From Methanocella paludicola SANAE (lineage in GTDB: Archaea > Halobacteriota > Methanocellia > Methanocellales > Methanocellaceae): DNA of 64,000 bases. Location: NCBI RefSeq assembly GCF_000011005.1, contig NC_013665.1:2147501-2211500 (forward strand), given 5' to 3'. Positions within the stretch are counted from its first letter, which is position 1. Each line of letters opens with the position of its first letter. The translations under genes were made by a program, and so were the position numbers. The notes under the pieces were generated by a model that worked only from the letters and a program-made list of their open reading frames with translations, was not told the origin of the DNA and ran no database searches. Shown here one piece after another: positions 1-64,000 of the stretch.

Positions 1-415
1 CTATTTCTTGAGGTTTATGATACTTATTTTCATCATTGGTACAATTTCGTGTAACCTTTGGTTTGGCGATCTCGTAATCTTCTAAGTAGTTTGCTCTAAA
101 AAGTTCTTGTAACGCTGTCATGTATAAGAAAACAGTGTTTGAGGGTTTGCCTTCAATGGCCCTGCGTACCATGCTTACGTACTGGTCACTGTATTCGAGA
201 TAGCCCAGTTTGTTAAAGATAGCCTTCGTAGCTGCTTTGTAATTCTTTACAGTGGTTTTGCTTAAACTATTCCTTTTTCTGCCAAAGCAATAATCTTCTA
301 ACTGGTCTAGCTCAAGCTCAAGGTCGCCTTTATGCTCGATTCTTCGAGCGGGCATTTTTGCGTTTATCACAACTGTACTATCAATTTTTTTGCTAAATTT
401 TAATTTTGTTGCCAT
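1..415 (-). CDS. Probable tyrosine recombinase/integrase, N-terminal part (cut by window edge)
   Basis: The frame is open from ATG at 415 to the left edge, giving 138 residues with no stop. A good ribosome binding site (GGAGGT) lies 7 bases before the ATG. The sequence is basic and helical. The segment with NYKAATKAIFNKLGY, a long helix ending in YMTALQELF and a short linker resembles the SAM-like core-binding domain of archaeal phage-type integrases. The catalytic domain with its R-H-R-Y residues would lie outside the window, so the assignment cannot be confirmed. No tRNA gene is visible next to it. It could instead be another small helical DNA-binding protein. Confidence 0.5.
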   Translation of the reverse strand, partial: MATKLKFSKKIDSTVVINAKMPARRIEHKGDLELELDQLEDYCFGRKRNSLSKTTVKNYKAATKAIFNKLGYLEYSDQYVSMVRRAIEGKPSNTVFLYMTALQELFRANYLEDYEIAKPKVTRNCTNDENKYHKPQEI

Positions 416-937
416 GTGTTTAACCTCCAAATTATGTTTGTTAGCTATCAGTGTAACATCAGTTTTGTGTTTATCTGACGTATATTTCAAGCACTTTTCA
501 GAATATAAATCTATCGGTTGTCAAAAATAGGCGTATGCAAAGGTCGTTAGAAAAAGGGCTACTCATATTAATCGTGATAAATGTAGCGGCCGCACAGGTT
601 CGGCCTGCCATTATAAATTAATGCTGTGTTGAATTGCATTATTTATCCGAGCAGCCCCGTTTTAAGACCGCTAAGCTGGTTAAGTCCGCGAAGACTGTTT
701 CGAGCCCTAAGACCGCGAAGCTTACGCGAAGAACGCGAAGATACAATAAAAGAACATTTAATATTCAAATGAATAAGGCAAAAAATCAATAATTAATTCC
801 TTAAGATAGTCTTCGCGGTCTTCGCGTAAGCTTCGCGGTCTTAGGGCTCGAAACAGTCTTCGCGGACTTACACCTCTTTGCGGGCTTTGACAGCAAGGGT
901 GAGAAAAAATTCTACACAACATAAATTAAAAATGGTA
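416..937. other. Intergenic region with one long inverted repeat
   Basis: No convincing gene. A TATA-like stretch (ATTTATATTC on the minus strand, near 502-512) could serve the integrase-like gene, leaving a leader of roughly 60-70 bases. The right half is occupied by the inverted repeat at 681-870. Short frames here have no ribosome binding site. Confidence 0.6.
681..870. repeat. Long inverted repeat LIR1 (61-base arms)
   Basis: Bases 681-741 are the reverse complement of 810-870 with a single mismatch, separated by a 68-base A+T-rich spacer. Within each arm a short word (GCGAAG, or CTTCGC on the other arm) recurs about every 9-18 bases. The element codes for nothing visible, lies between two genes and has no recognisable transposase or terminal duplication. 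As RNA it would form a very stable hairpin. It shares its design with the elements at 5658-6154 and 31600-31999. Confidence 0.9.
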
Positions 938-1372
938 TTAAAGAAGCCGTTCCACGATCTCGGCAGCGTCGCGCACGTATTTTGGGCACTTAGTAGCGGT
1001 AACGCGCTGCTCCTTAGCGTACTTCATGCCCTCGGGCGTGCCCATGTCGCATCCGAGAAGCTCCCGGCAAACGATGGAGCCATTACGGGCCTTGAACTCC
1101 CTCACGAATTCCTGCAGTTTCGCGTATGTCTTCTCCTTCGCCGGCTCGTCCTCCTCCTTCACCTTACCATATCGAAGGCCGAGCACCATGAAGGCGCCCG
1201 TCACGGCCCCGCAGGTCTCGCACAGCCGGCCCATGCCCGCGCCGAAGGCGCCCGAGACACGGAACGCCTGCTCCTTATCCATCCCGAACTGCCCGCTATA
1301 TGCTGATAGCACCGACTGCGAGCAGCTATAGCCTTTACTGAAACACTCGACTGCATCGTCTGCTTTTGTCAT
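938..1372 (-). CDS. C_GCAxxG_C_C family small redox protein
   Basis: This 144-residue protein carries the family signature: CSQSVL near residue 16, then GAFGAGMGRLCETCGAV at about 38-54, with further Cys residues in VCRELLGCDMG and in TKCPKY. Proteins of this family are small cytoplasmic, probably metal- or disulphide-binding redox proteins of unknown substrate, common in anaerobes. The start at 1372 is preferred because GGAGTGA lies 6 bases upstream, overlapping the stop of the PhzF-like gene. A longer frame to 1429 would run into that gene. The 4-base spacing indicates one transcript with the PhzF-like gene. Confidence 0.85.
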   Translation of the reverse strand: MTKADDAVECFSKGYSCSQSVLSAYSGQFGMDKEQAFRVSGAFGAGMGRLCETCGAVTGAFMVLGLRYGKVKEEDEPAKEKTYAKLQEFVREFKARNGSIVCRELLGCDMGTPEGMKYAKEQRVTATKCPKYVRDAAEIVERLL

Positions 1373-1376
1373 GAAA

Positions 1377-2255
1377 TCACTCCAGCGCGCACTTCGCCAC
1401 AGGTATGACCCTTCCGCCCACGCGCACATCGATGGAGCCGCCCCTTTCTTCCGCCCTCAAAAAGAGAAGCGAAGGCCGCCCCATCTCATAGCCCTGTTCC
1501 GTGCGGATATCTATTTTGGCCGTGCCGAAATACTTATGCTTTACTATGTATGCGGCCAGGCAGCCGTTCCCGCTCCCGGTCGCCGGGTCCTCAGGGACAG
1601 AAATGAACTTCGTAAAGACGCGGACATTCAGTGCGTTCTCCTTATGGTATGTCTCCGGGCTGAAGACCAGTATGCCGGTCGAGTCCTTTTTGCCCATGTA
1701 AGCGGTGAACTTTCGGGGGTCCAGGTAGGCCCGCTTTACCGCGGCCATGCTTTTCAGGGGCACGATGATGAAGGGTATGCCCGTAGAGACTTCCTGTATG
1801 GGGAAGCGCTCATCGATGTCGCCGGCGCCGATGCCCAGTATGTCCGCGAGGGGCGCAGGCTCGAACGTCCTCAGGAACGTGGGCTCGACCTGCTTCATCC
1901 AGAGGGCTCCCGTCGCCTTATCATAAGTTACCGTAATTTGTCCTACGCCCAGGTTCAGCTTTACCTCGTCCCAGGGCTTTTTCATGACCTTATGCATGAT
2001 GACGTATGCCGTGCCCAGCGTCGGGTGGCCGGCAAATGGCAGCTCCTCTTCGGGCGTGAAGATGCGCACGTCGTAGCCGCCGTTCTTTTCCTCGTCCGAG
2101 AGAATAAAGGTCGTCTCGGAGAAGTGCGTCTCATTGGCGAGGCGCTGCATGGTCTCCGCCGGTATGGATACGGCATCCAGAAAAACGGCAAGCTGGTTGC
2201 CCGCATATTTTTCCTCGGCGAATACGTCCAGGATGTAAAAGGTATGGCCTGCCAT
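1377..2255 (-). CDS. PhzF family isomerase/epimerase-like protein
   Basis: The 292-residue product matches the PhzF/YddE fold along its whole length. It has the N-terminal FYILDVFAEEKYAGNQLAVF with the NQL segment, a catalytic-type Glu in NETHFSETTFIL, the FTPEEELPFAGHPTLG motif and the late DPATGSGNG loop. The family includes PhzF (a diaxial isomerase of phenazine synthesis) and many enzymes of unknown substrate, so no reaction is assigned. The start at 2255 gives the usual N-terminus; an in-frame ATG at 2303 would add 16 residues not typical of the family. It is probably cotranscribed with the downstream redox protein. Confidence 0.88.
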   Translation of the reverse strand: MAGHTFYILDVFAEEKYAGNQLAVFLDAVSIPAETMQRLANETHFSETTFILSDEEKNGGYDVRIFTPEEELPFAGHPTLGTAYVIMHKVMKKPWDEVKLNLGVGQITVTYDKATGALWMKQVEPTFLRTFEPAPLADILGIGAGDIDERFPIQEVSTGIPFIIVPLKSMAAVKRAYLDPRKFTAYMGKKDSTGILVFSPETYHKENALNVRVFTKFISVPEDPATGSGNGCLAAYIVKHKYFGTAKIDIRTEQGYEMGRPSLLFLRAEERGGSIDVRVGGRVIPVAKCALE

Positions 2256-2390
2256 GTTATCCCGGCTTAAGAGATAGCACTTCGATATCTTATGGATTTG
2301 CATGGACTAGAGCCCGCCAGCTTAATCAGCCACATGATCCCCATTTTAATTGGTTACAATTACTGTCCTAATTGCCATCCATAAGTCCCT

Positions 2391-2654
2391 TTAAAGATGC
2401 CTTGAGTATACCTGTCGTCTTAAACTGGCAAGAAGGTCGACCAGCTCGACGTTAAGCTTCATAAATTTTATCGCCTCGACTTCGGCCGTGCTTACAGCAT
2501 TGATACAATCCTTATAATTCTTCTCTTCGATCTTCTGACAGGGACTGATCGTGGCCTCGATAATGCTTATTTGCGACCGTACATCCCTCATGGTACAGCG
2601 CAACTTATCCAGCAGCTCCATTAGCTCCGTATCCCTTTCGAAATCCTGGATCAT
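2391..2654 (-). CDS. Hypothetical helical protein
   Basis: I do not recognise this 87-residue protein. It is almost entirely helical and charged, with heptad-like leucines (LMELLDKLRCTMRDVRSQI and VELVDLLASLRR), so a coiled-coil or helical-bundle dimer is likely. A strong TATA box (ATTTATATTTTTG on the minus strand, about 2675-2690) sits 20-35 bases before the ATG at 2654, which suggests a leaderless or nearly leaderless mRNA. The frame extends to 2717, but that start would lie upstream of the transcript. Confidence 0.6.
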   Translation of the reverse strand: MIQDFERDTELMELLDKLRCTMRDVRSQISIIEATISPCQKIEEKNYKDCINAVSTAEVEAIKFMKLNVELVDLLASLRRQVYSRHL

Positions 2655-2717
2655 AATTCGAAATATAAACGCAAAAATATAAATATCATTGTCCGTTGGA
2701 TGTACCCTGAGATCCAT

Positions 2718-3068
2718 AAAATAAGCATGCGTAGAAGATGCCCGTAAATAAACCCACCAATGGTTTATCTGCCGATCAAACGGCCCGAGGCCAATGAGCT
2801 CCCGGCTCAGTCGATGTGCGGCTTATTAATTACTACGCTCTTGCATTTTTGCTTTTTCAAATAGCAAAAATGAGCGGTGAACGTATCCATGTTGTTGATG
2901 ATGATCAGCTCATTGTTATGAGGTGCCAGAAATATATAAGTCAAAACTTTTCACTTCCTTTTTTATTGAACGCCCGATGCGGCGTCTTGAATGTCTTCTA
3001 CCCACACCATTCGGAATGGGTAACTGGAAAAATCCTGTGAGTATGTAACGGGATGGATACTGGCTATG
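2718..3068. other. Intergenic region with a 10-bp hairpin
   Basis: No gene is supported. Bases 2844-2853 pair perfectly with 2863-2872 (CATTTTTGCT and AGCAAAAATG, 9-base loop). It lies about 200 bases downstream of the aIF1A stop, and its role is unknown. The 74-codon plus-strand frame at 2816-3040 has no ribosome binding site and no recognisable content. Confidence 0.5.
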
Positions 3069-3407
3069 TCATATCGTATTCGAATCCAGGAATCCCTTTC
3101 TCTTGAGCCAGCCAGCCTGCGGCCCCGTGTATCTCCAGATCACGTCGGCCTTCTCGTCCTGGAACGACCAGGGCACCACTATGACGGTATCGCCTTCACG
3201 CACCCACGTCCTCTTTTTCATCTTGCCCTTGATACGGCACATCCTTGTCAGGTTATCCAGGCATAGTACGCTCAAGTGGTAAGCCCCGAGCATCTTCGTC
3301 ACGGTGCCTAAGATCTCTCCATCGGCTTTCCTGGGCGTTCTTACCCTGATGACCTCGCCGCCGGTATTTACCGGTTTTTTGCCACCCTTATTATGCGGTT
3401 TATACAA
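3069..3407 (-). CDS. eif1A: Translation initiation factor aIF1A
   Basis: The 112-residue protein is a full-length archaeal IF1A, a small-subunit A-site factor with an S1-like OB fold. Visible hallmarks are the basic N-terminal tail ([10 protein letters not shown]), the OB core [20 protein letters not shown] with [19 protein letters not shown], and the C-terminal [15 protein letters not shown]. The start codon is TTG at 3407 with GGTGA 7 bases upstream; no ATG is available in frame. It stands alone, with a palindromic TATA region upstream at 3438-3451. Confidence 0.95.
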
Positions 3408-3743
3408 TTTTTCACCTTCATAGTAATATGGTCATCATACTATATATAGTAAGTATAAATTTTAAATTATATTTATAAATTATACGAAATTATTTAAAAG
3501 TTGATAGAATATTGTATACGAAGATGCCGCTCTTCGTATATTCGTCTACGCTGGATTACTAAACATTATATAAATAAGCGTGTATGCTGTACTAATGATG
3601 ATGCCGGACAATGTAAAAATAGATAAACTGCCATTATAATCCAAAATTACCGTCTTTTCATGCCCTTGGTCGTCTATAATATGTGATTATACCACATACA
3701 ATTTTTATTTTCGGGCGTTTACCCCTACTTTGAGGGTGTTAGA
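3408..3743. promoter_or_regulatory. Divergent promoter region with palindromic TATA box and hairpin
   Basis: This is the A+T-rich spacer between aIF1A (minus) and a secreted protein (plus). TACTATATATAGTA at 3438-3451 is a perfect 14-base palindrome and the best TATA box for aIF1A. Bases 3515-3524 and 3531-3540 (TATACGAAGA and TCTTCGTATA) form a perfect 10-bp stem around a 6-base loop, a possible operator or transcript hairpin. GATTATACC near 3684-3692 may be the promoter of the secreted protein. Confidence 0.55.
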
Positions 3744-4466
3744 GTGAAAACCGGTTATTTTATTAAATCATCGATCGTCGTCGTCATGCTATGCGTTGCC
3801 GTAATAGTGGCAGGCGCGCAGTCGAATCCATTTGGCATGGGGATACCATCCTTCGACAGCCTGTCCAGCTATATGGAGTCTTTCTTAGGCGGCATCTCCG
3901 AGGATAGCATGAACCAGATGTCCGCATCGAGTTATGTCCATCCTGCGATGTCGATGGGCACTGGCATGTTCAATTTCACAATACCATCCATGACCATGCC
4001 GGGCGGCGGCTCGATAAGCGGCGTATCCCAGCAGGTCGACACGTCGGCGATGGGAACGCCTGCGTTTGACTTTTCCGCGTTCAACTCCACCACATTATTG
4101 CCGACGCTATTATCGAACTCCATAACCCAGACCAACTTCGGGTCGAAGCCCAGCGCCGTCAACAATTACACGCTTGCAAATAACGGCTCCACGATCAACA
4201 TGAACGTGAACGATACTATCTACGTCCAGCTGCCCTTCCAGATCCAGAATGGCAGCGTCTGGAACCTGACCACGACCAGCGGCCTGAATGTCACGAACCA
4301 GCGCACCACTACGCCCTCCATCAACCCGCTATCCGGAGGAGGCCTGGTTGACCTGACCGCCACACAGGAGTTCGCGATCAAGGCGGTAAAGCCCGGCACT
4401 CAGTACATTAACGCTATCTGCTCTGGCACCAACCAGACCTACTCGCTCACGGTTAACGTGAGTTGA
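3744..4466 (+). CDS. Secreted protein, possibly with a chagasin-like C-terminal domain
   Basis: The 240-residue product starts with GTG (GAGGGTG upstream) and has a clear Sec signal (hydrophobic stretch VVVMLCVAVIVAGAQS, residues about 11-27). Residues 28-135 are low in complexity and rich in Ser, Met, Phe, Asn and Gly. The last 90 residues form a beta-rich domain with NDTIYVQLPFQIQNGSVW and FAIKAVKPGTQYI, spaced like an I42 (chagasin-type) cysteine protease inhibitor. That similarity is weak because the diagnostic NPTTGY loop is not present. Many Asn-x-Ser/Thr sites suggest a glycosylated surface protein. Function unknown. Confidence 0.75.
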   Translation: MKTGYFIKSSIVVVMLCVAVIVAGAQSNPFGMGIPSFDSLSSYMESFLGGISEDSMNQMSASSYVHPAMSMGTGMFNFTIPSMTMPGGGSISGVSQQVDTSAMGTPAFDFSAFNSTTLLPTLLSNSITQTNFGSKPSAVNNYTLANNGSTINMNVNDTIYVQLPFQIQNGSVWNLTTTSGLNVTNQRTTTPSINPLSGGGLVDLTATQEFAIKAVKPGTQYINAICSGTNQTYSLTVNVS

Positions 4467-4584
4467 GTAGCCCCTTAAAAACGTCTTCTTTTCCCGGCTT
4501 AGATGTGACTTATGATAAATTTATATATCTGAACATGAAAAGTAGGAATGAGTTTACCGACTCTACCGTTTATAAGGTGCCTCC

Positions 4585-5610
4585 ATGTTAAACAATGCGA
4601 TCGCAACGCCGGCCCTCCAGCCATTCCAGGAACTCGAGCAGAGCGTCTGGAAGAAGGAGATGTGCGCCGGATGCCGGGGCTGTATCACCGTATGCCCGGC
4701 CAACACGTTAGCCTATGACCTGAAGCTGGCCAGGCCGTACCAGATCACTCCCTGTGTCGATTGTAAGGCCTGCCTGGACGCCTGTCCCAGGACTCCAGCT
4801 AACATGGATAAGCTGTCCCTGGACATTCTTGGGCCGCATCTTGACGTTTATAATGTGAAGGCTACTGCGGGCAATAAGCGCTACCAGAACGGCGGCGCCG
4901 TTACTGCGTTGCTGAAGACCGCGCTGGACGAAGGCCTTGTGGACCGTGTGATCGTCATGGGCGCGGACCGCTGGGCACAGAAGGCATACGCCCGGGTCGT
5001 CTCCGACTCATCGAGCCTGGACAGGGCTGCGGGCAGTATTTACATGAACAACGATGCCCTGGAGACAATGAAGGACATCATGAAGGACGACTCGATCAGG
5101 AACGTGGCGATCGTGGGAACGCCCTGCGCGATACAGTCGATAGGCCTGCTCCGGAAGTCCTCGAACGAGTACTCCGTAAAGCTGACCCAGAAGATCAGGT
5201 TCGCCATCGGCTTATTCTGCTTTGAGTCATTCGATGATCGGCTCATCCCCGAAGTTACCAAACGACTCGGCGTGCCGTCGTGGCGTATCGCGAAGATGAA
5301 CGCCGGCGAGGGCAGGCTGACCGTCACGCTGAGGAGTGGCGAGGTAAAGACGCTGCCCCTGTCGAGCCTGGCCGAGTTCGTCAAGCCCGGATGCCGCAAG
5401 TGCAACGACTTCACTTCAAAGCTCGCCGATATTTCCGTTGGAAGCGTGGGCAGTGCTGCCGGGTCCAGCGTCGTTATTACCAGGACGCCCGAGGGTGCCG
5501 GGCTACTCGAGATCGCCCGCGAGGTGGGCGCTATTGATGTGGCCGGCGGAGTCGATGTCGCTGCGATCGAGAAGGTCGGCAAGCTGAAGCTTAAGAAAAA
5601 TGGCTTTTAA
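4585..5610 (+). CDS. FrhB/FdhB-like F420-dependent iron-sulphur flavoprotein
   Basis: The 341-residue protein is of the coenzyme F420 hydrogenase/dehydrogenase beta-subunit family, which passes electrons between F420 and a partner through FAD and iron-sulphur clusters. It has two N-terminal ferredoxin-like motifs (CAGCRGCITVCP near residue 28 and CVDCKACLDACP near 58). The FrhB core follows, with NGGAVTALLKTAL, a GTPCAIQ loop and GLFCFESF, then a late Cys pair (GCRKCND). The start has AAGGTG upstream, and a TATA box (AATTTATATATC) lies at about 4517-4528. No hydrogenase or formate dehydrogenase subunits are adjacent, so the partner is unknown. Confidence 0.88.
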   Translation: MLNNAIATPALQPFQELEQSVWKKEMCAGCRGCITVCPANTLAYDLKLARPYQITPCVDCKACLDACPRTPANMDKLSLDILGPHLDVYNVKATAGNKRYQNGGAVTALLKTALDEGLVDRVIVMGADRWAQKAYARVVSDSSSLDRAAGSIYMNNDALETMKDIMKDDSIRNVAIVGTPCAIQSIGLLRKSSNEYSVKLTQKIRFAIGLFCFESFDDRLIPEVTKRLGVPSWRIAKMNAGEGRLTVTLRSGEVKTLPLSSLAEFVKPGCRKCNDFTSKLADISVGSVGSAAGSSVVITRTPEGAGLLEIAREVGAIDVAGGVDVAAIEKVGKLKLKKNGF

Positions 5611-6177
5611 AACCATTTACTTTTTCAACATCTTTTAAGATCGACTTGCGCAAATCAGTTTGGTCGGTATCACGAACCTCTCCAAAAGAATTAAACCACT
5701 AATTTTTCTTTAAGATTTTTCTCACGAAGCCTCTAAGCCTCGAACTCACCGTCAACGCACGAACTCTCGAATACTCTGGACAGTGCTCTAAGCCTCTAAC
5801 GCGCTAACCCGAAAAGAAGGCTCGAAGGCTCTAAATCACGTTCGAAACGCTAAACAGTGGAGCACGAACACTCTAAGAGCCCTGTCGTTCCCCGTACTTT
5901 TGGGTGTTCGGGGCGTTGGAGTTTTAGCCGGACATTAGAGTGTTAGTGCTATGTCGTTTAGCGTTTCGAACATGCATTCGAGTTTTAGAGCATTCTTTTC
6001 GAGTTTGAGGCTTCGGGCGTTCGTGCAATGCCCCGAGTATTAGGGAGTTCGTGCGTTGACGGTGTTTTAGAGGCTCAGGGATTTAGTGAGTAAAAATTAT
6101 AAAAGAAAATTAGAGGTTTATTTCCTTTGGTGATGTTCGTGATACCGACCAAACAATCCAACGCCTGCAGGAAGCAT
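5611..6177. other. Intergenic region filled by a long imperfect palindrome
   Basis: Between two convergent genes. Apart from the inverted repeat at 5658-6154 there is nothing else: no frame with a ribosome binding site, and no tRNA-like fold. Confidence 0.7.
5658..6154. repeat. Long inverted repeat LIR2 (about 500 bases)
   Basis: The outermost 20 bases are perfect inverted repeats (5658-5677, GTTTGGTCGGTATCACGAAC, against 6135-6154). Pairing continues imperfectly to a centre near 5905. One strong inner block is GTTCGAAACGCTAAAC near 5853-5868, matched by GTTTAGCGTTTCGAAC on the right. The arms are built from recurring words such as CTCTAA, GCCTCTAA and ACGAAC. There is no coding capacity and no transposase. 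The perfect ends and degenerate middle suggest an element with conserved tips or a strong constraint on the stem base. Confidence 0.88.
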
Positions 6178-6804
6178 TTACACGAAGCCACTAACAAGCT
6201 TCAACACAAAGTCAGTGACCACCCATAGCGCCCCGCCAAGGATTACCGACATGAATGCAAGCAACAACGTAGCGGACGTCTCATCGATGCGCCTCTTCTT
6301 GAGCTCCTTATGCACGTTAAACACGAGGAAGAACACGATGATCATCAGCACGCCGAGCATGAAAAGCACGAGCGAGGGCATATGCAGGCCGCCGATAGGG
6401 TTCACCAGCCATGTCTTATCCACGTTAGCGGTGTTATACGTATACCAGTTCATGATGCCGGCGATGCCGTCCAGGACGAACGCGAACACGACGCTCACCA
6501 GGAAGGCGACCATCATCTCGAAAAAGGGCACGAAGCGGCCTTTTTTAGTCAGAAGCTCCGTGATCCAGAACGACAGGATGGCGGCAATAGGCCAGAGCAG
6601 GGCGAAGCCGTAGACGAAATCGTTCGGGTCGTTATAAAAGCCGTTACTCTTGGCAAGCCAGTAATAGATCATGTACGAGAAGAACGTGATGAACCATAGC
6701 CTGGTCATGTCCCTGCCCCTGCCTTTTACGATATAGTGAGTCAGGAAGATCATTATGGGGCCGATCACGGCCAGAGCATATAACAATATGAGACTGAGAT
6801 CCAT
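6178..6804 (-). CDS. Polytopic membrane protein of unknown function
   Basis: The 208-residue protein has about six hydrophobic helices (near residues 4-22, 36-52, 65-82, 90-112, 140-163 and 180-205) joined by short loops. A conserved-looking loop with MNWYTYN and WLVNPIGGLHMPS faces one side. It is loosely reminiscent of carotenoid biosynthesis-type membrane proteins, but I cannot support that assignment. An excellent AAGGTGG ribosome binding site lies before the ATG at 6804. It is a single gene, with the long palindrome immediately downstream. Confidence 0.75.
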   Translation of the reverse strand: MDLSLILLYALAVIGPIMIFLTHYIVKGRGRDMTRLWFITFFSYMIYYWLAKSNGFYNDPNDFVYGFALLWPIAAILSFWITELLTKKGRFVPFFEMMVAFLVSVVFAFVLDGIAGIMNWYTYNTANVDKTWLVNPIGGLHMPSLVLFMLGVLMIIVFFLVFNVHKELKKRRIDETSATLLLAFMSVILGGALWVVTDFVLKLVSGFV

Positions 6805-6980
6805 GTATCCACCTTATGCCTTGCTAATGTAGGGGTACAAGTATATTATATTTCGCGTCCCCGTGATACAATGGATCAGCGGCCGGCAAAAAGACGAGGA
6901 CGGACCGGATCGTCAATTACGATATGATCAATAAGATAGATGTGGTAAAAAGCTAAGGGCATTGGCGCCCACCTTTATTT

Positions 6981-7775
6981 ATGAGATTCCTCTGCTTTTC
7001 GGACGTGCACGGCAGCGTCGACGCCGTCAGGACGATGCTGGGCGACGTGAGGCGCAGGGGCGACTCATATGATGCGTTCATTTTCGCGGGCGACCTCACG
7101 AACCTTTCCAGCCTCAGGAAGACCAAAAAGGAAAGAGAGTTGCTTGAAAATGCGCTCGGCAACATGTCGAAGAGCTCGAAGAAGTATAAGGAGTACGTAG
7201 CCGAACGTAATGAGCGCTTTTTTGAAGAGAGTAAGCATACAGCCAGGGAAATACTGGGCCTCCTCGCGCGTGAAGAGATACCCTGCTACTACATTCTCGG
7301 CAACAGGGACAGGCTAGGAAAATACCGGCTGGCAGAAGTGAAGGGACTATTCGATAGCCGCTACTCCATCTGCCTCGACCAGGTAAAAACGGCCGGCATA
7401 GAAGACATAAAGCTCACGGCGGACGAAAAACCCGTAGACAGCAAAACCATACTGGTCCGACATTCGCCGGGCGGATGGAGAGAAAGCTACAGGGTCTACA
7501 GGGAGGCGCTCCTCAACATCACGGGCCACACCCACCAGGCCATCGTCTACAAAAATTTTCTCAACACAGGGTTCCTATACAGGGACGAAACGAGAGGAGC
7601 CGAGCCGATGATGGGCGGATATTTCGGCGTAGAGATAAAAGAGGGACGGTTAGGCTCGATCACGTACAACGACATGGGAGGCCTCGTAGAGCATGACTTC
7701 GTGCTGGACGGCGTACAGGGAAAAGTGTACTCCGTCCACAGGAGCTATTTCCCGTTCACATTACAGCTCGTTTAG
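6981..7775 (+). CDS. Calcineurin-like metallophosphoesterase
   Basis: The 264-residue protein carries the full set of metal-binding motifs of the family in order: SDVHG near the N-terminus (D-x-H), FAGDLTN (GD), ILGNRDR (GNxD, Asp for the usual His), VRHSP (H) and NITGHTH (GHxH). Such enzymes hydrolyse phosphomono- or diesters with two metal ions in the cytoplasm; the substrate is not evident. A charged insertion (about residues 50-80) is lysine- and glutamate-rich. No clear ribosome binding site precedes the ATG, so the message may be leaderless. The gene overlaps the convergent thioredoxin-like gene by 20 bases. Confidence 0.88.
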   Translation: MRFLCFSDVHGSVDAVRTMLGDVRRRGDSYDAFIFAGDLTNLSSLRKTKKERELLENALGNMSKSSKKYKEYVAERNERFFEESKHTAREILGLLAREEIPCYYILGNRDRLGKYRLAEVKGLFDSRYSICLDQVKTAGIEDIKLTADEKPVDSKTILVRHSPGGWRESYRVYREALLNITGHTHQAIVYKNFLNTGFLYRDETRGAEPMMGGYFGVEIKEGRLGSITYNDMGGLVEHDFVLDGVQGKVYSVHRSYFPFTLQLV

Positions 7776-8214
7776 CCACGGCCGCATCGAGCGCCTTTTT
7801 CAGGTTCGGCCTCTCGTGGTACCCGATGATGGCCGACGACCTCCTGCTTTCCGTTATCCGGCCGCTGACGTCCGCGTATAGATAGCTGCCGTTCTGGGTT
7901 TTATTCACGATGACGTTCATCTGGGGCACGCTGCTCACGTAGAAGGCGTCGGCAAGGGTACCGTTCTCGTCGATGTCCACTTCCATGAACGTGACGTTCG
8001 AGTATTCGGCCTTAAGCTCTTCGATGATCGGCGCTTCCACGGTACACCAGCTGCACCACTCCGCCCCAAACTCGACGAACACCGGCCCGTTAACGAGCGC
8101 GGAGTCGATGGGGGCCATGGCCGCACTATGATCGGCTTCCTGCCCGCCGCAGCAGATACACCCTGATACCAGCAAGGCCGCGGCAATTAAAATAACTGCA
8201 AGGCGATATCTCAT
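7756..8214 (-). CDS. Thioredoxin-like lipoprotein
   Basis: The 152-residue product has a lipoprotein signal (VILIAAALLVSGC, lipid-bearing Cys near residue 19) followed by a thioredoxin fold. The fold shows VFVEFGAEWCSWC with the CxxC active site, VTFMEVDIDENG and the cis-proline loop VSSVPQM. It is therefore expected to be membrane-anchored on the outer face and to act in thiol-disulphide exchange on surface proteins. Its tail overlaps the end of the convergent phosphoesterase gene. Confidence 0.88.
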   Translation of the reverse strand: MRYRLAVILIAAALLVSGCICCGGQEADHSAAMAPIDSALVNGPVFVEFGAEWCSWCTVEAPIIEELKAEYSNVTFMEVDIDENGTLADAFYVSSVPQMNVIVNKTQNGSYLYADVSGRITESRRSSAIIGYHERPNLKKALDAAVAKRAVM

Positions 8215-8276
8215 CCATAGGAATCAAGTATTTAATATAATAAAACTTACTCATACCTCGCCAGGAGCACTAGCCC

Positions 8277-8579
8277 ATGAAGGTGAACATCGACGAGTAC
8301 GACGTCGTCCATTATTGTTTTGTATGCCGCCAGGAGGCCTCGCAGCCGCGGGCCGTCATCTCCATGTCAATGGACAAGAACGTGAATGGCGAGGTACACA
8401 TGCACAAGAAAATGGGCCTCGAACATCATGGAGGCCCCATGATACAGGACCGCCGGGAGAACGTCAGGACGAGCACCTTCAACATCGACGACGAGTCACG
8501 CCATTATGAGACGTGTGCCCGGATCGTCATGGATTATATTGATAAAGGCTTTGAGATCACATACCTGAAGCTGGGATAG
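8277..8579 (+). CDS. Hypothetical protein with a CxxC pair
   Basis: I do not recognise this 100-residue soluble protein. It has HYCFVCRQ (a single CxxC near residue 14), several His residues (HMHKKMGLEHHGG) and one late Cys, so metal binding is conceivable. The start has AGGAGC 9 bases upstream. The stop is one base before the next gene, a methyltransferase, so the two are almost certainly cotranscribed and perhaps coupled in translation. Confidence 0.7.
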   Translation: MKVNIDEYDVVHYCFVCRQEASQPRAVISMSMDKNVNGEVHMHKKMGLEHHGGPMIQDRRENVRTSTFNIDDESRHYETCARIVMDYIDKGFEITYLKLG

Positions 8580-8580
8580 C

Positions 8581-9159
8581 ATGCACCACGGATACAAGCG
8601 ATGGGACGAGAGCGACAGGCGAAAGACCATGGACCCTGACGCCATACTCTCTAAGGCCGGCCTGAAGCCGGGGATGACCTTTGTGGACATCGGCTGCGGC
8701 CAGGGCTATTTTGCCCTCCCCGCTGCCCGGATAGTAGGGCCGAAGGGCCGCGTGTATGGCATCGACATCGATGAAGAAGCGCTTGGTGTACTGGGCCGAA
8801 AGGCCGCAGACCTGGGCCTGATGATCGAGACTATAGCGGGAGAGGGTGAGAACATGGTGGCCTGCGAAGGCTGCGCCGACGTCGTGTTCTTCGGCATCTG
8901 CCTCCACGACTTCGAGGACCCCGAAAAAGTGCTTGCCAACGCGCTGAGGATGCTCAAGCCCGGAGGAAAGCTCGCCGATATCGACTGGAAAAAGGAGCCC
9001 ATGGAGGGCGGGCCGCCGCTGGAAAAAAGGTTCAGCGAGGAAAAGGCGCTGGAGCTCATCGAAGGCGCCGGGCTCGCCGTGGAGTCTCGCGAGGACGTCG
9101 GGGGGCGATATTACCTGATCACTGCCCGGCTCCAGCGGCCGGCAAATGATAATTGTTAG
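8581..9159 (+). CDS. Class I SAM-dependent methyltransferase
   Basis: The 192-residue protein has the Rossmann-type methyltransferase motifs: FVDIGCGQGYF (motif I, SAM binding), VYGIDIDEEAL (acidic residue of strand 2), ADVVFFGICLHDF (motif II region) and LRMLKPGGKLADIDW (post-II). It resembles the UbiE/Methyltransf_11 group, whose substrates cannot be read from sequence. It follows the small CxxC protein by one base. Confidence 0.85.
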   Translation: MHHGYKRWDESDRRKTMDPDAILSKAGLKPGMTFVDIGCGQGYFALPAARIVGPKGRVYGIDIDEEALGVLGRKAADLGLMIETIAGEGENMVACEGCADVVFFGICLHDFEDPEKVLANALRMLKPGGKLADIDWKKEPMEGGPPLEKRFSEEKALELIEGAGLAVESREDVGGRYYLITARLQRPANDNC

Positions 9160-9211
9160 CGCCAGCGGCAATAGAAGGAATTTATATAATGACAAATCCA
9201 ATTTTAATACA

Positions 9212-9910
9212 ATGTGCGAGCTATTCGGGTTCAGCGGCATCCGGGAGGCAGGCGTCGAGGATGGATTACGCAGCTTTGCTGAACACTCCGACCGGAATCC
9301 CCACGGCTGGGGCCTGGCATATTACGGCAGCGGCGTTCCCGTCATAAAGAAGAAGGCCATAGAGGCCCGGAAGAGCCCCGAATATTACCACGCCATCAGG
9401 CTCGCCAGAAGCGACATCATCATTACGCACATCCGCCACGCCTCATGCGGGAAGATCAACGAGGCAAATTGCCACCCGTTCTATCAGCCTTACCTGGGAA
9501 AGCACTGGGCCTTTGCCCACAACGGCCACGTCGACGGCGTCGCCAGGCACCCGAGGACGCAGGGCGAGACGGACTCTGAAAGCGTCTTTAACGTCCTGCT
9601 GGACAACGTCGGCAGATACCGCCACCTTGATAACGGCACATCCTATAACGGCATCGCCCGGGGCGTCGCCAGCCTGTTCGACGACTACGAGTTCGGCCGC
9701 CAGGTCGGGCTCAACTTTGTCATGTCCGACGGCAACGCGATCTATACGTTCAATCACCATACGGACAAGCCCATGTTCTATGCTTATGAGGACCATGGCG
9801 TTACCGTGTCCACCCAGAAGCTCGACGGCTACGAGTGGGAGCCCATGCCCGCGGACAGGCTGCTATTGCTAAAAAAGGGCCATATATGCGAGATCTCAGA
9901 TAAAATATGA
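9212..9910 (+). CDS. Class II glutamine amidotransferase (YafJ/GATase_6 type)
   Basis: The 232-residue protein begins MCELFGFSG. Removal of Met exposes Cys2 as the N-terminal nucleophile, which fixes the start at 9212. Other family features are NPHGWGLAYY, ITHIRHAS, NCHPF, FAHNGHV and SDSESVFN-like DSESVF. A TATA box (TTTATATAAT, 9181-9190) lies 22 bases before the ATG, pointing to a leaderless transcript. The enzyme releases ammonia from glutamine, but no synthase domain or acceptor gene is attached. Confidence 0.88.
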   Translation: MCELFGFSGIREAGVEDGLRSFAEHSDRNPHGWGLAYYGSGVPVIKKKAIEARKSPEYYHAIRLARSDIIITHIRHASCGKINEANCHPFYQPYLGKHWAFAHNGHVDGVARHPRTQGETDSESVFNVLLDNVGRYRHLDNGTSYNGIARGVASLFDDYEFGRQVGLNFVMSDGNAIYTFNHHTDKPMFYAYEDHGVTVSTQKLDGYEWEPMPADRLLLLKKGHICEISDKI

Positions 9911-9914
9911 GCCA

Positions 9915-10136
9915 TCATCTTGTGACGGTCGGCGAAGGCATCGGAAATGTCGTCGCGAAGTACGGGTTCTTGCCGCCGGGTATGCCAGCGCCCCCGGTCG
10001 AAACATTTCTTTGCTCGCTCTGCTGAACGTCATGCATGCTCTGGTTTCCAGCGGGCAGCTTGAACGGGCCCGCCAGCGCCAGCGCGCCGAAAAACAACAG
10101 TATGACAGCTATAGCCCAAATTTTCCTCGGATCCAT
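9915..10136 (-). CDS. Small secreted or membrane-anchored protein
   Basis: The 73-residue product has an N-terminal hydrophobic helix (IWAIAVILLFFGALALAG) and a short polar tail rich in Gly, Ser, Pro and Thr. It is not recognised. The start at 10136 is chosen because the box AACCTATAAA (minus strand, 10172-10181) then lies about 40 bases upstream, exactly as for the two fasciclin genes. It ends 4 bases from the convergent amidotransferase gene. Confidence 0.6.
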   Translation of the reverse strand: MDPRKIWAIAVILLFFGALALAGPFKLPAGNQSMHDVQQSEQRNVSTGGAGIPGGKNPYFATTFPMPSPTVTR

Positions 10137-10171
10137 CCTCAACACCCAATATAATACCAGCATCATATTTT

Positions 10172-10181
10172 TTTATAGGTT
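10172..10181 (-). promoter_or_regulatory. Promoter decamer AACCTATAAA
   Basis: BRE/TATA-like decamer about 40 bases before the start of the small membrane protein. The identical decamer precedes both fasciclin genes at the same distance. Confidence 0.6.
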
Positions 10182-10317
10182 CGTGACGAATGGCGCAGGG
10201 AATGAGCTGATCTCAGGCGCAGGCCGATGATTAACTATTTAATATATTATCGTCTTAAGTAGCAGCATAACGTGCTATTCTATTTGAATAAGCCATTCCA
10301 TATAAAAGGTGAAAATA

Positions 10318-10749
10318 ATGGCAGTTGGAATAAAAACCATCCCGAACGACATGCGCGGCGCGCCTAAGGCCTCGCAGGGTCATCATCACGCTCATCAGGC
10401 AGCCAGGCCCGCCCCGGCAGGCAAGCCCGGCCACGACTCGAGGCAGACCAACAAGATCCTCGAGCTTGAGTGGGAAGCGCTCGGAAAAAAACTGAACAAG
10501 CCGATAGGAAAAGAAAATGTCGACGTCGAAAAGCTTCGCAGGCAGCTCAAGGACAAGGAAGAGCAGCTGAAGTATGCCGAATCTCTTATAGACAGGCTCA
10601 AGAAGCAGGTTCAGGCGCTCGAGCAGAAGCAGAAGCCCAATAACCCGGGGCAACAGAGGGAACAGGCGCCAAAAAAGAGCCCGCAGAAGCCGCAAAAGCA
10701 GTTCCAGAGGCCCCCCCAGAAGAGCGCCCAGGGCAAGGGACGAAAATAA
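10318..10749 (+). CDS. Hypothetical basic coiled-coil protein
   Basis: The 143-residue protein has a His-rich N-terminal segment (QGHHHAHQ), a coiled coil at about residues 60-105 (LRRQLKDKEEQLKYAESLID) and a disordered, strongly basic tail made of Gln, Lys and Pro. The composition suggests nucleic-acid or envelope association, but no family is recognised. GGTGA sits 5 bases before the ATG at 10318, which is preferred over an in-frame start three codons upstream. Confidence 0.7.
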   Translation: MAVGIKTIPNDMRGAPKASQGHHHAHQAARPAPAGKPGHDSRQTNKILELEWEALGKKLNKPIGKENVDVEKLRRQLKDKEEQLKYAESLIDRLKKQVQALEQKQKPNNPGQQREQAPKKSPQKPQKQFQRPPQKSAQGKGRK

Positions 10750-10900
10750 AATTTTCAATTTCTACACTTTTTACAATATGTTTGACAAATGTAGAAACTA
10801 TTAGAATCAATTATAAGATAGATAAATTCGTGACTTTATCAGAGCCCGCCACGAGATTTTTTTGGGAAAATGGGATAATATAGGTCGATAGTTTTTTATA

Positions 10901-10916
10901 TTGAACGAGCGTTCAA
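10901..10916 (+). promoter_or_regulatory. Palindromic operator of the HTH-nucleotidyltransferase gene
   Basis: TTGAACGAGCGTTCAA is a perfect inverted repeat with 7-base arms and a 2-base centre. It follows directly on the TATA stretch TTTTTTATA (10892-10900) and lies before the expected transcription start. A third half site (TGAACG) follows at 10922-10927. Its position and the winged-helix domain of the next gene suggest self-repression. Confidence 0.6.
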
Positions 10917-10933
10917 TCAAATGAACGATTGCT

Positions 10934-11533
10934 ATGATAAAGCTCTTCGAGAAGTACGTAGACATGAAAATCCTGGGCCTGTTCCTGTCCAACCCCAATA
11001 CGCCATACCATGTGAAAGAGGTATCACGTAAGCTGGGGGTAAGCCCTGCGAGCGTTAGCGGCGCGATGAAATATTTCGAAAGTACCGGATATTTGATAAA
11101 AGAGGAAAAAGGGCTCGCTCATATATACCACTTAAATAAAGAGCACCCGGCCGTGGTCGCGCTCAGGAAGGCTTACGGCATAGCCCTGATACAGTCCGCC
11201 GGGCCGGTGGAGGCGTTCCTCCAGGCCGACCCGAACATCGTGTCCTTTGCCCTGTATGGCAGCTACGCCGACGGCACGTTCGACGAGCACAGCGACATTG
11301 AGTTCGTCGCGGTAGCGCCGTCAGCCCTCGATAAGTTCTCTAACCAGCGTAAGTTCTCCGAGGTACGAAAGACGATCGAAGAAAAGCTCGGAAGGCCGGT
11401 GGCCATCTTCGTGGCTACCATGTCCATCTGGAGCACAATGAAAAGCGCCAACGACCCCATGTACCATAAGATCATGGACAACCATATCCTGATCTACGGT
11501 AACGGCCTGGAAGACCCGTTCGCGAACCGATAA
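10934..11533 (+). CDS. Winged-helix protein fused to a MNT-type nucleotidyltransferase domain
   Basis: The 199-residue protein has an N-terminal winged helix (about residues 12-65, HVKEVSRKLGVSPASVSGAM) and a C-terminal minimal nucleotidyltransferase domain with YGSYADGTFDEHSDIEFV. In active MNT domains the pattern is GSxxxGxxxxxSDxD. Here the second Asp is Glu (SDIE), so catalysis may be altered or lost. Relatives often act as antitoxin or regulator with a HEPN partner, but no HEPN gene is adjacent. The palindrome at 10901-10916 suggests that it regulates itself. A related fusion with a canonical site is found at 37463. Confidence 0.82.
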   Translation: MIKLFEKYVDMKILGLFLSNPNTPYHVKEVSRKLGVSPASVSGAMKYFESTGYLIKEEKGLAHIYHLNKEHPAVVALRKAYGIALIQSAGPVEAFLQADPNIVSFALYGSYADGTFDEHSDIEFVAVAPSALDKFSNQRKFSEVRKTIEEKLGRPVAIFVATMSIWSTMKSANDPMYHKIMDNHILIYGNGLEDPFANR

Positions 11534-11546
11534 AAAAAGACGGGCA

Positions 11547-12161
11547 TTACTTCATGCCCACAATGCCGTCCGTTACTATCAGCATGCCGTTGTCAGCCTT
11601 CATTACGTTGACGACCTTAATGCCGTTGACAGTGATCCCGCTGCTCGACTTCTTCGCGGTGATCGTCTGGCCGCCGATGGTGGTCACCGTGAACGATTCG
11701 CTTCCCTGCTCGGGCTCGGTCATCTGCGATACGATGCAGCTCTCGACGAGGCTTTTCGCGTCCGTGTCCGAAAGCGCGCTCGCATCGGTCAGGCCTGCTT
11801 TATTCAGGGCCTTGTCGCTCGGAGCGAAGATCATGAACGGGCCTTCCTCCTGGCTGAGTTTCTGGTCGTATCCTGCCGCTCTGACAGCTGCCGCGAAGAT
11901 GCTTACGTCCCGCGTCTCCTGTATCGTCTGCATGAGGTCCTTGTTCGTCTCTTTCAGGCCGCCCTGCTGACCCTGGCCCATCTGACCCTGGCCCATCTGA
12001 CCCTGGCCCATCTGACCCTGGCCCATCTGACCCTGCTGCGTGCCCTGATATGCGGGCTGCGCCATGCGTCCGCCGTACTGCTGGGCCATCGCCGGCCCGA
12101 TAAAGGCAAGCACGACTACCATGAGGGCGAAGACCGCCGCTACCTTTCTCAATCCATCCAT
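11547..12161 (-). CDS. Secreted fasciclin-domain protein with QGQMG repeats
   Basis: The 204-residue product has a Sec signal (AAVFALMVVVLAFIGPAMA), then a Gln/Gly-rich linker with four tandem copies of a pentapeptide (QGQMG), and one fasciclin (FAS1) domain from about residue 75 to the end. FAS1 hallmarks are SIFAAAVRAAGY, GPFMIFAPSDKAL and the closing VNGIKVVNVMKADNGMLIVTD. FAS1 domains mediate adhesion at the cell surface. GGTGA lies 7 bases before the ATG, and an AACCTATAAA box lies 40 bases upstream. It is a paralogue of the gene at 12780, with a divergently transcribed flavodoxin between them. Confidence 0.92.
   Translation of the reverse strand: MDGLRKVAAVFALMVVVLAFIGPAMAQQYGGRMAQPAYQGTQQGQMGQGQMGQGQMGQGQMGQGQQGGLKETNKDLMQTIQETRDVSIFAAAVRAAGYDQKLSQEEGPFMIFAPSDKALNKAGLTDASALSDTDAKSLVESCIVSQMTEPEQGSESFTVTTIGGQTITAKKSSSGITVNGIKVVNVMKADNGMLIVTDGIVGMK
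11967..12035. repeat. 15-base tandem repeat inside the fasciclin gene
   Basis: About four and a half copies of CCCTGGCCCATCTGA stand in tandem without interruption, coding QGQMG on the minus strand. The copies are nearly identical at the base level, so copy number could vary by slippage in frame and change linker length. Confidence 0.85.
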
Positions 12162-12196
12162 CCTGTTTCACCTTTTTTCAACACAATACGCGACGA

Positions 12197-12206
12197 TTTA
12201 TAGGTT
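12197..12206 (-). promoter_or_regulatory. Promoter decamer AACCTATAAA of the first fasciclin gene
   Basis: Located about 40 bases before the ATG at 12161. The following bases (CG, then TGTTGAAAA) are also shared with the promoter of the second fasciclin gene, so the promoter probably duplicated with the gene. Confidence 0.6.
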
Positions 12207-12302
12207 AGCGAAATAGGGCGCATGAAAATAAATCGGGGGCCGCGCTTTCGGCCATACATACCTTTATAGCGGCCGGATACATAGAAAAGGGCCGGAGAAA
12301 GT

Positions 12303-12773
12303 ATGAAGGCGCTCGTCGTCTACTATTCGAGGACCGGCAATACGAGGAAAGCCGGGAAAGAGATCGCCAGGGAACTGGGCTGTGATGTGGAGGAGATCGT
12401 CGATACGGTGAACAGGGCCGGGCCCATCGGATTTATCATGGCGGGTAAGCAGGCTTCAAGTAAGGGGCTTACGAAGCTCAAGCCCCTCACGAAAGACCCG
12501 TCCCAATACGACCTCGTGATCATCGGCACGCCCGTCTGGGCAGCAACCATGTCGTCTCCGGTGAGGACCTTTATCGTCGAGAATAAGGATAAGCTCAAGA
12601 ACGTGGCGTTTTTCATTACCCTGGGAGGCACGGGCGAGGCATCGACATTACAGGGCATGGAAGAGGCCTGTGGTAAGAAACCTATGGCAACCCTGACCAT
12701 TCTGACAAGTGACATAAAGCCTGGCGCCTATCTGGATACGCTAAAAAAATTCGTAAGCGGGCTGAAGCCGTAA
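12303..12773 (+). CDS. Flavodoxin family protein
   Basis: The 156-residue protein has the FMN phosphate-binding loop at its N-terminus (VVYYSRTGNTRKAG), the VIIGTPVWAATMSSPV loop that covers the flavin ring, and a second contact FITLGGTGEAST. These mark the flavodoxin/NAD(P)H:quinone reductase-like fold. It is a likely cytoplasmic electron carrier or reductase with FMN; the partner is unknown. GGAGAAA precedes the start. It lies between the two fasciclin genes but on the other strand. Confidence 0.88.
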   Translation: MKALVVYYSRTGNTRKAGKEIARELGCDVEEIVDTVNRAGPIGFIMAGKQASSKGLTKLKPLTKDPSQYDLVIIGTPVWAATMSSPVRTFIVENKDKLKNVAFFITLGGTGEASTLQGMEEACGKKPMATLTILTSDIKPGAYLDTLKKFVSGLKP

Positions 12774-12779
12774 TTAATA

Positions 12780-13406
12780 TTATGTGCCTACGGCCGCATC
12801 GGTCACGATCACGTAGCCGTTCGTGGCCTTAAAGACCTTTATCACGTCGGCGCCGTTGGCGGCCATGCCGGTCTTTTCCTTACGGACGTTGATCGGCCTG
12901 CCGCTGGCCGCGGTCAGGGAGAGTTCCTTGCTGTGCTCGTCGGGCTCGGAAGCATTCAGCACGACGCCGTTCTCCGCCAGGCCCAGGCTGAGCGCGGCAT
13001 TCTCCAGCAGCGAAGCGGCGTCCCTGACGCCCAGGTCCCTCTGCAGCGACTTATCCGGCGGGGCGAATACCATATAGGTGCCGCGACCGTCAAGCTTTTC
13101 AGCATAGCCCGAATCCCTCAGGGCGGCCGTGAACATCGATAGCTGCGGGACGCTTTCCATCGTCGCCATGATGCTCTTTTCCGAAGTTTCCGTGGCAGGA
13201 GCCTTGTATTGCTCGACGCTCATGCCGAAGGGCATCATGCCCGGGAACATGCCGCCGAAAGGCGAACCGAATGGCGAGCCCATCATGCCCGGGCCCGTCT
13301 CCCACGGGCTATCCCCGAACGGGCTCTCCACCTGGGCGCCGGCAGGCGTTATCATGAAGAGCGCAATGATCGTAAATACCGCTAATATACTTTTTAATCC
13401 GTCCAT
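12780..13406 (-). CDS. Secreted fasciclin-domain protein
   Basis: The 208-residue product begins MDGLKSILAVF like its paralogue at 11547 and has a Sec signal ending near PAGAQ. The linker here is rich in Gly, Met, Phe and Pro (SPFGSPFGGMFPGMMPFGM) instead of Gln. The FAS1 domain (about residues 85-208) has SMFTAALRDSGY, GTYMVFAPPDKSL and VIKVFKATNGYVIVTD. A surface adhesin role is inferred. A run GGGGG lies 6-10 bases upstream of the ATG at 13406, and the AACCTATAAA box about 38 bases upstream. A frame extension to 13454 would start upstream of the promoter. Confidence 0.9.
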   Translation of the reverse strand: MDGLKSILAVFTIIALFMITPAGAQVESPFGDSPWETGPGMMGSPFGSPFGGMFPGMMPFGMSVEQYKAPATETSEKSIMATMESVPQLSMFTAALRDSGYAEKLDGRGTYMVFAPPDKSLQRDLGVRDAASLLENAALSLGLAENGVVLNASEPDEHSKELSLTAASGRPINVRKEKTGMAANGADVIKVFKATNGYVIVTDAAVGT

Positions 13407-13439
13407 CTCGTGCCCCCTTGTGTTTTCAACACGTATCGT

Positions 13440-13449
13440 TTTATAGGTT
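13440..13449 (-). promoter_or_regulatory. Promoter decamer AACCTATAAA of the second fasciclin gene
   Basis: Same decamer, orientation and distance (about 38 bases) as in the first fasciclin gene, followed by ACG and TGTTGAAAA. Confidence 0.6.
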
Positions 13450-13531
13450 GCCACACCAGGGTGCTCATGATTCCCGGTTTTTACCGTATTTTCTAAAAAA
13501 TGTTTATCGTGGCGTTAATTATCGGGGCTGA

Positions 13532-13966
13532 CTAGTGATGTTTGGAGCGGGCTTTGGATACCTTACGATAAGACGGTACGGCTTTCGCTCCGGGCGTATA
13601 GTTCGCTGCTGACCGGTAGGATCTGTTATCGTCCTGTTCGATGTCGTCGTCATTCGTAGTAGGTGTTGGGGTCGGCGTCGGGGTCGGAGTCAGCGTGGGC
13701 GTGGAGGACTCCTGGCGGGGCTGCGAGCGTATCTCGGCGAACAGAAGGGCGCCCTCGTTAATAGCGAGGGTAATGGTCGGCGATGGACGGGCCGTAGCAG
13801 TGAGCGTTATATCGGGTATTATGGTATTCGGGAGCGAGGAATTGTCGCTATTATTACTGGCGGCCATGTCCTGGGCGATAAACGACCCTTTAGCGACCAG
13901 CAGGCATACGAAAACCACGTTCGCCATTATTAACGCGATGGATATCATGTCGCCTTTTTTTACCAT
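13532..13966 (-). CDS. Membrane-anchored protein with Thr-Pro linker
   Basis: The 144-residue protein has one N-terminal membrane helix (ISIALIMANVVFVCLLVA, about residues 8-25). A Ser/Asn-rich exposed region follows, then a Thr-Pro repeat (TPTLTPTPTPTPTPT, about 88-103) and a basic tail. It is not recognised. Such linkers are typical of cell-surface proteins spanning the S-layer, which is an inference. A TATA box (minus strand, within 13990-14010) lies between two CCGACCAAT half sites at about 13977-13985 and 14023-14031, a possible operator. Confidence 0.65.
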   Translation of the reverse strand: MVKKGDMISIALIMANVVFVCLLVAKGSFIAQDMAASNNSDNSSLPNTIIPDITLTATARPSPTITLAINEGALLFAEIRSQPRQESSTPTLTPTPTPTPTPTTNDDDIEQDDNRSYRSAANYTPGAKAVPSYRKVSKARSKHH

Positions 13967-14120
13967 GCTTAGTCACCGACCAATCAATTAATAATTGTAT
14001 TTATATAAAAATGTTATTGAATTATTGGTCGGCCTGCATAGGCATATATGGATATCGATGGCTTTATACGCCATATCAATGGTATTAGAATATGATATGT
14101 CCTGGATGTGCCGGTGAACG

Positions 14121-14696
14121 ATGATGAAGATGGATAAAGGTCTGCTGTTGGCCCTGATTGTATTGATGATCGTCGTGCTATCCGGATGTGTCTGCCCGGC
14201 CCCGTTCGGTGCTTCGCCCACTGTCGCCCCGACGGTCACTGTAACGCCGGGCCCTTCGACCACGACAGCGCCGCCCACGATACCGCCGGTCCGGAGCCTG
14301 ACAACCGGAACCCAGATCGTCTGGGAACTGCAGGGCGGATACGGGCAGCTCGTGGTGAAGAACCAGATAACGGGGCAGGATGCGGTTGTCATTCTTGCGC
14401 CGGCCAGTGACCCGGGGACAGCCGTGCTGGCCGTATATGTGAAGAGCGGGCAGGACTGGACGGTCGACGGCATAACGGACGGGCAATATGTGCTCTATGA
14501 CATGGTGGGCACGAACTGGGACGACGCGGGCAAACAGTTCGAGCATACGAGCGAGTACGCCCGGTTCGACAGCACGCTGAACTACTATACGACGGATACC
14601 GAGTCGAAGGTCTATACCATCACGCTGAGCGGGGCGGGAAGCGGGGACACGCTGAGCAGGCCTGTAAAACCGGACGACATGCCTTCTCTTGGATAA
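14121..14696 (+). CDS. Lipoprotein of unknown function
   Basis: The 191-residue product has a lipobox (IVLMIVVLSGC) and a Thr/Pro/Ser linker (about residues 32-58). A beta-rich domain follows, with IVWELQGGYGQLVVKNQITGQDAVVIL and a late YTITLSGAGSGD. The segment with Y-L-x-D-M-V-G-x-x-W near residue 125 suggests a compact beta sandwich, but no family is recognised. It is probably anchored on the outer membrane face. GGTGA lies just before the ATG. It is followed by a second lipoprotein gene in the same orientation, 42 bases away. Confidence 0.72.
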   Translation: MMKMDKGLLLALIVLMIVVLSGCVCPAPFGASPTVAPTVTVTPGPSTTTAPPTIPPVRSLTTGTQIVWELQGGYGQLVVKNQITGQDAVVILAPASDPGTAVLAVYVKSGQDWTVDGITDGQYVLYDMVGTNWDDAGKQFEHTSEYARFDSTLNYYTTDTESKVYTITLSGAGSGDTLSRPVKPDDMPSLG

Positions 14697-14738
14697 TCAT
14701 TATTATATTCGGCAGCATATGTAGCAGGTTGAGCCCTT

Positions 14739-15224
14739 ATGAAGTATGCGTTACTCGTTCTGACGATCACGGCAGCCCTGCTGGCCAGTGGCTGCTGCTC
14801 CGGATGCAGCCTTTTCGACCCCGATACCAGCCGCGTCATATTCGCCGATGACCTGGAAAATCCGGTCGATAACTCGACGGCATACGGCGTCTGGTCTTCT
14901 ACAAGTGCGGGCGTCGTCGACCCCGCCGTCTTCCCGTCTGCGGATGACGGGGAATGGTACATGCTTAACGAGAAGGGGTACTTCAAGTATGTCAGGATAT
15001 CGACGGATAGCGGCGCAAAGGGCGGGATATACCGTGAGGGCAGGCTAAGCATTACCGGAGACAGGCTGCTTCTGTCGGGCATTAACGAGAGCTATTATCC
15101 CGGGGCGAATTCCCGCATATCGGCGTATAGTGGAAAGGCTATTGCCGATCAGAGCCTCGCTTACGAGCTTTTAGACAATTACACCCTAACGATCGGCACC
15201 GGGACATATCAACGCGTATTCTAA
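14739..15224 (+). CDS. Lipoprotein of unknown function
   Basis: The 161-residue product has a lipobox (AALLASGC) with a short Cys cluster (GCCSGCSLF) and an exposed domain without a recognisable fold family. AGGTTGA precedes the start. Its position after the other lipoprotein gene suggests cotranscription. A G+C-rich hairpin lies 28 bases after the stop. Confidence 0.7.
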   Translation: MKYALLVLTITAALLASGCCSGCSLFDPDTSRVIFADDLENPVDNSTAYGVWSSTSAGVVDPAVFPSADDGEWYMLNEKGYFKYVRISTDSGAKGGIYREGRLSITGDRLLLSGINESYYPGANSRISAYSGKAIADQSLAYELLDNYTLTIGTGTYQRVF

Positions 15225-15251
15225 TCGAGTGGGTCAAAAAAAAGGGAAGTT

Positions 15252-15317
15252 GGGCCGGCATTGGTATGCAAGGGGGGCATGGTGGAGTGAATGTAGTAGC
15301 AAGATACCGGCCGGCCC
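15252..15317 (+). terminator. Long hairpin followed by T-run
   Basis: GGGCCGGCATTGGTAT (15252-15267) pairs with ATACCGGCCGGCCC (15304-15317) with a two-base bulge and a G-rich 36-base loop. TTTTT follows at 15320-15324. It could be a terminator for the lipoprotein genes or the stem of a small RNA. Confidence 0.4.
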
Positions 15318-15430
15318 GGTTTTTACCTCCAACCATTTTAGATAATCGCTATACAGTAGACTTATAAAGAATTGTTTATGAAGGATGTGTATATATAACT
15401 AACGGTTAATGCTCAACAGATATTTTAATA

Positions 15431-18334
15431 ATGCCCCTGGGAGATAAATATGATATAATTTTGACGTGGGCGGGCATAATGGAATTCAGCAGGAAGCAGA
15501 TATCGATCATTTTAGAGGCGTTAAAGGCGAGACCGAGGGGCATGAACGTCTCGGAAGTGTCGCGAGCGACCGGGATGAACCGGTCGACGGTGTCGAAGTA
15601 CCTCGAGATGCTGTACGTGTCAGGCCAGGCCGACAGGCGGACGTTCGGCACGTCAAAGCTGTATTATATTTCCCAGCGAATGCCCATATCCGCGTTCCTG
15701 AACGTTACATCCAACCTCATGATCATCCTGGATAAGGAATTCCGGGTGCTGAACGCGAACGACAGCTTCTTCGAGTTCACGGGCACCCGGCGCGAGGACA
15801 TCGTGCACAAGTACTTCGATAACTTCGCCTTCCCGATGAAGTTCAACCCGTCCATCATGCCCTATATCGAAGCGGCCGCCGAGGGTCGAGAGGCCTCGAT
15901 CGAGTCCTATTACCCAAAAAAGGAGGGCGGCCGCTACTTTAACATCAAGCTCATACCGCTGCTGTTCGACGATGGCGATAAGGGCGTGACTGTCATCTTC
16001 GAGGACATCACCGAGAAAAAGCTCGCCGAAAAGGCGCTGCTGAAAGCGAACTTCGAGCTGGAGACAAAGGTCAAAGAGCGGACGAAGGAGCTGGAGAAGG
16101 CGAACGAGGCGTTGCGAAAGAGCGAAGCCTATCTCCTGGAGGCCGAGCAGATCGCACACCTGGGCTACTGGTCTTATGATATTAAGACCAGAGAATCCCG
16201 CGCATCGGACGAGACACTCCGCCTGTTCGGTTTAGTTCGAGGTACCAGATGGAGCAGGGAACTATTCAGGTCAATGGTCCATCCGGAAGATATGCAGAAG
16301 ATCGAAAATGCCGATAAAGAGGCGATGTCGCGGGGTACGCCGGTCGATTACGAATATCGTATAGTACTATCCGACGGCAGTGAGCGCTTCATACGCAGCG
16401 TTAGAGGGATAAGGAGGGGTAAGGACGGCGAACCCATTGAGCTATTCGGCACGATCCAGGACATCACCGAGAAAAAGGGCATGGAGATCGCGCTAAAGGA
16501 AAGCGAGGAGAGGCACCGAATGATCACGGAGAAATCCTACGACGTCGTGTTCTCGGTCAAGCCCGACGGTACGATCTCCTATGTCAGCCCCCAGATCGCA
16601 TACTATGGATATGACTCTGGACAACTCTATGGCAAAAAATTATTCGAGTTCATACCGGCCTCATACAGGGATTTTATTGCTGCTAAATTCCGTGAAACGA
16701 TGATCAGCGGCGAATGCCCGCCCATCGAGTTTAAGTTCCTGAGGAAGGACGGGACGGAGCAGTGGGCCGAGGTTACTGCCAAGGCCATATACGATGAAGC
16801 TGGAAAGCCCCTGTTCAACGTGGGCACGGTCAGGGACATCGAAGAGCGTAAGAAGGCGGAAGAAGCGCTCCGCAACTCCGAGCTTAAGTTCAAGACACTG
16901 TTCGAGGGGGCCAGCACCGCCATATTCATCATCGACCTCAAGACCCGGGCCATCGTCGATTGTAATACGTACGGCAGCAGGCTGGTGGGGCGTAGCAAAG
17001 ACGAGCTCATCGGCAAGCACCACTCGACACTCCATCCGGCAGAAAGCGCGGGGCCATGTCGCCAGAATGTGAAGATACACGCAAAGGATGGCAATGCGGT
17101 CAACTACGAGACCGAGCTTGTACATAAGGACGGTCACAGGATACCGGTATTGATCAATTCGACGATCATGGAGGTCGAGGGTAAAAAGCTCATGATCGGG
17201 TCGTACCTCGAGATCACCGAGCGTAAGCGGGCCGAGGAGGCGCTGATGGAGAGCGAGGCCAGGTTCAACCAGGTGCTTGACAGCCTTACGGATTCATTCA
17301 TGATACTGGACTCGAAGTGGCGATGCCTGTTTGTGAATGAGGCGACGATTAAAACTGCCGGGATGTCCAAGGAGCAGGTCCTCGGGCGTAGTATATGGGA
17401 ATTATACCCCCGGTCGGTTGGCTCGGCCCAGTATGAACAGGCCATGAAGACAATGGAAGACAAGATCCCTCGTACATGGATCAATAGTTCCAGCGTTAAC
17501 GGTGTATGGTATGAATATAGGGCTTACCCCTGGGATGATGGTATTGCCCTCTTTGCCCGCGACATCACCGAGCGTAAGCTTGCGGAAGAAGCCCTTAAGG
17601 ACAGCGAGGAGAAATTCAGGGCGCTGGCGGATTCGTCAAATATCGGCATATTGCTGGTCCAGGGCGAGGAAACGGTCTACGCGAACCAGGCCCTCGCCGA
17701 CATGTTCGGGTATACGGTCGAAGAGTGCTGTACGATAAAATTCTGGGAGCCGGTCGCGCCCGACATGAAGGAGTTCATCCGTCATCGGATCATGCTGCGG
17801 CAGCGCGGGGAGCCAGGGCCGTCGAGGATCGAGCTGAGGATGGTCAGGAAGAACGGCGAGCCGATACTGGTCGATTGTACGGATGCAGTGCTGCAATACA
17901 GGAGAAAGCCGGCGATGATGCTGACGGCGATTGATATCACCACTCAGAAGATGATGGAGCAGGAGCTGAAAAAGAGCGTGGAGAAGTTCCGGGACCTCGT
18001 CGAGAACTCCCCTCTCCTGGTCTGGGATGTCAACGAGAACTACCGTTGTACTTACGTAAGCCCGAAGTCCAGGGAATCCCTCGGCTATGAGCCCGAAGAG
18101 GTCCTCGGCAAGACGCCCTTCGATTTTATTTCTCCGGACGACCTCGAGCGCGTGCAGGCGCTGGTAAAGCCGTACCTGGACGAGCATAAGCCATTCGAGG
18201 TAGAGGAGTACTTCGTGGTGAGAAAAGACGGCGAGAAAATTATTTTCCGGACGGTCGCAACGCCGATGTTCGACGATAAAGGGCAGTTTTCGGGGTACCG
18301 GGGCATTAACCGGCAACTCCTGCCTGGCGAATAA
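15431..18334 (+). CDS. HTH regulator with seven PAS domains and no kinase
   Basis: The 967-residue protein starts with a winged helix (about residues 25-80, MNVSEVSRATGMNRSTVSKY) followed by seven PAS/PAC units. They start near residues 83, 240, 355, 480, 605, 725 and 840, each ending in a DITE(R/K)K-type linker. A coiled coil (KERTKELEKANEAL) separates the first two. The C-terminus ends within a PAS unit (YRGINRQLLPGE), with no HisKA or HATPase domain, so it is a sensor that should act directly on DNA. A TATA box (GTATATATAAC, about 15388-15398) favours the start at 15431, though ATG 15479 would also keep the HTH. It precedes a cluster of six kinases. Confidence 0.85.
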   Translation: MPLGDKYDIILTWAGIMEFSRKQISIILEALKARPRGMNVSEVSRATGMNRSTVSKYLEMLYVSGQADRRTFGTSKLYYISQRMPISAFLNVTSNLMIILDKEFRVLNANDSFFEFTGTRREDIVHKYFDNFAFPMKFNPSIMPYIEAAAEGREASIESYYPKKEGGRYFNIKLIPLLFDDGDKGVTVIFEDITEKKLAEKALLKANFELETKVKERTKELEKANEALRKSEAYLLEAEQIAHLGYWSYDIKTRESRASDETLRLFGLVRGTRWSRELFRSMVHPEDMQKIENADKEAMSRGTPVDYEYRIVLSDGSERFIRSVRGIRRGKDGEPIELFGTIQDITEKKGMEIALKESEERHRMITEKSYDVVFSVKPDGTISYVSPQIAYYGYDSGQLYGKKLFEFIPASYRDFIAAKFRETMISGECPPIEFKFLRKDGTEQWAEVTAKAIYDEAGKPLFNVGTVRDIEERKKAEEALRNSELKFKTLFEGASTAIFIIDLKTRAIVDCNTYGSRLVGRSKDELIGKHHSTLHPAESAGPCRQNVKIHAKDGNAVNYETELVHKDGHRIPVLINSTIMEVEGKKLMIGSYLEITERKRAEEALMESEARFNQVLDSLTDSFMILDSKWRCLFVNEATIKTAGMSKEQVLGRSIWELYPRSVGSAQYEQAMKTMEDKIPRTWINSSSVNGVWYEYRAYPWDDGIALFARDITERKLAEEALKDSEEKFRALADSSNIGILLVQGEETVYANQALADMFGYTVEECCTIKFWEPVAPDMKEFIRHRIMLRQRGEPGPSRIELRMVRKNGEPILVDCTDAVLQYRRKPAMMLTAIDITTQKMMEQELKKSVEKFRDLVENSPLLVWDVNENYRCTYVSPKSRESLGYEPEEVLGKTPFDFISPDDLERVQALVKPYLDEHKPFEVEEYFVVRKDGEKIIFRTVATPMFDDKGQFSGYRGINRQLLPGE

Positions 18335-18352
18335 GATCAGAAAAATAAGCCG

Positions 18353-18373
18353 GTAGGCGTTTTGAACGCCTAC
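18353..18373. terminator. Perfect 9-bp hairpin between convergent genes
   Basis: GTAGGCGTT and AACGCCTAC pair perfectly around TTG. It lies 19 bases after the stop of the PAS regulator and 58 bases beyond the end of the Gly/Trp-rich gene on the other strand, so it may serve either transcript. Confidence 0.45.
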
Positions 18374-18430
18374 AGAACCTTACGCTTTGTCTCGTGTAGC
18401 ATTACGGGTTTGAGTCGGTTTTATGGTAGT

Positions 18431-18676
18431 TTACCACCAGCCGAGGCCACCCCAGCCGAGGCCACATCCGCCCCAACCAAGGCCGCAGCCGCCCAGGCCA
18501 CCCCAGCCGAGGCCGCCCCACATGGGCCAGCCCCAGCCGCCCCAGCCACCCCAGCCGAGGCCACGCAAGCCCCAGCCGCCCCAGCCGAGGCCGCCCCACC
18601 AGGCAGCCGCGGGTAGTGCAATGGCCAGTACCGCTAACACGAGAAGGGCAAATATGGCATACTTCTTCCAATCCAT
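18431..18676 (-). CDS. Small secreted glycine/tryptophan-rich protein
   Basis: The 81-residue product has a clear Sec signal (YAIFALLVLAVLAIALPAAA, residues 5-24). The mature part is almost only Gly, Trp and Leu, in repeats of the form GLGWGG/GGWGW, ending GLGWW. GGAGGATG lies 7 bases before the ATG at 18676. The reverse strand also has open frames rich in Ala, Pro and Thr, but they have neither a ribosome binding site nor a signal. No family is recognised. The bias suggests a structural or matrix-forming surface peptide. Confidence 0.8.
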   Translation of the reverse strand: MDWKKYAIFALLVLAVLAIALPAAAWWGGLGWGGWGLRGLGWGGWGGWGWPMWGGLGWGGLGGCGLGWGGCGLGWGGLGWW

Positions 18677-19194
18677 AGTCCATCCTCCTCGCATCATAAT
18701 TATTAGACTAGAAACAAAACGTTATTTTGTGAGCTTAGCGGAAAATCCGACGACGTGCTCCAAGAGTCTCAGCGAACTTCTTGCTTCGGGAAATTACAAT
18801 ATTATTCGACAAGGGCGTCGCCGGAAAAGGTTCAAATCTACGCCCGAGCCCATAGAAAAACGATTAGTCTATGCAGGAATGCCAGGCATGTGAATGATAT
18901 TACGAAGAAATATGCGGGACGAGCGTCCCGCGCTCTTCATATGCTTCGGGTATGCTTTATACAGCGTAAATGCGTAGCTGCAACAGCTTCATGCCGTTGT
19001 TGTCGTAGTTCCAGAAGTAGTTGTAGAGGTCGTTGTCAAAGATGTTATACCTCTGGGGATTGTCGATGCCCGTCTTCGGCTACTGTACGCCGATGATGTT
19101 CAGGTTGTATTATTCGCGCTGGGCCCACGACAGATATATAAGCGATTTAGGTATGCGATTTTATTTTATCTGATTTAACATTTATACGCCCGAT
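18677..19194. other. Gap with a decayed gene remnant and a hairpin
   Basis: No intact gene. GCGGGAC-GAGC-GTCCCGC (18914-18931) is a perfect 7-bp hairpin. The region 18958-19105 holds a decayed reading frame on the minus strand (listed separately). Plus-strand frames here look spurious: they are Cys/Arg/Ser-rich, being antisense to the remnant. Confidence 0.55.
18958..19105 (-). pseudogene. C-terminal remnant of a surface protein gene
   Basis: The minus strand reads NLNIIGVQ, stop, PKTGIDNPQRYNIFDNDLY, NYFWNYDNNGMKLLQLRIY, AV and a final stop, with another stop upstream. The YxYFWxYDNNGxKLLQLRxY ending is what I remember from the C-terminus of secreted or surface proteins of methanogens. Two in-frame stops and the lack of an upstream start mark it as a relic. 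Confidence 0.55.
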
Positions 19195-20787
19195 CTACCT
19201 GTCTAAAATTGCGGGCAGCAGGACGATAAACCGGGCCCCTTTGCGATGATCCCCTTTAACCCGGTCTTCGACCGATATGCTCCCGCTCATGTCCTCTAAA
19301 AGTGTTTTGACAAGGTAAAGCCCCAGCCCCCGTCCGGTCGCCTTTGTCTTTCCCGGCTCAAACCTCGTGAAGAGCCGCTCTTTTAGCTCATCGGGAATTC
19401 CGGGGCCGTTATCCTCGATCGATACCCGGTAAAAATCCTTGCCGTCGAGCCTGGCTTTCCTTAGATCTATCAGGATATCCAGGCGGCGGTCGGCGGGAGA
19501 ATGCTTAATGGCGTTACCGATCAAATTCGTGAAAACATCATGGACAAGCTCATTTGCATAGATGAAGCATTGAGGCGAGGACGTAAGGCCGATATGCACC
19601 TCACGGTCGGGCACTTGAGAGTAATGGTCCTTCAGGTCGGCGAGTATCCTGCAAAGGTCGATCGGCCGGTATTTGAGGCCGCCAGCCCGGGACCTCTGGA
19701 TCTTGCGTACGTTCATGATCAGCTTCGAGCTGTTCAGCTGCGTTTCCAGCGCCTTCTCCAGGAGCGGACGGTCCTTCGGCTCGAGCCTGCCAGTTGAGTC
19801 GAGCAGATCCAGCGCCAGCTCGAGGTAGCCGATGCCTACCTGGCTCAGATTGTTGATGTCATGGCCCATCAGGTCGAGATACATCTCGGCCTCACTTTTG
19901 GCTTCCTGAAGCCCCCTTTCTGCATTTTTCAGCTTCGTGATGTCCATGATGGCCGCCACGGCCGACGTAATTCGCCCCTGCGCATCCTTGATGGGAGCGG
20001 TGCTAGCCAGCACGGTGTGCTCCTGGCCGTCCGGCTGCCGGGCCAGTATCTCCATATCCGATACCTGCTTGCCGAACATTAATGATATGTATAAGGGCAT
20101 TTCCTCGTTCCGCATCGGCGACCCGTCCAGGTGTAAGATCTGGTTAGGGTACATGTCCACGCCGTAGGTCTTTCCGACCAGAGGGCCGCCAAAGGTTCTT
20201 TCGATGCCGCTCGAATGATAAGTGACCAGATGCGTTTTGGCGTCTACTACGAGAATGCCGATGGGAACTGTGTCCAGAATGGCCTGGAGCGTGGCGCGGG
20301 CGTGCTCGAGCTCTTTCGTACGCTCCTTGACCATGTGCTCAAGCTCGCCATAGGCCTTACGCTGCGCTTCCTCCGCCCGCTTTCGGTCCCTGATATCCCT
20401 ACAAATTCCCCGATAGCCTGTCACCCGGCCGTTTTCGTCAAATATGAGGTTGACCGTCATCTCGAAATAGACGACCTCCCCGGATTTGGCGTTCATAGCC
20501 TTTTCGCAGACTGCGACCGGTTTGCCTTCCCTGTTCATGGCTTCCACAAAATTTTTTATCCGGTCCGCCCACTCCCGGGGCATAAGATCGTACATTGACC
20601 GTCCCATGATCTCGGCTGGAATGAATCCGAGATAATCTTTCACCCGGGGATTGCTATATGTAAAAACCATGTTTTTATCCGTCTCCCAGACCCAGTCCGA
20701 GATATTCTCGATGAGGTTACGGTATTTTTCCTCGCTTTCGTGAATGGATTCGAGTGGGCGACGCTGGCCCATTGCATGCTCTTTCAT
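19195..20787 (-). CDS. PAS sensor histidine kinase
   Basis: The 530-residue soluble kinase has two PAS domains (about residues 15-140 and 165-290) joined by a coiled coil (MVKERTKELEHARATL). The kinase core follows. The H-box is YLDLMGHDINNLSQ (His near 318), the N-box is DVFTNLIGNAIKHS, and the G boxes are EDNGPGIPDELKERLF and GRGLGLYLVKTL. The HDINN form (D at +1, N at +4) keeps the residues used for kinase and phosphatase activity. No membrane segment is present, so the stimulus should be cytoplasmic. No receiver-domain gene is nearby. Confidence 0.92.
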   Translation of the reverse strand: MKEHAMGQRRPLESIHESEEKYRNLIENISDWVWETDKNMVFTYSNPRVKDYLGFIPAEIMGRSMYDLMPREWADRIKNFVEAMNREGKPVAVCEKAMNAKSGEVVYFEMTVNLIFDENGRVTGYRGICRDIRDRKRAEEAQRKAYGELEHMVKERTKELEHARATLQAILDTVPIGILVVDAKTHLVTYHSSGIERTFGGPLVGKTYGVDMYPNQILHLDGSPMRNEEMPLYISLMFGKQVSDMEILARQPDGQEHTVLASTAPIKDAQGRITSAVAAIMDITKLKNAERGLQEAKSEAEMYLDLMGHDINNLSQVGIGYLELALDLLDSTGRLEPKDRPLLEKALETQLNSSKLIMNVRKIQRSRAGGLKYRPIDLCRILADLKDHYSQVPDREVHIGLTSSPQCFIYANELVHDVFTNLIGNAIKHSPADRRLDILIDLRKARLDGKDFYRVSIEDNGPGIPDELKERLFTRFEPGKTKATGRGLGLYLVKTLLEDMSGSISVEDRVKGDHRKGARFIVLLPAILDR

Positions 20788-21012
20788 AAATATTCACGCC
20801 TCATTGTGGGACTGAACATCCCTGTGTCAGAGGGCAGCCGCCCGGAGAGCATAATACGGTCGCGCGTGCTTTCAATAATCATCTGTGATATGGGGCTAAT
20901 ACCCTTTTTAAAGAAAATATTGGAATATATGGGTCATTCTTCAAGAATGCCGATACATATTAGTTGAAAAGTAGCCTGCATCGTAGGTTTAACGTAAAAC
21001 AGCGATCTTCTA

Positions 21013-22896
21013 TCACTCTATCGCCGGCAGCATGACCACGAAGCAGCTTCCTTTAGCGCTATCGCCGGGAACGCGGTCCTCGACCCAGACCCTGCCGTGG
21101 TATATCTCCACAAGCTTTTTAACAAGGTAAAGGCCGAGGCCTTTACCGCTGGCCCTCGCAGACCCCTTCTGGAAGCGGTCGAAGATCCTCGCCTTGAGCT
21201 CGTCCGGTATGCCCGGGCCGTCGTCTTCGAAGCGGATGCGGCAATACGTGCTGCCGTTCTCCCGGACTTTATCCATATGTACGCCGATCGTTATGTGGCC
21301 TTTCGAATGCTTTACCGCATTGCCGATGAGGTTGGAGAAAACGTCGCTCAACAGGTTATTGGCCATGACCTTACAATCGTCCCGGATATTCTCCCTTATA
21401 GTAACGTCTCTGCCGGGTATGTTCGAGTACTGCTGGACCGCATCGTGCAGCACCCGGCCTATGTCCATCTCGTAGAGCTTATAACCGTTATCCCTTACCT
21501 GCTGTAGCTTCTGGACGTTCCGGATGAGGCTCGTGCTGCTCGCGAGCGCATCCATGGGGCGGGATATTAACTCCCTGGTCTCGCTGCTCAGGTCAGGCCT
21601 GTCTATTGCCAGTTCCAGGAACCCTAACGCGATCTGGTCCATGTTGTTGATGTCATGGCTCATAAGGTCGAGGTACAGCTCGGCCTCGTTCTTCGCCGCC
21701 CGCAGCTTTTCCTCATGGTTCTTGCTTTCCGTCACGTCCACCATCATGACGATATAGCTCGAGACCTTCCCCTCCGAGTCATACGTGGGGAAAACCTTTA
21801 CCGAATAGTACATTTTTCCGCCATCAGCCGCCAGCATCTGGGTCACCCCTTCATAGCGCGGTATCTCGTCATTCCTGATCTCGGCGACCTTATCGCTCGA
21901 GCCCGGCACATACTGGTCGGTGTCCCGGAAGAGATTCATCTTTCCTATCACATCGCCCTGACTCTTACCCGTGAACCGGATAAAGGTCTGATTCGCCAGC
22001 ACGGCGTAGCCGTCCACGTCGAAAATGCAGATGGCGTCGGGCGATTGCATGACCAGGTCGGACATCAGACGCTTTGCGTCGAACAGCTTTTTATTGACCT
22101 CCTCGATCGTGGTCACGTTTACGTTACCGAGCGCGAAGAAGAGCATGGCGAGCCCTGCGAAGAAGAGCATCCCATCATAAAAGACCTGAGCATAGCCGAT
22201 GGTATCGTATAGGCCGAGGAAATCCATCAGCATGAGCACATCGCCCGCCAGGCTGAATAAAAAAGCGCAGATCGGTATCGAGAGGATATACCGGAGCTCG
22301 TTCTCCATGGAGGTGAAGGCGAGCATCGACCCCAGTGAAAGGATCGCGATGTCGAGGACAATGGATATGACGTATACCAGGACACTGAAGGCATCGCTTC
22401 TCCCCTCGGAGAAGTTCATGGCCGTGAATAATATGATCGTCATGGCCGATATGACATTGAGAAATATGATGAAGAAATAAATGTCCGGCCACTTTGCGTT
22501 CTGCCTTTCGTATATCAGGTATAGAAAGGCGAGCAGGACCGGCAAATATACGATTATCCCGAAAGCCTTACCGGCATTGACCAGCCAGGGGTCGTTTAAA
22601 AGCTGTGGCAGGATGAACCATATAAGGGTGGTGAGTACCAGCAGGAAGTGTGTCAGGAAGAGGCTCAAGAAGAGAAGCTTCTGGTCCCTATTCGTGCTTT
22701 TCCAGTAGAGGTACAGGGACATGGGCAGGCAGAGAAGGAGCATGAACGCGATGGCCATCGTCGATGGCAGCTGGACGTCGGGGCTGATGACCGGCGCGAT
22801 GAGCAGGGAAACGATAATGATCAAGAAAGTGACCTGGACGAGTATCAGAATGCCCAATAACGTATTAAAGCTCCTTGCGTTAGTCACATCTCTCAA
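21013..22896 (-). CDS. Membrane-bound PAS sensor histidine kinase
   Basis: The 627-residue protein has eight predicted membrane helices in residues 10-270, similar in layout to MASE-type sensor domains. One PAS domain (about 285-400, DAICIFDVDGYAVLANQTF) and the kinase core follow. The core shows YLDLMSHDINNMDQ, DVFSNLIGNAVKHS, EDDGPGIPDELKARIF and GKGLGLYLVKKL. The start appears to be TTG at 22896 (GAGGCCC upstream); an in-frame GTG at 22887 is an alternative. It is the only kinase of the cluster with an integral membrane input domain. Confidence 0.92.
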   Translation of the reverse strand: MRDVTNARSFNTLLGILILVQVTFLIIIVSLLIAPVISPDVQLPSTMAIAFMLLLCLPMSLYLYWKSTNRDQKLLFLSLFLTHFLLVLTTLIWFILPQLLNDPWLVNAGKAFGIIVYLPVLLAFLYLIYERQNAKWPDIYFFIIFLNVISAMTIILFTAMNFSEGRSDAFSVLVYVISIVLDIAILSLGSMLAFTSMENELRYILSIPICAFLFSLAGDVLMLMDFLGLYDTIGYAQVFYDGMLFFAGLAMLFFALGNVNVTTIEEVNKKLFDAKRLMSDLVMQSPDAICIFDVDGYAVLANQTFIRFTGKSQGDVIGKMNLFRDTDQYVPGSSDKVAEIRNDEIPRYEGVTQMLAADGGKMYYSVKVFPTYDSEGKVSSYIVMMVDVTESKNHEEKLRAAKNEAELYLDLMSHDINNMDQIALGFLELAIDRPDLSSETRELISRPMDALASSTSLIRNVQKLQQVRDNGYKLYEMDIGRVLHDAVQQYSNIPGRDVTIRENIRDDCKVMANNLLSDVFSNLIGNAVKHSKGHITIGVHMDKVRENGSTYCRIRFEDDGPGIPDELKARIFDRFQKGSARASGKGLGLYLVKKLVEIYHGRVWVEDRVPGDSAKGSCFVVMLPAIE

Positions 22897-23117
22897 TACC
22901 GGGCCTCCGCACCATAAAAACCATTGATTTCTCGGAATAAATAGCTATTGAGCGGTAAACAATTGCCAGTAATTTTACTAAAGCCTTTAACTTTCTACTG
23001 CCGGAACTTGATCGCCATACTATAGCTTTAAGCATCAAGCTTCACAGGGAAGATAGTGAGCTATTAAAATTATGCCAACGTTATGGCCTTGTTTTAAAAA
23101 ATGAAGTTACGATAAAT

Positions 23118-23450
23118 TTACACAGGACCCATGAGCGTCGGCAGGAACCACCCGACGATGGAAGTCAAGATCCAGATAATGACCGCGATCGCAAGGGACT
23201 TGAGCCAGCCTATCTTGTATAGTGCCCGCAACGCGATCAGCCAGGCGATGCCTCCGATGATCGCCGCGATCAATCCATGACCCATTAAAAAATATACGAC
23301 CGCATATATTACCGTACCGATCACAGCGGCGAGCAATGCCGTTTTTATGTCTTCCGTTTCGCCGAACAGCTTTGTGACTACGTATATTACCAGCGTTGAA
23401 ACTATCAGCGCGATAATAAATGCCAGTATTGTCAAAATTGTTATATCCAT
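23118..23450 (-). CDS. Small four-helix membrane protein
   Basis: The 110-residue protein is almost entirely hydrophobic, with about four membrane helices (near residues 3-25, 37-57, 59-78 and 85-104) and short charged loops such as FGETEDIKT. GAGGAAG precedes the ATG. No family is recognised. Confidence 0.7.
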   Translation of the reverse strand: MDITILTILAFIIALIVSTLVIYVVTKLFGETEDIKTALLAAVIGTVIYAVVYFLMGHGLIAAIIGGIAWLIALRALYKIGWLKSLAIAVIIWILTSIVGWFLPTLMGPV

Positions 23451-23684
23451 GTTATCTTCCTCTAAATATTAACATATATTGCTTGGTATTTATATTATTA
23501 TAAAAAATGTAATTATATAAGAGATGGTTAGATATTAATGAACACATCAAGCCTCGTGCGTTTATTCACACGAGCATCCACCGGCTTATTTTAACAGGCA
23601 GGCCCTCCCCGACCATTTAGAAATAATTTATATTTAAGTGCACGACATATATACCAATACTAATAACTTGAGGAGGAACCAAAC

Positions 23685-24257
23685 CTGCAAAAGCGCGAAA
23701 TAGGCCCCGGCACATACCTCTATCCCATGCCGGCCGTCATCGTCGGCGTAAACATAGGCGGACGACCGAACTACCTCACCGTATCGTACTGCGGTATTGT
23801 CCAGCACACCCCGCCCATGATATCCGTGGCGATAAATCGTCTACACTACTCCATCGAGGGCATGAAGGAAAACGGCACGTTCAGCGTGAACATCCCGTCG
23901 AAGGACATGGCCGGGATCGCCGACTACTGCGGACTGGTCTCCGGCCGTAAGGTCGATAAGTCGAAATTATTCGATAACTTCTATGGCAAGCTCAAGACGG
24001 CCCCCATGATCACGCAATGCCCCGTGAACCTTGAATGCAAGGTGGTCAAATCCATTGACTTTGGAGGGACGAACGAGATATACCTGGGCGAGATCGTGCA
24101 GGCCTACACCGAGGATAAATACCTGTCCGGCAAGCTTCCGGATATAAAGAAGATCGACCCGCTCCTCTTCTCGATGCACGATAACAACTACTGGGCCCTG
24201 GGGGAACATGTCGGAAAAGCGTGGAGCATCGGTAAAAAGTACGAGCCCAAAAAATAG
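23685..24257 (+). CDS. Flavin reductase-like protein (flavoredoxin type) with a CTG start
   Basis: The 190-residue protein is of the flavin reductase/flavoredoxin family that binds FMN: TYLYPMPAVIVGVNIGGRPNYLTVSY, HTPPMISVAIN, GTFSVNIPSKD and late EIVQAY. The conserved N-terminus (QKREIGPGTYLYP) lies before the first ATG (23727) and is preceded by an in-frame stop at 23664. Between them there is no ATG, GTG or TTG, but CTG at 23685 stands 7 bases after GAGGAGG. CTG is therefore the most likely start. A TATA box (AATTTATATTTAA) lies at about 23625-23637. It is a monocistronic gene, probably acting in redox or oxygen defence. Confidence 0.85.
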   Translation: MQKREIGPGTYLYPMPAVIVGVNIGGRPNYLTVSYCGIVQHTPPMISVAINRLHYSIEGMKENGTFSVNIPSKDMAGIADYCGLVSGRKVDKSKLFDNFYGKLKTAPMITQCPVNLECKVVKSIDFGGTNEIYLGEIVQAYTEDKYLSGKLPDIKKIDPLLFSMHDNNYWALGEHVGKAWSIGKKYEPKK

Positions 24258-24350
24258 ACGTTAGCCCTTTTGATAAGATCATATTATCAAAAAATCTTTA
24301 TCTGATATTTTATTACAACTCAACGCCTTAGAAGCCCTGTTTTTGTGACT

Positions 24351-24593
24351 TTATGGCTCGTTCATCATACTTTTTAGATTTTCTACGGAAATTTCTGTCT
24401 GGTCAGAGACTTTTACGAGAATATCGTTCAATAAGGCCGGGGTTAATTCGCTCAACTGTCTTATCATTATCTTCTTGACATTCCCCGGCCTCTCGAATAC
24501 CATATAGGTCCCACCCCGTGTTCTGTTAATATAGCCTAATTTCTCGAGAAGCGTAAAGAGCTTCTTCTTATCGATCGCTGCTGGTTTAACCAT
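24351..24593 (-). CDS. Small HicA-like protein lacking the catalytic histidine
   Basis: The 80-residue protein has the pattern of a dsRBD-like HicA toxin: a helix with LFTLLEKLGYI, a turn RTRGGTYMVFERPGN, a strand KKIMIRQLSEL, and a closing helix. In HicA the turn reads GSH, with His as the RNase residue; here it is GTY. It may be an inactive relative, a regulator, or a different family with a similar fold. No HicB gene is adjacent. The start at ATG 24593 is preferred over TTG 24599. Confidence 0.5.
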   Translation of the reverse strand: MVKPAAIDKKKLFTLLEKLGYINRTRGGTYMVFERPGNVKKIMIRQLSELTPALLNDILVKVSDQTEISVENLKSMMNEP

Positions 24594-24913
24594 ATTCAAT
24601 AAGCCTCACTTAAGACATGTGTTATATGTTATTTATCATTTTACTTAAAATAATAGCGAACTCGGAGTTAAACCGCTTAGCTGTTCACCCCATAGTTAAT
24701 TGTATGCTCACCAATTTTTTGTGGCGGGTGCCATACAGGTGCATCGGCATTCAATGAATATTGATGGGGAACTCCAGACCCATGATGAGTCATCATGAAA
24801 AGATGAAACGAACTGCCATCGCTTCCCTCTTTTTAATCCTCGCTGAACGTTTTTATATAAGGGACGATTAATTTATATATAACGTAAAAAATATAATTTA
24901 ATTCTTCTACATT
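24594..24913. promoter_or_regulatory. Intergenic region with kinase promoter and a palindrome
   Basis: CATGATGA-G-TCATCATG (24781-24797) is a perfect 8+8 inverted repeat. A TATA box (ATTTATATATAAC, 24871-24883) lies 31 bases before the kinase ATG at 24914, implying a very short leader. No gene is seen here. Confidence 0.5.
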
Positions 24914-26842
24914 ATGCACACCCCGAGCGACGCCATGGAAAAGCCAAAAAGGATCAAACCAATCACCAGAAACGACAGGGCAGCGGAGGCTCTGCGCGAG
25001 AGCGAGCACAAGTTCAGAGTACTGGCCGAGACCATGCCGGCGGCCATTTTCCTGTACCAGGGAGACAAATACATCTACGTCAACCCGGCAGCAGAAAAGA
25101 TCACGGGATATTCCAAGGAAGAGCTCATCGGCATGAACTTCTGGGACTGGGTAAGCCCCGAGTACAAGGACATCATGAGAGACAGAGGGCGGGCCAGGCA
25201 GATGGGAGAGTCCGCCCCATCGCGATATGAAGTGAAGTTCAGGGCAAAGGATGGCCGGGAAGGCTGGGCCGACTTCGCGGCGGGTCTCATCGAGTACGGC
25301 GGAAGGCCCGCCGTAATAGCGGTCGCGTTCGACATCACCAACCGGAAGAAGGCGGAAAAGGCCCTGAAGAAGAGCCAGTACATCTTATCGAAAGCCCAGG
25401 AGATCGCCCACGTAGGCAACTGGGCCTGGAACCTGAGGACCGGCGGGATGAAATGGTCTGACGAAGGGTTCCGGATCTTCGGCTATTCGCCCCAGGAATT
25501 CGAGCCATCGCTGGACTGGCTCTTATCCCGCGTTCACCCCGACGATAAGGATACCGTCACAAAGTCCACAGACGCTACACGGTACAGGCAGAAGCTGGGT
25601 AGCATCGACTACCGCATCATCATGCCCGACGGCTCTATACGGTACATCAATACAGTAGCGGATAAGCTCGTGAAGGACGCAGAGGGTAAGCCGCTATGGG
25701 TATATGGCATCAACCAGGACGTCACGGCGCGAAAGCAGGCCGAAAAAGCGCTGGTAAAAAGCAGGGCCATACTCTCCAGAGCCCAGGACATCGCCCACAT
25801 AGGCAACTGGGCATGGGACCTGAAAACGAATAACATGCAGTGGTCGGACGAGATCTTCAAGATATTCGGCTATCGCCCCCAAGAATTCCAGCCCACCTAT
25901 GGCTGGGCCATCACGCGTGTATTTCCCGACGACAGGGGCCTCCTCGCCAGCTCAGCACGAGCGGCCATCAATGAAAATAAGCTCTTCAACATCGACTTCC
26001 GCATCATCACGCCCGACGGGTCCATCCATTACCTGAACATCGTCGCAGACCGGATAAAAAAGGACAGATCAGGCGCACCCGAGTGGATGTACGGCATCGT
26101 CGAGGACATAACTAAACGCAAGTTCATAGAGAACAAATTCAGGGACGCCCAGGCCCAGGCTGAATTGTACGTCGACCTCATGGGCCACGACATCAACAAC
26201 ATGAACATGGTCGCCCTCGGCTTCCTGGAGATGGCGGACGACAAGCTCAGGGCTGGCGGAACGCTGGATATGAGCGACGAGCAGCTGATCCTGAAGGCCG
26301 TCGAGAACATCAAGAGCAGCTCGATACTGATCGACAACGTGCGAAAGCTCCAGAGGGAAAGGGCGGGCGAGCTTAAGCTCATGGCGATCGACATCGTGGA
26401 GGTCCTGGCCTCCGTAAAGGACCAGTACCTGAACGTGCCGGGCCGGGACGTGAAGATCGACCTGGATATGAAATGCAGCTGCGCCGTCATTGCCAACGAC
26501 CTTCTCCGGGACGTCTTCTCGAACCTTGTCGGGAACTCCATTAAGCATTCCAGCGGGCCCCTGACCGTTAATATCCGCATGACTTGCGACGGCGAGGCGG
26601 GGATGAAATTTTGCAAAGTGGCCGTCGAGGATAACGGCCCCGGCATACCCGATACCCAGAAGGCGCTCATCTTCGACCGCTCCCAGACTGTAAAAAAACT
26701 GCGGGGCAAAGGCCTGGGGCTATACATCGTGAATACCCTGGTCAGCGACTTTCACGGCAAAGTCTGGGTCGAGGACCGCGTGTACGGCGACCATACGAAG
26801 GGCGCCAGGTTCGTGGTCATGCTGCCGGCGATCGAAAAGTAG
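24914..26842 (+). CDS. PAS sensor histidine kinase with three PAS domains
   Basis: The 642-residue soluble kinase has PAS units at about residues 25-150, 160-275 and 285-400. The last two are close internal repeats, both beginning with AQ(E/D)IAHVGNWAW-type text of the PAS_3 fold. The core has YVDLMGHDINNMNM (His near 424), DVFSNLVGNSIKHS, EDNGPGIPDTQKALIF and GKGLGLYIVNTL. Its last 40-odd bases and stop are identical to the end of the next kinase gene. No receiver domain lies nearby. Confidence 0.92.
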   Translation: MHTPSDAMEKPKRIKPITRNDRAAEALRESEHKFRVLAETMPAAIFLYQGDKYIYVNPAAEKITGYSKEELIGMNFWDWVSPEYKDIMRDRGRARQMGESAPSRYEVKFRAKDGREGWADFAAGLIEYGGRPAVIAVAFDITNRKKAEKALKKSQYILSKAQEIAHVGNWAWNLRTGGMKWSDEGFRIFGYSPQEFEPSLDWLLSRVHPDDKDTVTKSTDATRYRQKLGSIDYRIIMPDGSIRYINTVADKLVKDAEGKPLWVYGINQDVTARKQAEKALVKSRAILSRAQDIAHIGNWAWDLKTNNMQWSDEIFKIFGYRPQEFQPTYGWAITRVFPDDRGLLASSARAAINENKLFNIDFRIITPDGSIHYLNIVADRIKKDRSGAPEWMYGIVEDITKRKFIENKFRDAQAQAELYVDLMGHDINNMNMVALGFLEMADDKLRAGGTLDMSDEQLILKAVENIKSSSILIDNVRKLQRERAGELKLMAIDIVEVLASVKDQYLNVPGRDVKIDLDMKCSCAVIANDLLRDVFSNLVGNSIKHSSGPLTVNIRMTCDGEAGMKFCKVAVEDNGPGIPDTQKALIFDRSQTVKKLRGKGLGLYIVNTLVSDFHGKVWVEDRVYGDHTKGARFVVMLPAIEK

Positions 26843-27095
26843 CCTGCATAACCTGTTTTAATCTAAAATTCGGATCGTGGTCCTTGGGAACTCAAGCCCA
26901 CCTTAAAAAAGCGCCGGCAAATTATTTTATATCGCTATCGGGATAATGATAATATTAAGTAATAAGCCCTAACGCGGTTCATTATATTGAGAAAAAATAT
27001 ATAATCATCCTATATTAGTATATCGAGGCATATCAAAATAGGCAATTTTAACATGGGGGGAATGGAAAGTCGTTGAAAACACGGATGCCGGGGAA

Positions 27096-28910
27096 GTGAA
27101 AATGCCCAGGGGCGAGCTAAAGTTAAGTTACACGTTCGACCAATCGCCCATCAGCGCCGCTATAGTGTCTCTTGATAACGCGTTCATGCAGGTGAACGAG
27201 GAGATGTGCCGGTTCACGGGCTACACGAGCGACAGGCTTCTCGAGATGAAGTTCACCGACATCACCCATCCGGATGATATGGCCACGAGCCTGGAAAATG
27301 TGAAGAAGCTTCTGGAAGGTAGCATTGACCGGTTCAAGATCGAAAAACGGTATATACGAAAGGACGGCGCCGTAGCCGTCGGCCGGGCATCCATCCGCCT
27401 GGTCAAAGACCCGTCCGGTAAGCCTCTTCATTTCCTGGCGATGATCGAGGATATAACCGAGCAGAAACTCGCGGAGGAGAAGCAGCGGCAGAGCGAGACA
27501 TTTCTCAGGAATATTTTCGAGTGCATCCAGGACGGCATCAGCATCCTCGATAAAGACCTTAATATCCTGAGGGTCAACCCGGTCATGGAAAAGTGGTATG
27601 GCCCCGGGATCATCGGGAAAAAGTGCTACCAGGCCTATCATGGGAGACGTGAGCCGTGCGAAGCGTGCCCGAGTATCAAGGCTTTGCAGGAAAAGACTAT
27701 GAAAAAAGGGATCGTGCATGACCTTGGGGGATGGAGAGAATTGTACGTTTTCCCCCTGGTCAACGATAAGGGCGATGTTACGGGCGTGATCGAGCACGTC
27801 AGAGACATCGACGAGCGAAAGAAAGCGGAAAGTGCGCTGGAGGAGAGCGAGGAAAAATACCGTTTCCTGGTGGAGAACTCGAAGGACATCATCTGGAAAC
27901 TGGACCTGCAGGGCCGCTGGACATTCGCCAGCAGTAATGCGGAAAAAATAACCGGTTATACGGTAGACGAGATCCCGGGAAAGACCGTATGGGATATTAT
28001 AGCCCCGGAGTGCCACGAACTTCTCGCAGCGATGCTAAGCAAGCGTATACGCGGAGAAGAAAGCCCTCCTTATGAGTTGATGGCCGTTAGAAAAGACGGC
28101 AGTTATATACCCTTAGATATTCTTAGTACGCCGGTCCGGGACAAGAATGGAAAGGTCGTGGGCATACAGGGCATCTCAAGGGACATCACCTTGCGTAAAC
28201 AAGCTGAAAAAGAGCTGAGATCGGCCAAAGCCCAGGCCGAGCTGTACGTAGACCTGATGGGCCACGACATCAACAACATGAACCAGGTGGGCATAGGGTT
28301 CCTCGAGCTCGCCCTGGACATGTTAGATCTGGACGAGAACGGGCGCACGATCATTTCCCGGTCCATGGGCGCCCTGGAAAGCAGCTCACAGCTCATCGAT
28401 AAGGTGAGAAAGCTCCAGAAGGTCAAGTCGGGCGAGCTGAGCAGCCAGAAGATCGACCTCGGGCAGACCTTGATCAACGTATGCGATTATTATTCGAGTA
28501 TCCAGAGTGGAAACGCTTCCATCGACTATACGCCGGTCGCAGGTCGTTATGTAAAGGCGAACGAGCTGTTATACGATGTATTCTCTAATATCGTGGATAA
28601 TGCCCTCAAACATGCGAAAGATAAGCCGGCCATTACCATCAGGCTGGAAGAGGTTGTGGGGTGCGATGGGACGTTTTACAGGGTGGCCATAGATGATAAT
28701 GGCAAAGGAGTGCCGGATGAGCTCAAGCCCCAGATCTTCGATCGATTTCACAGGGGCAATACAAAGGCAAAAGGCAAAGGCCTCGGGCTGTACCTGGTGA
28801 AAACGCTGGTAGAGAGCTATAACGGCCGCGTATGGGTCGAGGACCGTGTGGCAGGGGATCATAGGCAGGGCGCCAGGTTCGTGGTCATGCTGCCGGCGAT
28901 CGAAAAGTAG
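27096..28910 (+). CDS. PAS sensor histidine kinase with a cysteine-cluster PAS domain
   Basis: The 604-residue soluble kinase has three PAS units (about residues 10-130, 135-245 and 250-375) and a core with YVDLMGHDINNMNQ, DVFSNIVDNALKHA, DDNGKGVPDELKPQIF and GKGLGLYLVKTL. The second PAS contains KKCYQAYHGRREPCEACP, three Cys and one His close together, which could bind a metal or haem or act as a thiol sensor. The same motif is found in the next kinase. The start is GTG 27096 or ATG 27102, two codons apart. Confidence 0.92.
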   Translation: MKMPRGELKLSYTFDQSPISAAIVSLDNAFMQVNEEMCRFTGYTSDRLLEMKFTDITHPDDMATSLENVKKLLEGSIDRFKIEKRYIRKDGAVAVGRASIRLVKDPSGKPLHFLAMIEDITEQKLAEEKQRQSETFLRNIFECIQDGISILDKDLNILRVNPVMEKWYGPGIIGKKCYQAYHGRREPCEACPSIKALQEKTMKKGIVHDLGGWRELYVFPLVNDKGDVTGVIEHVRDIDERKKAESALEESEEKYRFLVENSKDIIWKLDLQGRWTFASSNAEKITGYTVDEIPGKTVWDIIAPECHELLAAMLSKRIRGEESPPYELMAVRKDGSYIPLDILSTPVRDKNGKVVGIQGISRDITLRKQAEKELRSAKAQAELYVDLMGHDINNMNQVGIGFLELALDMLDLDENGRTIISRSMGALESSSQLIDKVRKLQKVKSGELSSQKIDLGQTLINVCDYYSSIQSGNASIDYTPVAGRYVKANELLYDVFSNIVDNALKHAKDKPAITIRLEEVVGCDGTFYRVAIDDNGKGVPDELKPQIFDRFHRGNTKAKGKGLGLYLVKTLVESYNGRVWVEDRVAGDHRQGARFVVMLPAIEK

Positions 28911-28998
28911 CCCGGAAGACACCATACGGAAAGGTTTTATAAATAAATTTTATCACACTTATAATATAATTAAATACAGTAAATCTCATTGAAAAGGC

Positions 28999-31446
28999 AT
29001 GGTGGTCATCCTGTCGCCCTATCGGTCGAAAAAGAAAGACGAAGATAAGACCAAAGCACAGCTCATCGAAGAGCTGGAACAGCTCAGGGAGAGGATAAAA
29101 GAATTAAAAGACAGTGATAATGGCTCGGAACAAATATCGTCCGGGAATATTGCCGGCTACAATGACCAATCCCTTTTTAAGACCGTCATCGAGAACACGC
29201 CCATGGTCGCCATTCAGGGATATGATCGAGGCGGCGTGATCTACCACTGGAACCGGGCATCCGAATACATCTATGGCTATAGCGCCGAAGAAGCCATTGG
29301 AAAAAGGATCCAGGACCTCATCGTCATCGACGAGGATGTCGAGGCGTTCGAGCGAACGGTTAGGGATATCTCAGAAACCGGAAAGCCGACGCAATGCTCT
29401 TTATGGAAACTCAAGGCGAGGAACGGCGACATGGTCTGGACCTACTCGAGCATGTTCCCGGTCATAGAGCACGACAGGGTCGCCGAGATCTTCTGCATGG
29501 ACGTGGACGTGACCCGCTCTAAAAAGATGGAAGAGTCGTTACGTGAGCAGGAAGAGCAACTGCGCACCCTGATCAATGCCATGCCGGACATCGTCTGCTT
29601 CAAGGATGGCGAAGGCCGGTGGCTCGAGGCGAACGCGTTCGACCTCCGCCTCTTCGATATCGAGAACGTCCCGTACAAGGGTAAAACGGATTCGGAGCTC
29701 GCCGAACATAGCGGCTTTTACCGGGACGCGTTCCTGATGTGCGAAGAGACCGATGAAAAGGCCTGGCGCGCCGGCGCCACGGGCCACGAGGAAGAGACCA
29801 TCCCCAAGCCCGATGGTTCAGTGATGACGTTCGATACCATCAAAGTGCCCCTTTTTTATCCGGACGGCCGGCGCAAAGGGCTCGTGGTGATCGGCCGGGA
29901 CATCACCGACCGTAAGCGGGCGGAAGAGCAGCTAAAAAGCGCCTACGAGGACCTGGAAAAAAGGGTCGAGGAGCGGACGGGCGAGCTGGCCCGGGCGAGA
30001 AATACGCTGAAAGCGATGCTGGATACGCTCCCGATCGGCATTGTCATGTCGGAAGCCGGGACGGAGAGAATAACGTACTTTTCGCCAGGCGCCTTAAAGA
30101 TATTGGGCGGGCACATCATGGCCGCGTCACAGGATATGGAGCCAGGGCCATATGATTTTTTCGAGGTCGACGGCTCGCCGCTCCCGGTCGGCGAGCGGCC
30201 GCTACAGCGTTCGCTGCGCACCGGCGCATACGTACAGAACGTCGAGGTCATCGTGCGCCGAAAGGACGGTAGCACCGTAACGGCCCTCATCAGCAGCGCT
30301 CCCGTTAAAGATGCGAATGGGAACATCATCGCGGCCGTTTCGAGCATAAGCGACGTGACGGAGCTCAGGCGCGCGGACAAGGCCTTAAAGGAGAACGAAA
30401 GATTCCTGGAGAACGTCTTCGAGGGCATCCAGGACGGCATCAGCATCCTGGATAAGGACATGAACATACTGCGCGTGAACCACGCCATGAAAAAATGGTA
30501 TCCGGACATGGTCCCCCTCGAAGGCAAGAAATGCTATCAGGCCTATCATAAGAGAACGATACATTGCGAAAAATGCCCGACGATAAAGGCCATTAAGACC
30601 AGGGCTCTCCAATCCGACGTAGTGCCGATCGCCCGCGAGGACGGCAGCACGGGATGGCTCGAGCTATATGCATTCCCGCTGACCGACCGGGCGGGGAACG
30701 TCACGAGCATCATCGAGCACGTCCGCGACATTACGTCCAGGAAGCAGGCGGAAGAGCAGCTGGTCGAGGCCAAGGCGCAGGCGGAGCTTTACCTGGACCT
30801 GATGGGCCACGATATCAATAATATGAACCAGATAGCCTTAGGCTTCCTGGAGCTCGCGCTCGGGACACTGGACCTGAATAAAGAGGAAAAGCAGCTGATA
30901 TCCAAGCCCCTCGAAGCCATCGAGAGCAGCACCCGGCTCATCGATAACGTGAGAAAGCTTCAGAAGGTAAAGGAAGGCGGGCTTAAACTGCACGATATAG
31001 ACGTCGGGGAGATGGTCCGGAAGATCATACCGAGATATTCGGATATCGTCGGCCGGGATATAACTATTGATTTTACAGCGGGCTGCGAATGTAATGTTAA
31101 GGCTAACGACCTGCTCGACGACGTCTACGCCAACGTCATCGGCAACGCCATCAAGCATTCCACGGGCCGCCTGGCCATCGACATACACCTGGACAGGGTG
31201 AAGATCGGCGAGAGGGACTATTGCATGGTGACCGTCGAGGACGACGGCCCGGGCATACCCGACGAGCGCAAAGCCCGGCTATTCTCCCGGTCCCTGAAGA
31301 GGACGAGCGGTAAAGGCCTGGGCCTGTACCTGATCAAAATGCTCGCCGAGGACTTTCACGGCAAAGTGTGGGTCGAGGACCGCGTGCCGGGGGATCATAC
31401 GAAAGGCGCAAGGTTCATGATCATGCTGCCGGCTATTGAAAAGTAG
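28999..31446 (+). CDS. PAS sensor histidine kinase with four PAS domains
   Basis: The 815-residue kinase begins with a charged coiled coil (AQLIEELEQLRERIKELKD). PAS units follow at about residues 50-180, 190-310, 340-470 and 475-585, with a second coiled coil (EDLEKRVEERTGELARAR) before the third. The last PAS has KKCYQAYHKRTIHCEKCP, matching the Cys cluster of the preceding kinase. The core has YLDLMGHDINNMNQ, DVYANVIGNAIKHS, EDDGPGIPDERKARLF and GKGLGLYLIKML. Two decayed copies of its 3' part occur at 34345 and 36194. Confidence 0.92.
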   Translation: MVVILSPYRSKKKDEDKTKAQLIEELEQLRERIKELKDSDNGSEQISSGNIAGYNDQSLFKTVIENTPMVAIQGYDRGGVIYHWNRASEYIYGYSAEEAIGKRIQDLIVIDEDVEAFERTVRDISETGKPTQCSLWKLKARNGDMVWTYSSMFPVIEHDRVAEIFCMDVDVTRSKKMEESLREQEEQLRTLINAMPDIVCFKDGEGRWLEANAFDLRLFDIENVPYKGKTDSELAEHSGFYRDAFLMCEETDEKAWRAGATGHEEETIPKPDGSVMTFDTIKVPLFYPDGRRKGLVVIGRDITDRKRAEEQLKSAYEDLEKRVEERTGELARARNTLKAMLDTLPIGIVMSEAGTERITYFSPGALKILGGHIMAASQDMEPGPYDFFEVDGSPLPVGERPLQRSLRTGAYVQNVEVIVRRKDGSTVTALISSAPVKDANGNIIAAVSSISDVTELRRADKALKENERFLENVFEGIQDGISILDKDMNILRVNHAMKKWYPDMVPLEGKKCYQAYHKRTIHCEKCPTIKAIKTRALQSDVVPIAREDGSTGWLELYAFPLTDRAGNVTSIIEHVRDITSRKQAEEQLVEAKAQAELYLDLMGHDINNMNQIALGFLELALGTLDLNKEEKQLISKPLEAIESSTRLIDNVRKLQKVKEGGLKLHDIDVGEMVRKIIPRYSDIVGRDITIDFTAGCECNVKANDLLDDVYANVIGNAIKHSTGRLAIDIHLDRVKIGERDYCMVTVEDDGPGIPDERKARLFSRSLKRTSGKGLGLYLIKMLAEDFHGKVWVEDRVPGDHTKGARFMIMLPAIEK

Positions 31447-32126
31447 CTTGCGCCCGGGCCCACGGCGAGGACAACTTTATAGTGCCCTAACATTTCAGAC
31501 AGCTACGCTATTTGTCGATGACGGATCATCTATCCATACCTTTTTTTATATGAACACCGCCCGATCACGGATTAATCTGAAAGTTTTGGTTCTTGTGCGT
31601 TTTTGGGATGATATATTGCTTTGGCTGATGCCTTCGCTCGTTTTTATGTTATGCCGTCGTTGAGTATTCCAACCACAGGGGCACGGAGAGCGCTGAGTTT
31701 CACGGAGTTTTCTTATAAATGGAGACCCAGAGGCCACGGAGTACGGGTTTATAACATTCCCGGGGCACGGAGTTGAAAGAGGCACTGCCGAGGATAAACC
31801 GCATTATTGTTTATTGGTCAACCGAGCCTCAATAAACTCTGTGCCCCAGGCAAACTAATAAACCGGCCTCTGAGCTCTCTGAGTCTCAAATTATTAAAAA
31901 ATAACTCTGTGTAACTCCCGTGCGCTCCGTGCCCCTGTGGTTGGACCACTCAACGACGGCATAACTAGAAAAGGATTAAAAAAAATATTCATCCCAAAAC
32001 CGCGGAAGAATCAAAGTTTTTTAAAATACTAACATTTACTCAATAAACAACCGTTTTATTGGCTATTATAAACCAACAATTAAATAAAAGTATAATTATA
32101 TAAATATCGCTTAGAGGTATATCTCA
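31447..32126. other. Intergenic region with long palindrome and promoter of a secreted protein
   Basis: The centre is the inverted repeat 31600-31999. On the right, TATA-like TATAATTATATAAAT (about 32091-32105) precedes the gene at 32127. No other gene is supported. Confidence 0.65.
31600..31999. repeat. Long inverted repeat LIR3 (about 400 bases)
   Basis: Bases 31649-31688 pair with 31925-31964 at 36 of 40 positions, including the perfect blocks TTATGCCGTCGTTGAG and CCAACCACAGGGGCACGGAG. The tips (TTTTGGGATGA and TCATCCCAAAA) also pair. Between the arms the words CACGGAG, ACTCTGTG and CTCTGAG recur in both orientations. It is non-coding with no transposase. A degraded part of the same element appears at 40831-40915. 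Confidence 0.87.
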
Positions 32127-32714
32127 ATGAGAGCAATAACCAAGATCGTAATAGCCTTATTAGCAGTATCGCTACTCGCTGCGGCCATTCCCCAGGTATC
32201 CGCCAGGTCCGACTCGACCAAATCGACCAGTTCATTGCCCCCATCATCTTCGGACTTATTTAATTTGAAAGGGCATAACTACCTGAATTATCATAAGCTG
32301 ATACAGGAGCTCAATAAAATTGAAAGAAGTGTGATCAAGTACTATGAAAAACAAGGCGCTGTGGCAGCGACCGTGGGCTCGGTAGATAAGACCATAACGC
32401 GTAACCCTGACGGGACCTTTCATGTCACCCTATACGTGACAGTTCCCGCCGGCTTATACGCGAACGTCTACGACTACCTGACGAACCTCGTGCCCATCCC
32501 GGGAACGTTCACCCCGATACAGCCCAACGTCGTACGTGACAACTACGTAGAGTGGGATGGCTTACCGGCGGGGTCCTATGTGCTGCAGTTCGATGCGCGC
32601 CAGGTTCTCGGCGGATTCTACGGGGACCAGGTATTCGTCCATGCTTATGGTTTTGGCGCCCCCGGAGGGTTCATTTTCGGTGACCGGAGAGTAGGATTCT
32701 GGTTCGATATATGA
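32127..32714 (+). CDS. Secreted protein of unknown function
   Basis: The 195-residue product has a Sec signal (ITKIVIALLAVSLLAAAIPQVSA) and a Ser-rich spacer. A helical stretch (HKLIQELNKIERSVIKYYEKQG) precedes a beta-rich half ending in Gly/Phe-rich GFGAPGGFIFGDRRVGFWFDI. No family is recognised. AGAGGT lies 8 bases before the ATG and a TATA box about 25-35 bases upstream. It is isolated between LIR3 and the TIR gene. Confidence 0.72.
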   Translation: MRAITKIVIALLAVSLLAAAIPQVSARSDSTKSTSSLPPSSSDLFNLKGHNYLNYHKLIQELNKIERSVIKYYEKQGAVAATVGSVDKTITRNPDGTFHVTLYVTVPAGLYANVYDYLTNLVPIPGTFTPIQPNVVRDNYVEWDGLPAGSYVLQFDARQVLGGFYGDQVFVHAYGFGAPGGFIFGDRRVGFWFDI

Positions 32715-32890
32715 TTCCGCCGGGTGTGCAAATCGTCCTGGAGCCGTAATCACGGGGCTTATGCCGAAACATTAATTGGGTGAAAAGGATTTCACCCCCT
32801 TATTTCATCAATCCATACGTAATAAAATCGATTTATATCTGTAGCTATTATCCATATAGGTAAGTGACGATTTTTAATACAAACAATTGT

Positions 32891-34234
32891 TTAGTTAGAC
32901 TTTTTACGCTTAATATCCAGATTAACCTTGGCCACTCTAACCAGTTCACTAATATGCATTTCAACAGGTGGTGTTATTGCATCCAGCCAGTGCGGCACGC
33001 TGATCAGGTATTCCATCGTCTTCGACAGCGGGACATCCTCGATGCGGAAGGGGATTATGATTACATCTTTAGACACCGCCCGGGATAGTTCCCTGACCAC
33101 ATGGGGCGAGTTGTTAGATTTAGATGAATAGACGACGACCATGATGCTGCTGCTATCTATAGCATCGATGATAGCTTCCTGGAAGATAGCGCCGGGAAGC
33201 ACGTCCCGGGGGGCGATCCAGCATTTAATGCCTTCGGCTTCCAGGCCGGCGCAGATGGCATCCGCCGTGGGCTTATCATCGTGGGAGTAGCTAATGAAAA
33301 CGTCGTGGCCGACTACCCTTGGCCCGGGTTCGGACGTGGCTTTTTGGGCATCCGGTATCGCCATAGCCCCGTTCATTTGCGCTTTGATAGCCGGTGCCTG
33401 CGCCTCTTGCGTTGGTTTTGACTCTACCTTCGATACCTTAAGAGCCCGGCGTTTTTTCAAATAATAATTTAATCCAAATACGATTGAGATTATAACGATA
33501 ACGACGAGAAGGAAGCCTAGATAAATAATGTATCTTTGGTCTGTAACAGTCGTGTCTGCCCCGCCAAGCAAGCGTATGTTATCGACTGCGACAAGTGTAC
33601 CGTGGGGGATCTCAAAAGCGGCACCACCTGCCAGATAAGGATTGTGCTCGTCCACATATGTCATTACAAGCTTTCCATCGAGCTGTACCTGTATCTCCGT
33701 TCCTCTGCCGGTTATTTCGATCTTATGCCATCCATCGGCTCCCGGAACACGGGCCTGCGTATAAGTCGGCTGCGTTAATGCTCCGTTCTTATTGATATCG
33801 ATAGTCAGGTAATTTCCTGCCCGATTTACTTGAACAGAATAGTGGCGATTGGGCGGATATGAAGGCTCGTTTACATCACGGTAGTTAAAGCTGATCATGC
33901 CGCTATCCAGCTTGAAGTCTGCGGCGAAGGTGTAATTATCGAATTTTATGAGGCGAAGACGGAGGGGGTCAGGGTTCCAGATAACCCAATTCGTCTTTGC
34001 TTTATCCCCCGTATATTCGCCGACCAGATAGGTATTGTTTCCGTCGGTGGTAACGCGCCAGGCTTGCGTCAGTTCCCAGTTACTCGTGCCATGCTCGAAC
34101 TCATCGGAAAATAGTACTTTATCGTAATACTGTGATAGATTCTCCTCGGCCATGCCCAGGGCAATTGAAGAAATGAAAATAATAGTTATGATAGCAGTTA
34201 TTATAAGAATTCTTTTTAAGCCTATAGCTGTCAC
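32891..34234 (-). CDS. Membrane receptor-like protein with extracellular jelly-roll domain and cytoplasmic TIR domain
   Basis: The 447-residue protein has an N-terminal signal or anchor (ILIITAIITIIFISSIALG). An extracellular beta-sandwich domain at about residues 45-225 is of the laminin-G/concanavalin or DUF1080-like type (LFSDEFEHGTSNWEL, WHKIEITGRGTEIQVQLDG). A second membrane helix follows (YLGFLLVVIVIISIVFGLNYYL, about 238-260), then a linker and a C-terminal TIR domain (about 315-430). The TIR domain has HDVFISYSHDD, CWIAPRDVLPG and a Glu in PHVVRELSRAV that could be the NADase residue. The GTG start at 34234 has GGGTGG upstream and a TATA box (CTTTATATGC) beyond. An open extension to 34390 runs into a kinase-gene relic and is not used. 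Confidence 0.88.
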   Translation of the reverse strand: MTAIGLKRILIITAIITIIFISSIALGMAEENLSQYYDKVLFSDEFEHGTSNWELTQAWRVTTDGNNTYLVGEYTGDKAKTNWVIWNPDPLRLRLIKFDNYTFAADFKLDSGMISFNYRDVNEPSYPPNRHYSVQVNRAGNYLTIDINKNGALTQPTYTQARVPGADGWHKIEITGRGTEIQVQLDGKLVMTYVDEHNPYLAGGAAFEIPHGTLVAVDNIRLLGGADTTVTDQRYIIYLGFLLVVIVIISIVFGLNYYLKKRRALKVSKVESKPTQEAQAPAIKAQMNGAMAIPDAQKATSEPGPRVVGHDVFISYSHDDKPTADAICAGLEAEGIKCWIAPRDVLPGAIFQEAIIDAIDSSSIMVVVYSSKSNNSPHVVRELSRAVSKDVIIIPFRIEDVPLSKTMEYLISVPHWLDAITPPVEMHISELVRVAKVNLDIKRKKSN

Positions 34235-34344
34235 TAGCGCCCACCCAATATTATGAATTACTTTTTTATTGCTATTCAAGCATATAAAGGTTAAGCAATA
34301 AAAAAAATTGATGCGGGCTCCGGGCGTAATCCGGTAGTAAATAG

Positions 34345-34460
34345 TGTATGGTGACCGTCGAGCAAAAAGCCCGGCTATTCTCCCGGTCACTGAAGAGGAC
34401 GAGAGGTAAAGGCCTGGGCCTGTACCTGATCATAATGCTCGCCAAGGACTTTCATGGAAA
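34345..34460 (+). pseudogene. Relic of a histidine kinase 3' end
   Basis: This stretch matches 31226-31370 of the kinase at 28999. It starts with ATGGTGACCGTCGAG and includes AAGCCCGGCTATTCTCCCGG and GGTAAAGGCCTGGGCCTGTA (the G2 box). A 27-base deletion lies between two CGAG copies, removing the G1 box. No start and no N-terminal part remain. Confidence 0.85.
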
Positions 34461-34521
34461 AATAAGTCATGATAATATCCTTTCGAAAGGGAAGCGCTAA
34501 ACGATACTACGGCCGTACATA

Positions 34522-36030
34522 TTAATCGGCCTTCGGTATCGTGATCACGACGCGAAGCCCTTTTTCGTATTCTCCGGGCACGCGGTCCTCGATCCATATT
34601 TTCCCGTGATATGAAGCTACCAGCGTCTTCACGAATCGTAGCCCGAACCCTATTCGAGTGAAATTATTCCCGGGCTTATTGATGTCCGACAACAGCGTCC
34701 TCTTTATCTCCCCGGATATCCCGGGGCCGTTATCCGCGAGTTCGACCCGGCAGTAGACCTGCCCGTTCTCTTGCGCTTCGGCCAGGTTAACGTTGATCGT
34801 CAATGGGCCACTAGAGTGCTTGATGGAATTTTCGATGACCCGGGAGTATGCGTCCTTTAACAGCTCGTTCGCCAGGACTGTGCACCCGGATCTCGGAGCA
34901 AAATTGATCCGTATATCTCTTTCCTTCTCTTTGGGAACTTCGGCGATCGTTTCGGCGAGTATGCTTGATATATCCATCTTTTTTACAGATATGTCCCCGG
35001 ACACGACTCGCCTTAGCTTCCTGACGTCGTTTATCAGCCGTCCGCTATCCTTGATGATCTCGATGGGCTTGGCCAGCAGCTCCCTATTATACCCCCCGGG
35101 CGTCAGCTTTTCGAGCGCGAGCTCCAGGTATCCGAGCAAGGCGTGGTTCATATTGCCCATGTTATGGCTGATCAGGTCGATGAAAAACTCGGACTGCGCC
35201 CGCGATTCCCGGAGCGCGATCTCCGCCTTTTTCCTCTCGGTAATATCCTGAAGTACGCCTATGACCTTGACAGGACGGCCACTACCATCCTTTACTACTT
35301 CTGCCTCCAGGTGACAATAGATCTCCCTGCCGTCCGGGCGCATCATCCGGACATCGATCGTATACGAGCCCGTCTTCTCGATCCCTTCCTGGACGATACG
35401 CCTGACCCTTTCCCTTTCATAGGGCGGATAAATTAATTTGATAATATCATCCACCTTCGTCGGGACGGCCTCGATGCCGAGTATCTCGCCGATTTCGCCG
35501 CTGGATTCGATCATATCGGTCTTCAGGTCCCTGACCCAGCTGCCCATCCGCCCCACATGCTGTGCTTTCATGAGGTTATCCCGCGTTTCCTTCAGTGCCG
35601 TCTCCATCCTCTTACGCTCCGTGATGTCGACGAACGTCCCGGATACGCCGACCCGAAAGCCCTGAATGTCGAAAAACGGCGCCAGGCTCGCCAGGGTCCA
35701 GAGAACCCCGCCATCCGCCCGGTGAAACATGATGTCGATCTGATCCCTGCAGCCTTCCTTGCAGCGGGAGATCATATTTATAAAATTGTGCCAGTTATCC
35801 TCGTCCATAAACTTCAAGACGGTGCTGCCCAGGACCTTATCGATGGAGGTGCCGAGCATTTCGGCCATCCGGTAATTGATGTAGACCGTTTTGTAATTGC
35901 TGTCGATCACCCAGATGCCCTTATCCGTCGACTCGAGGATGCTCCGGTAATAGTCCCCCTTCTCGCGCAGCTCTTTGACCTCCCTCCGGAGCCGCTCCAT
36001 GCCGGGGGCTTCATCGTACGCCTGGCTCAT
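34522..36030 (-). CDS. PAS sensor histidine kinase with a variant H-box
   Basis: The 502-residue soluble protein has two PAS domains (about residues 30-145 and 150-275) and a kinase core. Its H-box is FIDLISHNMGNMNHALLGYL, where the other five kinases have HDINN; the acidic residue after His, used as base in phosphotransfer, is Asn here. ATP-binding motifs remain (RVIENSIKHS, LADNGPGISGEIKRTL), but the G2 box is GFGLRFV. Autokinase activity may be reduced, or the protein may work mainly with others. GGAGATCAC lies just before the ATG. Confidence 0.9.
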   Translation of the reverse strand: MSQAYDEAPGMERLRREVKELREKGDYYRSILESTDKGIWVIDSNYKTVYINYRMAEMLGTSIDKVLGSTVLKFMDEDNWHNFINMISRCKEGCRDQIDIMFHRADGGVLWTLASLAPFFDIQGFRVGVSGTFVDITERKRMETALKETRDNLMKAQHVGRMGSWVRDLKTDMIESSGEIGEILGIEAVPTKVDDIIKLIYPPYERERVRRIVQEGIEKTGSYTIDVRMMRPDGREIYCHLEAEVVKDGSGRPVKVIGVLQDITERKKAEIALRESRAQSEFFIDLISHNMGNMNHALLGYLELALEKLTPGGYNRELLAKPIEIIKDSGRLINDVRKLRRVVSGDISVKKMDISSILAETIAEVPKEKERDIRINFAPRSGCTVLANELLKDAYSRVIENSIKHSSGPLTINVNLAEAQENGQVYCRVELADNGPGISGEIKRTLLSDINKPGNNFTRIGFGLRFVKTLVASYHGKIWIEDRVPGEYEKGLRVVITIPKAD

Positions 36031-36134
36031 GTGATCTCCTGCACTATATTAAAAATAATATAAAATATTTCATATAATTATATTGTTGGCTGGAAGATTG
36101 TCGAAGTGCATATTTCTTTTCACGATGATTATTG

Positions 36135-36218
36135 TTAGTACCCCTCGAGCTTTGACTTGTGATACGCGAACATGGGTCGGTATCAGTATGAATAAAATGC
36201 TCGCCAAGGACTTTCACG
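36135..36218. pseudogene. Two short gene relics
   Basis: On the minus strand 36135-36179 reads RPMFAYHKSKLEGY and stop, similar to the ending of the short frame at 37252 (DKALFAYHKLEL). On the plus strand 36194-36218 matches the kinase 3' end (ATGCTCGCCAAGGACTTTCA), sharing a G-to-A change with the relic at 34345. Both are too short to be functional. Confidence 0.55.
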
Positions 36219-36272
36219 TCATTAATGGCCCGACTGAACACAGGGATACGATTTTTAGATAGAGGCATCGGA

Positions 36273-37148
36273 TCATGACAGATTTGATAAAATTCCCAGG
36301 AAAATGGGTATGTCCGTCCCTGCGTGGAACAATACAGGCCCTAACAGACTATCCGTTCTCCGCATAAGATATCCCAGCCCAAGGCCTAGTAAAAATGTAA
36401 TAACGACAAAAGCGATGGTAAATGATGTGTATGCGATCGCTCCCCTGCCGGCTACCGTATGGCTCAACGAAAAGATCAACGCCTGCAATATATTAGAGAC
36501 ATTAGGCCCAAATACTGACCCATATTTCTTAAGGAAGAGCCCCCTATACAACAATTCTTCTCTTATCCCATTTGATATGACAATGATAAATATCCCGGGC
36601 ATCCAGGGGAGCACTCTTTCGATGCTAAGGTTTTTCCCATTGAACATGTATGTGGCAATAGGGATAGACACGATCGCCAAAATTGAAAAGGCAATGATAC
36701 CGATGATGATGCCCTGTTTGAGATCTCCTTTCTGCAGGAAGGTCGTGGACAGACGATCGCCGGAGACGAGGGTTAGTACAATGATAGGAATGACGACGAG
36801 CACCGTGCTCAAAAACATGCTCAGGACTAAACCGTTGATCGGCGTCGTCGGTATGTTGACATAAGCGCTCAGCGCCTGTACATTTATGGCAAAAGAGGCG
36901 ACAAAAAAAGCGAAAAAAATTTTCCAATACTTTTTTAATCGCTCGACCTTTAACGAAACGATGGCCGACAGTATAAATATGGTCGAGAGCGCCAGGCGAT
37001 AAATGAGGTCCCATTCCGGCGGAAATAATGAAAAGGGGAAGACGAGCAAACCAGACAGTGCAGGCAGGCTAATGCCACAGAATAAAAATAGCAGGAATAA
37101 AGCGAATAGGCGTATAGCCTCTGAAAGGCTTTTTTTACTCCAGCTCAC
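36273..37148 (-). CDS. CPBP family intramembrane protease
   Basis: The 291-residue protein has about eight membrane helices and the CPBP (Abi/CAAX protease-like) motifs: REELLYRGLF (EExxxR, catalytic Glu pair), FSLSHTV (FxxxH) and FHAGTD (HxxxD/N). These residues bind the metal or act in catalysis in Rce1-like proteases. Roles in the family range from prenyl-protein processing to bacteriocin self-immunity. The GTG start at 37148 has GGAG 7 bases upstream, a TATA box at 37181-37193 and two 15-base repeats just beyond it. Confidence 0.88.
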   Translation of the reverse strand: MSWSKKSLSEAIRLFALFLLFLFCGISLPALSGLLVFPFSLFPPEWDLIYRLALSTIFILSAIVSLKVERLKKYWKIFFAFFVASFAINVQALSAYVNIPTTPINGLVLSMFLSTVLVVIPIIVLTLVSGDRLSTTFLQKGDLKQGIIIGIIAFSILAIVSIPIATYMFNGKNLSIERVLPWMPGIFIIVISNGIREELLYRGLFLKKYGSVFGPNVSNILQALIFSLSHTVAGRGAIAYTSFTIAFVVITFLLGLGLGYLMRRTDSLLGPVLFHAGTDIPIFLGILSNLS

Positions 37149-37198
37149 GATAGTCTCCTTTAGATCATGCGTTTATTCTTTTGTATATATTGTACTCT

Positions 37199-37228
37199 AA
37201 GCATTTGCATGATAAGCATTTGCATGAT
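37199..37228 (-). promoter_or_regulatory. Perfect 15-base tandem repeat upstream of the CPBP promoter
   Basis: AAGCATTTGCATGAT occurs twice head to tail without a gap. It lies immediately upstream (with respect to the CPBP gene) of its TATA box TTGTATATATTGT. Two identical sites one and a half helical turns apart look like a regulator binding site. Confidence 0.55.
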
Positions 37229-37251
37229 CCATAGGTCCATATGATGATGCT

Positions 37252-37464
37252 TTAAATGTGCTCCGGACGCTCCGAGAGTTCTAGCTTGTGGTATGCAAAG
37301 AGCGCCTTGTCGATCTGCCTGAGCGAGTACTGGCCACATTGCTTTTGTATGTCCAGGATCGCCTTCCCAAATATGGAAAGCGCAAAGGCGATATTTAACG
37401 GTATAATAAAATGAACCAAGTGGTTTAAATAATTGAACCAATGATGGTTATATTGAGACATCAT
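37252..37464 (-). pseudogene. Short frame, probable C-terminal relic
   Basis: The 70-codon frame ends ILDIQKQCGQYSLRQIDKAL, FAYHKLELSERPEHI. The ending looks like the C-terminus of a larger archaeal protein, and a related ending is found at 36135. The N-terminal half is without recognisable content. It overlaps the start of the divergent MNT gene by 2 bases. It could be a small intact gene, but a relic is more likely. Confidence 0.4.
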
Positions 37465-38023
37465 GAACGATCAAGTTCCGATAATAACTTTAATTGATGC
37501 GATCATAGCAAAAAATAGTTTCAAGATACTTAATATATTTCTTTTTAAGCCGGATGTGCAAATACACCAAAATGAAGTCATTCGTATGTCGGGGCTATCG
37601 AAAAATACGGTCATGAAACTGCTCGATCTCTTTACCAGGGAGGGCTTGCTAAAAGAATCCAGGAAGGGGAACTTGAAGTTATTCTCACTGGTGGAAGGGC
37701 ACCCGGTCGTAAAACAATTAAAGATCCTGGTCAACGTATCGGAACTTAATGAAATACTTAAACGTTTTGCCGGTAAAGGCTTTGAGACCTATCTATTCGG
37801 TTCTGCGGCAAGGGGCGAAGATACCGAAAAGAGCGATATCGACCTTTTGATCATTGGTAAGATCTCAAACGATGATCTGGCGGACATTACGGCCGGGATC
37901 ACGAATGCTATAAACAGGGAAGTAAATCCGATCATAAAGACCCCGTATGAATATTCAACCCTCTACAAGACCGATAAGGCATTTTTTGTGAACCTTGAAA
38001 GGGATAGAATAAGATTGACGTAG
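37463..38023 (+). CDS. HTH-MNT nucleotidyltransferase antitoxin
   Basis: The 186-residue protein has an N-terminal winged helix (about residues 20-75, NEVIRMSGLSKNTVMKLLDL) and a minimal nucleotidyltransferase domain with LFGSAARGEDTEKSDIDLL, the complete GSxxxGxxxxxSDxD site. It is followed after 2 bases by a HEPN gene, the typical order of a MNT/HEPN toxin-antitoxin pair. There the MNT protein silences the HEPN RNase, in studied cases by adding AMP to it. The fused HTH would let it control its own operon. Confidence 0.85.
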   Translation: MNDQVPIITLIDAIIAKNSFKILNIFLFKPDVQIHQNEVIRMSGLSKNTVMKLLDLFTREGLLKESRKGNLKLFSLVEGHPVVKQLKILVNVSELNEILKRFAGKGFETYLFGSAARGEDTEKSDIDLLIIGKISNDDLADITAGITNAINREVNPIIKTPYEYSTLYKTDKAFFVNLERDRIRLT

Positions 38024-38025
38024 GC

Positions 38026-38454
38026 ATGCGTATCATGGTAAATGATTTTATTGATTGTCTCAGGTCAGGTATGATAAAGAGTTATTCTGCCTCGAAGGAG
38101 GAGATTATCAAGGAACTCGGCCAGTCGGATAACGACCTGGTAAGGGCAAAAGAAACCATCAAGGCCGGGGATCATAAATGGTCCACTATCCAGGCGTATT
38201 ATTCCATGTTCCACGCGGCGAGGGCGGTTTTGCTATCTACCGGCTACAGGGAGAAAAGCCATAAGTGCATGCTCTTTTTCCTTGAAAGTCTCGTCGACGA
38301 GGGGCGCCTGGAACCGCACTTTGCCAGGGAGTTCAGGTCGGCGATGTTCCTGCGGGAGGATGCGGATTATGAGGCCACGTACTCGGAGCAGAGTGCCCGC
38401 GACACTGTTGAGAACGCATCTTTGTTTATCGTAAGAATGAAAAATTTACTGTGA
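38026..38454 (+). CDS. HEPN domain toxin-like protein
   Basis: The 142-residue all-helical protein has HEPN features: a first helix with AYYSMFHAARAVLL and the motif GYREKSHKCM (R-x3-H variant of the RNase motif), then a long C-terminal helix. It follows the HTH-MNT gene by 2 bases and shares its transcript. The pair is a likely RNase toxin with a nucleotidyltransferase antitoxin, placed at the left end of the defence island. Confidence 0.83.
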   Translation: MRIMVNDFIDCLRSGMIKSYSASKEEIIKELGQSDNDLVRAKETIKAGDHKWSTIQAYYSMFHAARAVLLSTGYREKSHKCMLFFLESLVDEGRLEPHFAREFRSAMFLREDADYEATYSEQSARDTVENASLFIVRMKNLL

Positions 38455-38491
38455 TAAGTTTTTTTATAGAAAAAGGAGTTTAAACTCAGTC

Positions 38492-38674
38492 TTAGGGGGG
38501 CATATTGTAGTATAATTTTACGGCGTCCTGGATGTTTTTCATTAACTTATTCCAGGTTTTGGCCCAAGTGTGGATTGAAGTACCTACTCCCGACGCACAC
38601 AGGTATCCATCGCTTTCGTAAATCTCGAACCTGACCTCGATCAAGCCGCTTGCCGCCTCTATCGTGTGGACCAT
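38492..38674 (-). CDS. Small HicB-like protein
   Basis: The 60-residue protein resembles the N-terminal RNase-H-like fold of HicB antitoxins (VRFEIYESDGYLCASGVG, then a helix with NIQDAVKLYY). It has no DNA-binding tail and no adjacent HicA gene. GAGGTG lies 9-14 bases before the ATG at 38674; a longer frame to 38737 has no better signal. It could be a solitary HicB-like regulator. Confidence 0.55.
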   Translation of the reverse strand: MVHTIEAASGLIEVRFEIYESDGYLCASGVGTSIHTWAKTWNKLMKNIQDAVKLYYNMPP

Positions 38675-38826
38675 TTGATGGTAACACCTCTGCTTTGAAA
38701 TAATTATCCGCGCGTTGGTGTATATACTTATTTTCAATAAGTTGAGCTAAAGTAATTGTCTATAAAATATTTTAAAATTAAATATATTCAAATATGTTAA
38801 TTGATTAATGTGTTAGCTGTGATATC

Positions 38827-39456
38827 GTGATCACTAACATTACCCCTTCCGGTGAACGGCTTTCCAACCCTGTCCTGGACAACATTTACAGTCGCCGCTC
38901 CGTGCGCAACTATTCCGATAAGGAAGTCCCCGATGAGGTCATCAAAGAGATCATCCGGGCGGGCACGTATGCCCCGACCGCCATGAACCAGCAGCCATGG
39001 CGGTTCGTGGTCGTGAAGAATAAGAAGCTCATCGAGGAGTACGACGAGAGGGCGAAGAAGCTGTTTGTCGAGGCGTTCAAGGATACGACGATACCGGCGA
39101 TGGCCGCCTATGTGAGGAATCTGTCGAAGCCCCAGACCCGGCTGTTCTATGGGGCGCCCGTCCTCATCCTGGTATTCGCTACCCCTGATGTCGTCAATTA
39201 TCATGACTGTGCCCTGGCGGCGGAGAATATGATGATAGCGGCCTATTCGTTAGGGATCGGCAGCTGCTGGATCGGGCTGGCGCTGCATCTCGGGTGGGAT
39301 GCGGAGTTTCTGAGGGGAGTAGGTGTTCCGGAGGGGCATAAGCTTGTCGCGCCACTTATATTCGGGTACCCGGTGAAGGGGGAGATCAAGGCGCCTGCGC
39401 GCAACGCTGACGTCATATTGAAATGGATAAGCCAGGAAAGCTATGAAAAATACTAA
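38827..39456 (+). CDS. Nitroreductase family protein
   Basis: The 209-residue FMN-dependent oxidoreductase has the family landmarks: YSRRSVRNYSDKEVPDEVI (FMN phosphate contacts), PTAMNQQPWRFVVV, ALAAENMMIAAYSLGIGSCW and the final FGYP. Substrates vary (nitro compounds, quinones, flavin), so none is assigned. The start is GTG. It is the only intact nitroreductase gene here; four decayed pieces of related genes lie downstream at 39962, 40959, 43636 and 44678, all in the same direction. Confidence 0.9.
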   Translation: MITNITPSGERLSNPVLDNIYSRRSVRNYSDKEVPDEVIKEIIRAGTYAPTAMNQQPWRFVVVKNKKLIEEYDERAKKLFVEAFKDTTIPAMAAYVRNLSKPQTRLFYGAPVLILVFATPDVVNYHDCALAAENMMIAAYSLGIGSCWIGLALHLGWDAEFLRGVGVPEGHKLVAPLIFGYPVKGEIKAPARNADVILKWISQESYEKY

Positions 39457-39496
39457 GGTAATGGAACGATTACAATAATTATCTGTGGAATAGTTA

Positions 39497-39922
39497 ATGT
39501 TCCTGATGATAAATATCGGTATTGCTGAAGTAGCGCTCATTATAATTTGCACTCTTATATTTTGGGGTATTGCATTCCTTATATCTTATTATAAGTCGCC
39601 GTATGCAATGTCGATACATTCGGCACCATTAATTTATTTACCAAGAACTGATGACATAAGCCGTATCTATGATAATATAAAGCCTGATGATCATAGATCC
39701 AGGGCTATTTTGTGTCTAATCACATCATCGGAGCTAACCTTTACTCTGTTACTTGCATTAATAGCATGTTTACTGTGGATTAATGTTAAAAGTGTAGGAC
39801 AAGAAGTATTGAACATATATTGCTTTTTTTTATTAATTGTTGCCATATTAAATGGTGTTTTTACAATGGTTTTAATAGAAAAATTGGTTGAACGGGGCAT
39901 TATTGTTTCGATAGAACCTTGA
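39497..39922 (+). CDS. Membrane protein of unknown function
   Basis: The 141-residue protein has three membrane helices (about residues 8-30, 74-94 and 102-125) with a polar loop of about 40 residues after the first. G+C content is clearly lower than that of the nitroreductase before it, as in the island further right. No family is recognised. It lies between the intact nitroreductase gene and its first relic. Confidence 0.6.
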   Translation: MFLMINIGIAEVALIIICTLIFWGIAFLISYYKSPYAMSIHSAPLIYLPRTDDISRIYDNIKPDDHRSRAILCLITSSELTFTLLLALIACLLWINVKSVGQEVLNIYCFFLLIVAILNGVFTMVLIEKLVERGIIVSIEP

Positions 39923-39961
39923 TTATTTTATATTATGTAAGTATGGACATCGATTTGTATC

Positions 39962-40011
39962 CTGGCTGCGGAGAACATGATGCTCGCGGCCCATTCGACG
40001 GATGTTGGAAG
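39962..40011 (+). pseudogene. Nitroreductase relic 1
   Basis: Reads LAAENMMLAAHSTDVGS, matching LAAENMMIAAYSLGIGS of the intact gene at 39214-39264. It shares 20 identical bases (GCGGAGAACATGATGCTCGC) with relic 3 at 43706. Nothing else of the gene remains. Confidence 0.8.
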
Positions 40012-40028
40012 TAGTAAATGCACGAGTT

Positions 40029-40367
40029 TTACTTTCGAGAATAGCCGAATATCCTATCGTAATCCGTATGAGACATGAAATCGACGATAACCACTATGAT
40101 ATTATCGCCATATCTCTCAATAAAATAGATCAATCGCCATGCACCGGGGAGATTAAAAATTAACAGGTTATCCATGTGGTATTTATCGATATATGCTTTT
40201 GGCATTCGCTTTTTTTGTATACGATTTCCACAAAACGGATCAAGCTTTAGCTTATCGAATGCTTTATCTAAATGTACGAAGAGCCTTTTATCTTCGGTTG
40301 TTCCGGTCCTGAGCCCGTTTATTTTTTCCAGGACCGATCGCTCGGCACCCTTAACCTTTATTTCCAT
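40029..40367 (-). CDS. RelE/ParE-like toxin
   Basis: The 112-residue protein has the RelE-type layout: a helical N-terminal half (KRLFVHLDKAFDKLKLDPFCG) and a beta half with MPKAYIDKYHMDNLLIFNLP, GAWRLIYFIERYGDNIIVVI and a closing FMSHTDYDRIFGY. The GxWRLIY strand and the late H-x-x-Y-D-R segment are what one expects of plasmid-stabilisation RelE relatives that cleave mRNA on ribosomes. The gene upstream on the same strand (40439) is the likely antitoxin or partner. Confidence 0.78.
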   Translation of the reverse strand: MEIKVKGAERSVLEKINGLRTGTTEDKRLFVHLDKAFDKLKLDPFCGNRIQKKRMPKAYIDKYHMDNLLIFNLPGAWRLIYFIERYGDNIIVVIVDFMSHTDYDRIFGYSRK

Positions 40368-40438
40368 AAACGCTTACGCTATTAAAAAGTAATTAGTATT
40401 AAAATTTTGCAATAAAGTCAAAACGAAGTTCGTTTTGG

Positions 40439-40738
40439 TTATCGGATGGTCAGGTCATCCCTTAAGAGATATTCTTTAACGATCTTTGGATTCCAGATCC
40501 AGATGACGTAGCCCTTACTATCCCTGGCGATCTTGCCGGATTCAAGGAGGTAGTCGAAGGCATTGCAAAAAGTCTGGTACATCATTTTTTTCGGCAGGTG
40601 CTCCCATAATGCCCTTTTCTTATAATTGCCACTATGCTCTTTGATAAAGTCCTCGATCATCCGGATCGTGTCGAGCTTGGGCTGAAAACCGACTGCCTTT
40701 GACTCAGTTCCTTCTTGTTTATCGGGAATATCTAACAT
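40439..40738 (-). CDS. Winged-helix-like partner of the RelE-like protein
   Basis: The 99-residue protein has a helical core that looks like a winged helix (DTIRMIEDFIKEHSGNYKKR, then LWEHLPKKMMYQTFCNAFDYL, and a wing GKIARDSKGYVIWIWNP). It is 71 bases upstream of the RelE-like gene on the same strand, so it may be its antitoxin and repressor. No classic AbrB or RHH antitoxin motif is visible. Confidence 0.55.
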   Translation of the reverse strand: MLDIPDKQEGTESKAVGFQPKLDTIRMIEDFIKEHSGNYKKRALWEHLPKKMMYQTFCNAFDYLLESGKIARDSKGYVIWIWNPKIVKEYLLRDDLTIR

Positions 40739-41245
40739 GCCCTATACCTGATTTGTTATATTAGTTTATATAACAAATTGCTATTTAATGCTTTTGGCAC
40801 TTTTTCTATGCCGTCTCGCATATCGGTTTCACCACGGAGCGCACAGAGCTTTTTCAAATGCCCTTCGGGATAGGTCGTCGTTGAGGTACGAGGATGCTGA
40901 GGCACAGAGGCGACCAATATGGCATTCTGGCGGTAAATGATATTTGGGTTTACGTGGGGTACGGCTGTTCTGTGTCGCGTCCGGCCTCATCCTGGTGTTC
41001 CCATGCAAGGCAGTCGTCGGGGAATACGAGTGGGACCTGGTGGCGGAGAACACGATGATCGCTGGTCATGAGTTGGGGATTGGGAGCTGCTGGATTGGGG
41101 TGGAGATGAGGGGCGGCGAGAATGAGGAGTCTCAGAAGGAGGCGAGGGTGCTGGAACATTATTTTTGAAAGGTTGTGCATGCGATAGTATCCGATATGCT
41201 CAAATCCCAACAGTTAAATAGGTCCTAAAATTTGAAGAAAATAGT
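40739..41245. other. Gap made of relics
   Basis: No intact gene. From left to right it holds a decayed LIR3-type piece (about 40831-40915, CCACGGAGCGCACAGAGCT and GTCGTCGTTGAGG) and nitroreductase relic 2 (40959-41111). Confidence 0.65.
40959..41111 (+). pseudogene. Nitroreductase relic 2
   Basis: Still open in frame: VRLFCVASGLILVFPCKAVV, then AENTMIAGHELGIGSCWIG, matching TRLFYGAPVLILVFATPDVV and AENMMIAAYSLGIGSCWIG of the intact gene. The conserved domain start and end are missing. CATGAGTTGGGGATTGGGAG (41067-41086) recurs exactly in relic 4. Confidence 0.82.
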
Positions 41246-41380
41246 TTATACTTCTTGTTCTTTCTTCTGGTTCAAATACAAGGCAATTGCTCCAGCTGCG
41301 ATACCTAAAGCAATACCAAAAATAGCTGCCTCTAATAGCTCTTCTCCATCGCTTTTCTTTGCTTCTTTTTTAGAGGCCAT
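41246..41380 (-). CDS. Small single-helix membrane protein
   Basis: The 44-residue frame starts with ATG at 41380, with AAGGTG 6 bases upstream. It has a charged N-terminus (ASKKEAKKSDGEE), one membrane helix (AAIFGIALGIAAGAIALYL) and a charged tail. No family is recognised. Size and layout recall small toxins or regulatory membrane peptides, which is only an inference. Confidence 0.6.
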   Translation of the reverse strand: MASKKEAKKSDGEELLEAAIFGIALGIAAGAIALYLNQKKEQEV

Positions 41381-41523
41381 ACCTTTACACCTTCAGAGAC
41401 AATAATGTATTACGGTAAATTGTTTATGGTCTTTATCAGTCAATTGCAAATCCGATTATAACCTTATTAACTTATCTATTAAATAAGTAATGTATAAATC
41501 CTAAACGCTTGCAAAAGAATAAA

Positions 41524-42117
41524 CTATTTGGCTTTTTCCCGACTCTTATATAATTGTTTAGCGTATTGCCGTGTACGATGGCCGCTTCGGAACTTATCAC
41601 TATCTGGAGCAACATACCCTAACATGCGGAAATCTTCAGGCCTTGCGCCATATTTAAGCCAATCAATCGCTTTTTCGACTGGTTCATGAGGATTAACCCA
41701 GATGATTACTTTTAATTCTTCAGACATTGTGGACGCCCTTTTAAAGTGCCCTCGGGCTCGCTCATCAAGGGAAATAATGATATTATCCGTTACAAGGGCG
41801 GCTTCAACCAGGTGCATGTCTTTCATTATGACTACTAAGATGGTCGGATCCTTTTTAGCAGCGATTGACGATCGTATCTTATTACGAATATCGTCGTTTG
41901 TCTCGATGGCTTTCCGGAGTAGTCGGCCCTTATCGGCCATGGCCTTCATCCATGATACGGCAAAACGGCCTTTATGTCTTTTCCATTCATCCCATAATTG
42001 TTCTGACATAACGACATGGTATTTATGGGTGTAGACAGTATTTAGTACGTCTCGGCAGACCTTCGAATCGGAAGCGTGCCCTACGCAGGCATCGATCACA
42101 AGCTTTGTTGGCGGCAT
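41524..42117 (-). CDS. PIN-like nuclease-domain protein
   Basis: The 197-residue protein has PIN-type features: an N-terminal LVIDACVGHASD (first Asp), MSEQLWDEWKRH (Glu), and DMHLVEAALVTDNIIISLDE with Asp residues spaced as in PIN active sites, followed by a basic tail. PIN proteins are metal-dependent RNases. The ATG at 42117 is 1 base after the stop of the ATPase gene, so the two are made together. The pair looks like an ATPase sensor with an RNase effector. Confidence 0.75.
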   Translation of the reverse strand: MPPTKLVIDACVGHASDSKVCRDVLNTVYTHKYHVVMSEQLWDEWKRHKGRFAVSWMKAMADKGRLLRKAIETNDDIRNKIRSSIAAKKDPTILVVIMKDMHLVEAALVTDNIIISLDERARGHFKRASTMSEELKVIIWVNPHEPVEKAIDWLKYGARPEDFRMLGYVAPDSDKFRSGHRTRQYAKQLYKSREKAK

Positions 42118-42118
42118 T

Positions 42119-43534
42119 TTAATCCACCGGGTGTAGCTCGGAAGCATCCAGATATCGACTATCCGCCTCGAGCTCGATCTCTGCGAAGTCGATAGGGCAT
42201 TCGCCAAATGAGCCCCGTTTATCAAAACTCGTACTTATAACATCCGTTACACCATCATCGTTTCTCGAGAACCAATGCAATTTTACATTATCAGTCGTGA
42301 TTTTACCTTCGGCGATATATGTCTGGATACCAGTTAGAAGTAACATGCTATGGGTTTCTATGACAACTTTTACTCCACGGTTTGCGGTTTCAACCAACAT
42401 CTCGGCCAGCTTATACTGAGCCCGGGGATGGAGATGTATCTCCGGCTGCTCGATATAAACGATTTGGTCTCTTTTAGCCACAAGTAAAGCGACTAATACG
42501 GGAAGTACTTGCGATACGCCGAAGCCGACGTCGGCAATATTTACCATATCCTCGGGATCGCTCGTCTTTTTCGGCAGGCGATGCAGCAATATCTCGACTT
42601 GCGTATCGTTGATCTGCTTTGCGTCGATCTTCCATGTGAGACCTAAGGTCTTTAGCCAATTCCCAAGCTTGTTCAATGCAGGGTTGTTCGTAACTTTCCA
42701 GTGATTGATGATACTGGCAACGTAATTATCCAGGGTCCCGGGAAACTGAGGGCCGACTGCGGTCGTTTTATAAACTCTTTGCGGATTTCCACGTAGAGTG
42801 GGCACATGGATAATGCCAAGGATATGATTTTCAACCCGACTTAAGTCCTCGAAACCCGGGATAGGTAATACGGATGGAGAGATAATCGCCTTACCATACG
42901 CACCCGTAACACTAAAAACAACGTTTAGCATACACCTTTTTCGTAATATTTTTAATCCTATGTTCAAGTTATCGGTATCTATACCATTATCAGATAGGCG
43001 TTTATTATCGAGGATAAAGCTGTTCAGGCTTTTTCTAAAAGACTCATATTGATCATTGAAAAACCAATATTTTTTTATAAGGTCCTTTTCGTCCATGCCA
43101 GGTTTTAGCCTTACATTGCTCTTTTTACTGGTAAAAGAAGCCTCGACGAGCTCGACCGGCTTATTCTTTCCACGCTTAAATGTCTCTCGAATGGACTTTT
43201 CCCCGTCCACCTCAATCGTAATGGAGAATTTATCGGCAACTTCGTTGCCGATTTTGGATAAAAATTCCTTAGCAGAATAATACCGGACATGGGGCCCGTC
43301 GATCAGGAGGTCGCCGGGATCATACGATTCTTCCATGGTTTGTTTCATCATCAGGAGCGGCTGGAAGATGCTCGATTTGCCCGAGCTATTGGACCCGGAG
43401 AGAATTGTCAGAGGATATATGGATATTGATTTTTCATCGTAGATAGATTTGAAGCCGGCTACGGATATTTTGCTTATGCCTTTGACTTCATAGGAAGATG
43501 ATCTTTTATTTCTTGCTTCAGCTATAGAAACCAC
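42119..43534 (-). CDS. SMC/RecF-like AAA ATPase of a defence-type pair
   Basis: The 471-residue ATPase has an N-terminal ISVAGFKSIYD strand, Walker A (LSGSNSSGKSSIFQPLL), a signature-like region (DVGFGVSQVLPVLVALL), Walker B (IVYIEQPEIHLHPRAQYKLA) and a switch His (VVIETHSMLLL). This is the AAA_15/DUF3696 type found in Old-like and other phage-defence ATPases. The GTG at 43534 is preferred because a longer frame to 43642 would begin inside nitroreductase relic 3. The PIN-like gene follows after 1 base. Confidence 0.85.
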   Translation of the reverse strand: MVSIAEARNKRSSSYEVKGISKISVAGFKSIYDEKSISIYPLTILSGSNSSGKSSIFQPLLMMKQTMEESYDPGDLLIDGPHVRYYSAKEFLSKIGNEVADKFSITIEVDGEKSIRETFKRGKNKPVELVEASFTSKKSNVRLKPGMDEKDLIKKYWFFNDQYESFRKSLNSFILDNKRLSDNGIDTDNLNIGLKILRKRCMLNVVFSVTGAYGKAIISPSVLPIPGFEDLSRVENHILGIIHVPTLRGNPQRVYKTTAVGPQFPGTLDNYVASIINHWKVTNNPALNKLGNWLKTLGLTWKIDAKQINDTQVEILLHRLPKKTSDPEDMVNIADVGFGVSQVLPVLVALLVAKRDQIVYIEQPEIHLHPRAQYKLAEMLVETANRGVKVVIETHSMLLLTGIQTYIAEGKITTDNVKLHWFSRNDDGVTDVISTSFDKRGSFGECPIDFAEIELEADSRYLDASELHPVD

Positions 43535-43635
43535 CCCATAATCGTATGTTGTATAATCGATTACTATAATGTAACTTTCGCTTATATTACCGATGATATT
43601 GGTATCAAGCAGATGTCCATTAAGTGCAACGACAT

Positions 43636-43777
43636 GGAGCACCAGTGCTCATCCAGGTGTTCGCCGTGCCAGGGGATCGTTGAGGAATATGATTGTGCCC
43701 TGGCGGCGGAGAACATGATGCTCGCAGCCCATTCATTATAGGTCGATAGACGCTGGATAGAACTTGCGAAGCATTTG
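43636..43777 (+). pseudogene. Nitroreductase relic 3
   Basis: GAPVLIQVFAVPGD in one frame corresponds to GAPVLILVFATPD of the intact gene. After a frameshift, CALAAENMMLAAHSL, stop, VDRRWIELAKHL continues the match to CALAAENMMIAAYSLGIGSC and WIGLALHL. It lies directly upstream of the ATPase gene. Confidence 0.83.
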
Positions 43778-43868
43778 TAATCAAAATGCATATTGTTTAT
43801 GATATTATAGCTAATATATTCCCGAGTAATAGATTGGATTAGTTATGTAAGTAATATCGTGGAATATC

Positions 43869-44660
43869 ATGTCCGGCGGTGGAGATCGAATCCATGATCA
43901 AGTATCTGCTATACGGGAATTATCTCCTGATATTATTGCATTTCAAGAGGTAACAGCACTTACATTGTCCAAATACATAGAAGAATTATCGAAAATTGGT
44001 TTCACTCATTTTATCGATAGCTTCCAATTTGTAAAATATTCATCTAGATTAAAAGGTCCTAGAAGATATGGAGAACTTGTTGCAAGCAGATGGCCTATTA
44101 TGGAATTTCCGGGATTTTTAAAGGTACCATGGCAGGAAAAAGTACTCTCATGCCTGATAGAAAGCCCGGAAGGTACCATTGAGCTACATACAGCTCATGT
44201 TCCCAACGGTAGTACTAACGATTGGATAAAGATCCGGACTCTGGAAGGTATCTACAAAGGCCTGGCCTGTCAGTCACATAACCACAGGATATTGTGTGGT
44301 GACTTTAATACACCTCAAAAAGAGCTTCCTGATGGTAAGATCATTACCTGGGGCCAATATGAAAAGGCAAATGGCGATTATGCGCTATGCAAATATTGGG
44401 GAAAGAGATGGGATAAAGGAGAACGCAATGTGCTCGAAGGATTAGCCCAATTTGACCTCGCTGACGTGTACAGGAAATTAAATGGTTATGTAACTCGTGA
44501 TTTTAGCTGGTATACTAAAAGAAGGGGAAAGAGGATTGGGAGAAGATTCGATCATGTTTTTGCTTCATCTTCACTAAAGGTAAAGGAATGTCGTTATTTA
44601 CATGAGTTGAGAAGAAAAGGGCTCAGCGACCATTCACCAATTGAAGTTACTTTTCAATAA
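43869..44660 (+). CDS. Endonuclease/exonuclease/phosphatase (EEP) family protein with an interrupted start
   Basis: The 263-residue frame has EEP motifs: AFQEV (catalytic Glu), HTAHVPNGS, ILCGDFNTP, RRFDHVFAS and GLSDHSPIEV (final Asp-His). The family motif SWN normally near the N-terminus, with its metal-site Asn, is present in the DNA just before this ATG (VISWNIM). The only upstream start is ATG 43845, whose second codon is TAA. The protein made from 43869 would lack that Asn, so the gene is either damaged at codon 2 or uses an unusual start. The right-hand flank holds nitroreductase relic 4. Confidence 0.75.
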   Translation: MSGGGDRIHDQVSAIRELSPDIIAFQEVTALTLSKYIEELSKIGFTHFIDSFQFVKYSSRLKGPRRYGELVASRWPIMEFPGFLKVPWQEKVLSCLIESPEGTIELHTAHVPNGSTNDWIKIRTLEGIYKGLACQSHNHRILCGDFNTPQKELPDGKIITWGQYEKANGDYALCKYWGKRWDKGERNVLEGLAQFDLADVYRKLNGYVTRDFSWYTKRRGKRIGRRFDHVFASSSLKVKECRYLHELRRKGLSDHSPIEVTFQ

Positions 44661-44677
44661 TATAACTAATTCTTCAT

Positions 44678-44733
44678 GCCTTGTCGGCGAAGAACATGAT
44701 GTTAGTTGCTCATGAGTTGGGGATTGGGAGTAT
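44678..44733 (+). pseudogene. Nitroreductase relic 4
   Basis: Reads ALSAKNMMLVAHELGIGS, matching ALAAENMMIAAYSLGIGS. It shares CATGAGTTGGGGATTGGGAG exactly with relic 2 (here 44711-44730). Only this core segment remains. Confidence 0.78.
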
Positions 44734-44849
44734 CTTTACCATGGAATGAGATATGTAATTTAAATTAAAGTTTTAATTTTCCAATAAGTATTGTACAATT
44801 ATGGCTATCATATTTAATTTAGAATCGCAAATACTGTTATCGATTATAT

Positions 44850-45320
44850 ATGAATCAAAACAGTGAAATTGAGGAATTAAAAGATATTGGATTTATAGAA
44901 ATTGGTAGCTGGGAATTAAATAATGATGGTTATGGTATTCATATTGAGAAGGCAAACGATTACCACAGTCTAACAAAAAATAGGGGAATTTATTCTTTTG
45001 TTGTAGAGAAAAATGATACTTCTATTTCTTATAAAATTAAATATTTTGGAACATCTGAAGTTCACGATGGTAATATACATTATAGACTGTCAAAATATCA
45101 TACCTCAAATAAAAGTCCAAAATGTAAGAAAGAAAAAATAATTGAAAGGTTAAAAGCAGGAGATAAGGTAAAAATATTTGTATTTGCCCCTAGCGATGAA
45201 TTACAAAACAATTTTCAATATAAAACATTGAATGTTGATTTAGTCAGGGGTTTAGAATACAGCCTAATTGATAAGTTTAAAACTTCTAAGAAAATTAATG
45301 GGTGGAATAAACGATATTAG
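44850..45320 (+). CDS. GIY-YIG-like protein next to a DNA methyltransferase
   Basis: The 156-residue protein is A+T-rich in coding. It has GIYSFVVEK, then IKYFGTSEVHDGNIHYRLSK (a GIY...Y-x-G with a following Arg), a central helix, GLEYSLIDKFKTS (Glu) and the closing NGWNKR. This order (GIY, YIG-like, R, E, N) is that of GIY-YIG endonucleases, though YIG is YFG. It converges on the methyltransferase gene with a 1-base gap and may be a second nuclease of the restriction locus. The ATG lies directly after a TATA-like CGATTATATA, so other starts are possible. Confidence 0.6.
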   Translation: MNQNSEIEELKDIGFIEIGSWELNNDGYGIHIEKANDYHSLTKNRGIYSFVVEKNDTSISYKIKYFGTSEVHDGNIHYRLSKYHTSNKSPKCKKEKIIERLKAGDKVKIFVFAPSDELQNNFQYKTLNVDLVRGLEYSLIDKFKTSKKINGWNKRY

Positions 45321-45321
45321 G

Positions 45322-46239
45322 TTATTCAAGCCCTTTTAATATAGTTTGTTTTAATGAATCTCTGTATTTCTTAATTCTTTTTTCTGCAACTGCAATATAA
45401 TCTTTATCGATGTCATATCCTACGAAATGACGGTTTACTTGTAATGCTGCGATGGCTGTTGTTCCACTGCCCATAAATGGATCTAAAATTATATCATCTT
45501 CGAATGTATATAGCTTGATGCACCGTAGTGGTAATTCAATCGGATATGGAGCCGGATGGCCGATCTTTGTTGCTGATTCTGATTTGAATGACCATATGCT
45601 CTTAGTATATTCTAGGAATTCTTCTTTGGTAATTGATGATTTTTTATTACAATCGTTATTTCTTGAGAATGATTGTTTAGAGAATATCATAATGTATTCG
45701 TGTACATCTCGAAGCGTTGGATTTGAGGCCGATTGGAAGCTACCCCATGCTGTTGATCCACCTGCACTCGATGCTTTATTCCATATTATTTCCCCACGCA
45801 TTAAAAACCCAATATCGAGCATATCCTTGATGATAAAAGAATGCAAAGGCAAGTAAGGTTTTCTTCCTAGATTCGCTACATTTAGACATACTCTCCCACC
45901 AGGAACTAAAACCCTATAAACATCTCTCCATACGTTTGCTAAAAAATCCAGGTATTCTTTAAGTGATAGGTTCTCATCATACTCTTTTCCCACATTGTAT
46001 GGTGGTGATGTAACCATTAGATGAACGCTATTATCCGGTAATTCCTCCATGTGTTCACTAGATTTACAAAAAATTTTATCTAAATTATTACTTGGAATAG
46101 CATATTCAGTAAAATCAATGGTTTTATCTATTTTATAATCGCTATATAACCGGCTATTATAGAATATTGATGAATCATGATTTTCTCTTCCGGACGATCC
46201 AAAAGAACTTGTTTTTGTGCCACCGGTTTTTGATTTCAT
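45322..46239 (-). CDS. DNA methyltransferase (N4-cytosine/N6-adenine, beta-type order)
   Basis: The 305-residue enzyme has the catalytic motif IV (VTSPPYNVG) before the SAM-binding motif I (DPFMGSGTTAIAAL), the beta-class order, and NRHFVGYDIDKDYI after it. SPPY is more usual for N4-cytosine enzymes, but N6-adenine cannot be excluded. The target-recognition part lies between about residues 150 and 240. GGTGGAT precedes the ATG, and the endonuclease gene ends 3 bases upstream, so the two form a restriction-modification operon. Confidence 0.9.
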   Translation of the reverse strand: MKSKTGGTKTSSFGSSGRENHDSSIFYNSRLYSDYKIDKTIDFTEYAIPSNNLDKIFCKSSEHMEELPDNSVHLMVTSPPYNVGKEYDENLSLKEYLDFLANVWRDVYRVLVPGGRVCLNVANLGRKPYLPLHSFIIKDMLDIGFLMRGEIIWNKASSAGGSTAWGSFQSASNPTLRDVHEYIMIFSKQSFSRNNDCNKKSSITKEEFLEYTKSIWSFKSESATKIGHPAPYPIELPLRCIKLYTFEDDIILDPFMGSGTTAIAALQVNRHFVGYDIDKDYIAVAEKRIKKYRDSLKQTILKGLE

Positions 46240-46242
46240 TGC

Positions 46243-47139
46243 CTATCCACCATTAATTAATTGTAGGAATCTTTCAGCCTTTAGTCTATAAGTAATTTCG
46301 CTATCAGCAAGTTCTATCATTCTACCTAGGTCTTCTTTTGACTTCCATCCTGCAAAGAAAGTGCTATTATTATTCAATAGAGCAGCAATATTATTTCTGA
46401 GTTCTGTGATTGAACTAATTGTCTTAAATCCAAATCCATCTGTATTGTGAATATAATTACCATTGTCAAGCGGATGTGGATTTAATGACCAAAATCCTTG
46501 GATAATACCATAACTTTTTAAGTTATCAACTTTGGTTTTATAACTTTCTTGTATTGGGGTATTTCCTAGGATAATTATAGGTATAATAGATGCTCTTCCA
46601 CTTGCAGTTCTTATACCAACACTTTTGCCTATCGCTTTTAACATGGTATCTGATCTCAATAATCCAGGTGTCCCTATATGTGAATTATAATCACCTAAAC
46701 ACTGTAATTGGTACGTTGTGCCATTTTGCATGCATTGCCAATTCCATACAATTGACATCTTTACTTCAAATATGGCAATAATATTTTCTGGCCTTTGTCT
46801 AGTATTTGAATTTCTACATATGGCTACATCGGCTGGAGAATCATTTGATAACCCAACTTCATCACATATTACATTATTAACAGCATAAAATCCAAGTTCC
46901 CTGGCAATAGGTTCAATTAAGTCTTTTGACCATTTTTCAGTATATTCACCAATACGACCATTACGGCTCTGAAGTGTAGTTTTAGTTCCCCGATAATTTT
47001 TCGGCCAATAGGCAAGATATCTGCCATCATTTGTAAGATAGAATAATTTTCCTTTCGGTGCGACACTCAATGAGGTATTAAAAAAATTAACTTCATCTTC
47101 TTTTGCCCATACGCCATCGGTAATAGTCATTTTACCCAT
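46243..47139 (-). CDS. PD-(D/E)XK restriction endonuclease-like protein
   Basis: The 298-residue protein has a nuclease core with SPADVAIC (Asp) and, after about 22 residues, IIAIFEVKMS (E-x-K), the PD-(D/E)XK signature. An N-terminal segment has WSKDLIEPIARELGF. Its position immediately before the methyltransferase on the same strand supports a Type II-like cutter; the site is unknown. ATG 47130 (MTITDG) is an alternative start. G+C is low, like the rest of the right half of the island. Confidence 0.82.
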   Translation of the reverse strand: MGKMTITDGVWAKEDEVNFFNTSLSVAPKGKLFYLTNDGRYLAYWPKNYRGTKTTLQSRNGRIGEYTEKWSKDLIEPIARELGFYAVNNVICDEVGLSNDSPADVAICRNSNTRQRPENIIAIFEVKMSIVWNWQCMQNGTTYQLQCLGDYNSHIGTPGLLRSDTMLKAIGKSVGIRTASGRASIIPIIILGNTPIQESYKTKVDNLKSYGIIQGFWSLNPHPLDNGNYIHNTDGFGFKTISSITELRNNIAALLNNNSTFFAGWKSKEDLGRMIELADSEITYRLKAERFLQLINGG

Positions 47140-47203
47140 TATGTGATATTATTATGGATAAAGCTTTGTAAACGAATGGTTTATATAAAAATTTATAAAA
47201 TTT

Positions 47204-49228
47204 CTAATCTGCAGATATCGCTGCAGAATTACGAGATAATTCTACTGCTTGTTCAGCAGTTTTTAATTCAGCTACTAATTTACTTTTTTCGATTTCTAGC
47301 CTATCATTTAAAAATTTAAACCTTAGATCGCACTCATTTAGTACATCGCTCCATTTTTTAACATAAATTTTTACATTATCTACTTTGTAAACAAGGCCCG
47401 GTTCTCCAAGTTTTTCGTTATTTGTTAGTTCATCTTCAATAAAATGTGAGGTATTATATTTATTACCCACTAATATATACTCCCATTTATAATTATCAGC
47501 ATTAAATCTGTCAATCTCACGGATAATGCGCATATAATCCCTGACTTGATACAGCTGATTTCTCCCAAGTCTTATATTTGGATGCTTTAACTCCACAATA
47601 ATATTTTTTACATGTCCATTATTTTTTTCTTGTCTGCATATAAAAATATCAACTTGTTTCAACTTATCTGGATGGTCTAATGGTACTCCCTCATAATCCT
47701 CTTGATCTTTTTCTGTAAGTATGTGAATGTGTTCTTTTAACGCTTTTTCAAAATTATCTTCTGCAGCGGCAACTAAATTATATTGTTCACCAAAAATCCA
47801 ATAATGATTTTGTACTATTTCTTGGAGATGATTTACCTCATCAGCGTATAAATCATGGTTAAATACAACCTGACTTAAAAGCTCTAAAGCTTGTAACCGA
47901 TCTTTTATTAGTTTAATAGTTTTTACAATATTTGATAGAGAAGCATGTTGTAGAATCTCTTTTAATTGTGTTCGCTCTTTCGAATCCAGCTTTACTACTT
48001 CATCTATGATATCAAGAATTTCATCACGCTCATCAGAAATTAATAACACATTTAATAAACCAATAAATGTCTTTTTTTGTTCATATTTTAAATTTTTAAA
48101 AATTTTCGGTTCAGTTACATAAACCTCTTTTACTATAGCTTCTAAGTGTTCAATTTGGAGCAATTCAAAATCAGATTTGTTAGATTTATCGATTATATCC
48201 TTATCTAACGATGTAACAAAACTTTCGGCTTGCTCGATAATTAAGGGTTTTCTTTGTCTTCTTAAATATTTTGATAATTCATTCTGTAATAGTTTAAACT
48301 CTTCGTCTGCTATTGAATGTACACCTAATGACTTTTGATGTATATCACCATTATCAAAATTAAAATTTAAGAAGTAATCACTTGATATAAACACACTGTG
48401 ATAAAAATTATCTCCTTTATTATTAAACTTAGTATTTTCTTTATAAATCTCATTGCCGTTATTATCTAAATAATAAAACTTCGAATATTCTAAATTAAGT
48501 TGATAATTCCATCGTATGTATTGTATATTAAATACAGTAGAAGACAACTCATGTTTGATTTCAAATTGTTGCTTATCAACTAATATATCTGAATAATTTA
48601 AACCTTCGCCATTAATAACTAGCCGATATTTAGATTTATTTAATTCTAAGAACCAGCAGAATTCCTTTTTAAGATAATTAAGCATCAATTTTTCAGCTTC
48701 TCTTGCATTTTTAAAAATCGAAAATCTGTTAAAGTCGGAAAAGGTAATAGTTGTACCTGTATGATCGATAGTTACTATCGGTTTATTCTCAGCAGAATAA
48801 GTATCTAATTTATGTGATGTTATTTCTATATCATATTTATAATTTATATTATTATCATTATATGTAGTAGACCAATTTGCTTTATTAGCAAAAGTAAAAA
48901 ATGTTAACCTACCAACACCACGAAACCCATGTATTTTCGAGTTGGTTCTTAATATCTCTTCTTCTCTTAATTTTTCCGAGTCATAAAAGGGCCTAAACTT
49001 ATTTTCTAATTCATTATAATTAATACCAGTACCATTATCCGATATAATTAATTTTTTTAGACTTCCACCTGAACTAAATTCGTACTCTATTTTGATATGA
49101 GTCGCTTTTGCATCAAACCCATTCCAAACGTATTCGGAAATAGCTTTAAAAAAGCGTTTATCATTATATTTTAATTTAGTTAACGCAGATTTAATACCTT
49201 TTGTAGTTATTTTAACTTCACTTACCGT
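47204..49228 (-). CDS. GHKL ATPase fused to a Shedu/PD-(D/E)XK-like nuclease domain, apparent ACG start
   Basis: The frame is open from 49249 to the stop at 47204. Residues 1-110 hold a complete Hsp90-type GHKL site: FFKAISEYVWNGFDAKA (E...N...D-A), ISDNGTGIN (G1) and HGFRGVGRLTFF (G2). The middle is helical. The last third has HYWIFGEQYNLV, LKQVDIFIC and NIIVELKHPNIRLG, the D...E-x-K pattern of DUF4263/Shedu-like nucleases. No ATG, GTG or TTG exists before 48688, which would remove the whole ATPase. ACG at 49228 lies 6 bases after GAGGT and is one transition from ATG. It ends 64 bases before the endonuclease gene on the same strand. Confidence 0.75.
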   Translation of the reverse strand, partial: TVSEVKITTKGIKSALTKLKYNDKRFFKAISEYVWNGFDAKATHIKIEYEFSSGGSLKKLIISDNGTGINYNELENKFRPFYDSEKLREEEILRTNSKIHGFRGVGRLTFFTFANKANWSTTYNDNNINYKYDIEITSHKLDTYSAENKPIVTIDHTGTTITFSDFNRFSIFKNAREAEKLMLNYLKKEFCWFLELNKSKYRLVINGEGLNYSDILVDKQQFEIKHELSSTVFNIQYIRWNYQLNLEYSKFYYLDNNGNEIYKENTKFNNKGDNFYHSVFISSDYFLNFNFDNGDIHQKSLGVHSIADEEFKLLQNELSKYLRRQRKPLIIEQAESFVTSLDKDIIDKSNKSDFELLQIEHLEAIVKEVYVTEPKIFKNLKYEQKKTFIGLLNVLLISDERDEILDIIDEVVKLDSKERTQLKEILQHASLSNIVKTIKLIKDRLQALELLSQVVFNHDLYADEVNHLQEIVQNHYWIFGEQYNLVAAAEDNFEKALKEHIHILTEKDQEDYEGVPLDHPDKLKQVDIFICRQEKNNGHVKNIIVELKHPNIRLGRNQLYQVRDYMRIIREIDRFNADNYKWEYILVGNKYNTSHFIEDELTNNEKLGEPGLVYKVDNVKIYVKKWSDVLNECDLRFKFLNDRLEIEKSKLVAELKTAEQAVELSRNSAAISAD

Positions 49229-49602
49229 ATTAATACCTCGCGCAAGCGCTTAATCATTAATTAATAAATTATTGTTTACTTATTAATCAAATACTAATCT
49301 ATAAAGATTACTAACATGCATTCAGAAAGTATTAGCAAATAATTGAACAAGTAATTCTATATTACGTTGGTATTTTTTAAAATTTAAAAAATAATAAGCC
49401 ATAACAAATGATAGGATATTGAATACCTATAAGTGTATATGAGGACTATTAGGTTGTAAATACCTAGTCAGCCCGTACAATTAATCTAATTTACTAATAA
49501 ACTCATATTTTATTTCTAATAACCCACCCACGCCTTTCTCCCTGCGTAACATATTTATACTAACATTCCATTTATAGCACCCAACCAACGTAAGTGTACA
49601 GT
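49229..49602. other. A+T-rich boundary between island and ribosomal cluster
   Basis: No gene or clear repeat is seen. A TATA box (ATATTTATACT, about 49551-49561) lies 42-52 bases before the methyltransferase start and probably opens the ribosomal supercluster. Base composition changes abruptly here, from A+T-rich on the left to G+C-rich on the right. Confidence 0.5.
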
Positions 49603-50424
49603 ATGAGTGTCAACGAAGGCAGGACGCTCCTGAGCTTACTCATCCCATCGTCGCTGACCGAAGAAAGCCCGGACCTACGCATAAAAACGTACAAAGTCGG
49701 GCAAGTCGCTCGGGCAGCATCGATCTTCAGGGTCGACGAAATAGTAATATATAAGACCCCGATCCGGGACGACAGCAAGTTCATCAGCACAGTCTTGCGT
49801 TACGCGGAAACCCCGCAATATCTCCGCAAGGAGATATTCCCTATGCAAGACGACCTACGCCACATAGGCGTAATCCCACCTTTGAGAACACCCGCTCATA
49901 CCGTCACTGAGAATGAGGAATACCGCGAAGGTATTGTGACCAAAGTCGGGTCTGATGGAAACGCATGGGTCGATGTCGGAAGCGACAGCCCAGCTATGCT
50001 CCGGGACGCCAAAAACGTCCGCAAGGGGCAGCGCGTGACAGTCAGGATCTATTCGCGAAGACCATTAACGGTCCATCTCGTGAAGAGGAGCGATGTACCC
50101 CTTTACTGGGGCTACGACGTGCGTATCGTCAATACGCTCCATGATGCGCTCGAGACCGAAGGCTTAAGGATCGCAACATCACGGCTGGGGGAACCCCTCG
50201 CCTGTGAGAAGCTGTCCGAGATAAAAAGCAACACCAGGGATAAGGTCTGCGTCGCATTTGGAAGTCCCTCTATGGGACTGGAGCAGCTCCTGCACGATGA
50301 AGGCCACAAACTTGAGGATCATTCCGATTGCGTGGTGAACTCCATACCACACCAGGGCACTGCAACAGTGCGTTCGGAAGAAGCCGTGTACATAACACTC
50401 GGCCTTTTGAACTTGATCTGGTAG
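49603..50424 (+). CDS. SPOUT-type RNA methyltransferase (DUF171 family)
   Basis: The 273-residue protein heads the ribosomal cluster, as in many archaea. It has a SPOUT fold with an N-terminal LLSLLIPSSL and AASIFRVDEIVIY, an inserted OB-like segment (EGIVTKVGSDGNAWVDVGSD), and a C-terminal knot region (DKVCVAFGSPSMGLEQLL, VNSIPHQGTATVRSEEAVYI). The family is thought to methylate rRNA, and a ribosomal substrate fits the location. The start at 49603 is favoured, with GTG 49594 an alternative close to the expected transcription start. Confidence 0.85.
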   Translation: MSVNEGRTLLSLLIPSSLTEESPDLRIKTYKVGQVARAASIFRVDEIVIYKTPIRDDSKFISTVLRYAETPQYLRKEIFPMQDDLRHIGVIPPLRTPAHTVTENEEYREGIVTKVGSDGNAWVDVGSDSPAMLRDAKNVRKGQRVTVRIYSRRPLTVHLVKRSDVPLYWGYDVRIVNTLHDALETEGLRIATSRLGEPLACEKLSEIKSNTRDKVCVAFGSPSMGLEQLLHDEGHKLEDHSDCVVNSIPHQGTATVRSEEAVYITLGLLNLIW

Positions 50425-50525
50425 AATCTGGTTGGCGTTACAGCGCAAGTATCAGAACGATACCTGGCGATTGACAAAGCCAGAGCCTAATCCCAAATTT
50501 GTCAAAGCAATGGAGGAAAAAGAAC

Positions 50526-51551
50526 ATGAGTCACCCACACGCACCAAGGCGAGGATCCCTCGCGTACAGCCCGAGGGTGAGGGCCCGCAGCCAGAAGCCC
50601 AAGTACAGAAGCTGGGCCGAGCTCGGCGATCAGCCGAAGCTGCAAAGTCTGGTTGGATTCAAGGCAGGAATGTCGCATGTCGTCATGGTCGACGACAGGC
50701 CGCACAGCACCACCGAAGGCATGGAGATCTCCATACCGGTGACCATCATCGAGACCCCGGCGATGAACGTGGCGGGCATCCGCGCATACGACGACGGCCC
50801 GTACGGAAAGCACGTCCTCGCAGAGGCCTGGGTCAACGACGCCAAGGACCTGGCAAAGCTGTTCAGGCTCCCGAAGAGCGTCGACACCGACGCCCAGCTG
50901 GCAAAAGTTGCCGGCCTCGTCAAGGATGGTAAGGTCGCCGAGCTCAGGTTACTCACGTATGTGAAGACCGAGGAAGTCTCGGGCATACCCAAGAAGGTAC
51001 CGGAACTATTGGAGAACCGTGTTGCCGGCGGCAGCATGGACAAGAGATTCGAGTTCGCAAAGTCGCTACTCGGCAAGCAGGTCAAGCCCAACGACATCTT
51101 CGTCCCCGGCGAGCTTGTTGACGTTTCGGCGATCACCAAGGGTAAGGGAACCCAGGGCCCCGTCAAGAGATGGGGTATCGCCATACAGAAGCGCAAGCAC
51201 GCCCGCACCGGAAAGAAGAGGCACGTCGGCAACTTAGGCCCCTGGAACCCGCACCGCGTCAGGTGGCAGGTGCCCCAGCTCGGCCAGACCGGCTACCATC
51301 AGAGGACCGAGTACAACAAGCGCATCATCAAGCTCGGCGAGAAGGCCGAGGAAGTCACCCCCGAGGGAGGCTTTTTACACTACGGCGTTCTCCGGAACCC
51401 GTACATCGTCGTAAAGGGCTCAATTCCCGGACCCGTCAAGAGAATGGTCAGGGTCAGGCCGGCCGTGAGGCCCAAGAACATGCCCAAGCAGGCGCCTGAA
51501 GTCACCCACATCTCGAAGCAGTCCAAGCAGGGATCCTCAAGGAGGGCATAA
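50526..51551 (+). CDS. rpl3: Ribosomal protein uL3
   Basis: The 341-residue protein is a complete archaeal uL3, a 50S protein that reaches the peptidyl-transferase centre. It has the [17 protein letters not shown]-terminus, VGFKAGMSH, and the loop [20 protein letters not shown] with the W-containing finger. GGAGG lies 9 bases before the ATG at 50526. A frame extension of 9 codons upstream contains the ribosome binding site itself and is not used. The 101-base leader after the methyltransferase gene is the largest gap in this part of the operon. Confidence 0.97.
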
Positions 51552-51553
51552 AA

Positions 51554-52306
51554 ATGGAAGCTAATATTTTAGATAAGAGCGGGAAGAAGGCCTCGACCAT
51601 GGAAGTACCCGAGGTCTTCAACGAGCCGTTCAGGCCGGACGTCATCAAGAAGGCCGTCCTGGCGGCACAGGCCAACAGGCTCCAGCCCTACGGCCCGGAC
51701 AGGACCGCGGGCACGCTGACCTCGGCACACTCCTGGGGCAGCGGCAGGGGCGCGGCACACGTGCCCAGGCTCACCAACGGCTCCAGGGCCGCGAGGGTCA
51801 CGCAGGCCAAGGGTGGCCGCAGCGCCCACGCGCCCAACCCGAACAAGGATTACTCCGAGAAGATCAACGACAAGGAACGCATCTTAGCGATCCGCTCGGC
51901 AGCGGCCGCGACCATGAACAAGGAGCTCGTCAAGGCGAGGGGCTACAAGTTCGAGGGCGAGCTTCCGCTGATCGTCAGCGACGACATCGAGTCCTTCACG
52001 AAGACGAAGGAAGTCGTCGAGCTACTCACCGCCATCGGCTTAGAGGCAGACCTGGAACGCGCCAAGATCAAGCAGGTCCGCGGAGGCCGCGGCAAGATGA
52101 GGGGCCGCCAGTACAAGAAGAAGGTCGGCGTCCTCATCGTGGTCGGCGAGGACAAGGGCATCGTCATGGCCGCGAGGAACATCCCCGGCTGCGACGTCGT
52201 CACGCTGGACGAGGTCAACACCGAGCTGCTGGCACCCGGCACCCAGGCGGGAAGATTAACCGTCTGGAGCGAGAGCGCGCTCAAGATGATGGAGGGCGAG
52301 CAGTAA
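51554..52306 (+). CDS. rpl4: Ribosomal protein uL4
   Basis: The 250-residue protein has the uL4 globular domain with the long basic loop around the exit tunnel ([32 protein letters not shown]) and the C-terminal [18 protein letters not shown]. It begins 2 bases after the uL3 stop and shares a base with the start of uL23 (TAATG), so translation is probably coupled. Confidence 0.97.
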
Positions 52307-52563
52307 TGGCAGCAGACGTCATAAAATACCCGTTCATCACTGAAAAGGCCACGTTATCGATGGAAAAGAACAACACCCTCCAGTTCATGGTGGGCAGGCA
52401 GGCACGCAAGGAGCAGATCAGCGCGGCCGTTGAGGACATGTACAACGTCAAGGTCGTCAAGGTCACCACGCTGATCACTTCGAGGGGCGAAAAGAAGGCC
52501 CTCGTGACGCTGGCACCCGAGAACTCGGCTGAGGAAATAGCGAGCCGGCTAGGCATCTTCTAA
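52306..52563 (+). CDS. rpl23: Ribosomal protein uL23
   Basis: The 85-residue protein has the usual archaeal uL23 length and motifs (VIKYPFITEKATLSMEKNN, VVKVTTLITSRGEKKALVTL, final ASRLGIF). uL23 sits at the tunnel exit and docks SRP and the translocon. The start overlaps the uL4 stop by one base. Confidence 0.97.
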   Translation: MAADVIKYPFITEKATLSMEKNNTLQFMVGRQARKEQISAAVEDMYNVKVVKVTTLITSRGEKKALVTLAPENSAEEIASRLGIF

Positions 52564-52576
52564 GGAGGACCGGAAC

Positions 52577-53299
52577 ATGGGAAAGCGTATAATGTCTCAG
52601 AACCGTGGTAAGGGCACCCCGACATACAGGGCAACGTCCTCTCGCTTTAAGGCGAACCTGGAGCACATCAGGACCATCGGCGACGAGACCATCAACGGAG
52701 TGATCACAGAAGTCATCCATGACACGGCGAGGAACGCGCCGATCACCCGGGTAAAGTTCGAGAACGGCGAGGAGCGCCTTATATTGGCTCCCGAGGGCGT
52801 CGGAGTCGGCGACAAGGTTGCCGTCGGCGCCGGAGCCGAGGTCACCGTAGGCAACGTGCTGCCCCTGGGCAAGATCCCGGATGGCTGCCCCGTATGCTGC
52901 ATCGAGTCGCAGCCGGGCGACGGCGGAAGCTTCGCCAGGTCGACGGGCGTGAACGCTATCGTCGTATCGCACGAAGCCAACAGGGTCGTCATCCAGCTCC
53001 CCAGCGGCGAGATGAAGTGGCTCAACCCCAAGTGTAAGGCCACCATCGGCATCGTCGCCGGCGGAGGCAGGCCGGACAAGCCGTTCGTGAAGGCCGGCAA
53101 GAAGTGGTACAAGATGGCCAACAAGGCCACCAAGTGGCCCGTTGTTCGTGGAGTTGCGATGAACGCCGTCGACCACCCGTTCGGTGGCGGCGGCAGACAG
53201 CACCCCGGCAGGCCCAAGACCGTCGGAAGGCACACCCCGCCCGGCCGTAAGGTCGGCAGCATTGCCGCGAGAAGGACCGGCATTGGCCATAAGGGATAG
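52577..53299 (+). CDS. rpl2: Ribosomal protein uL2
   Basis: The 240-residue protein is full-length, with the RNA-binding N-terminal part, the SH3-like domain (VVIQLPSGEMKWLNPKCKA) and the conserved C-terminal GVAMNAVDHPFGGGGRQHPG, which holds the universally conserved His near the peptidyl-transferase centre. AGGAGG lies 8-13 bases before the ATG. Confidence 0.97.
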   Translation: MGKRIMSQNRGKGTPTYRATSSRFKANLEHIRTIGDETINGVITEVIHDTARNAPITRVKFENGEERLILAPEGVGVGDKVAVGAGAEVTVGNVLPLGKIPDGCPVCCIESQPGDGGSFARSTGVNAIVVSHEANRVVIQLPSGEMKWLNPKCKATIGIVAGGGRPDKPFVKAGKKWYKMANKATKWPVVRGVAMNAVDHPFGGGGRQHPGRPKTVGRHTPPGRKVGSIAARRTGIGHKG

Positions 53300-53312
53300 G
53301 AAGTGATCATTA

Positions 53313-53735
53313 ATGGTATCAAAGCAAGCTAAGGGTTCGTCAAGGCTGCCCAAGAGAAAGGAAGAGTTCACCTACAGGGGCAACTCCATCGCGGACCTCA
53401 AGAAAATGGACTTAAACCAGGTCGCGGCCCTTCTCCCCTCCCGCCAGAGGAGGAAGATCAAGAGGGGCTTCACCGAGGAAGAGCAGAAGATCATCGACGC
53501 CATCAAGGCGGGCGAGATGAAGATCAAGACCCACGTCAGGGAAATGATCATTCTCCCGGAGATGATCGGCGTGACCTTCGAGATCCACACCGGCAAGGAG
53601 TGGAAGCCCGTCGAGGTCATGCCCGAGATGGTCGGGCACTACATCGGCGAGTTCGCGCTCACTAGAAAGCCCGTGAACCACGGCTCGGCCGGTATCGGTG
53701 CCACGAGAGGCAGCAAGTACGTGCCGCTGAAGTAA
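53313..53735 (+). CDS. rps19: Ribosomal protein uS19
   Basis: The 140-residue archaeal uS19 has an N-terminal extension typical of archaea and eukaryotes ([20 protein letters not shown]). The core has [36 protein letters not shown] and the C-terminal [14 protein letters not shown]. It is a 30S head protein contacting uS13 and the A-site tRNA. Confidence 0.97.
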
Positions 53736-53746
53736 GGTGATGTGAA

Positions 53747-54214
53747 ATGTCGAAAGTTGAATATTCCGCTAAATTCGACCCCGCCACCACCGCTAAGGCA
53801 ATGGCGTACGAGCTGAACGTCTCTCCCAAGCACTGCATCGAGATCCTTCGCGAGATCAAGGGCAAGAAGGTCACCACTGTCAAGACCTTCCTCGAGGACG
53901 TCATCGAGAAGAAGAAGTCCGTGCCGTTCAAGCGGTTCAACCGGAACGTGGGCCACAAGAGGCACCAGACCGGCTGGGACGCGGGCCGTTACCCGGTCAA
54001 GGCATGCGGCGAGATCCTCAAGGTGATCAAGAACGCCGAGGCTAACGCAGAGTACAAGGGCCTCGACACCGAGAACATGCGCATAATTCACGCGGCCTCC
54101 AAGAAGGGCCACGTGACGCGCGGCATGATGCCGAGGGCAATGGGCCGGGCCACCGACTGGAACATCGAGACGGTGACCGTGGAAGTAGTATTAGGAGAAG
54201 GAGAGGTGCGTTAG
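53747..54214 (+). CDS. rpl22: Ribosomal protein uL22
   Basis: The 155-residue protein has the uL22 core with the tunnel-lining hairpin ([31 protein letters not shown]) and the N-terminal [12 protein letters not shown]-type segment (here [20 protein letters not shown]). GGTGATGTG precedes the ATG. The stop is 1 base before the TTG start of uS3. Confidence 0.97.
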
Positions 54215-54215
54215 A

Positions 54216-55094
54216 TTGGCAGTTGAAAAGAAATTCGTCCAGGACGGCTTCAAGAAGGCCATGATCGACGAGTTCTTCCTCGAGAAGCTCGAGAGGGCTG
54301 GCTACGGCGGCATGGACATCAACAGGACCCCCATGGGTACCCAGATCACCATCCGCGCCGAGAAGCCGGGCATGATCATCGGCAAGTCCGGCAAGATGAT
54401 CCGGAAGTTCACGAAGGACCTGGACGTCAGGTTCAAGATGGACAACCCGCAGATCGACGTGCAGGAAGTCAAGAGGCCCGAGCTCAACGCCCAGATGATG
54501 GCCACGAGGCTCGCTAACGCTCTCGAGAGAGGCTGGTACTTCCGTAAGGCAGGCCAGTCCACGCTCCAGAGGATCATGGACTCCGGCGCAATGGGCGTCG
54601 AGATCGTGATCGCGGGCAAGCTTACCGGCCCCAGGAAGAGGACCGAGAAGTTCATCGCCGGCTACATCAAGCACTGCGGCAAGCCCGTCGAGGAGTTCGT
54701 CGACGTCGGCTACGCCCGTGCAAAGAAGAAGCTCGGCATCATCGGCGTAAAAGTCAGGATCATGCCCCCGGGATCGGTACTTCCGGACCACATCGAAGTG
54801 CTCCCCATTAAGAAGGAAGAGGCTAAGCCCGCCACCCCGGCCGTAACGGCCCCGGCAGCAGAGGTCAAGCCCTCCGAGGGAGCGGCGGCGGAGGTCGAGA
54901 AGATCATCGCCGAGTCCGAGAAGGCCGAGAAGGCCGAGGCAAAGCCCGCAGAGGAGAAGGCCCGCAGGCCGCCCAGGCGCCAGCAGAAGAAGCCCGCTGC
55001 GAGGCCGGCCGCTGAGACGGCCCCGGCCGCGGCAAAGCCCGCTGAGGCGGCGCCCGCCGAGCAGCCCAAAGAAGAACCCAAGAGGGAAGAATAA
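54216..55094 (+). CDS. rps3: Ribosomal protein uS3 with an Ala/Lys/Glu/Pro tail
   Basis: The 292-residue protein has the KH domain ([32 protein letters not shown]) and the uS3 C-terminal domain up to about residue 205. A tail of about 85 low-complexity residues follows (Ala, Glu, Lys, Pro), ending in basic [10 protein letters not shown] and an acidic stretch. The start codon is TTG (54216), with GGAGAGGTG upstream inside uL22. The stop overlaps the uL29 start by one base. Confidence 0.96.
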
Positions 55095-55294
55095 TGGCGA
55101 TCGTCAGAGCAAAAGAGATACGCGAGATGTCCGACGACCAGGTCGAGAAACAGCTCAAGGACCTGCGCAACGAGCTCCTCAAGGAGCGCGCTATCACGTC
55201 GACTGGCGGCGCGCCGGAGAGCCCTGGCAGGATCAGGGAACTAAGGCGCACCATCGCGAGGATCCTCACCATACGCAAGGAGGAGAAGAAGTAA
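55094..55294 (+). CDS. rpl29: Ribosomal protein uL29
   Basis: The 66-residue two-helix protein has [20 protein letters not shown] and the final [16 protein letters not shown], the standard uL29 pattern. It shares one base with the stop of uS3 and ends 1 base before aIF1. Confidence 0.96.
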
Positions 55295-55295
55295 A

Positions 55296-55601
55296 GTGGC
55301 GGTCTGTGACAAGTGCGGGCTCCCCGAAGACCTGTGTGTCTGCGAGGAGATCGTCAAAGAGTCCATGCGCGTGAAGATCACGCTCGACAAGAGGCGATTC
55401 GGCAAGTACGCGACGGTCATCCAGGGCCTCGATGGCAGGGACATCGATCTAAAAGAGCTGTCCAGCCTCCTGAAGGCGAAATGCGCCTGCGGGGGCACCA
55501 TCAAGGATAACGTCATCGAGCTCCAGGGCGACCACAAGGAGAAGGTCAAGGAAATTCTCCAGACGATCGGGTACTCTTCCGGGCTGATCGACGTGAAATG
55601 A
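55296..55601 (+). CDS. Translation initiation factor aIF1 (SUI1)
   Basis: The 101-residue protein has a short zinc-knuckle-like N-terminus ([15 protein letters not shown]) and a complete SUI1 domain ([38 protein letters not shown], final GYSSGLIDV). aIF1 acts at the 30S P site in start-codon choice. The start is GTG at 55296. Its position between uL29 and RNase P component 1 is usual for Euryarchaeota. Confidence 0.95.
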
Positions 55602-55623
55602 ACACTCATGGAAGCATGCGTCA

Positions 55624-55896
55624 ATGGACCTCGCGCCCGAGAATCTGATATATCATGAGCTCATCGGCCTGCCCGTGGAAGTAGAATCCGCGGGCTACAG
55701 GCTGAAGGGCGTCGTGGTGGATGAAACGCGCAACATGCTCGTCATCGGCGTCAACGGGGCCGATAAAAAGGTCCCGAAGAACGCATGCGCCTTCATCTTC
55801 ACCCTCCCCGACGGGAGGCGTGTAAAGGTCCTCGGCACACTATTACAATCACAACCCGAAAACCGCATTCCAAAAAGAAAAAAGAGAGGGAAGTGA
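55624..55896 (+). CDS. rnp1: Ribonuclease P protein component 1
   Basis: The 90-residue protein matches archaeal Rnp1/Rpp29 (Pop4): NLIYHELIGLPVEVESA, KGVVVDETRNMLVI and a Sm-like barrel ending in a basic tail (NRIPKRKKRGK). It binds the RNase P RNA with Rnp4. It lies in the ribosomal operon between aIF1 and uS17, the common archaeal order. Confidence 0.96.
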   Translation: MDLAPENLIYHELIGLPVEVESAGYRLKGVVVDETRNMLVIGVNGADKKVPKNACAFIFTLPDGRRVKVLGTLLQSQPENRIPKRKKRGK

Positions 55897-55930
55897 CCGG
55901 TCTACCGGTTAACCCCAAAGAGGAATTCAC

Positions 55931-56263
55931 ATGGAAGGAAAAGTAAAAGACATCGGACTAAATGTCCCGGCACCAGAGTCGGCCTGTACCGACCCGAACT
56001 GCCCGTTCCACGGCCACCTGAGCGTCAGGGGCCAGTTACTGGACGGCGTGGTCGTCTCGTCCAAAATGGACAAGACCGTCGTGGTGCAGCGCGAATACTT
56101 AAAGCGCAACATTAAATTTGACAGGTACGAGAAGAGGAGGTCAAAGCTCCACGCTCACAACCCGCCCTGCATCAATGCGAAAGAGGGCGACAAGGTCATG
56201 ATCGCGGAGTGCAGGCCCCTCTCGAAGACTAAGACGTTCGTCGTGGTGGAGGTCTCGAAATGA
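55931..56263 (+). CDS. rps17: Ribosomal protein uS17
   Basis: The 110-residue archaeal uS17 has an N-terminal extension with [10 protein letters not shown] and an OB fold ([47 protein letters not shown]). GAGGAATTCAC lies before the ATG. The stop overlaps the uL14 start by 4 bases (ATGA). Confidence 0.96.
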
Positions 56264-56658
56264 GGGCGATGAAGGCGAAGGTGCCAAGGTCGATCCACAC
56301 CGCCACCCGGCTGGACGTGGCCGACAACACGGGCGCCAGGCTCGTCGAGGTCATCTCCGTGCTCAAGTACCGTGGCCGCAAGAACCGTATGCCCAAGGCG
56401 GGCATCGGCGAGATCTTCATCGGCTCGGTCAAGAAGGGCACCCCGGAAATGAGGAAGCAGATCGTCCGCTGCGTGGTCATAAGGCAGAAGAAGGAGTTCC
56501 GCAGGCCGAACGGTCTCAGGGTCTCTTTTGATGATAACGCCTGCGTGCTCGTGGATGAGAACAACGACCCCAAGGGTACCGAGATCAAGGGTCCGGTCGC
56601 CAGGGAAGTCGCCGAGCGCTACGCGAAGATCGGCTCGACGGCCACCACCATCGTATGA
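56260..56658 (+). CDS. rpl14: Ribosomal protein uL14
   Basis: The 132-residue protein has the uL14 signature ([51 protein letters not shown]). It forms intersubunit bridges on the 50S face. Its start overlaps the uS17 stop by four bases, indicating translational coupling. Confidence 0.97.
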
Positions 56659-56669
56659 GGTGTAATATC

Positions 56670-57029
56670 ATGGTCACATCATCACAGCCGAGAAAGCAGA
56701 GAAAGTACAGGTACACCGCTCCCCTGCACATCAAGAGCAAGTTCTTGAACTCGCACGTTAGCGAGGACGTAGCCAAGGAGAACGGGGTCAAGACCATCCG
56801 TGTCATCGAGGGCGACACCGTGAAGGTCATGAGAGGCGACCACGCCGGTACCGAGGGCAAAGTCCGCGAGGTCGACGTCAAGCACGAGAGCGTCACCGTC
56901 GACGGAGTATCCGAAGTGAAGGCCGACGGCAAGGAAGTGCCCCGCAGGATCCACGCTTCGAACCTGCTCATCACGAAGCTCAACCTTGACGACGAGCGCC
57001 GTCTCGGAAAGAAGGGAGGCAAGAAGTAA
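56670..57029 (+). CDS. rpl24: Ribosomal protein uL24
   Basis: The 119-residue archaeal uL24 has SSQPRKQRKYRYTAPLHIKS and a KOW motif (VIEGDTVKVMRGDHAGTEGK). The ATG at 56670 has GAGGTG 8 bases upstream; an in-frame ATG at 56655 lies before that site. The stop shares one base with the start of eS4. Confidence 0.96.
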   Translation: MVTSSQPRKQRKYRYTAPLHIKSKFLNSHVSEDVAKENGVKTIRVIEGDTVKVMRGDHAGTEGKVREVDVKHESVTVDGVSEVKADGKEVPRRIHASNLLITKLNLDDERRLGKKGGKK

Positions 57030-57733
57030 TGTCACAACATTTAAAGAGAGTCGCGGCACCGCGCAGCTGGCCCATCACCCGGAAGACCTCCAAGTGGGTC
57101 GCCAAGCCGTCCCCGGGCCCGCACTCCGAAGAGTACGGCATGCCGCTCATCGTAGTATTAAGGGACTTACTCCATGTGGCCGACAAGGCCAAGGAAATAA
57201 AGCAGATCCTGCATGAGGGTAAGGTCCTCGTCGACGGGAAGGTCCGCAAAGACCACCACTTCCCCGTGGGCCTGTTCGACGTCATATCGATCCCCGACAT
57301 CAGCGCGAACTACCGCGTCATGATCGGCCAGGATGGCAAGTTCAAGCTTGTGCCCGTCAGCGACGCTAACTCAAAGCTCCTCAAGATCGTCAACAAGACG
57401 ACCGTGACGGGCGGCAGGACGCAGCTGAACTTCCACGATGGCACGACGATGCTCGCCAGCAACGACTATCACACCAAGGACTCGATCATCCTCAAGGTGC
57501 CCGAGAAGTCGATCGACCAGCACTTCAAGTACGAGGTCGGCAGCACGGCGTTCGTCACCGGCGGCAAGCACGCCGGCGTCGTCGGCAAGATCAAGGAGAT
57601 AAGGATCATCAAGTCCACCACTCCGAACCGCATCACGATCAGCACCCCGGCGGGCGACTTCGACACCGTAGAAAGGTACGTTGTCGTCGTCGGCAAGGAT
57701 ACGCCGGCCATTGACCTGGGGGTTAAGGCATGA
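57029..57733 (+). CDS. rps4e: Ribosomal protein eS4
   Basis: The 234-residue protein is archaeal/eukaryotic-type S4, with [20 protein letters not shown], an S4-like domain ([37 protein letters not shown]) and a C-terminal KOW ([18 protein letters not shown]). It overlaps uL5 by 4 bases. Confidence 0.97.
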
Positions 57734-58242
57734 GCGACAACGCCATGAGAACTCCGAGGATAGAGAAGGTCACGGTGCACATGAGCGTGGGCGAGTCCGG
57801 CAAGAAGCTCTCCAACGCCGAGATGATCATGCAGACCATCACCGGCCAGAAGCCCGTGAGGAACTTCGCCCAAAAAACGTTGCCGGCGTTCGGCATCAAG
57901 AAGGGCGAGGCGATCGGCTGCAAGGTCACCCTGAGGGGCGCGAAGGCCGAGAAGTTCCTGAACACCGCGTTCGCGATCAAAGAAAAATCGCTCAACGTCA
58001 AGTCCTTCGATAAGAACGGCAACTTTGCTTTCGGTATCGAGGAGCACACCGATTTCCCCGGCCTGGAATATGACCCGGAGATCGGGATCTACGGCATGGA
58101 CGTCATCGTCTCCATCGAGAGGCCCGGGTACAGGATCAAGCGCAGGAAGGCACAGCAGCAAGAGATCCCCGCCGGCCACAAGCTGACGAAGGACGACTCG
58201 ATCGCATTCTTAGGCAACAAGTACGGCGTGGAGGTAAAATAA
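57730..58242 (+). CDS. rpl5: Ribosomal protein uL5
   Basis: The 170-residue protein has [58 protein letters not shown] and [16 protein letters not shown], as in archaeal uL5, which binds 5S rRNA. It shares one base with the following uS14 start (TAATG). Confidence 0.97.
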
Positions 58243-58394
58243 TGGAGAGGTCAGGCAAGAAGTTCGGCCGGGGCGCAAACGTGTGCCGCCGGTGCGGCCG
58301 CCATCAGGCCCTCATCCGAAAGTACGGCGTGTACGTATGCCGCCAGTGCTTCCGGGAGATCGCGCTGGACATGGGCTTTGAAAAGTACGAGTGA
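58242..58394 (+). CDS. rps14: Ribosomal protein uS14 (zinc-binding form)
   Basis: The 50-residue frame reads [40 protein letters not shown] and ends MGFEKYE. It carries two CxxC pairs that bind one zinc. The length and sequence are typical of archaeal uS14. It is placed between uL5 and uS8 as expected and overlaps the uL5 stop by one base. Confidence 0.97.
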
Positions 58395-58404
58395 GGTGGA
58401 TAAA

Positions 58405-58797
58405 ATGGTTATGTTAGACCCCCTGGCCAACGCTCTGTCCGTGATCAAGAACGCCGAATCGACCGGAAAACACGAGGTCACCATCAACCCTGCCTCCAAG
58501 ATCATCGGGAACGTCCTGAAGGTCATGCAGGATCAGGGCTATGTAGGCGAATACGAGTTCATCGACAACGGCAAGGCCGGAATGTTAAATGTAAAGCTTA
58601 TAGGCAAGATCAACAAGTGCGGCATCATCAAGCCGCGGTTCGCCGTGGGCAAGGCGGAGTTCGAGAAGTGGGAGAAGAGATACCTCCCCGCGAGGAACTT
58701 CGGCATGCTCATACTGACCACTTCGCAGGGCGTCATGTCACACTACGACGCAGCGACGAAGGGCATCGGCGGCGAGCTCTTAGCTTATGTATATTAA
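58405..58797 (+). CDS. rps8: Ribosomal protein uS8
   Basis: The 130-residue protein has [15 protein letters not shown] at the N-terminus and [20 protein letters not shown], the conserved C-terminal 16S rRNA-binding part. The ATG at 58405 has GAGGTGG upstream, between the uS14 stop and this start; a frame opening at 58378 lies inside uS14 and is not used. Confidence 0.96.
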
Positions 58798-58806
58798 GGT
58801 GGAACA

Positions 58807-59340
58807 ATGGCAGCAGAATCGCTCATTGAGGTAAACGTCCCCCAGGGTGTAACCGTGACGTTAAGCGGTGCAACGTTGACCGTGAAGGGTCAAAAGGGGC
58901 AGGTATCCCGGGAACTCAGGTTCCCCGGCATCCGCATGGCCTCGGCCGACGGTAAGATCACCGTCGAGGCCTCCAAGGTCGACAAGCAGACCAAGGCCAC
59001 GGTCGGTACCTTCGCTTCGCACATCCGCAACATGATCAAGGGTGTCACCGAAGGGTACGAGTACAACATGAAGATCGTCTACTCTCACTTCCCTATCCAG
59101 GTGAAGGTCGAGGGCAAGGACAAGGTATCGATCGGGAACTTCCTCGGAGAGAGAAAGCCGAGGTACGCGTCCATTATGGGAGAAACGAAGGTCAACGTGG
59201 CCGGCGACAAAGTATCCGTCACCGGTAACAACAAGGAGCACGTCGGCCAGACGGCGGCCAACATCGAGCAGGCCTGCAAGATCAGGAACCGCGATCCCAG
59301 GGTATTCCAGGACGGCGTATACATCATCAACAAGGCGTGA
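58807..59340 (+). CDS. rpl6: Ribosomal protein uL6
   Basis: The 177-residue protein has two uL6 domains, with VTEGYEYNMKIVYSHFPIQV, FLGERKPRYASIMGETKV and the final RNRDPRVFQDGVYIINKA. It lies near the GTPase centre of the 50S subunit. The ATG at 58807 has AAGGTGG upstream. Confidence 0.97.
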   Translation: MAAESLIEVNVPQGVTVTLSGATLTVKGQKGQVSRELRFPGIRMASADGKITVEASKVDKQTKATVGTFASHIRNMIKGVTEGYEYNMKIVYSHFPIQVKVEGKDKVSIGNFLGERKPRYASIMGETKVNVAGDKVSVTGNNKEHVGQTAANIEQACKIRNRDPRVFQDGVYIINKA

Positions 59341-59345
59341 TCATC

Positions 59346-59996
59346 ATGGCACCGAAGAAGAAAGTGGAAGAAGTAGAAGAGGCTAAGGTCGAGAAGACGA
59401 CCAAGAAGGCCCCAAAGAAGGCTCCGGCAAAGGCCTCTAAGAAGAAGGCCGAGGAAAAGCCCGTCGAGGCTGAGACCAAGCCCGTCGAGGCCGAAAAGCC
59501 CGTAGAAGAGCCCAAGGCCGAAGAAGAAAAGCCCGAGAAGCCGTTCACCACGAAGAAGCCCCGGCCCCTGCCCCGCCCCGTCGAGAAGACAGAGCTGGAC
59601 CTGGACGAGGAGACCCGGAGACTGCTGGGCGCGAGGAAGACTAACAAGGCTTCCCTGCCCGAGTTCAACAGGATCGACTCTCACAAGAACAAGAGCCTCA
59701 AGGTAAGCTGGAGAAAGCCGAAGGGCCACCACAGCCAGATGCGCAGGCAGCGCAAGGCGAAGGGCTCCCTGGTAAAGATAGGGTTCGGCTCGCCCGCGGC
59801 CGTCAGGGGACTACACTCCTCAGGATATGAGGAAATACTGGTTCACCGCCCGCAGGACGTCCAGGGCATCACCAGGACCCAGGCGATCCGCGTCGCCGGC
59901 GGCGTCGGCAAGAAGAAGCAGGCCGAGATCGAGAAGGCGGCGAAGGAGCTCAACATCAAGGTGCTCAACCCGCTCAACACGTTCGAGGAGGTATAA
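59346..59996 (+). CDS. rpl32e: Ribosomal protein eL32 with a long charged N-terminal extension
   Basis: The C-terminal 125 residues are a standard eL32 (LPEFNRIDSHKNKSLKVSWR, KPKGHHSQMRRQRKAKGS, HRPQDVQGITRTQAIRVAGG). The first 80 or so residues are of low complexity, rich in Lys, Glu, Ala and Pro, with repeats around KPVEAE. The ATG at 59346 is preferred over GTG at 59337, which overlaps the uL6 stop. Confidence 0.94.
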   Translation: MAPKKKVEEVEEAKVEKTTKKAPKKAPAKASKKKAEEKPVEAETKPVEAEKPVEEPKAEEEKPEKPFTTKKPRPLPRPVEKTELDLDEETRRLLGARKTNKASLPEFNRIDSHKNKSLKVSWRKPKGHHSQMRRQRKAKGSLVKIGFGSPAAVRGLHSSGYEEILVHRPQDVQGITRTQAIRVAGGVGKKKQAEIEKAAKELNIKVLNPLNTFEEV

Positions 59997-59999
59997 GAC

Positions 60000-60443
60000 A
60001 TGGCCGACTTAGCGAACCAGAAGAGGCTTGCTGCCGCCCTGTTAAAGGTCGGCGTCACCCGTGTCTGGATGGACCCCGAGAAGCTCGAGGACATCGCGAC
60101 CGCCATCACCCGTGAGGACATAAGGGGCCTCATCGAGGCAGGCACCGTCAAGCGGAGGCCCAAGGTGGGCATCAGCCGCGGCCGTGCACGCGCACGGGAC
60201 ATCAAGCGCGCAAAGGGCCACAGGAAGGGCCATGGCAGCCGCAGAGGCGCCGCAGGGGCCCGCGCTCCCAAGAAGGAGCAGTGGATGCGCAAGATCAGGG
60301 CACAGAGGAAAGTCCTGAGAGAGATGAGAGAAGAAAAGACGATTGACGCCCACAACTACCGGATATTATACCGGAAGGCGAAGGGCGGAGAGTTCAGGAA
60401 CGTAGCACACCTGAAGTCGTACATCGCATACCAGAAGAAGTGA
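60000..60443 (+). CDS. rpl19e: Ribosomal protein eL19
   Basis: The 147-residue protein has [40 protein letters not shown] and [15 protein letters not shown]-type text (here [13 protein letters not shown]), the eL19 pattern, with a long basic C-terminal helix ([19 protein letters not shown]). GAGGTATAAG lies before the ATG. Confidence 0.97.
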
Positions 60444-60448
60444 TCACT

Positions 60449-61015
60449 ATGGCAACAGGACCAAGATATAGAGTAGCCTTCAGGAGGCGCCGGGAAGGTA
60501 AGACCGACTACCACCAGAGGCTCAGGCTCATCGTTTCCCGCAAGCCGAGGCTTGTCGTCCGCGGCTCGCTCAGCGACTACGTCGCGCAGATCATCGTGAC
60601 GAAGCCGGAGGGCGACCAGGTGCTGGCAGCGGCATCGGCGAAGGAGCTGGCAAAGACGTACGGGTACAAGGGAGCCCCGAAGAACACCAGCGCAGCATAC
60701 CTCACGGGCATGCTGGCCGGCCTCAAGGCAAAGGAGGCCGGAGTGGACGAGGCTATCCTCGACATCGGCCTGGCGACGAACAGAAAGGGCTCGAAGGTCT
60801 ACGCGGCGCTCAAGGGCGCCATCGACGCGGGCCTCGCCATCCCGTGCAGCGAGGAAGTTTTCCCGTCCGACGACCGCATCCGCGGAGAGCACGTCGTGGG
60901 GAACGCAAAGAGCACCTTCTCCCAGTACGAGAAGCGCGGCCTCAAGGCCGCCGACCTGCCGGCGCACTTCGATGAAGTGAAAGAGAAGATCATGAAATCA
61001 TACGAGGGTAAGTAA
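60449..61015 (+). CDS. rpl18: Ribosomal protein uL18
   Basis: The 188-residue archaeal uL18 (with L18e-like extension) has [36 protein letters not shown] and [16 protein letters not shown], and binds 5S rRNA. The ATG at 60449 is chosen because the sequence then begins as in relatives; GTG 60440 is inside the eL19 stop region. Confidence 0.95.
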
Positions 61016-61016
61016 A

Positions 61017-61640
61017 ATGGCCTACGAACGTGAACAGGTATGGGTCCCGAAGACGAGGCTCGGCAAGATGGTCTCGTCGGGGCAGATCAAGACCATCGAA
61101 GAGGCCTTCGATACCGGGCTGCCCATCAAGGAGCCCGAGATCATCGACGCCCTCATCCCGGACCTCGTGGACGAGGTGCTGGACATCAGCATGGTGCAGA
61201 GGATGACCGACTCCGGCCGCCGTGTCAAGTTCAGGACCACCGTGGTCGTCGGTAACGGCAATGGCTACGTGGGCATCGCCGAGGGCAAGGACGTACAGGT
61301 CGGCCCCGCGATCCGCAAGGCCATCGAGATGGCGAAGATGAACATCGTCAAGATCAAGCGTGGCTGCGGCTCGTGGGAATGCGGCTGCGGCCTGGAGCAC
61401 ACCGTGCCCTGTAAGGTTGAGGGTAAGGCCGGCTCCGTTACGATCGTCCTGATGCCCGGCCCCAGAGGCATGGGCATTGCGGCGGGCGGACCGGCAAAGA
61501 AGGTCATGGAAATGGCGGGCATTAAGGACGTCTGGACCAGGACCGAGGGAACGACCAGGTCGACCCTGAACTTTGCGCTGGCGACGTACAACGCTCTCCT
61601 GCAGAGCACCACCATGCGGTACAAGGGAGGCGCCCAGTAA
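61017..61640 (+). CDS. rps5: Ribosomal protein uS5
   Basis: The 207-residue protein has [57 protein letters not shown] and the final [19 protein letters not shown]. This is the archaeal uS5 with its dsRBD-like fold. The ATG overlaps nothing and follows the uL18 stop by one base. The stop overlaps the uL30 start by one base. Confidence 0.97.
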
Positions 61641-62101
61641 TGTACGCGATCATAAGACTTCGAGGCTCCGTGAACACGAAGCCCGAGATCAAGGATACGC
61701 TGAAGATGCTGAGGCTCAACCAGATCAACCACTGCGTGGTCGTCCCGGACACGCCCAACTACAAGGGCATGATCCAGAAGGTGAAGGACTACGTGGCATA
61801 TGGCCCCGTGAACGCCGAGACCCTGGCACTGATCCTGGAGAACCGCGGAAAGACCGTCGGCGGCGACAGGCTCACCGACGAGTACGTGGCGAAGAACTCC
61901 GGCTATAAGAGCATCAGGGAGTTCGCCGAGGCGCTGGCAAGCGGCAAGGCAGCTATGAGCGACGTTACCGGCCTCAACCCTGTGTTCAGGATGCACCCGC
62001 CCCGCAAGGGCCATGCAGGCCTGAAGAGGACGTTCCAGCAGGGCGGAGCGCTCGGGAACTACGGGGAGGATATCTCCCTGCTCGTAGAGAAAATGAGGTG
62101 A
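61640..62101 (+). CDS. rpl30: Ribosomal protein uL30
   Basis: The 153-residue archaeal uL30 has [40 protein letters not shown] and the archaeal C-terminal extension with [20 protein letters not shown]. It lies between uS5 and uL15 as in other archaea. The stop is 5 bases from the preferred uL15 start. Confidence 0.97.
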
Positions 62102-62106
62102 TAACG

Positions 62107-62547
62107 ATGACGAAGCAAAAGAGTCATTCCTACAGAGGTTCAAGGACCTGCGGCGGCGGCACCCACAAGAACCGCCGCGGCGGAGGAAGCCGTGGAGGCC
62201 GCGGACACGCCGGCGCCTGCAAGCACAACACCTTCCGTGCGATGCAGCAGGGCTGGATGTTCGGCAAGCACGGGTTCCACCAGCCCCCGGCCTGCCGGAC
62301 CTACGTCAACTCGCTCAACGTGGGCGAGCTCGACGAGATGGCACCCTATTTAGTGGAGGCGGGAGTCGCCTCCGAGAAGGACGGGTCCATCAGCATCAAC
62401 CTGACCGAGCTGGGCTTTGATAAGCTCCTCGGCAACGGTCGCGTAAGCAAAAAATACGTCATAAGCATAAGCACCGCGTCCGCATCCGCCAAGGCAAAAG
62501 TTGAAGAGCAAGGCGGACAAATCATATCAGAGACAGAGACGGCATAG
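62107..62547 (+). CDS. rpl15: Ribosomal protein uL15
   Basis: The 146-residue protein has the Gly/Arg-rich uL15 N-terminus (RTCGGGTHKNRRGGGSRGGR, GHAGACKHN), GKHGFHQPP and a C-terminal globular part (VSKKYVISISTASASA). The ATG at 62107 is preferred over the frame start at 62098 (inside uL30) because relatives begin with this Met and a short basic stretch. Confidence 0.95.
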   Translation: MTKQKSHSYRGSRTCGGGTHKNRRGGGSRGGRGHAGACKHNTFRAMQQGWMFGKHGFHQPPACRTYVNSLNVGELDEMAPYLVEAGVASEKDGSISINLTELGFDKLLGNGRVSKKYVISISTASASAKAKVEEQGGQIISETETA

Positions 62548-62579
62548 ACAACAAACAAGCATACGACAAAGGTGTCAAA

Positions 62580-64000
62580 ATGGCGGAAATGGGTTTAAAG
62601 GATCGCATAGAACCTTTCCTTCGGCGTCTCCCGGCCGTTAAGCGGCCGGAGAAGCACGTCCACTTCAGGCGAAAGCTGATGTGGACGGTGGCAATACTGA
62701 TACTGTACTTCGTCCTATCCAATATCGCAGTATTCGGAATGGACAGCAGCTCGCAAGACGTGCTGGCGGCCTACAGGGCTATCCTGGCCGGCTCGACGGG
62801 GTCGATCATCCTGCTGGGCATAGGCCCGATAGTCACGGCCTCGATCGTGCTGCAGCTGCTCGTCGGCGCCGAGATTTTGCCGCTGGATACGACGAACCCG
62901 AAGGATCAGGCGATCTTCCAGGGCTTACAAAAGCTGCTGGTCTTTGTGATGATCGTCCTGGAAACCCTTCCGCAGATGTTCGGAGGATACCTGATACCCG
63001 ATTCAACCCTGGCGGCGACGCTGGGGGTCAGTACGGGCATCCTCTCCCTCATCATATTCATACAGGTCGCGCTGGGCGGCGTCCTCATATTATACATGGA
63101 TGAGGTCGTCTCCAAATGGGGCATAGGGAGCGGCGTATCGCTGTTCATCGTGGCGGGCGTCGCGCAGGCGCTCATGGGCGGTATCTTCAACTGGAACCCG
63201 CCGGTCCTCAACCAGGCCCTCGGAGCGACCATCTCGGGAGTCGGCTATAACGACCCCATAGGCATCATATTCAAGTGGAATTACCTGCTGAGCATCTTCA
63301 GCTCGAGCCAGCTATTGACGACGGACGGCATCCTGATGATGCTGACCAGGGGCGACGTCCTCGCGCTGATAGCGACCATCGTGATATTCCTCCTGGTCGT
63401 CTACGTCGAGTCCACCAGGATCGAGATCCCGCTGTCCCACGCGGCCGTCAGGGGCGCGAGGGGCAAGTTCCCGGTGAAGCTCATCTACGCGTCGGTCCTT
63501 CCGATGATCCTGGTGAGAGCGTTACAGTCGAACGTACAATTGATCGGTAGTTTACTCTACGGCCGTTACGGCATCACGCTGCTGGGCACGTACAGCCAGA
63601 CCGGCCAGCCGCAGCCGCCGGGCCTCATGTACTTCCTGAACCCCATCAGCAGCTATAACGACTGGCTCCCGCCATACGTGTACTCGTACTACGCGGGCAT
63701 CCAGGACTGGATGATCATTCTCCACTTCCTGGTGGACGCGTTCATCCTGATCGCGGGCGGCATCGTGTTCGCCATCTTCTGGGTGGAGACCACGGGCATG
63801 GGCTCGACGAAGGTGGCCAAGCAGATCCAGAAGAGCGGCATGCAGATACCCGGATTCCGGAGGAATGAGCAGGTCATCGAGAAAGTGGTGTCCCGCTACA
63901 TCCCCAAGGTAACGGTCATCGGCGGCGCTTTCATCGGTGTGCTGACCCTGATCGCGAGCATGTTCGGGCTCATCGGAGGGGTGGGCGGAACGGGCATGCT
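62580..64000 (+). CDS. secY: Protein translocase subunit SecY (3' end outside window)
   Basis: Some 473 codons are visible before the right edge; the family is about 480-500 long, so only the last part is missing. The protein begins AEMGLKDRIEPFLRRLPAVK (basic cytoplasmic N-terminus). The plug region follows helix 1 (LILYFVLSNIAVFGMDSSS), and LGIGPIVTASIVLQLLVGAE marks helix 2. Ten membrane helices are expected in all. SecY forms the Sec channel and is normally the last gene of the archaeal spc cluster. AAAGGTG precedes the ATG at 62580. Confidence 0.96.
   Translation, partial: MAEMGLKDRIEPFLRRLPAVKRPEKHVHFRRKLMWTVAILILYFVLSNIAVFGMDSSSQDVLAAYRAILAGSTGSIILLGIGPIVTASIVLQLLVGAEILPLDTTNPKDQAIFQGLQKLLVFVMIVLETLPQMFGGYLIPDSTLAATLGVSTGILSLIIFIQVALGGVLILYMDEVVSKWGIGSGVSLFIVAGVAQALMGGIFNWNPPVLNQALGATISGVGYNDPIGIIFKWNYLLSIFSSSQLLTTDGILMMLTRGDVLALIATIVIFLLVVYVESTRIEIPLSHAAVRGARGKFPVKLIYASVLPMILVRALQSNVQLIGSLLYGRYGITLLGTYSQTGQPQPPGLMYFLNPISSYNDWLPPYVYSYYAGIQDWMIILHFLVDAFILIAGGIVFAIFWVETTGMGSTKVAKQIQKSGMQIPGFRRNEQVIEKVVSRYIPKVTVIGGAFIGVLTLIASMFGLIGGVGGTGM

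Follow-up and report, generated by a model that had tools for sequence, protein, structure and literature searches.

Organization of the locus

The window, which is the whole 64,000-nucleotide stretch of Methanocella paludicola SANAE DNA analysed here (contig NC_013665.1, positions 2,147,501 to 2,211,500), contains an intact nitroreductase (NR) gene, NR1, and four decayed NR stretches, designated r1 to r4, which follow it on the same strand with other genes in between (Table 1). The GC content is 42-45% at 36-44 kb and 32-35% at 44-50 kb, and rises to about 59% in the operon of ribosomal proteins, whose first gene is a SPOUT gene at 49594. Within 15 kb, an MNT-HEPN pair, a type II methyltransferase, an NsnB-like ATPase with a PIN-like partner and a TIR protein are found together. 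This gathering of defence and toxin-antitoxin families is as in defence islands, with the candidate defence roles taken from family names only, but several neighbours here carry no defence assignment and one of the genes, of the EEP family, is native and damaged.

Table 1. Genes and gene remnants around NR1, in positions of the window
Feature	Position	Strand	Description
HK28999, intact histidine kinase	28999-31446	+	ORF of 815 aa; source of the HKr1 match
TIR protein	32891-34390	-	lectin/LamG-like or 3-keto-disaccharide-hydrolase-like domain, probable membrane segment, C-terminal TIR
HKr1, C-terminal histidine-kinase relic	34345-34521	+	HK28999 residues 742-813; 57% over 72 aa, E 1e-14
HKr2, histidine-kinase scrap	36192-36218	+	about 25 nt; 21 nt exact with HKr1
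MNT nucleotidyltransferase and HEPN pair	37463-38454	+	toxin-antitoxin of minimal type; adjoins NR1 on the left
NR1, intact NR gene	38827-39456	+	209 aa; PF00881 E 5.9e-34
Predicted membrane protein (NR1-r1 gap)	39497-39922	+	ORF; no Pfam, NCBIfam or PADLOC match above cutoff
r1, NR relic	39943-40016	+	clear homology 39953-40015; NR1 residues ~126-147; profile E 1.4e-5 to 1.2e-4
Possible HigB/RelE-like toxin (r1-r2 gap)	40029-40367	-	HigB_toxin PF09907 E 0.014, below Pfam cutoff
Partner ORF (r1-r2 gap)	40439-40738	-	no family match
r2, NR relic	40959-41162	+	NR1 residues ~103-163; profile E 1e-9 to 1.6e-13
PIN-like protein, ATPase partner	41524-42225	-	weak PIN match E 0.068; true start probably nearer 42118
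AAA_15/AAA_21 ATPase (r2-r3 gap)	42119-43642	-	Pfam E 8e-25; PADLOC NsnB model E 2.5e-59; true start probably near 43534
r3, NR relic	43633-43786	+	profile match 43664-43786; NR1 residues ~108-155; E 1e-8 to 6e-11
EEP-family gene (r3-r4 gap)	43869-44660	+	PF03372 E 1.7e-11; 5' damaged
r4, NR relic	44667-44740	+	profile match 44675-44740; NR1 residues ~127-148; E 4e-5 to 6e-4
Type II DNA methyltransferase, family-less ORF (possible restriction enzyme), weak HSDR_N_2 nuclease match	45322-48688	-	

The first-pass annotation, made from the sequence, had assigned one functional module to each gap, and modules indeed lie between the relics; the RelE-like and PIN assignments are weak, and the EEP gene, a native one, is truncated at its 5' end. 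In the upstream frame of the EEP gene (43845-44660), which reads M*VISWNIMSGGG, the second codon is a stop, and according to the alignment the ORF starting from the next ATG is devoid of the first strand bearing the conserved WN. Orthologues with 56-59% identity are present in all three Methanocella relatives (G001, G002 and G003), where they reside elsewhere in the genome; by sequence comparison, the EEP gene is a native, genus-wide Methanocella gene that is damaged here. A relative of the ATPase (48%) was found only in one of 295 genomes (G109), in which homologues of the PIN-like protein and the ATPase form an adjacent pair (L179) with no NR nearby. Directly left of r2, at 40788-40940, there is a sequence resembling CACCACGGAG...GCACAGAG repeats, seemingly spread across the genome.

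Identification of the nitroreductase relics

After masking of NR1, a search of 35-50.5 kb in six frames with NR profiles yielded exactly four significant extra NR stretches, all on the plus strand, and no detectable N-terminal or C-terminal NR pieces. The candidate arrangement in which N- and C-terminal NR halves had been split apart by cargo was rejected on this search, as no such halves were found. The relics cover 22-60 of the 209 residues of NR1, so that there is no functional full-length gene among the four, and all share a common centre at NR1 residues ~127-147. Sequence comparison confirmed the exact runs, GCGGAGAACATGATGCTCGC between r1 and r3 (20 nt), TCATGAGTTGGGGATTGGGAG between r2 and r4 (21 nt) and TGTGCCCTGGCGGCGGAGAA between NR1 and r3 (20 nt), of which the first two are longer than expected (p 0.009 for r1/r3 and 0.04 for r2/r4). 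The description given in the first-pass annotation, that is, an intact NR gene followed in the same direction by four decayed pieces with one shared core and with 20-base runs common to r1/r3 and r2/r4, is thus borne out.

Genome-wide searches detected no further relics of the NR1 subfamily elsewhere in M. paludicola, and the only other close gene in this genome is NR2 (2224055-2224642 of the contig; 54% aa to NR1). The closest relatives of NR1 (70-76% aa) are in genomes of the genus designated g57 and in a Methanosarcina metagenome-assembled genome (MAG); g57 is probably Methanosarcina, because the relative in this MAG (71%) has the same core.

None of the four relics has a gap in the core, and r1, r2 and r4 are open in frame through it, which is what would be seen if selection maintained the cores for a role as regulatory sequence, RNAs or small peptides. 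Such a role is, however, extremely improbable, given that r3, which carries a frameshift as well as an in-frame TAG, has this TAG within the core, that the relic changes fall on all codon positions, and that no Rfam match was obtained.

Divergence among the relics

Over the 51-nt gap-free core, each relic matches NR1 at 71-76% identity, and identities among the relics range from 63 to 80%. All four relics carry CAT (His) at codon 140, for which NR1 has TAT and NR2 an Arg codon, and AAC at position 134, for which NR1 has AAT. The closest NR1 orthologues, those of genus g57, have Gln or Arg at position 140, and among NRs that are further removed His is common there (27 of about 107 sequences). 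The differences between relics, summed for the six pairs, are distributed 28:26:37 over the three codon positions without clear third-position excess overall; r1/r3 alone gives 2:2:8, and the functional pair of NR1 and the Methanosarcina MAG gene gives 2:0:8. Since the 28:26:37 spread is unlike that of functional pairs, the relics seem to have diverged mostly after death as dead sequence, while r1/r3 runs otherwise.

The involvement of at least two NR paralogues, as proposed in the first reading of this DNA, is not supported as far as functional genes are concerned, as the shared CAT and AAC codons and the 28:26:37 spread fit one related lineage diverging mostly after death; r1/r3, with 2:2:8, makes this reading a tentative one. 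The alternation of two relic types along the locus is visible as a pattern, but trees lend it weak support (UFBoot values of 24-67; bootstrap of nearest neighbours 28-90% on the 51-nt core). The pairing of r2 with r4, with a shared GAG and the 21-nt run, is suggestive at the sequence level, under the same weak tree and bootstrap support. For relics of 25-200 nt, trees and mosaic tests are low in power, and the relic tree is too short for resolution. Mosaic tests of r2 and r4 were nominally significant, and a mosaic origin was rejected, as the signal can be explained by private decay of r3 and r4 together with the absence of homology to the left of r4. The flanks of the relics hold no common sequence beyond chance, the few shared 11-mers being within the shuffled range, with the overlap between the NR1 and r1 flanks discounted.

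These data bear on an alternative origin of the array, in which an NR gene was first cut to a central fragment (~residues 105-163) and this fragment was duplicated in direct orientation, after which the copies diverged and inserted genes came to separate them. This course of events would account for the shared centre and the missing gene ends, and likewise for the shared His and Asn codons and the absence of overall third-codon bias among the relics. The relics, however, have no shared flanks and are separated by unrelated intervals, and each duplicate must then have lost all of its flanks; in addition, the r1/r3 differences are mostly at the third position. We hold duplication of a central fragment to be unlikely.

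Test of the pattern against chance

Of 850 ORFs sampled over 861 kb of the 2,958-kb genome, NR1 was the only one with at least three same-strand non-coding fragments within 10 kb; for this control the edges of each gene itself were ignored and fragment lists alone were used. Many other apparent relics, which resemble genome-wide repeats read as ORFs, were left uncounted. The position of the fragments within the gene was examined by simulation, in which windows of real homologues were decayed and scored with profiles, so that the detection bias was modelled. Four independent fragments shared at least 18 residues with P of about 0.003-0.004, a value to be taken as about 1% or less, because fragment lengths were estimated and only four source sequences were employed. 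A common centre is thus unlikely for independent random fragments.

Histidine-kinase scraps upstream of NR1

Remnants of a second family, the histidine kinases, lie 4-5 kb left of NR1 and show the same geometry as the NR relics: HKr1 and HKr2 follow intact tandem kinases (24914-31446) in the same direction, and are situated at gene borders among genes for the TIR protein, a further kinase and a CAAX protease. HKr1 shares an exact run of 28 nt with HK28999, and HKr1 and HKr2 share the 21-nt exact core AATGCTCGCCAAGGACTTTCA, over which HKr2 has one mismatch to HK28999. With its sharp bounds, HKr2 resembles a junction scar more than it does the product of slow decay of a long fragment. The scrap pattern is accordingly not specific to NR; the picture of relics at module borders drawn in the first-pass annotation is right for the NR relics, but had missed the kinase scraps at 34-36 kb.

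Nitroreductase loci in other genomes

If NR served as a locus for the capture of cargo, relics of the same core would be looked for next to NR and other defence genes in related genomes. No core relics adjoin NR at 80 NR loci of other genomes, among the matches obtained in 102 of the 394 genomes of the phylum, or in 20-kb neighbourhoods of the four orthologues closest to NR1 (four g57 genomes), and in the phylum scan every match passing E 1e-6 outside M. paludicola lies in a stop-free frame of more than 100 codons. No NR relatives were confirmed in viral contigs, and a literature search for NR as an integration site returned no relevant paper and one unrelated match. As a separate observation, one Methanocella genome (G002, L044:7694-7909, in the G002:C1:804684 region) carries a 5'-truncated NR remnant corresponding to NR1 residues 138-209, directly after a transposase-like ORF; this C-terminal remnant is different in form from the central relics.

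The model drawn from the first reading of the locus takes NR as a homologous landing site, at which modules were captured by exchange in the core with one relic left per event. In its favour are the location of the relics at module borders, in one direction and after the intact gene, together with the 20-21-nt exact runs of r1/r3, r2/r4 and NR1/r3. On the other hand, no link between NR and cargo was found in the other genomes examined, the EEP gene is native and genus-wide, the PIN-ATPase pair moves without NR, as seen in G109, and the G001 genome fills the same hotspot without NR. We consider a landing site in NR to be improbable. Repeated capture by homologous exchange survives in part: the local, same-strand arrangement, the shared centre and the short exact runs fit some role of such exchange, whereas the idea of NR as a capture locus is not supported.

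The second mechanism then put forward, a recombination site inside the gene, would have a site-specific recombinase use the NR core as its attachment site, with small elements accreting in tandem to form the array. Integrative elements accrete in tandem at tRNA-type attachment sites, leaving an intact gene at one end and partial direct repeats at the borders, and the intact NR1 at one end, with direct repeats of part of NR at the borders, is of similar geometry. The locus differs in that the ORFs annotated over 32.9-48.7 kb, several of which have no family, include no recognised integrase, and in that a native gene is among the cargo. Moreover, the repeats are internal to the gene, away from its end, and are diverged (63-80% identical), of unequal extents and with unrelated flanks, in place of near-identical constant borders; the fragments do not run from the core to the gene end, and there is no recurrence at the 80 NR loci or in the phylum scan. 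An attachment site is thus very unlikely; a recombination site inside NR is conceivable, but no positive support was obtained for one.

A probable hotspot of gene turnover beside the SPOUT-L3 operon

In G001, the region upstream of SPOUT-L3 (L048:1975-14214, G001:C1) encodes HerA, an OLD-like ATPase-TOPRIM protein, GIY-YIG and HNH proteins, and no NR. Because a different defence-like cluster, free of NR, occupies this place, turnover seems to be tied to the flank of the ribosomal operon and not to NR.

We propose, with a probability of roughly 0.55, that the relics are dead remnants in a hotspot of gene turnover that immediately precedes the SPOUT-L3 ribosomal operon. Additional NR copies, and histidine-kinase copies beside them, would have been present at the locus, and repeated insertion and deletion of unrelated genes would have trimmed these copies, short internal scraps staying behind at the new junctions. 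New genes may often have entered by pairing on short homology in a resident gene, that is, by homology-facilitated insertion, which would explain why an intact copy is followed, in the same direction, by the scraps. They probably serve no function at present.

This proposal agrees with the presence of four significant same-strand relics that are absent elsewhere in the genome, with the isolated position of NR1 among the 850 ORFs of the control, with relic differences spread over all codon positions as in dead sequence, with the matching geometry of the kinase scraps and the damaged native EEP gene among the modules, and with the NR-free cluster at the G001 operon flank and the lack of relics beside NR elsewhere. 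Against it, simple decay predicts neither a single shared centre without gene ends (P about 0.003-0.004) nor the sharp edges of HKr2, and homology-facilitated insertion predicts 3' remnants, which HKr1 fits and the NR relics do not. A more specific form, in which conserved internal stretches of ~20-30 bp of resident archaeal genes (NR and kinase) act as anchors for serial gene addition beside the ribosomal operon with one scar per event at the border, appears improbable.

Ordinary pseudogene clusters are decayed tandem gene arrays, and the locus resembles them in having several same-strand remnants of one family by an intact copy, with tandem intact kinases nearby, but differs in that only central scraps are found, with one centre, and that unrelated genes lie between every pair. 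A mechanistic parallel may be sought in the T6SS immunity-gene arrays of Vibrio cholerae, for which sequential displacement by homology-facilitated illegitimate recombination has been proposed, the same mechanism being mentioned for Rhs loci (PMC5361080). The likeness lies in serial insertion beside a resident gene, with unrelated modules downstream and no specific integration site, and the displacement model predicts 3' remnants, of which HKr1 is one. In contrast to these arrays, the piece repeated here comes from the interior of a metabolic gene, and the modules are something other than effector-immunity pairs; the NR relics follow the intact copy in parallel yet lack the 3' end, and a single strain is concerned.

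It is debated how islands acquire genes in the absence of integrases. Should the scraps be insertion scars, they would constitute a record of the anchors used, and perhaps of the order of insertions, that could be searched for systematically in other islands; should they be ordinary remnants, they would serve as a useful warning that parallel scraps with a common core need not imply a recombination site.

Follow-up and report, generated by a model that had tools for sequence, protein, structure and literature searches.

The window, a stretch of 64,000 nucleotides from the genome of Methanocella paludicola SANAE, carries on its minus strand a gene for a GHKL-ATPase joined to a Shedu-type nuclease (47204–49228; 674 aa when read from an ACG codon, TAG stop included). 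In the single-contig genome it occupies chromosomal positions 2194707–2196728. The gene lies in a frame that runs without interruption from 49249 to 47204 and is limited by TAA (49252–49250) and TAG (47206–47204). Frame and motifs agree with the first-pass annotation, which had described one open frame joining a complete ATPase site to a nuclease module. It had also described the ATPase region as free of ATG, GTG and TTG, and the first of these codons in frame after the upstream stop is indeed TTG 48688 (codon 181). Gene callers restricted to the three standard codons would cut off the ATPase half of the protein. A run of 180 codons without internal start codons is unremarkable by itself, since the relatives average 4.3 over this length and one of 69 also has none; a depletion of start codons as a special feature of the ATPase region was rejected as lying within the relatives' range.

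The ATPase domain (residues 26–141; 48806–49153, minus strand) affiliates with HATPase_c_3 (Pfam PF13589, 2.7e-19, 70 bits against a cut-off of 25). Its motifs E32..N36..D39A40, D64NGTG and H100GFRGVGR107 comprise the asparagine, DxGxG and GxxGxGR that characterize the GHKL ATPase superfamily within an HATPase_c domain. HATPase_c_3 was detected in all 57 relatives, in which N36, D64, G66, G68, G104, G106 and R107 are identical throughout and E32 in 56. A full-length AlphaFold2 model, calculated with an alignment of 57 sequences, had a mean pLDDT of 85.5, and its ATPase part resembled Hsp90 and MutL (Foldseek, E about 1e-10). Fold and motifs are shared with these two ATPases, whereas their C-terminal domains and role differ from those of the M. 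paludicola protein.

The C-terminal domain (residues ~455–674; 47207–47866, minus strand) was assigned to the Shedu/DUF4263-type PD-(D/E)xK nucleases from hhalign and the AlphaFold2 model. Its motif residues are E464, E481, D527 and E546-L-K548; of these, E464, E481, D527, E546 and K548 do not vary among the 57 relatives. The sole Pfam match of the C-terminal part was a sub-threshold one to HSDR_N_2 (0.0018). Neither PF14082 nor any PADLOC model matched the M. paludicola protein, while two of the 57 relatives reached PF14082 (best E 7.4e-4) and 16 weakly matched PADLOC SduA. A direct search of the nuclease profile against solved structures returned nothing significant. The last 255 residues were modelled alone with AlphaFold2 at a pLDDT of 92. 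The nearest solved structures among the best 50 Foldseek matches included MspJI, EcoO109I, HamA (Hachiman), Cap4, McrC and FokI, all of them PD-(D/E)xK nucleases from restriction or defence systems, although each match is individually weak (all E above 0.001); no Shedu structure was among these 50. The comparison set for homology consisted of bona fide SduA_C proteins from eight archaeal genomes of the same phylum. Against their alignment, the nuclease profile matched over 157 columns with 96.2% probability (hhalign, E 2.7e-9), while ten shuffled and one reversed control stayed at or below 0.5%. On the strength of this difference the nuclease is Shedu-type by homology, though under the Pfam cut-off. 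The core shared with Shedu SduA (PF14082/DUF4263) includes the patterns 'Q..(I/L)E.H.WIFG..Y', VD, (E)xK and Q..Y; the N-terminal sensor regions of other SduA proteins differ from the GHKL domain found here. The proposal of the first-pass annotation, a Shedu-like nuclease fused to a GHKL ATPase, to be checked by structure prediction and profile search, is thereby supported by Pfam, the models and hhalign: the predictions of both domains led to Hsp90/MutL and to PD-(D/E)xK nucleases, and the expected profiles were recovered for HATPase and, through SduA_C, for the nuclease, but not for PF14082 itself. Current PF14082 and PADLOC models therefore miss the branch to which the M. paludicola protein belongs.

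A protein of this build had been put forward as a plausible undescribed defence effector, a claim that does not stand. Iyer, Abhiman and Aravind (2008) described paraMORC3 as a GHKL and S5 region followed by a C-terminal E-D-ExK nuclease, patchily distributed in bacteria and archaea and partly standalone (PMC2292703). By its published architecture, paraMORC3 shares with the M. paludicola protein the GHKL and S5 parts, the C-terminal RE-fold nuclease with E-D-ExK, the patchy bacterial and archaeal spread and a standalone subset. E481, D527 and E546-x-K548 are present in 57 of 57 relatives together with RE-fold matches (Foldseek E above 0.001). Unlike paraMORC3, the subclade of the M. paludicola protein has no conserved restriction-modification (R-M) partner that we could find. 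More recently, VcSduA from V. cholerae, a GHKL and DUF4263 protein, was reported in 2025 to protect against phages as a single gene; protection is lost with either of the substitutions E27A and K557A, and the protein was assigned to Shedu type I-D, with a connection drawn to paraMORC3 (PMC12137116). Compared by its published description, VcSduA likewise combines N-terminal GHKL motifs I–IV and a C-terminal DUF4263-type PD-(D/E)xK domain in one gene, and its catalytic residues E27 and K557 would correspond to E32 and K548, with similar spacing. In contrast to VcSduA, the M. paludicola protein, whose function is predicted, has an archaeal host, a divergent nuclease below the PF14082 threshold and ACG in place of ATG. 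Since the architecture has been known from paraMORC3 and VcSduA, the M. paludicola gene represents a new archaeal member, with which the experimentally validated GHKL-Shedu defence architecture now also covers a methanogen and a small clade of archaea.

Scanning genome contigs yielded 171 relatives in bacteria and archaea, and a tblastn search of plasmids yielded 41 records, mostly annotated as 'ATP-binding protein', of which 13 covered at least 80% of the query. Relatives that aligned end to end were 32–53% identical to the M. paludicola protein. Five further archaeal relatives (L094–L098; 47–53% identical, L098 being a fragment at a contig end) were found in 394 genomes of the phylum, and in the phylogenetic tree the M. 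paludicola protein fell within an archaeal clade with a support of 0.999. A distant relative occurs in two Pasteurella phage records; in one of them (L124; OR544131.1, Pasteurella phage Pmp14) it lies at 2932–4890 amid tail genes, a position which suggests that phages carry this defence family.

The start of the gene is its most unusual trait. An ACG (49226–49228, minus strand) occupies the position of the orthologous start codon, and ATG is aligned exactly with it in all six nearest archaeal relatives (L094–L098 and the Woesearchaeal L011), likewise in several bacterial relatives. Among relatives with an intact 5' end, none is without a standard start near this position. Six nucleotides before the ACG lies a Shine-Dalgarno-like GAGGT (49235–49239, minus strand), complementary to the anti-Shine-Dalgarno at the 3' end of the 16S of this genome (GGATCACCTCCT, two occurrences). 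The first-pass annotation had noticed both the well-placed GAGGT and that ACG is one transition away from ATG, had taken the gene to be either switched off at its start or begun at a rare codon, and had proposed a comparison with related strains. The spacing and the 16S 3' end confirm the site, and the aligned ATG of the archaeal orthologues strongly supports this reading of the start codon; no second genome of the genus was found among the relatives' genomes, so the comparison extends to relatives and not to strains. Together, the aligned ATG and the standard starts of all relatives with intact 5' ends argue for a change from ATG to ACG at the true start, for which a T-to-C transition in the original codon would be the simplest account. 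The same annotation had named an upstream frameshift as a possible refutation. A frameshift that would join ATG 49257 to the frame was rejected, since the relatives start where the ACG stands and lack an N-terminal extension. ATG 49257 itself opens an 11-codon minus-strand frame (49222–49257, TAA at 49224–49222) that overlaps the ACG in another frame and may have arisen by chance or be an upstream ORF. Signs of decay, such as faster evolution or loss of conserved residues, were also rejected: the protein keeps 60 of 63 conserved positions, the seventh lowest among the 57, and its root-to-tip length of 1.005 compares with 1.05–1.29 in sister sequences. With its catalytic residues intact and its evolution not accelerated, the gene would thus, judged from its sequence, be silenced, attenuated or recently mutated. 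With the start signal changed from ATG to ACG, synthesis of the protein in M. paludicola SANAE is probably poor or absent.

Among the accounts of this start, we give an even chance to a recent pseudogene, in which the change to ACG ended expression and the remainder has not yet decayed. The conserved start is lost without a nearby alternative, as the only other start codon of NCBI table 11, ATT 49234, touches the Shine-Dalgarno site without spacing; on the other hand, 674 codons contain no further lesion, and the relatives included no second genome of the genus that would allow strains to be compared. Distinctly less probable is that ACG is a functional start codon, weak by design, that limits the amount of a nuclease potentially harmful to its own cell. 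The good Shine-Dalgarno site with its spacing, the retention of all catalytic residues, the absence of stops and frameshifts and the unextended branch would fit such a start, but a recent lesion would equally leave the frame intact, every archaeal sister has ATG, and a review of archaeal initiation names AUG, GUG and UUG only (PMC7531240). A literature search for archaeal ACG starts returned nothing useful and no precedent. Because ATG is retained in the sisters and the search brought up no archaeal precedent, we judge a recent null allele likelier than a weak ACG start. That ACG initiation has become fixed as a regulatory device restraining the defence nuclease is, in our estimation, improbable; if true, such use of an ACG initiator would be unusual for an archaeon.

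An error of sequencing or assembly, with ATG in the real chromosome, would be one base away from the expected codon and the assembly is the single one published; it is nevertheless quite unlikely, as the genome was sequenced at 10x by dye-terminator chemistry with finishing assessed (PMC3146512) and lone substitutions are seldom seen as errors in data of this kind. Still more remote is translation from TTG 48688, the earliest standard start codon in frame, to a 494-aa protein lacking the ATPase site: this codon lies past the ATPase domain inside a predicted helix (175–196) and is used by no relative. The start-codon change is the specific news of this locus and the one feature deserving a bench test, for it offers a clean test case both for archaeal ACG initiation and for the frequency of start-codon silencing among defence genes.

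Directly downstream, as the first-pass annotation had it, and on the same strand, the GHKL gene is adjoined by an R-M pair. Its second gene (45322–46239, minus strand) encodes an N6/N4 DNA methyltransferase (PF01555, N6_N4_Mtase, 9.5e-50; PADLOC MTase_II, 1.4e-140). The first (46243–47139, minus strand, 298 aa) had no Pfam or PADLOC match and is regarded as a putative type II restriction endonuclease from its pairing with the methyltransferase. Relatives of this presumed endonuclease, 53–59% identical, stand directly before the same methyltransferase in two other archaea that lack the GHKL gene, so that the family (46243–47139, L113 and L114) is found just 5' of this methyltransferase in all three archaea examined. 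The GHKL protein might be a subunit of the adjoining system and not a standalone effector, as the genes share a strand at a distance of 64 bp and Iyer et al. placed many MORC-like GHKLs in R-M operons. We consider this very unlikely: the endonuclease and methyltransferase genes travel alone as a pair in the two other archaea, which argues for an independent module, VcSduA functions alone (PMC12137116), and the other GHKL loci are not flanked by relatives of either gene, apart from two weak matches to methyltransferase motifs. The conserved linkage to the same endonuclease and methyltransferase that marks a type II R-M accessory is not seen, and the functional link suggested by the adjacency consequently finds no support.

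The surroundings of the relatives vary, from a type I R-M system (L099; recognised by reading translations) to an LlaMI-type R-M system with drt2 (L005), and some relatives have nothing recognisable nearby. No recurring partner emerged when the nearest neighbours (107 proteins) were compared with distal ones (66) using PADLOC; any family reached at most two of the 107.

Taken as a whole, we consider it highly probable that the gene is a horizontally acquired archaeal member of the GHKL-Shedu proteins (paraMORC3; Shedu type I-D), an ATP-gated single-gene antiviral DNase whose start codon changed from ATG to ACG and whose translation is most likely very weak or absent; the horizontal acquisition is part of this best explanation. 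In such a protein, binding of ATP would cause the N-terminal GHKL domains to dimerise, and the S5-like and helical middle part may act as a clamp by which invading DNA is sensed or held. The pairing of the GHKL heads would then close this clamp over the DNA and license the C-terminal PD-(D/E)xK domains to cut. This clamp mechanism, the antiviral role of the M. paludicola copy and its low expression are inferred, and the requirement for both the ATPase glutamate and the nuclease lysine was shown for VcSduA only (PMC12137116).

Shared gene order with another family member starts at an RNA methyltransferase gene (49594) and runs through the ribosomal operon. To the left of this gene, everything between positions ~37 and 49.5 kb of the window is non-syntenic, and over the last 5 kb of this stretch the G+C content drops to 25–37%. 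A pair of MNT nucleotidyltransferase and HEPN genes (37463–38454) is likely a toxin-antitoxin system. At 41524–43642, a gene for an OLD-like AAA ATPase (PADLOC NsnB, 2.5e-59) overlaps a gene that weakly matches PIN, possibly a two-gene defence system. An AT-rich frame of 156 aa (44850–45320) adjoins the methyltransferase and had no match in Pfam, PADLOC or NCBIfam. An intact nitroreductase gene is located at 38827–39456, and four degenerate nitroreductase fragments lie near 39956–40012, 40962–41139, 43634–43777 and 44678–44731, between successive modules, as if the island had grown by repeated insertions or duplications there.
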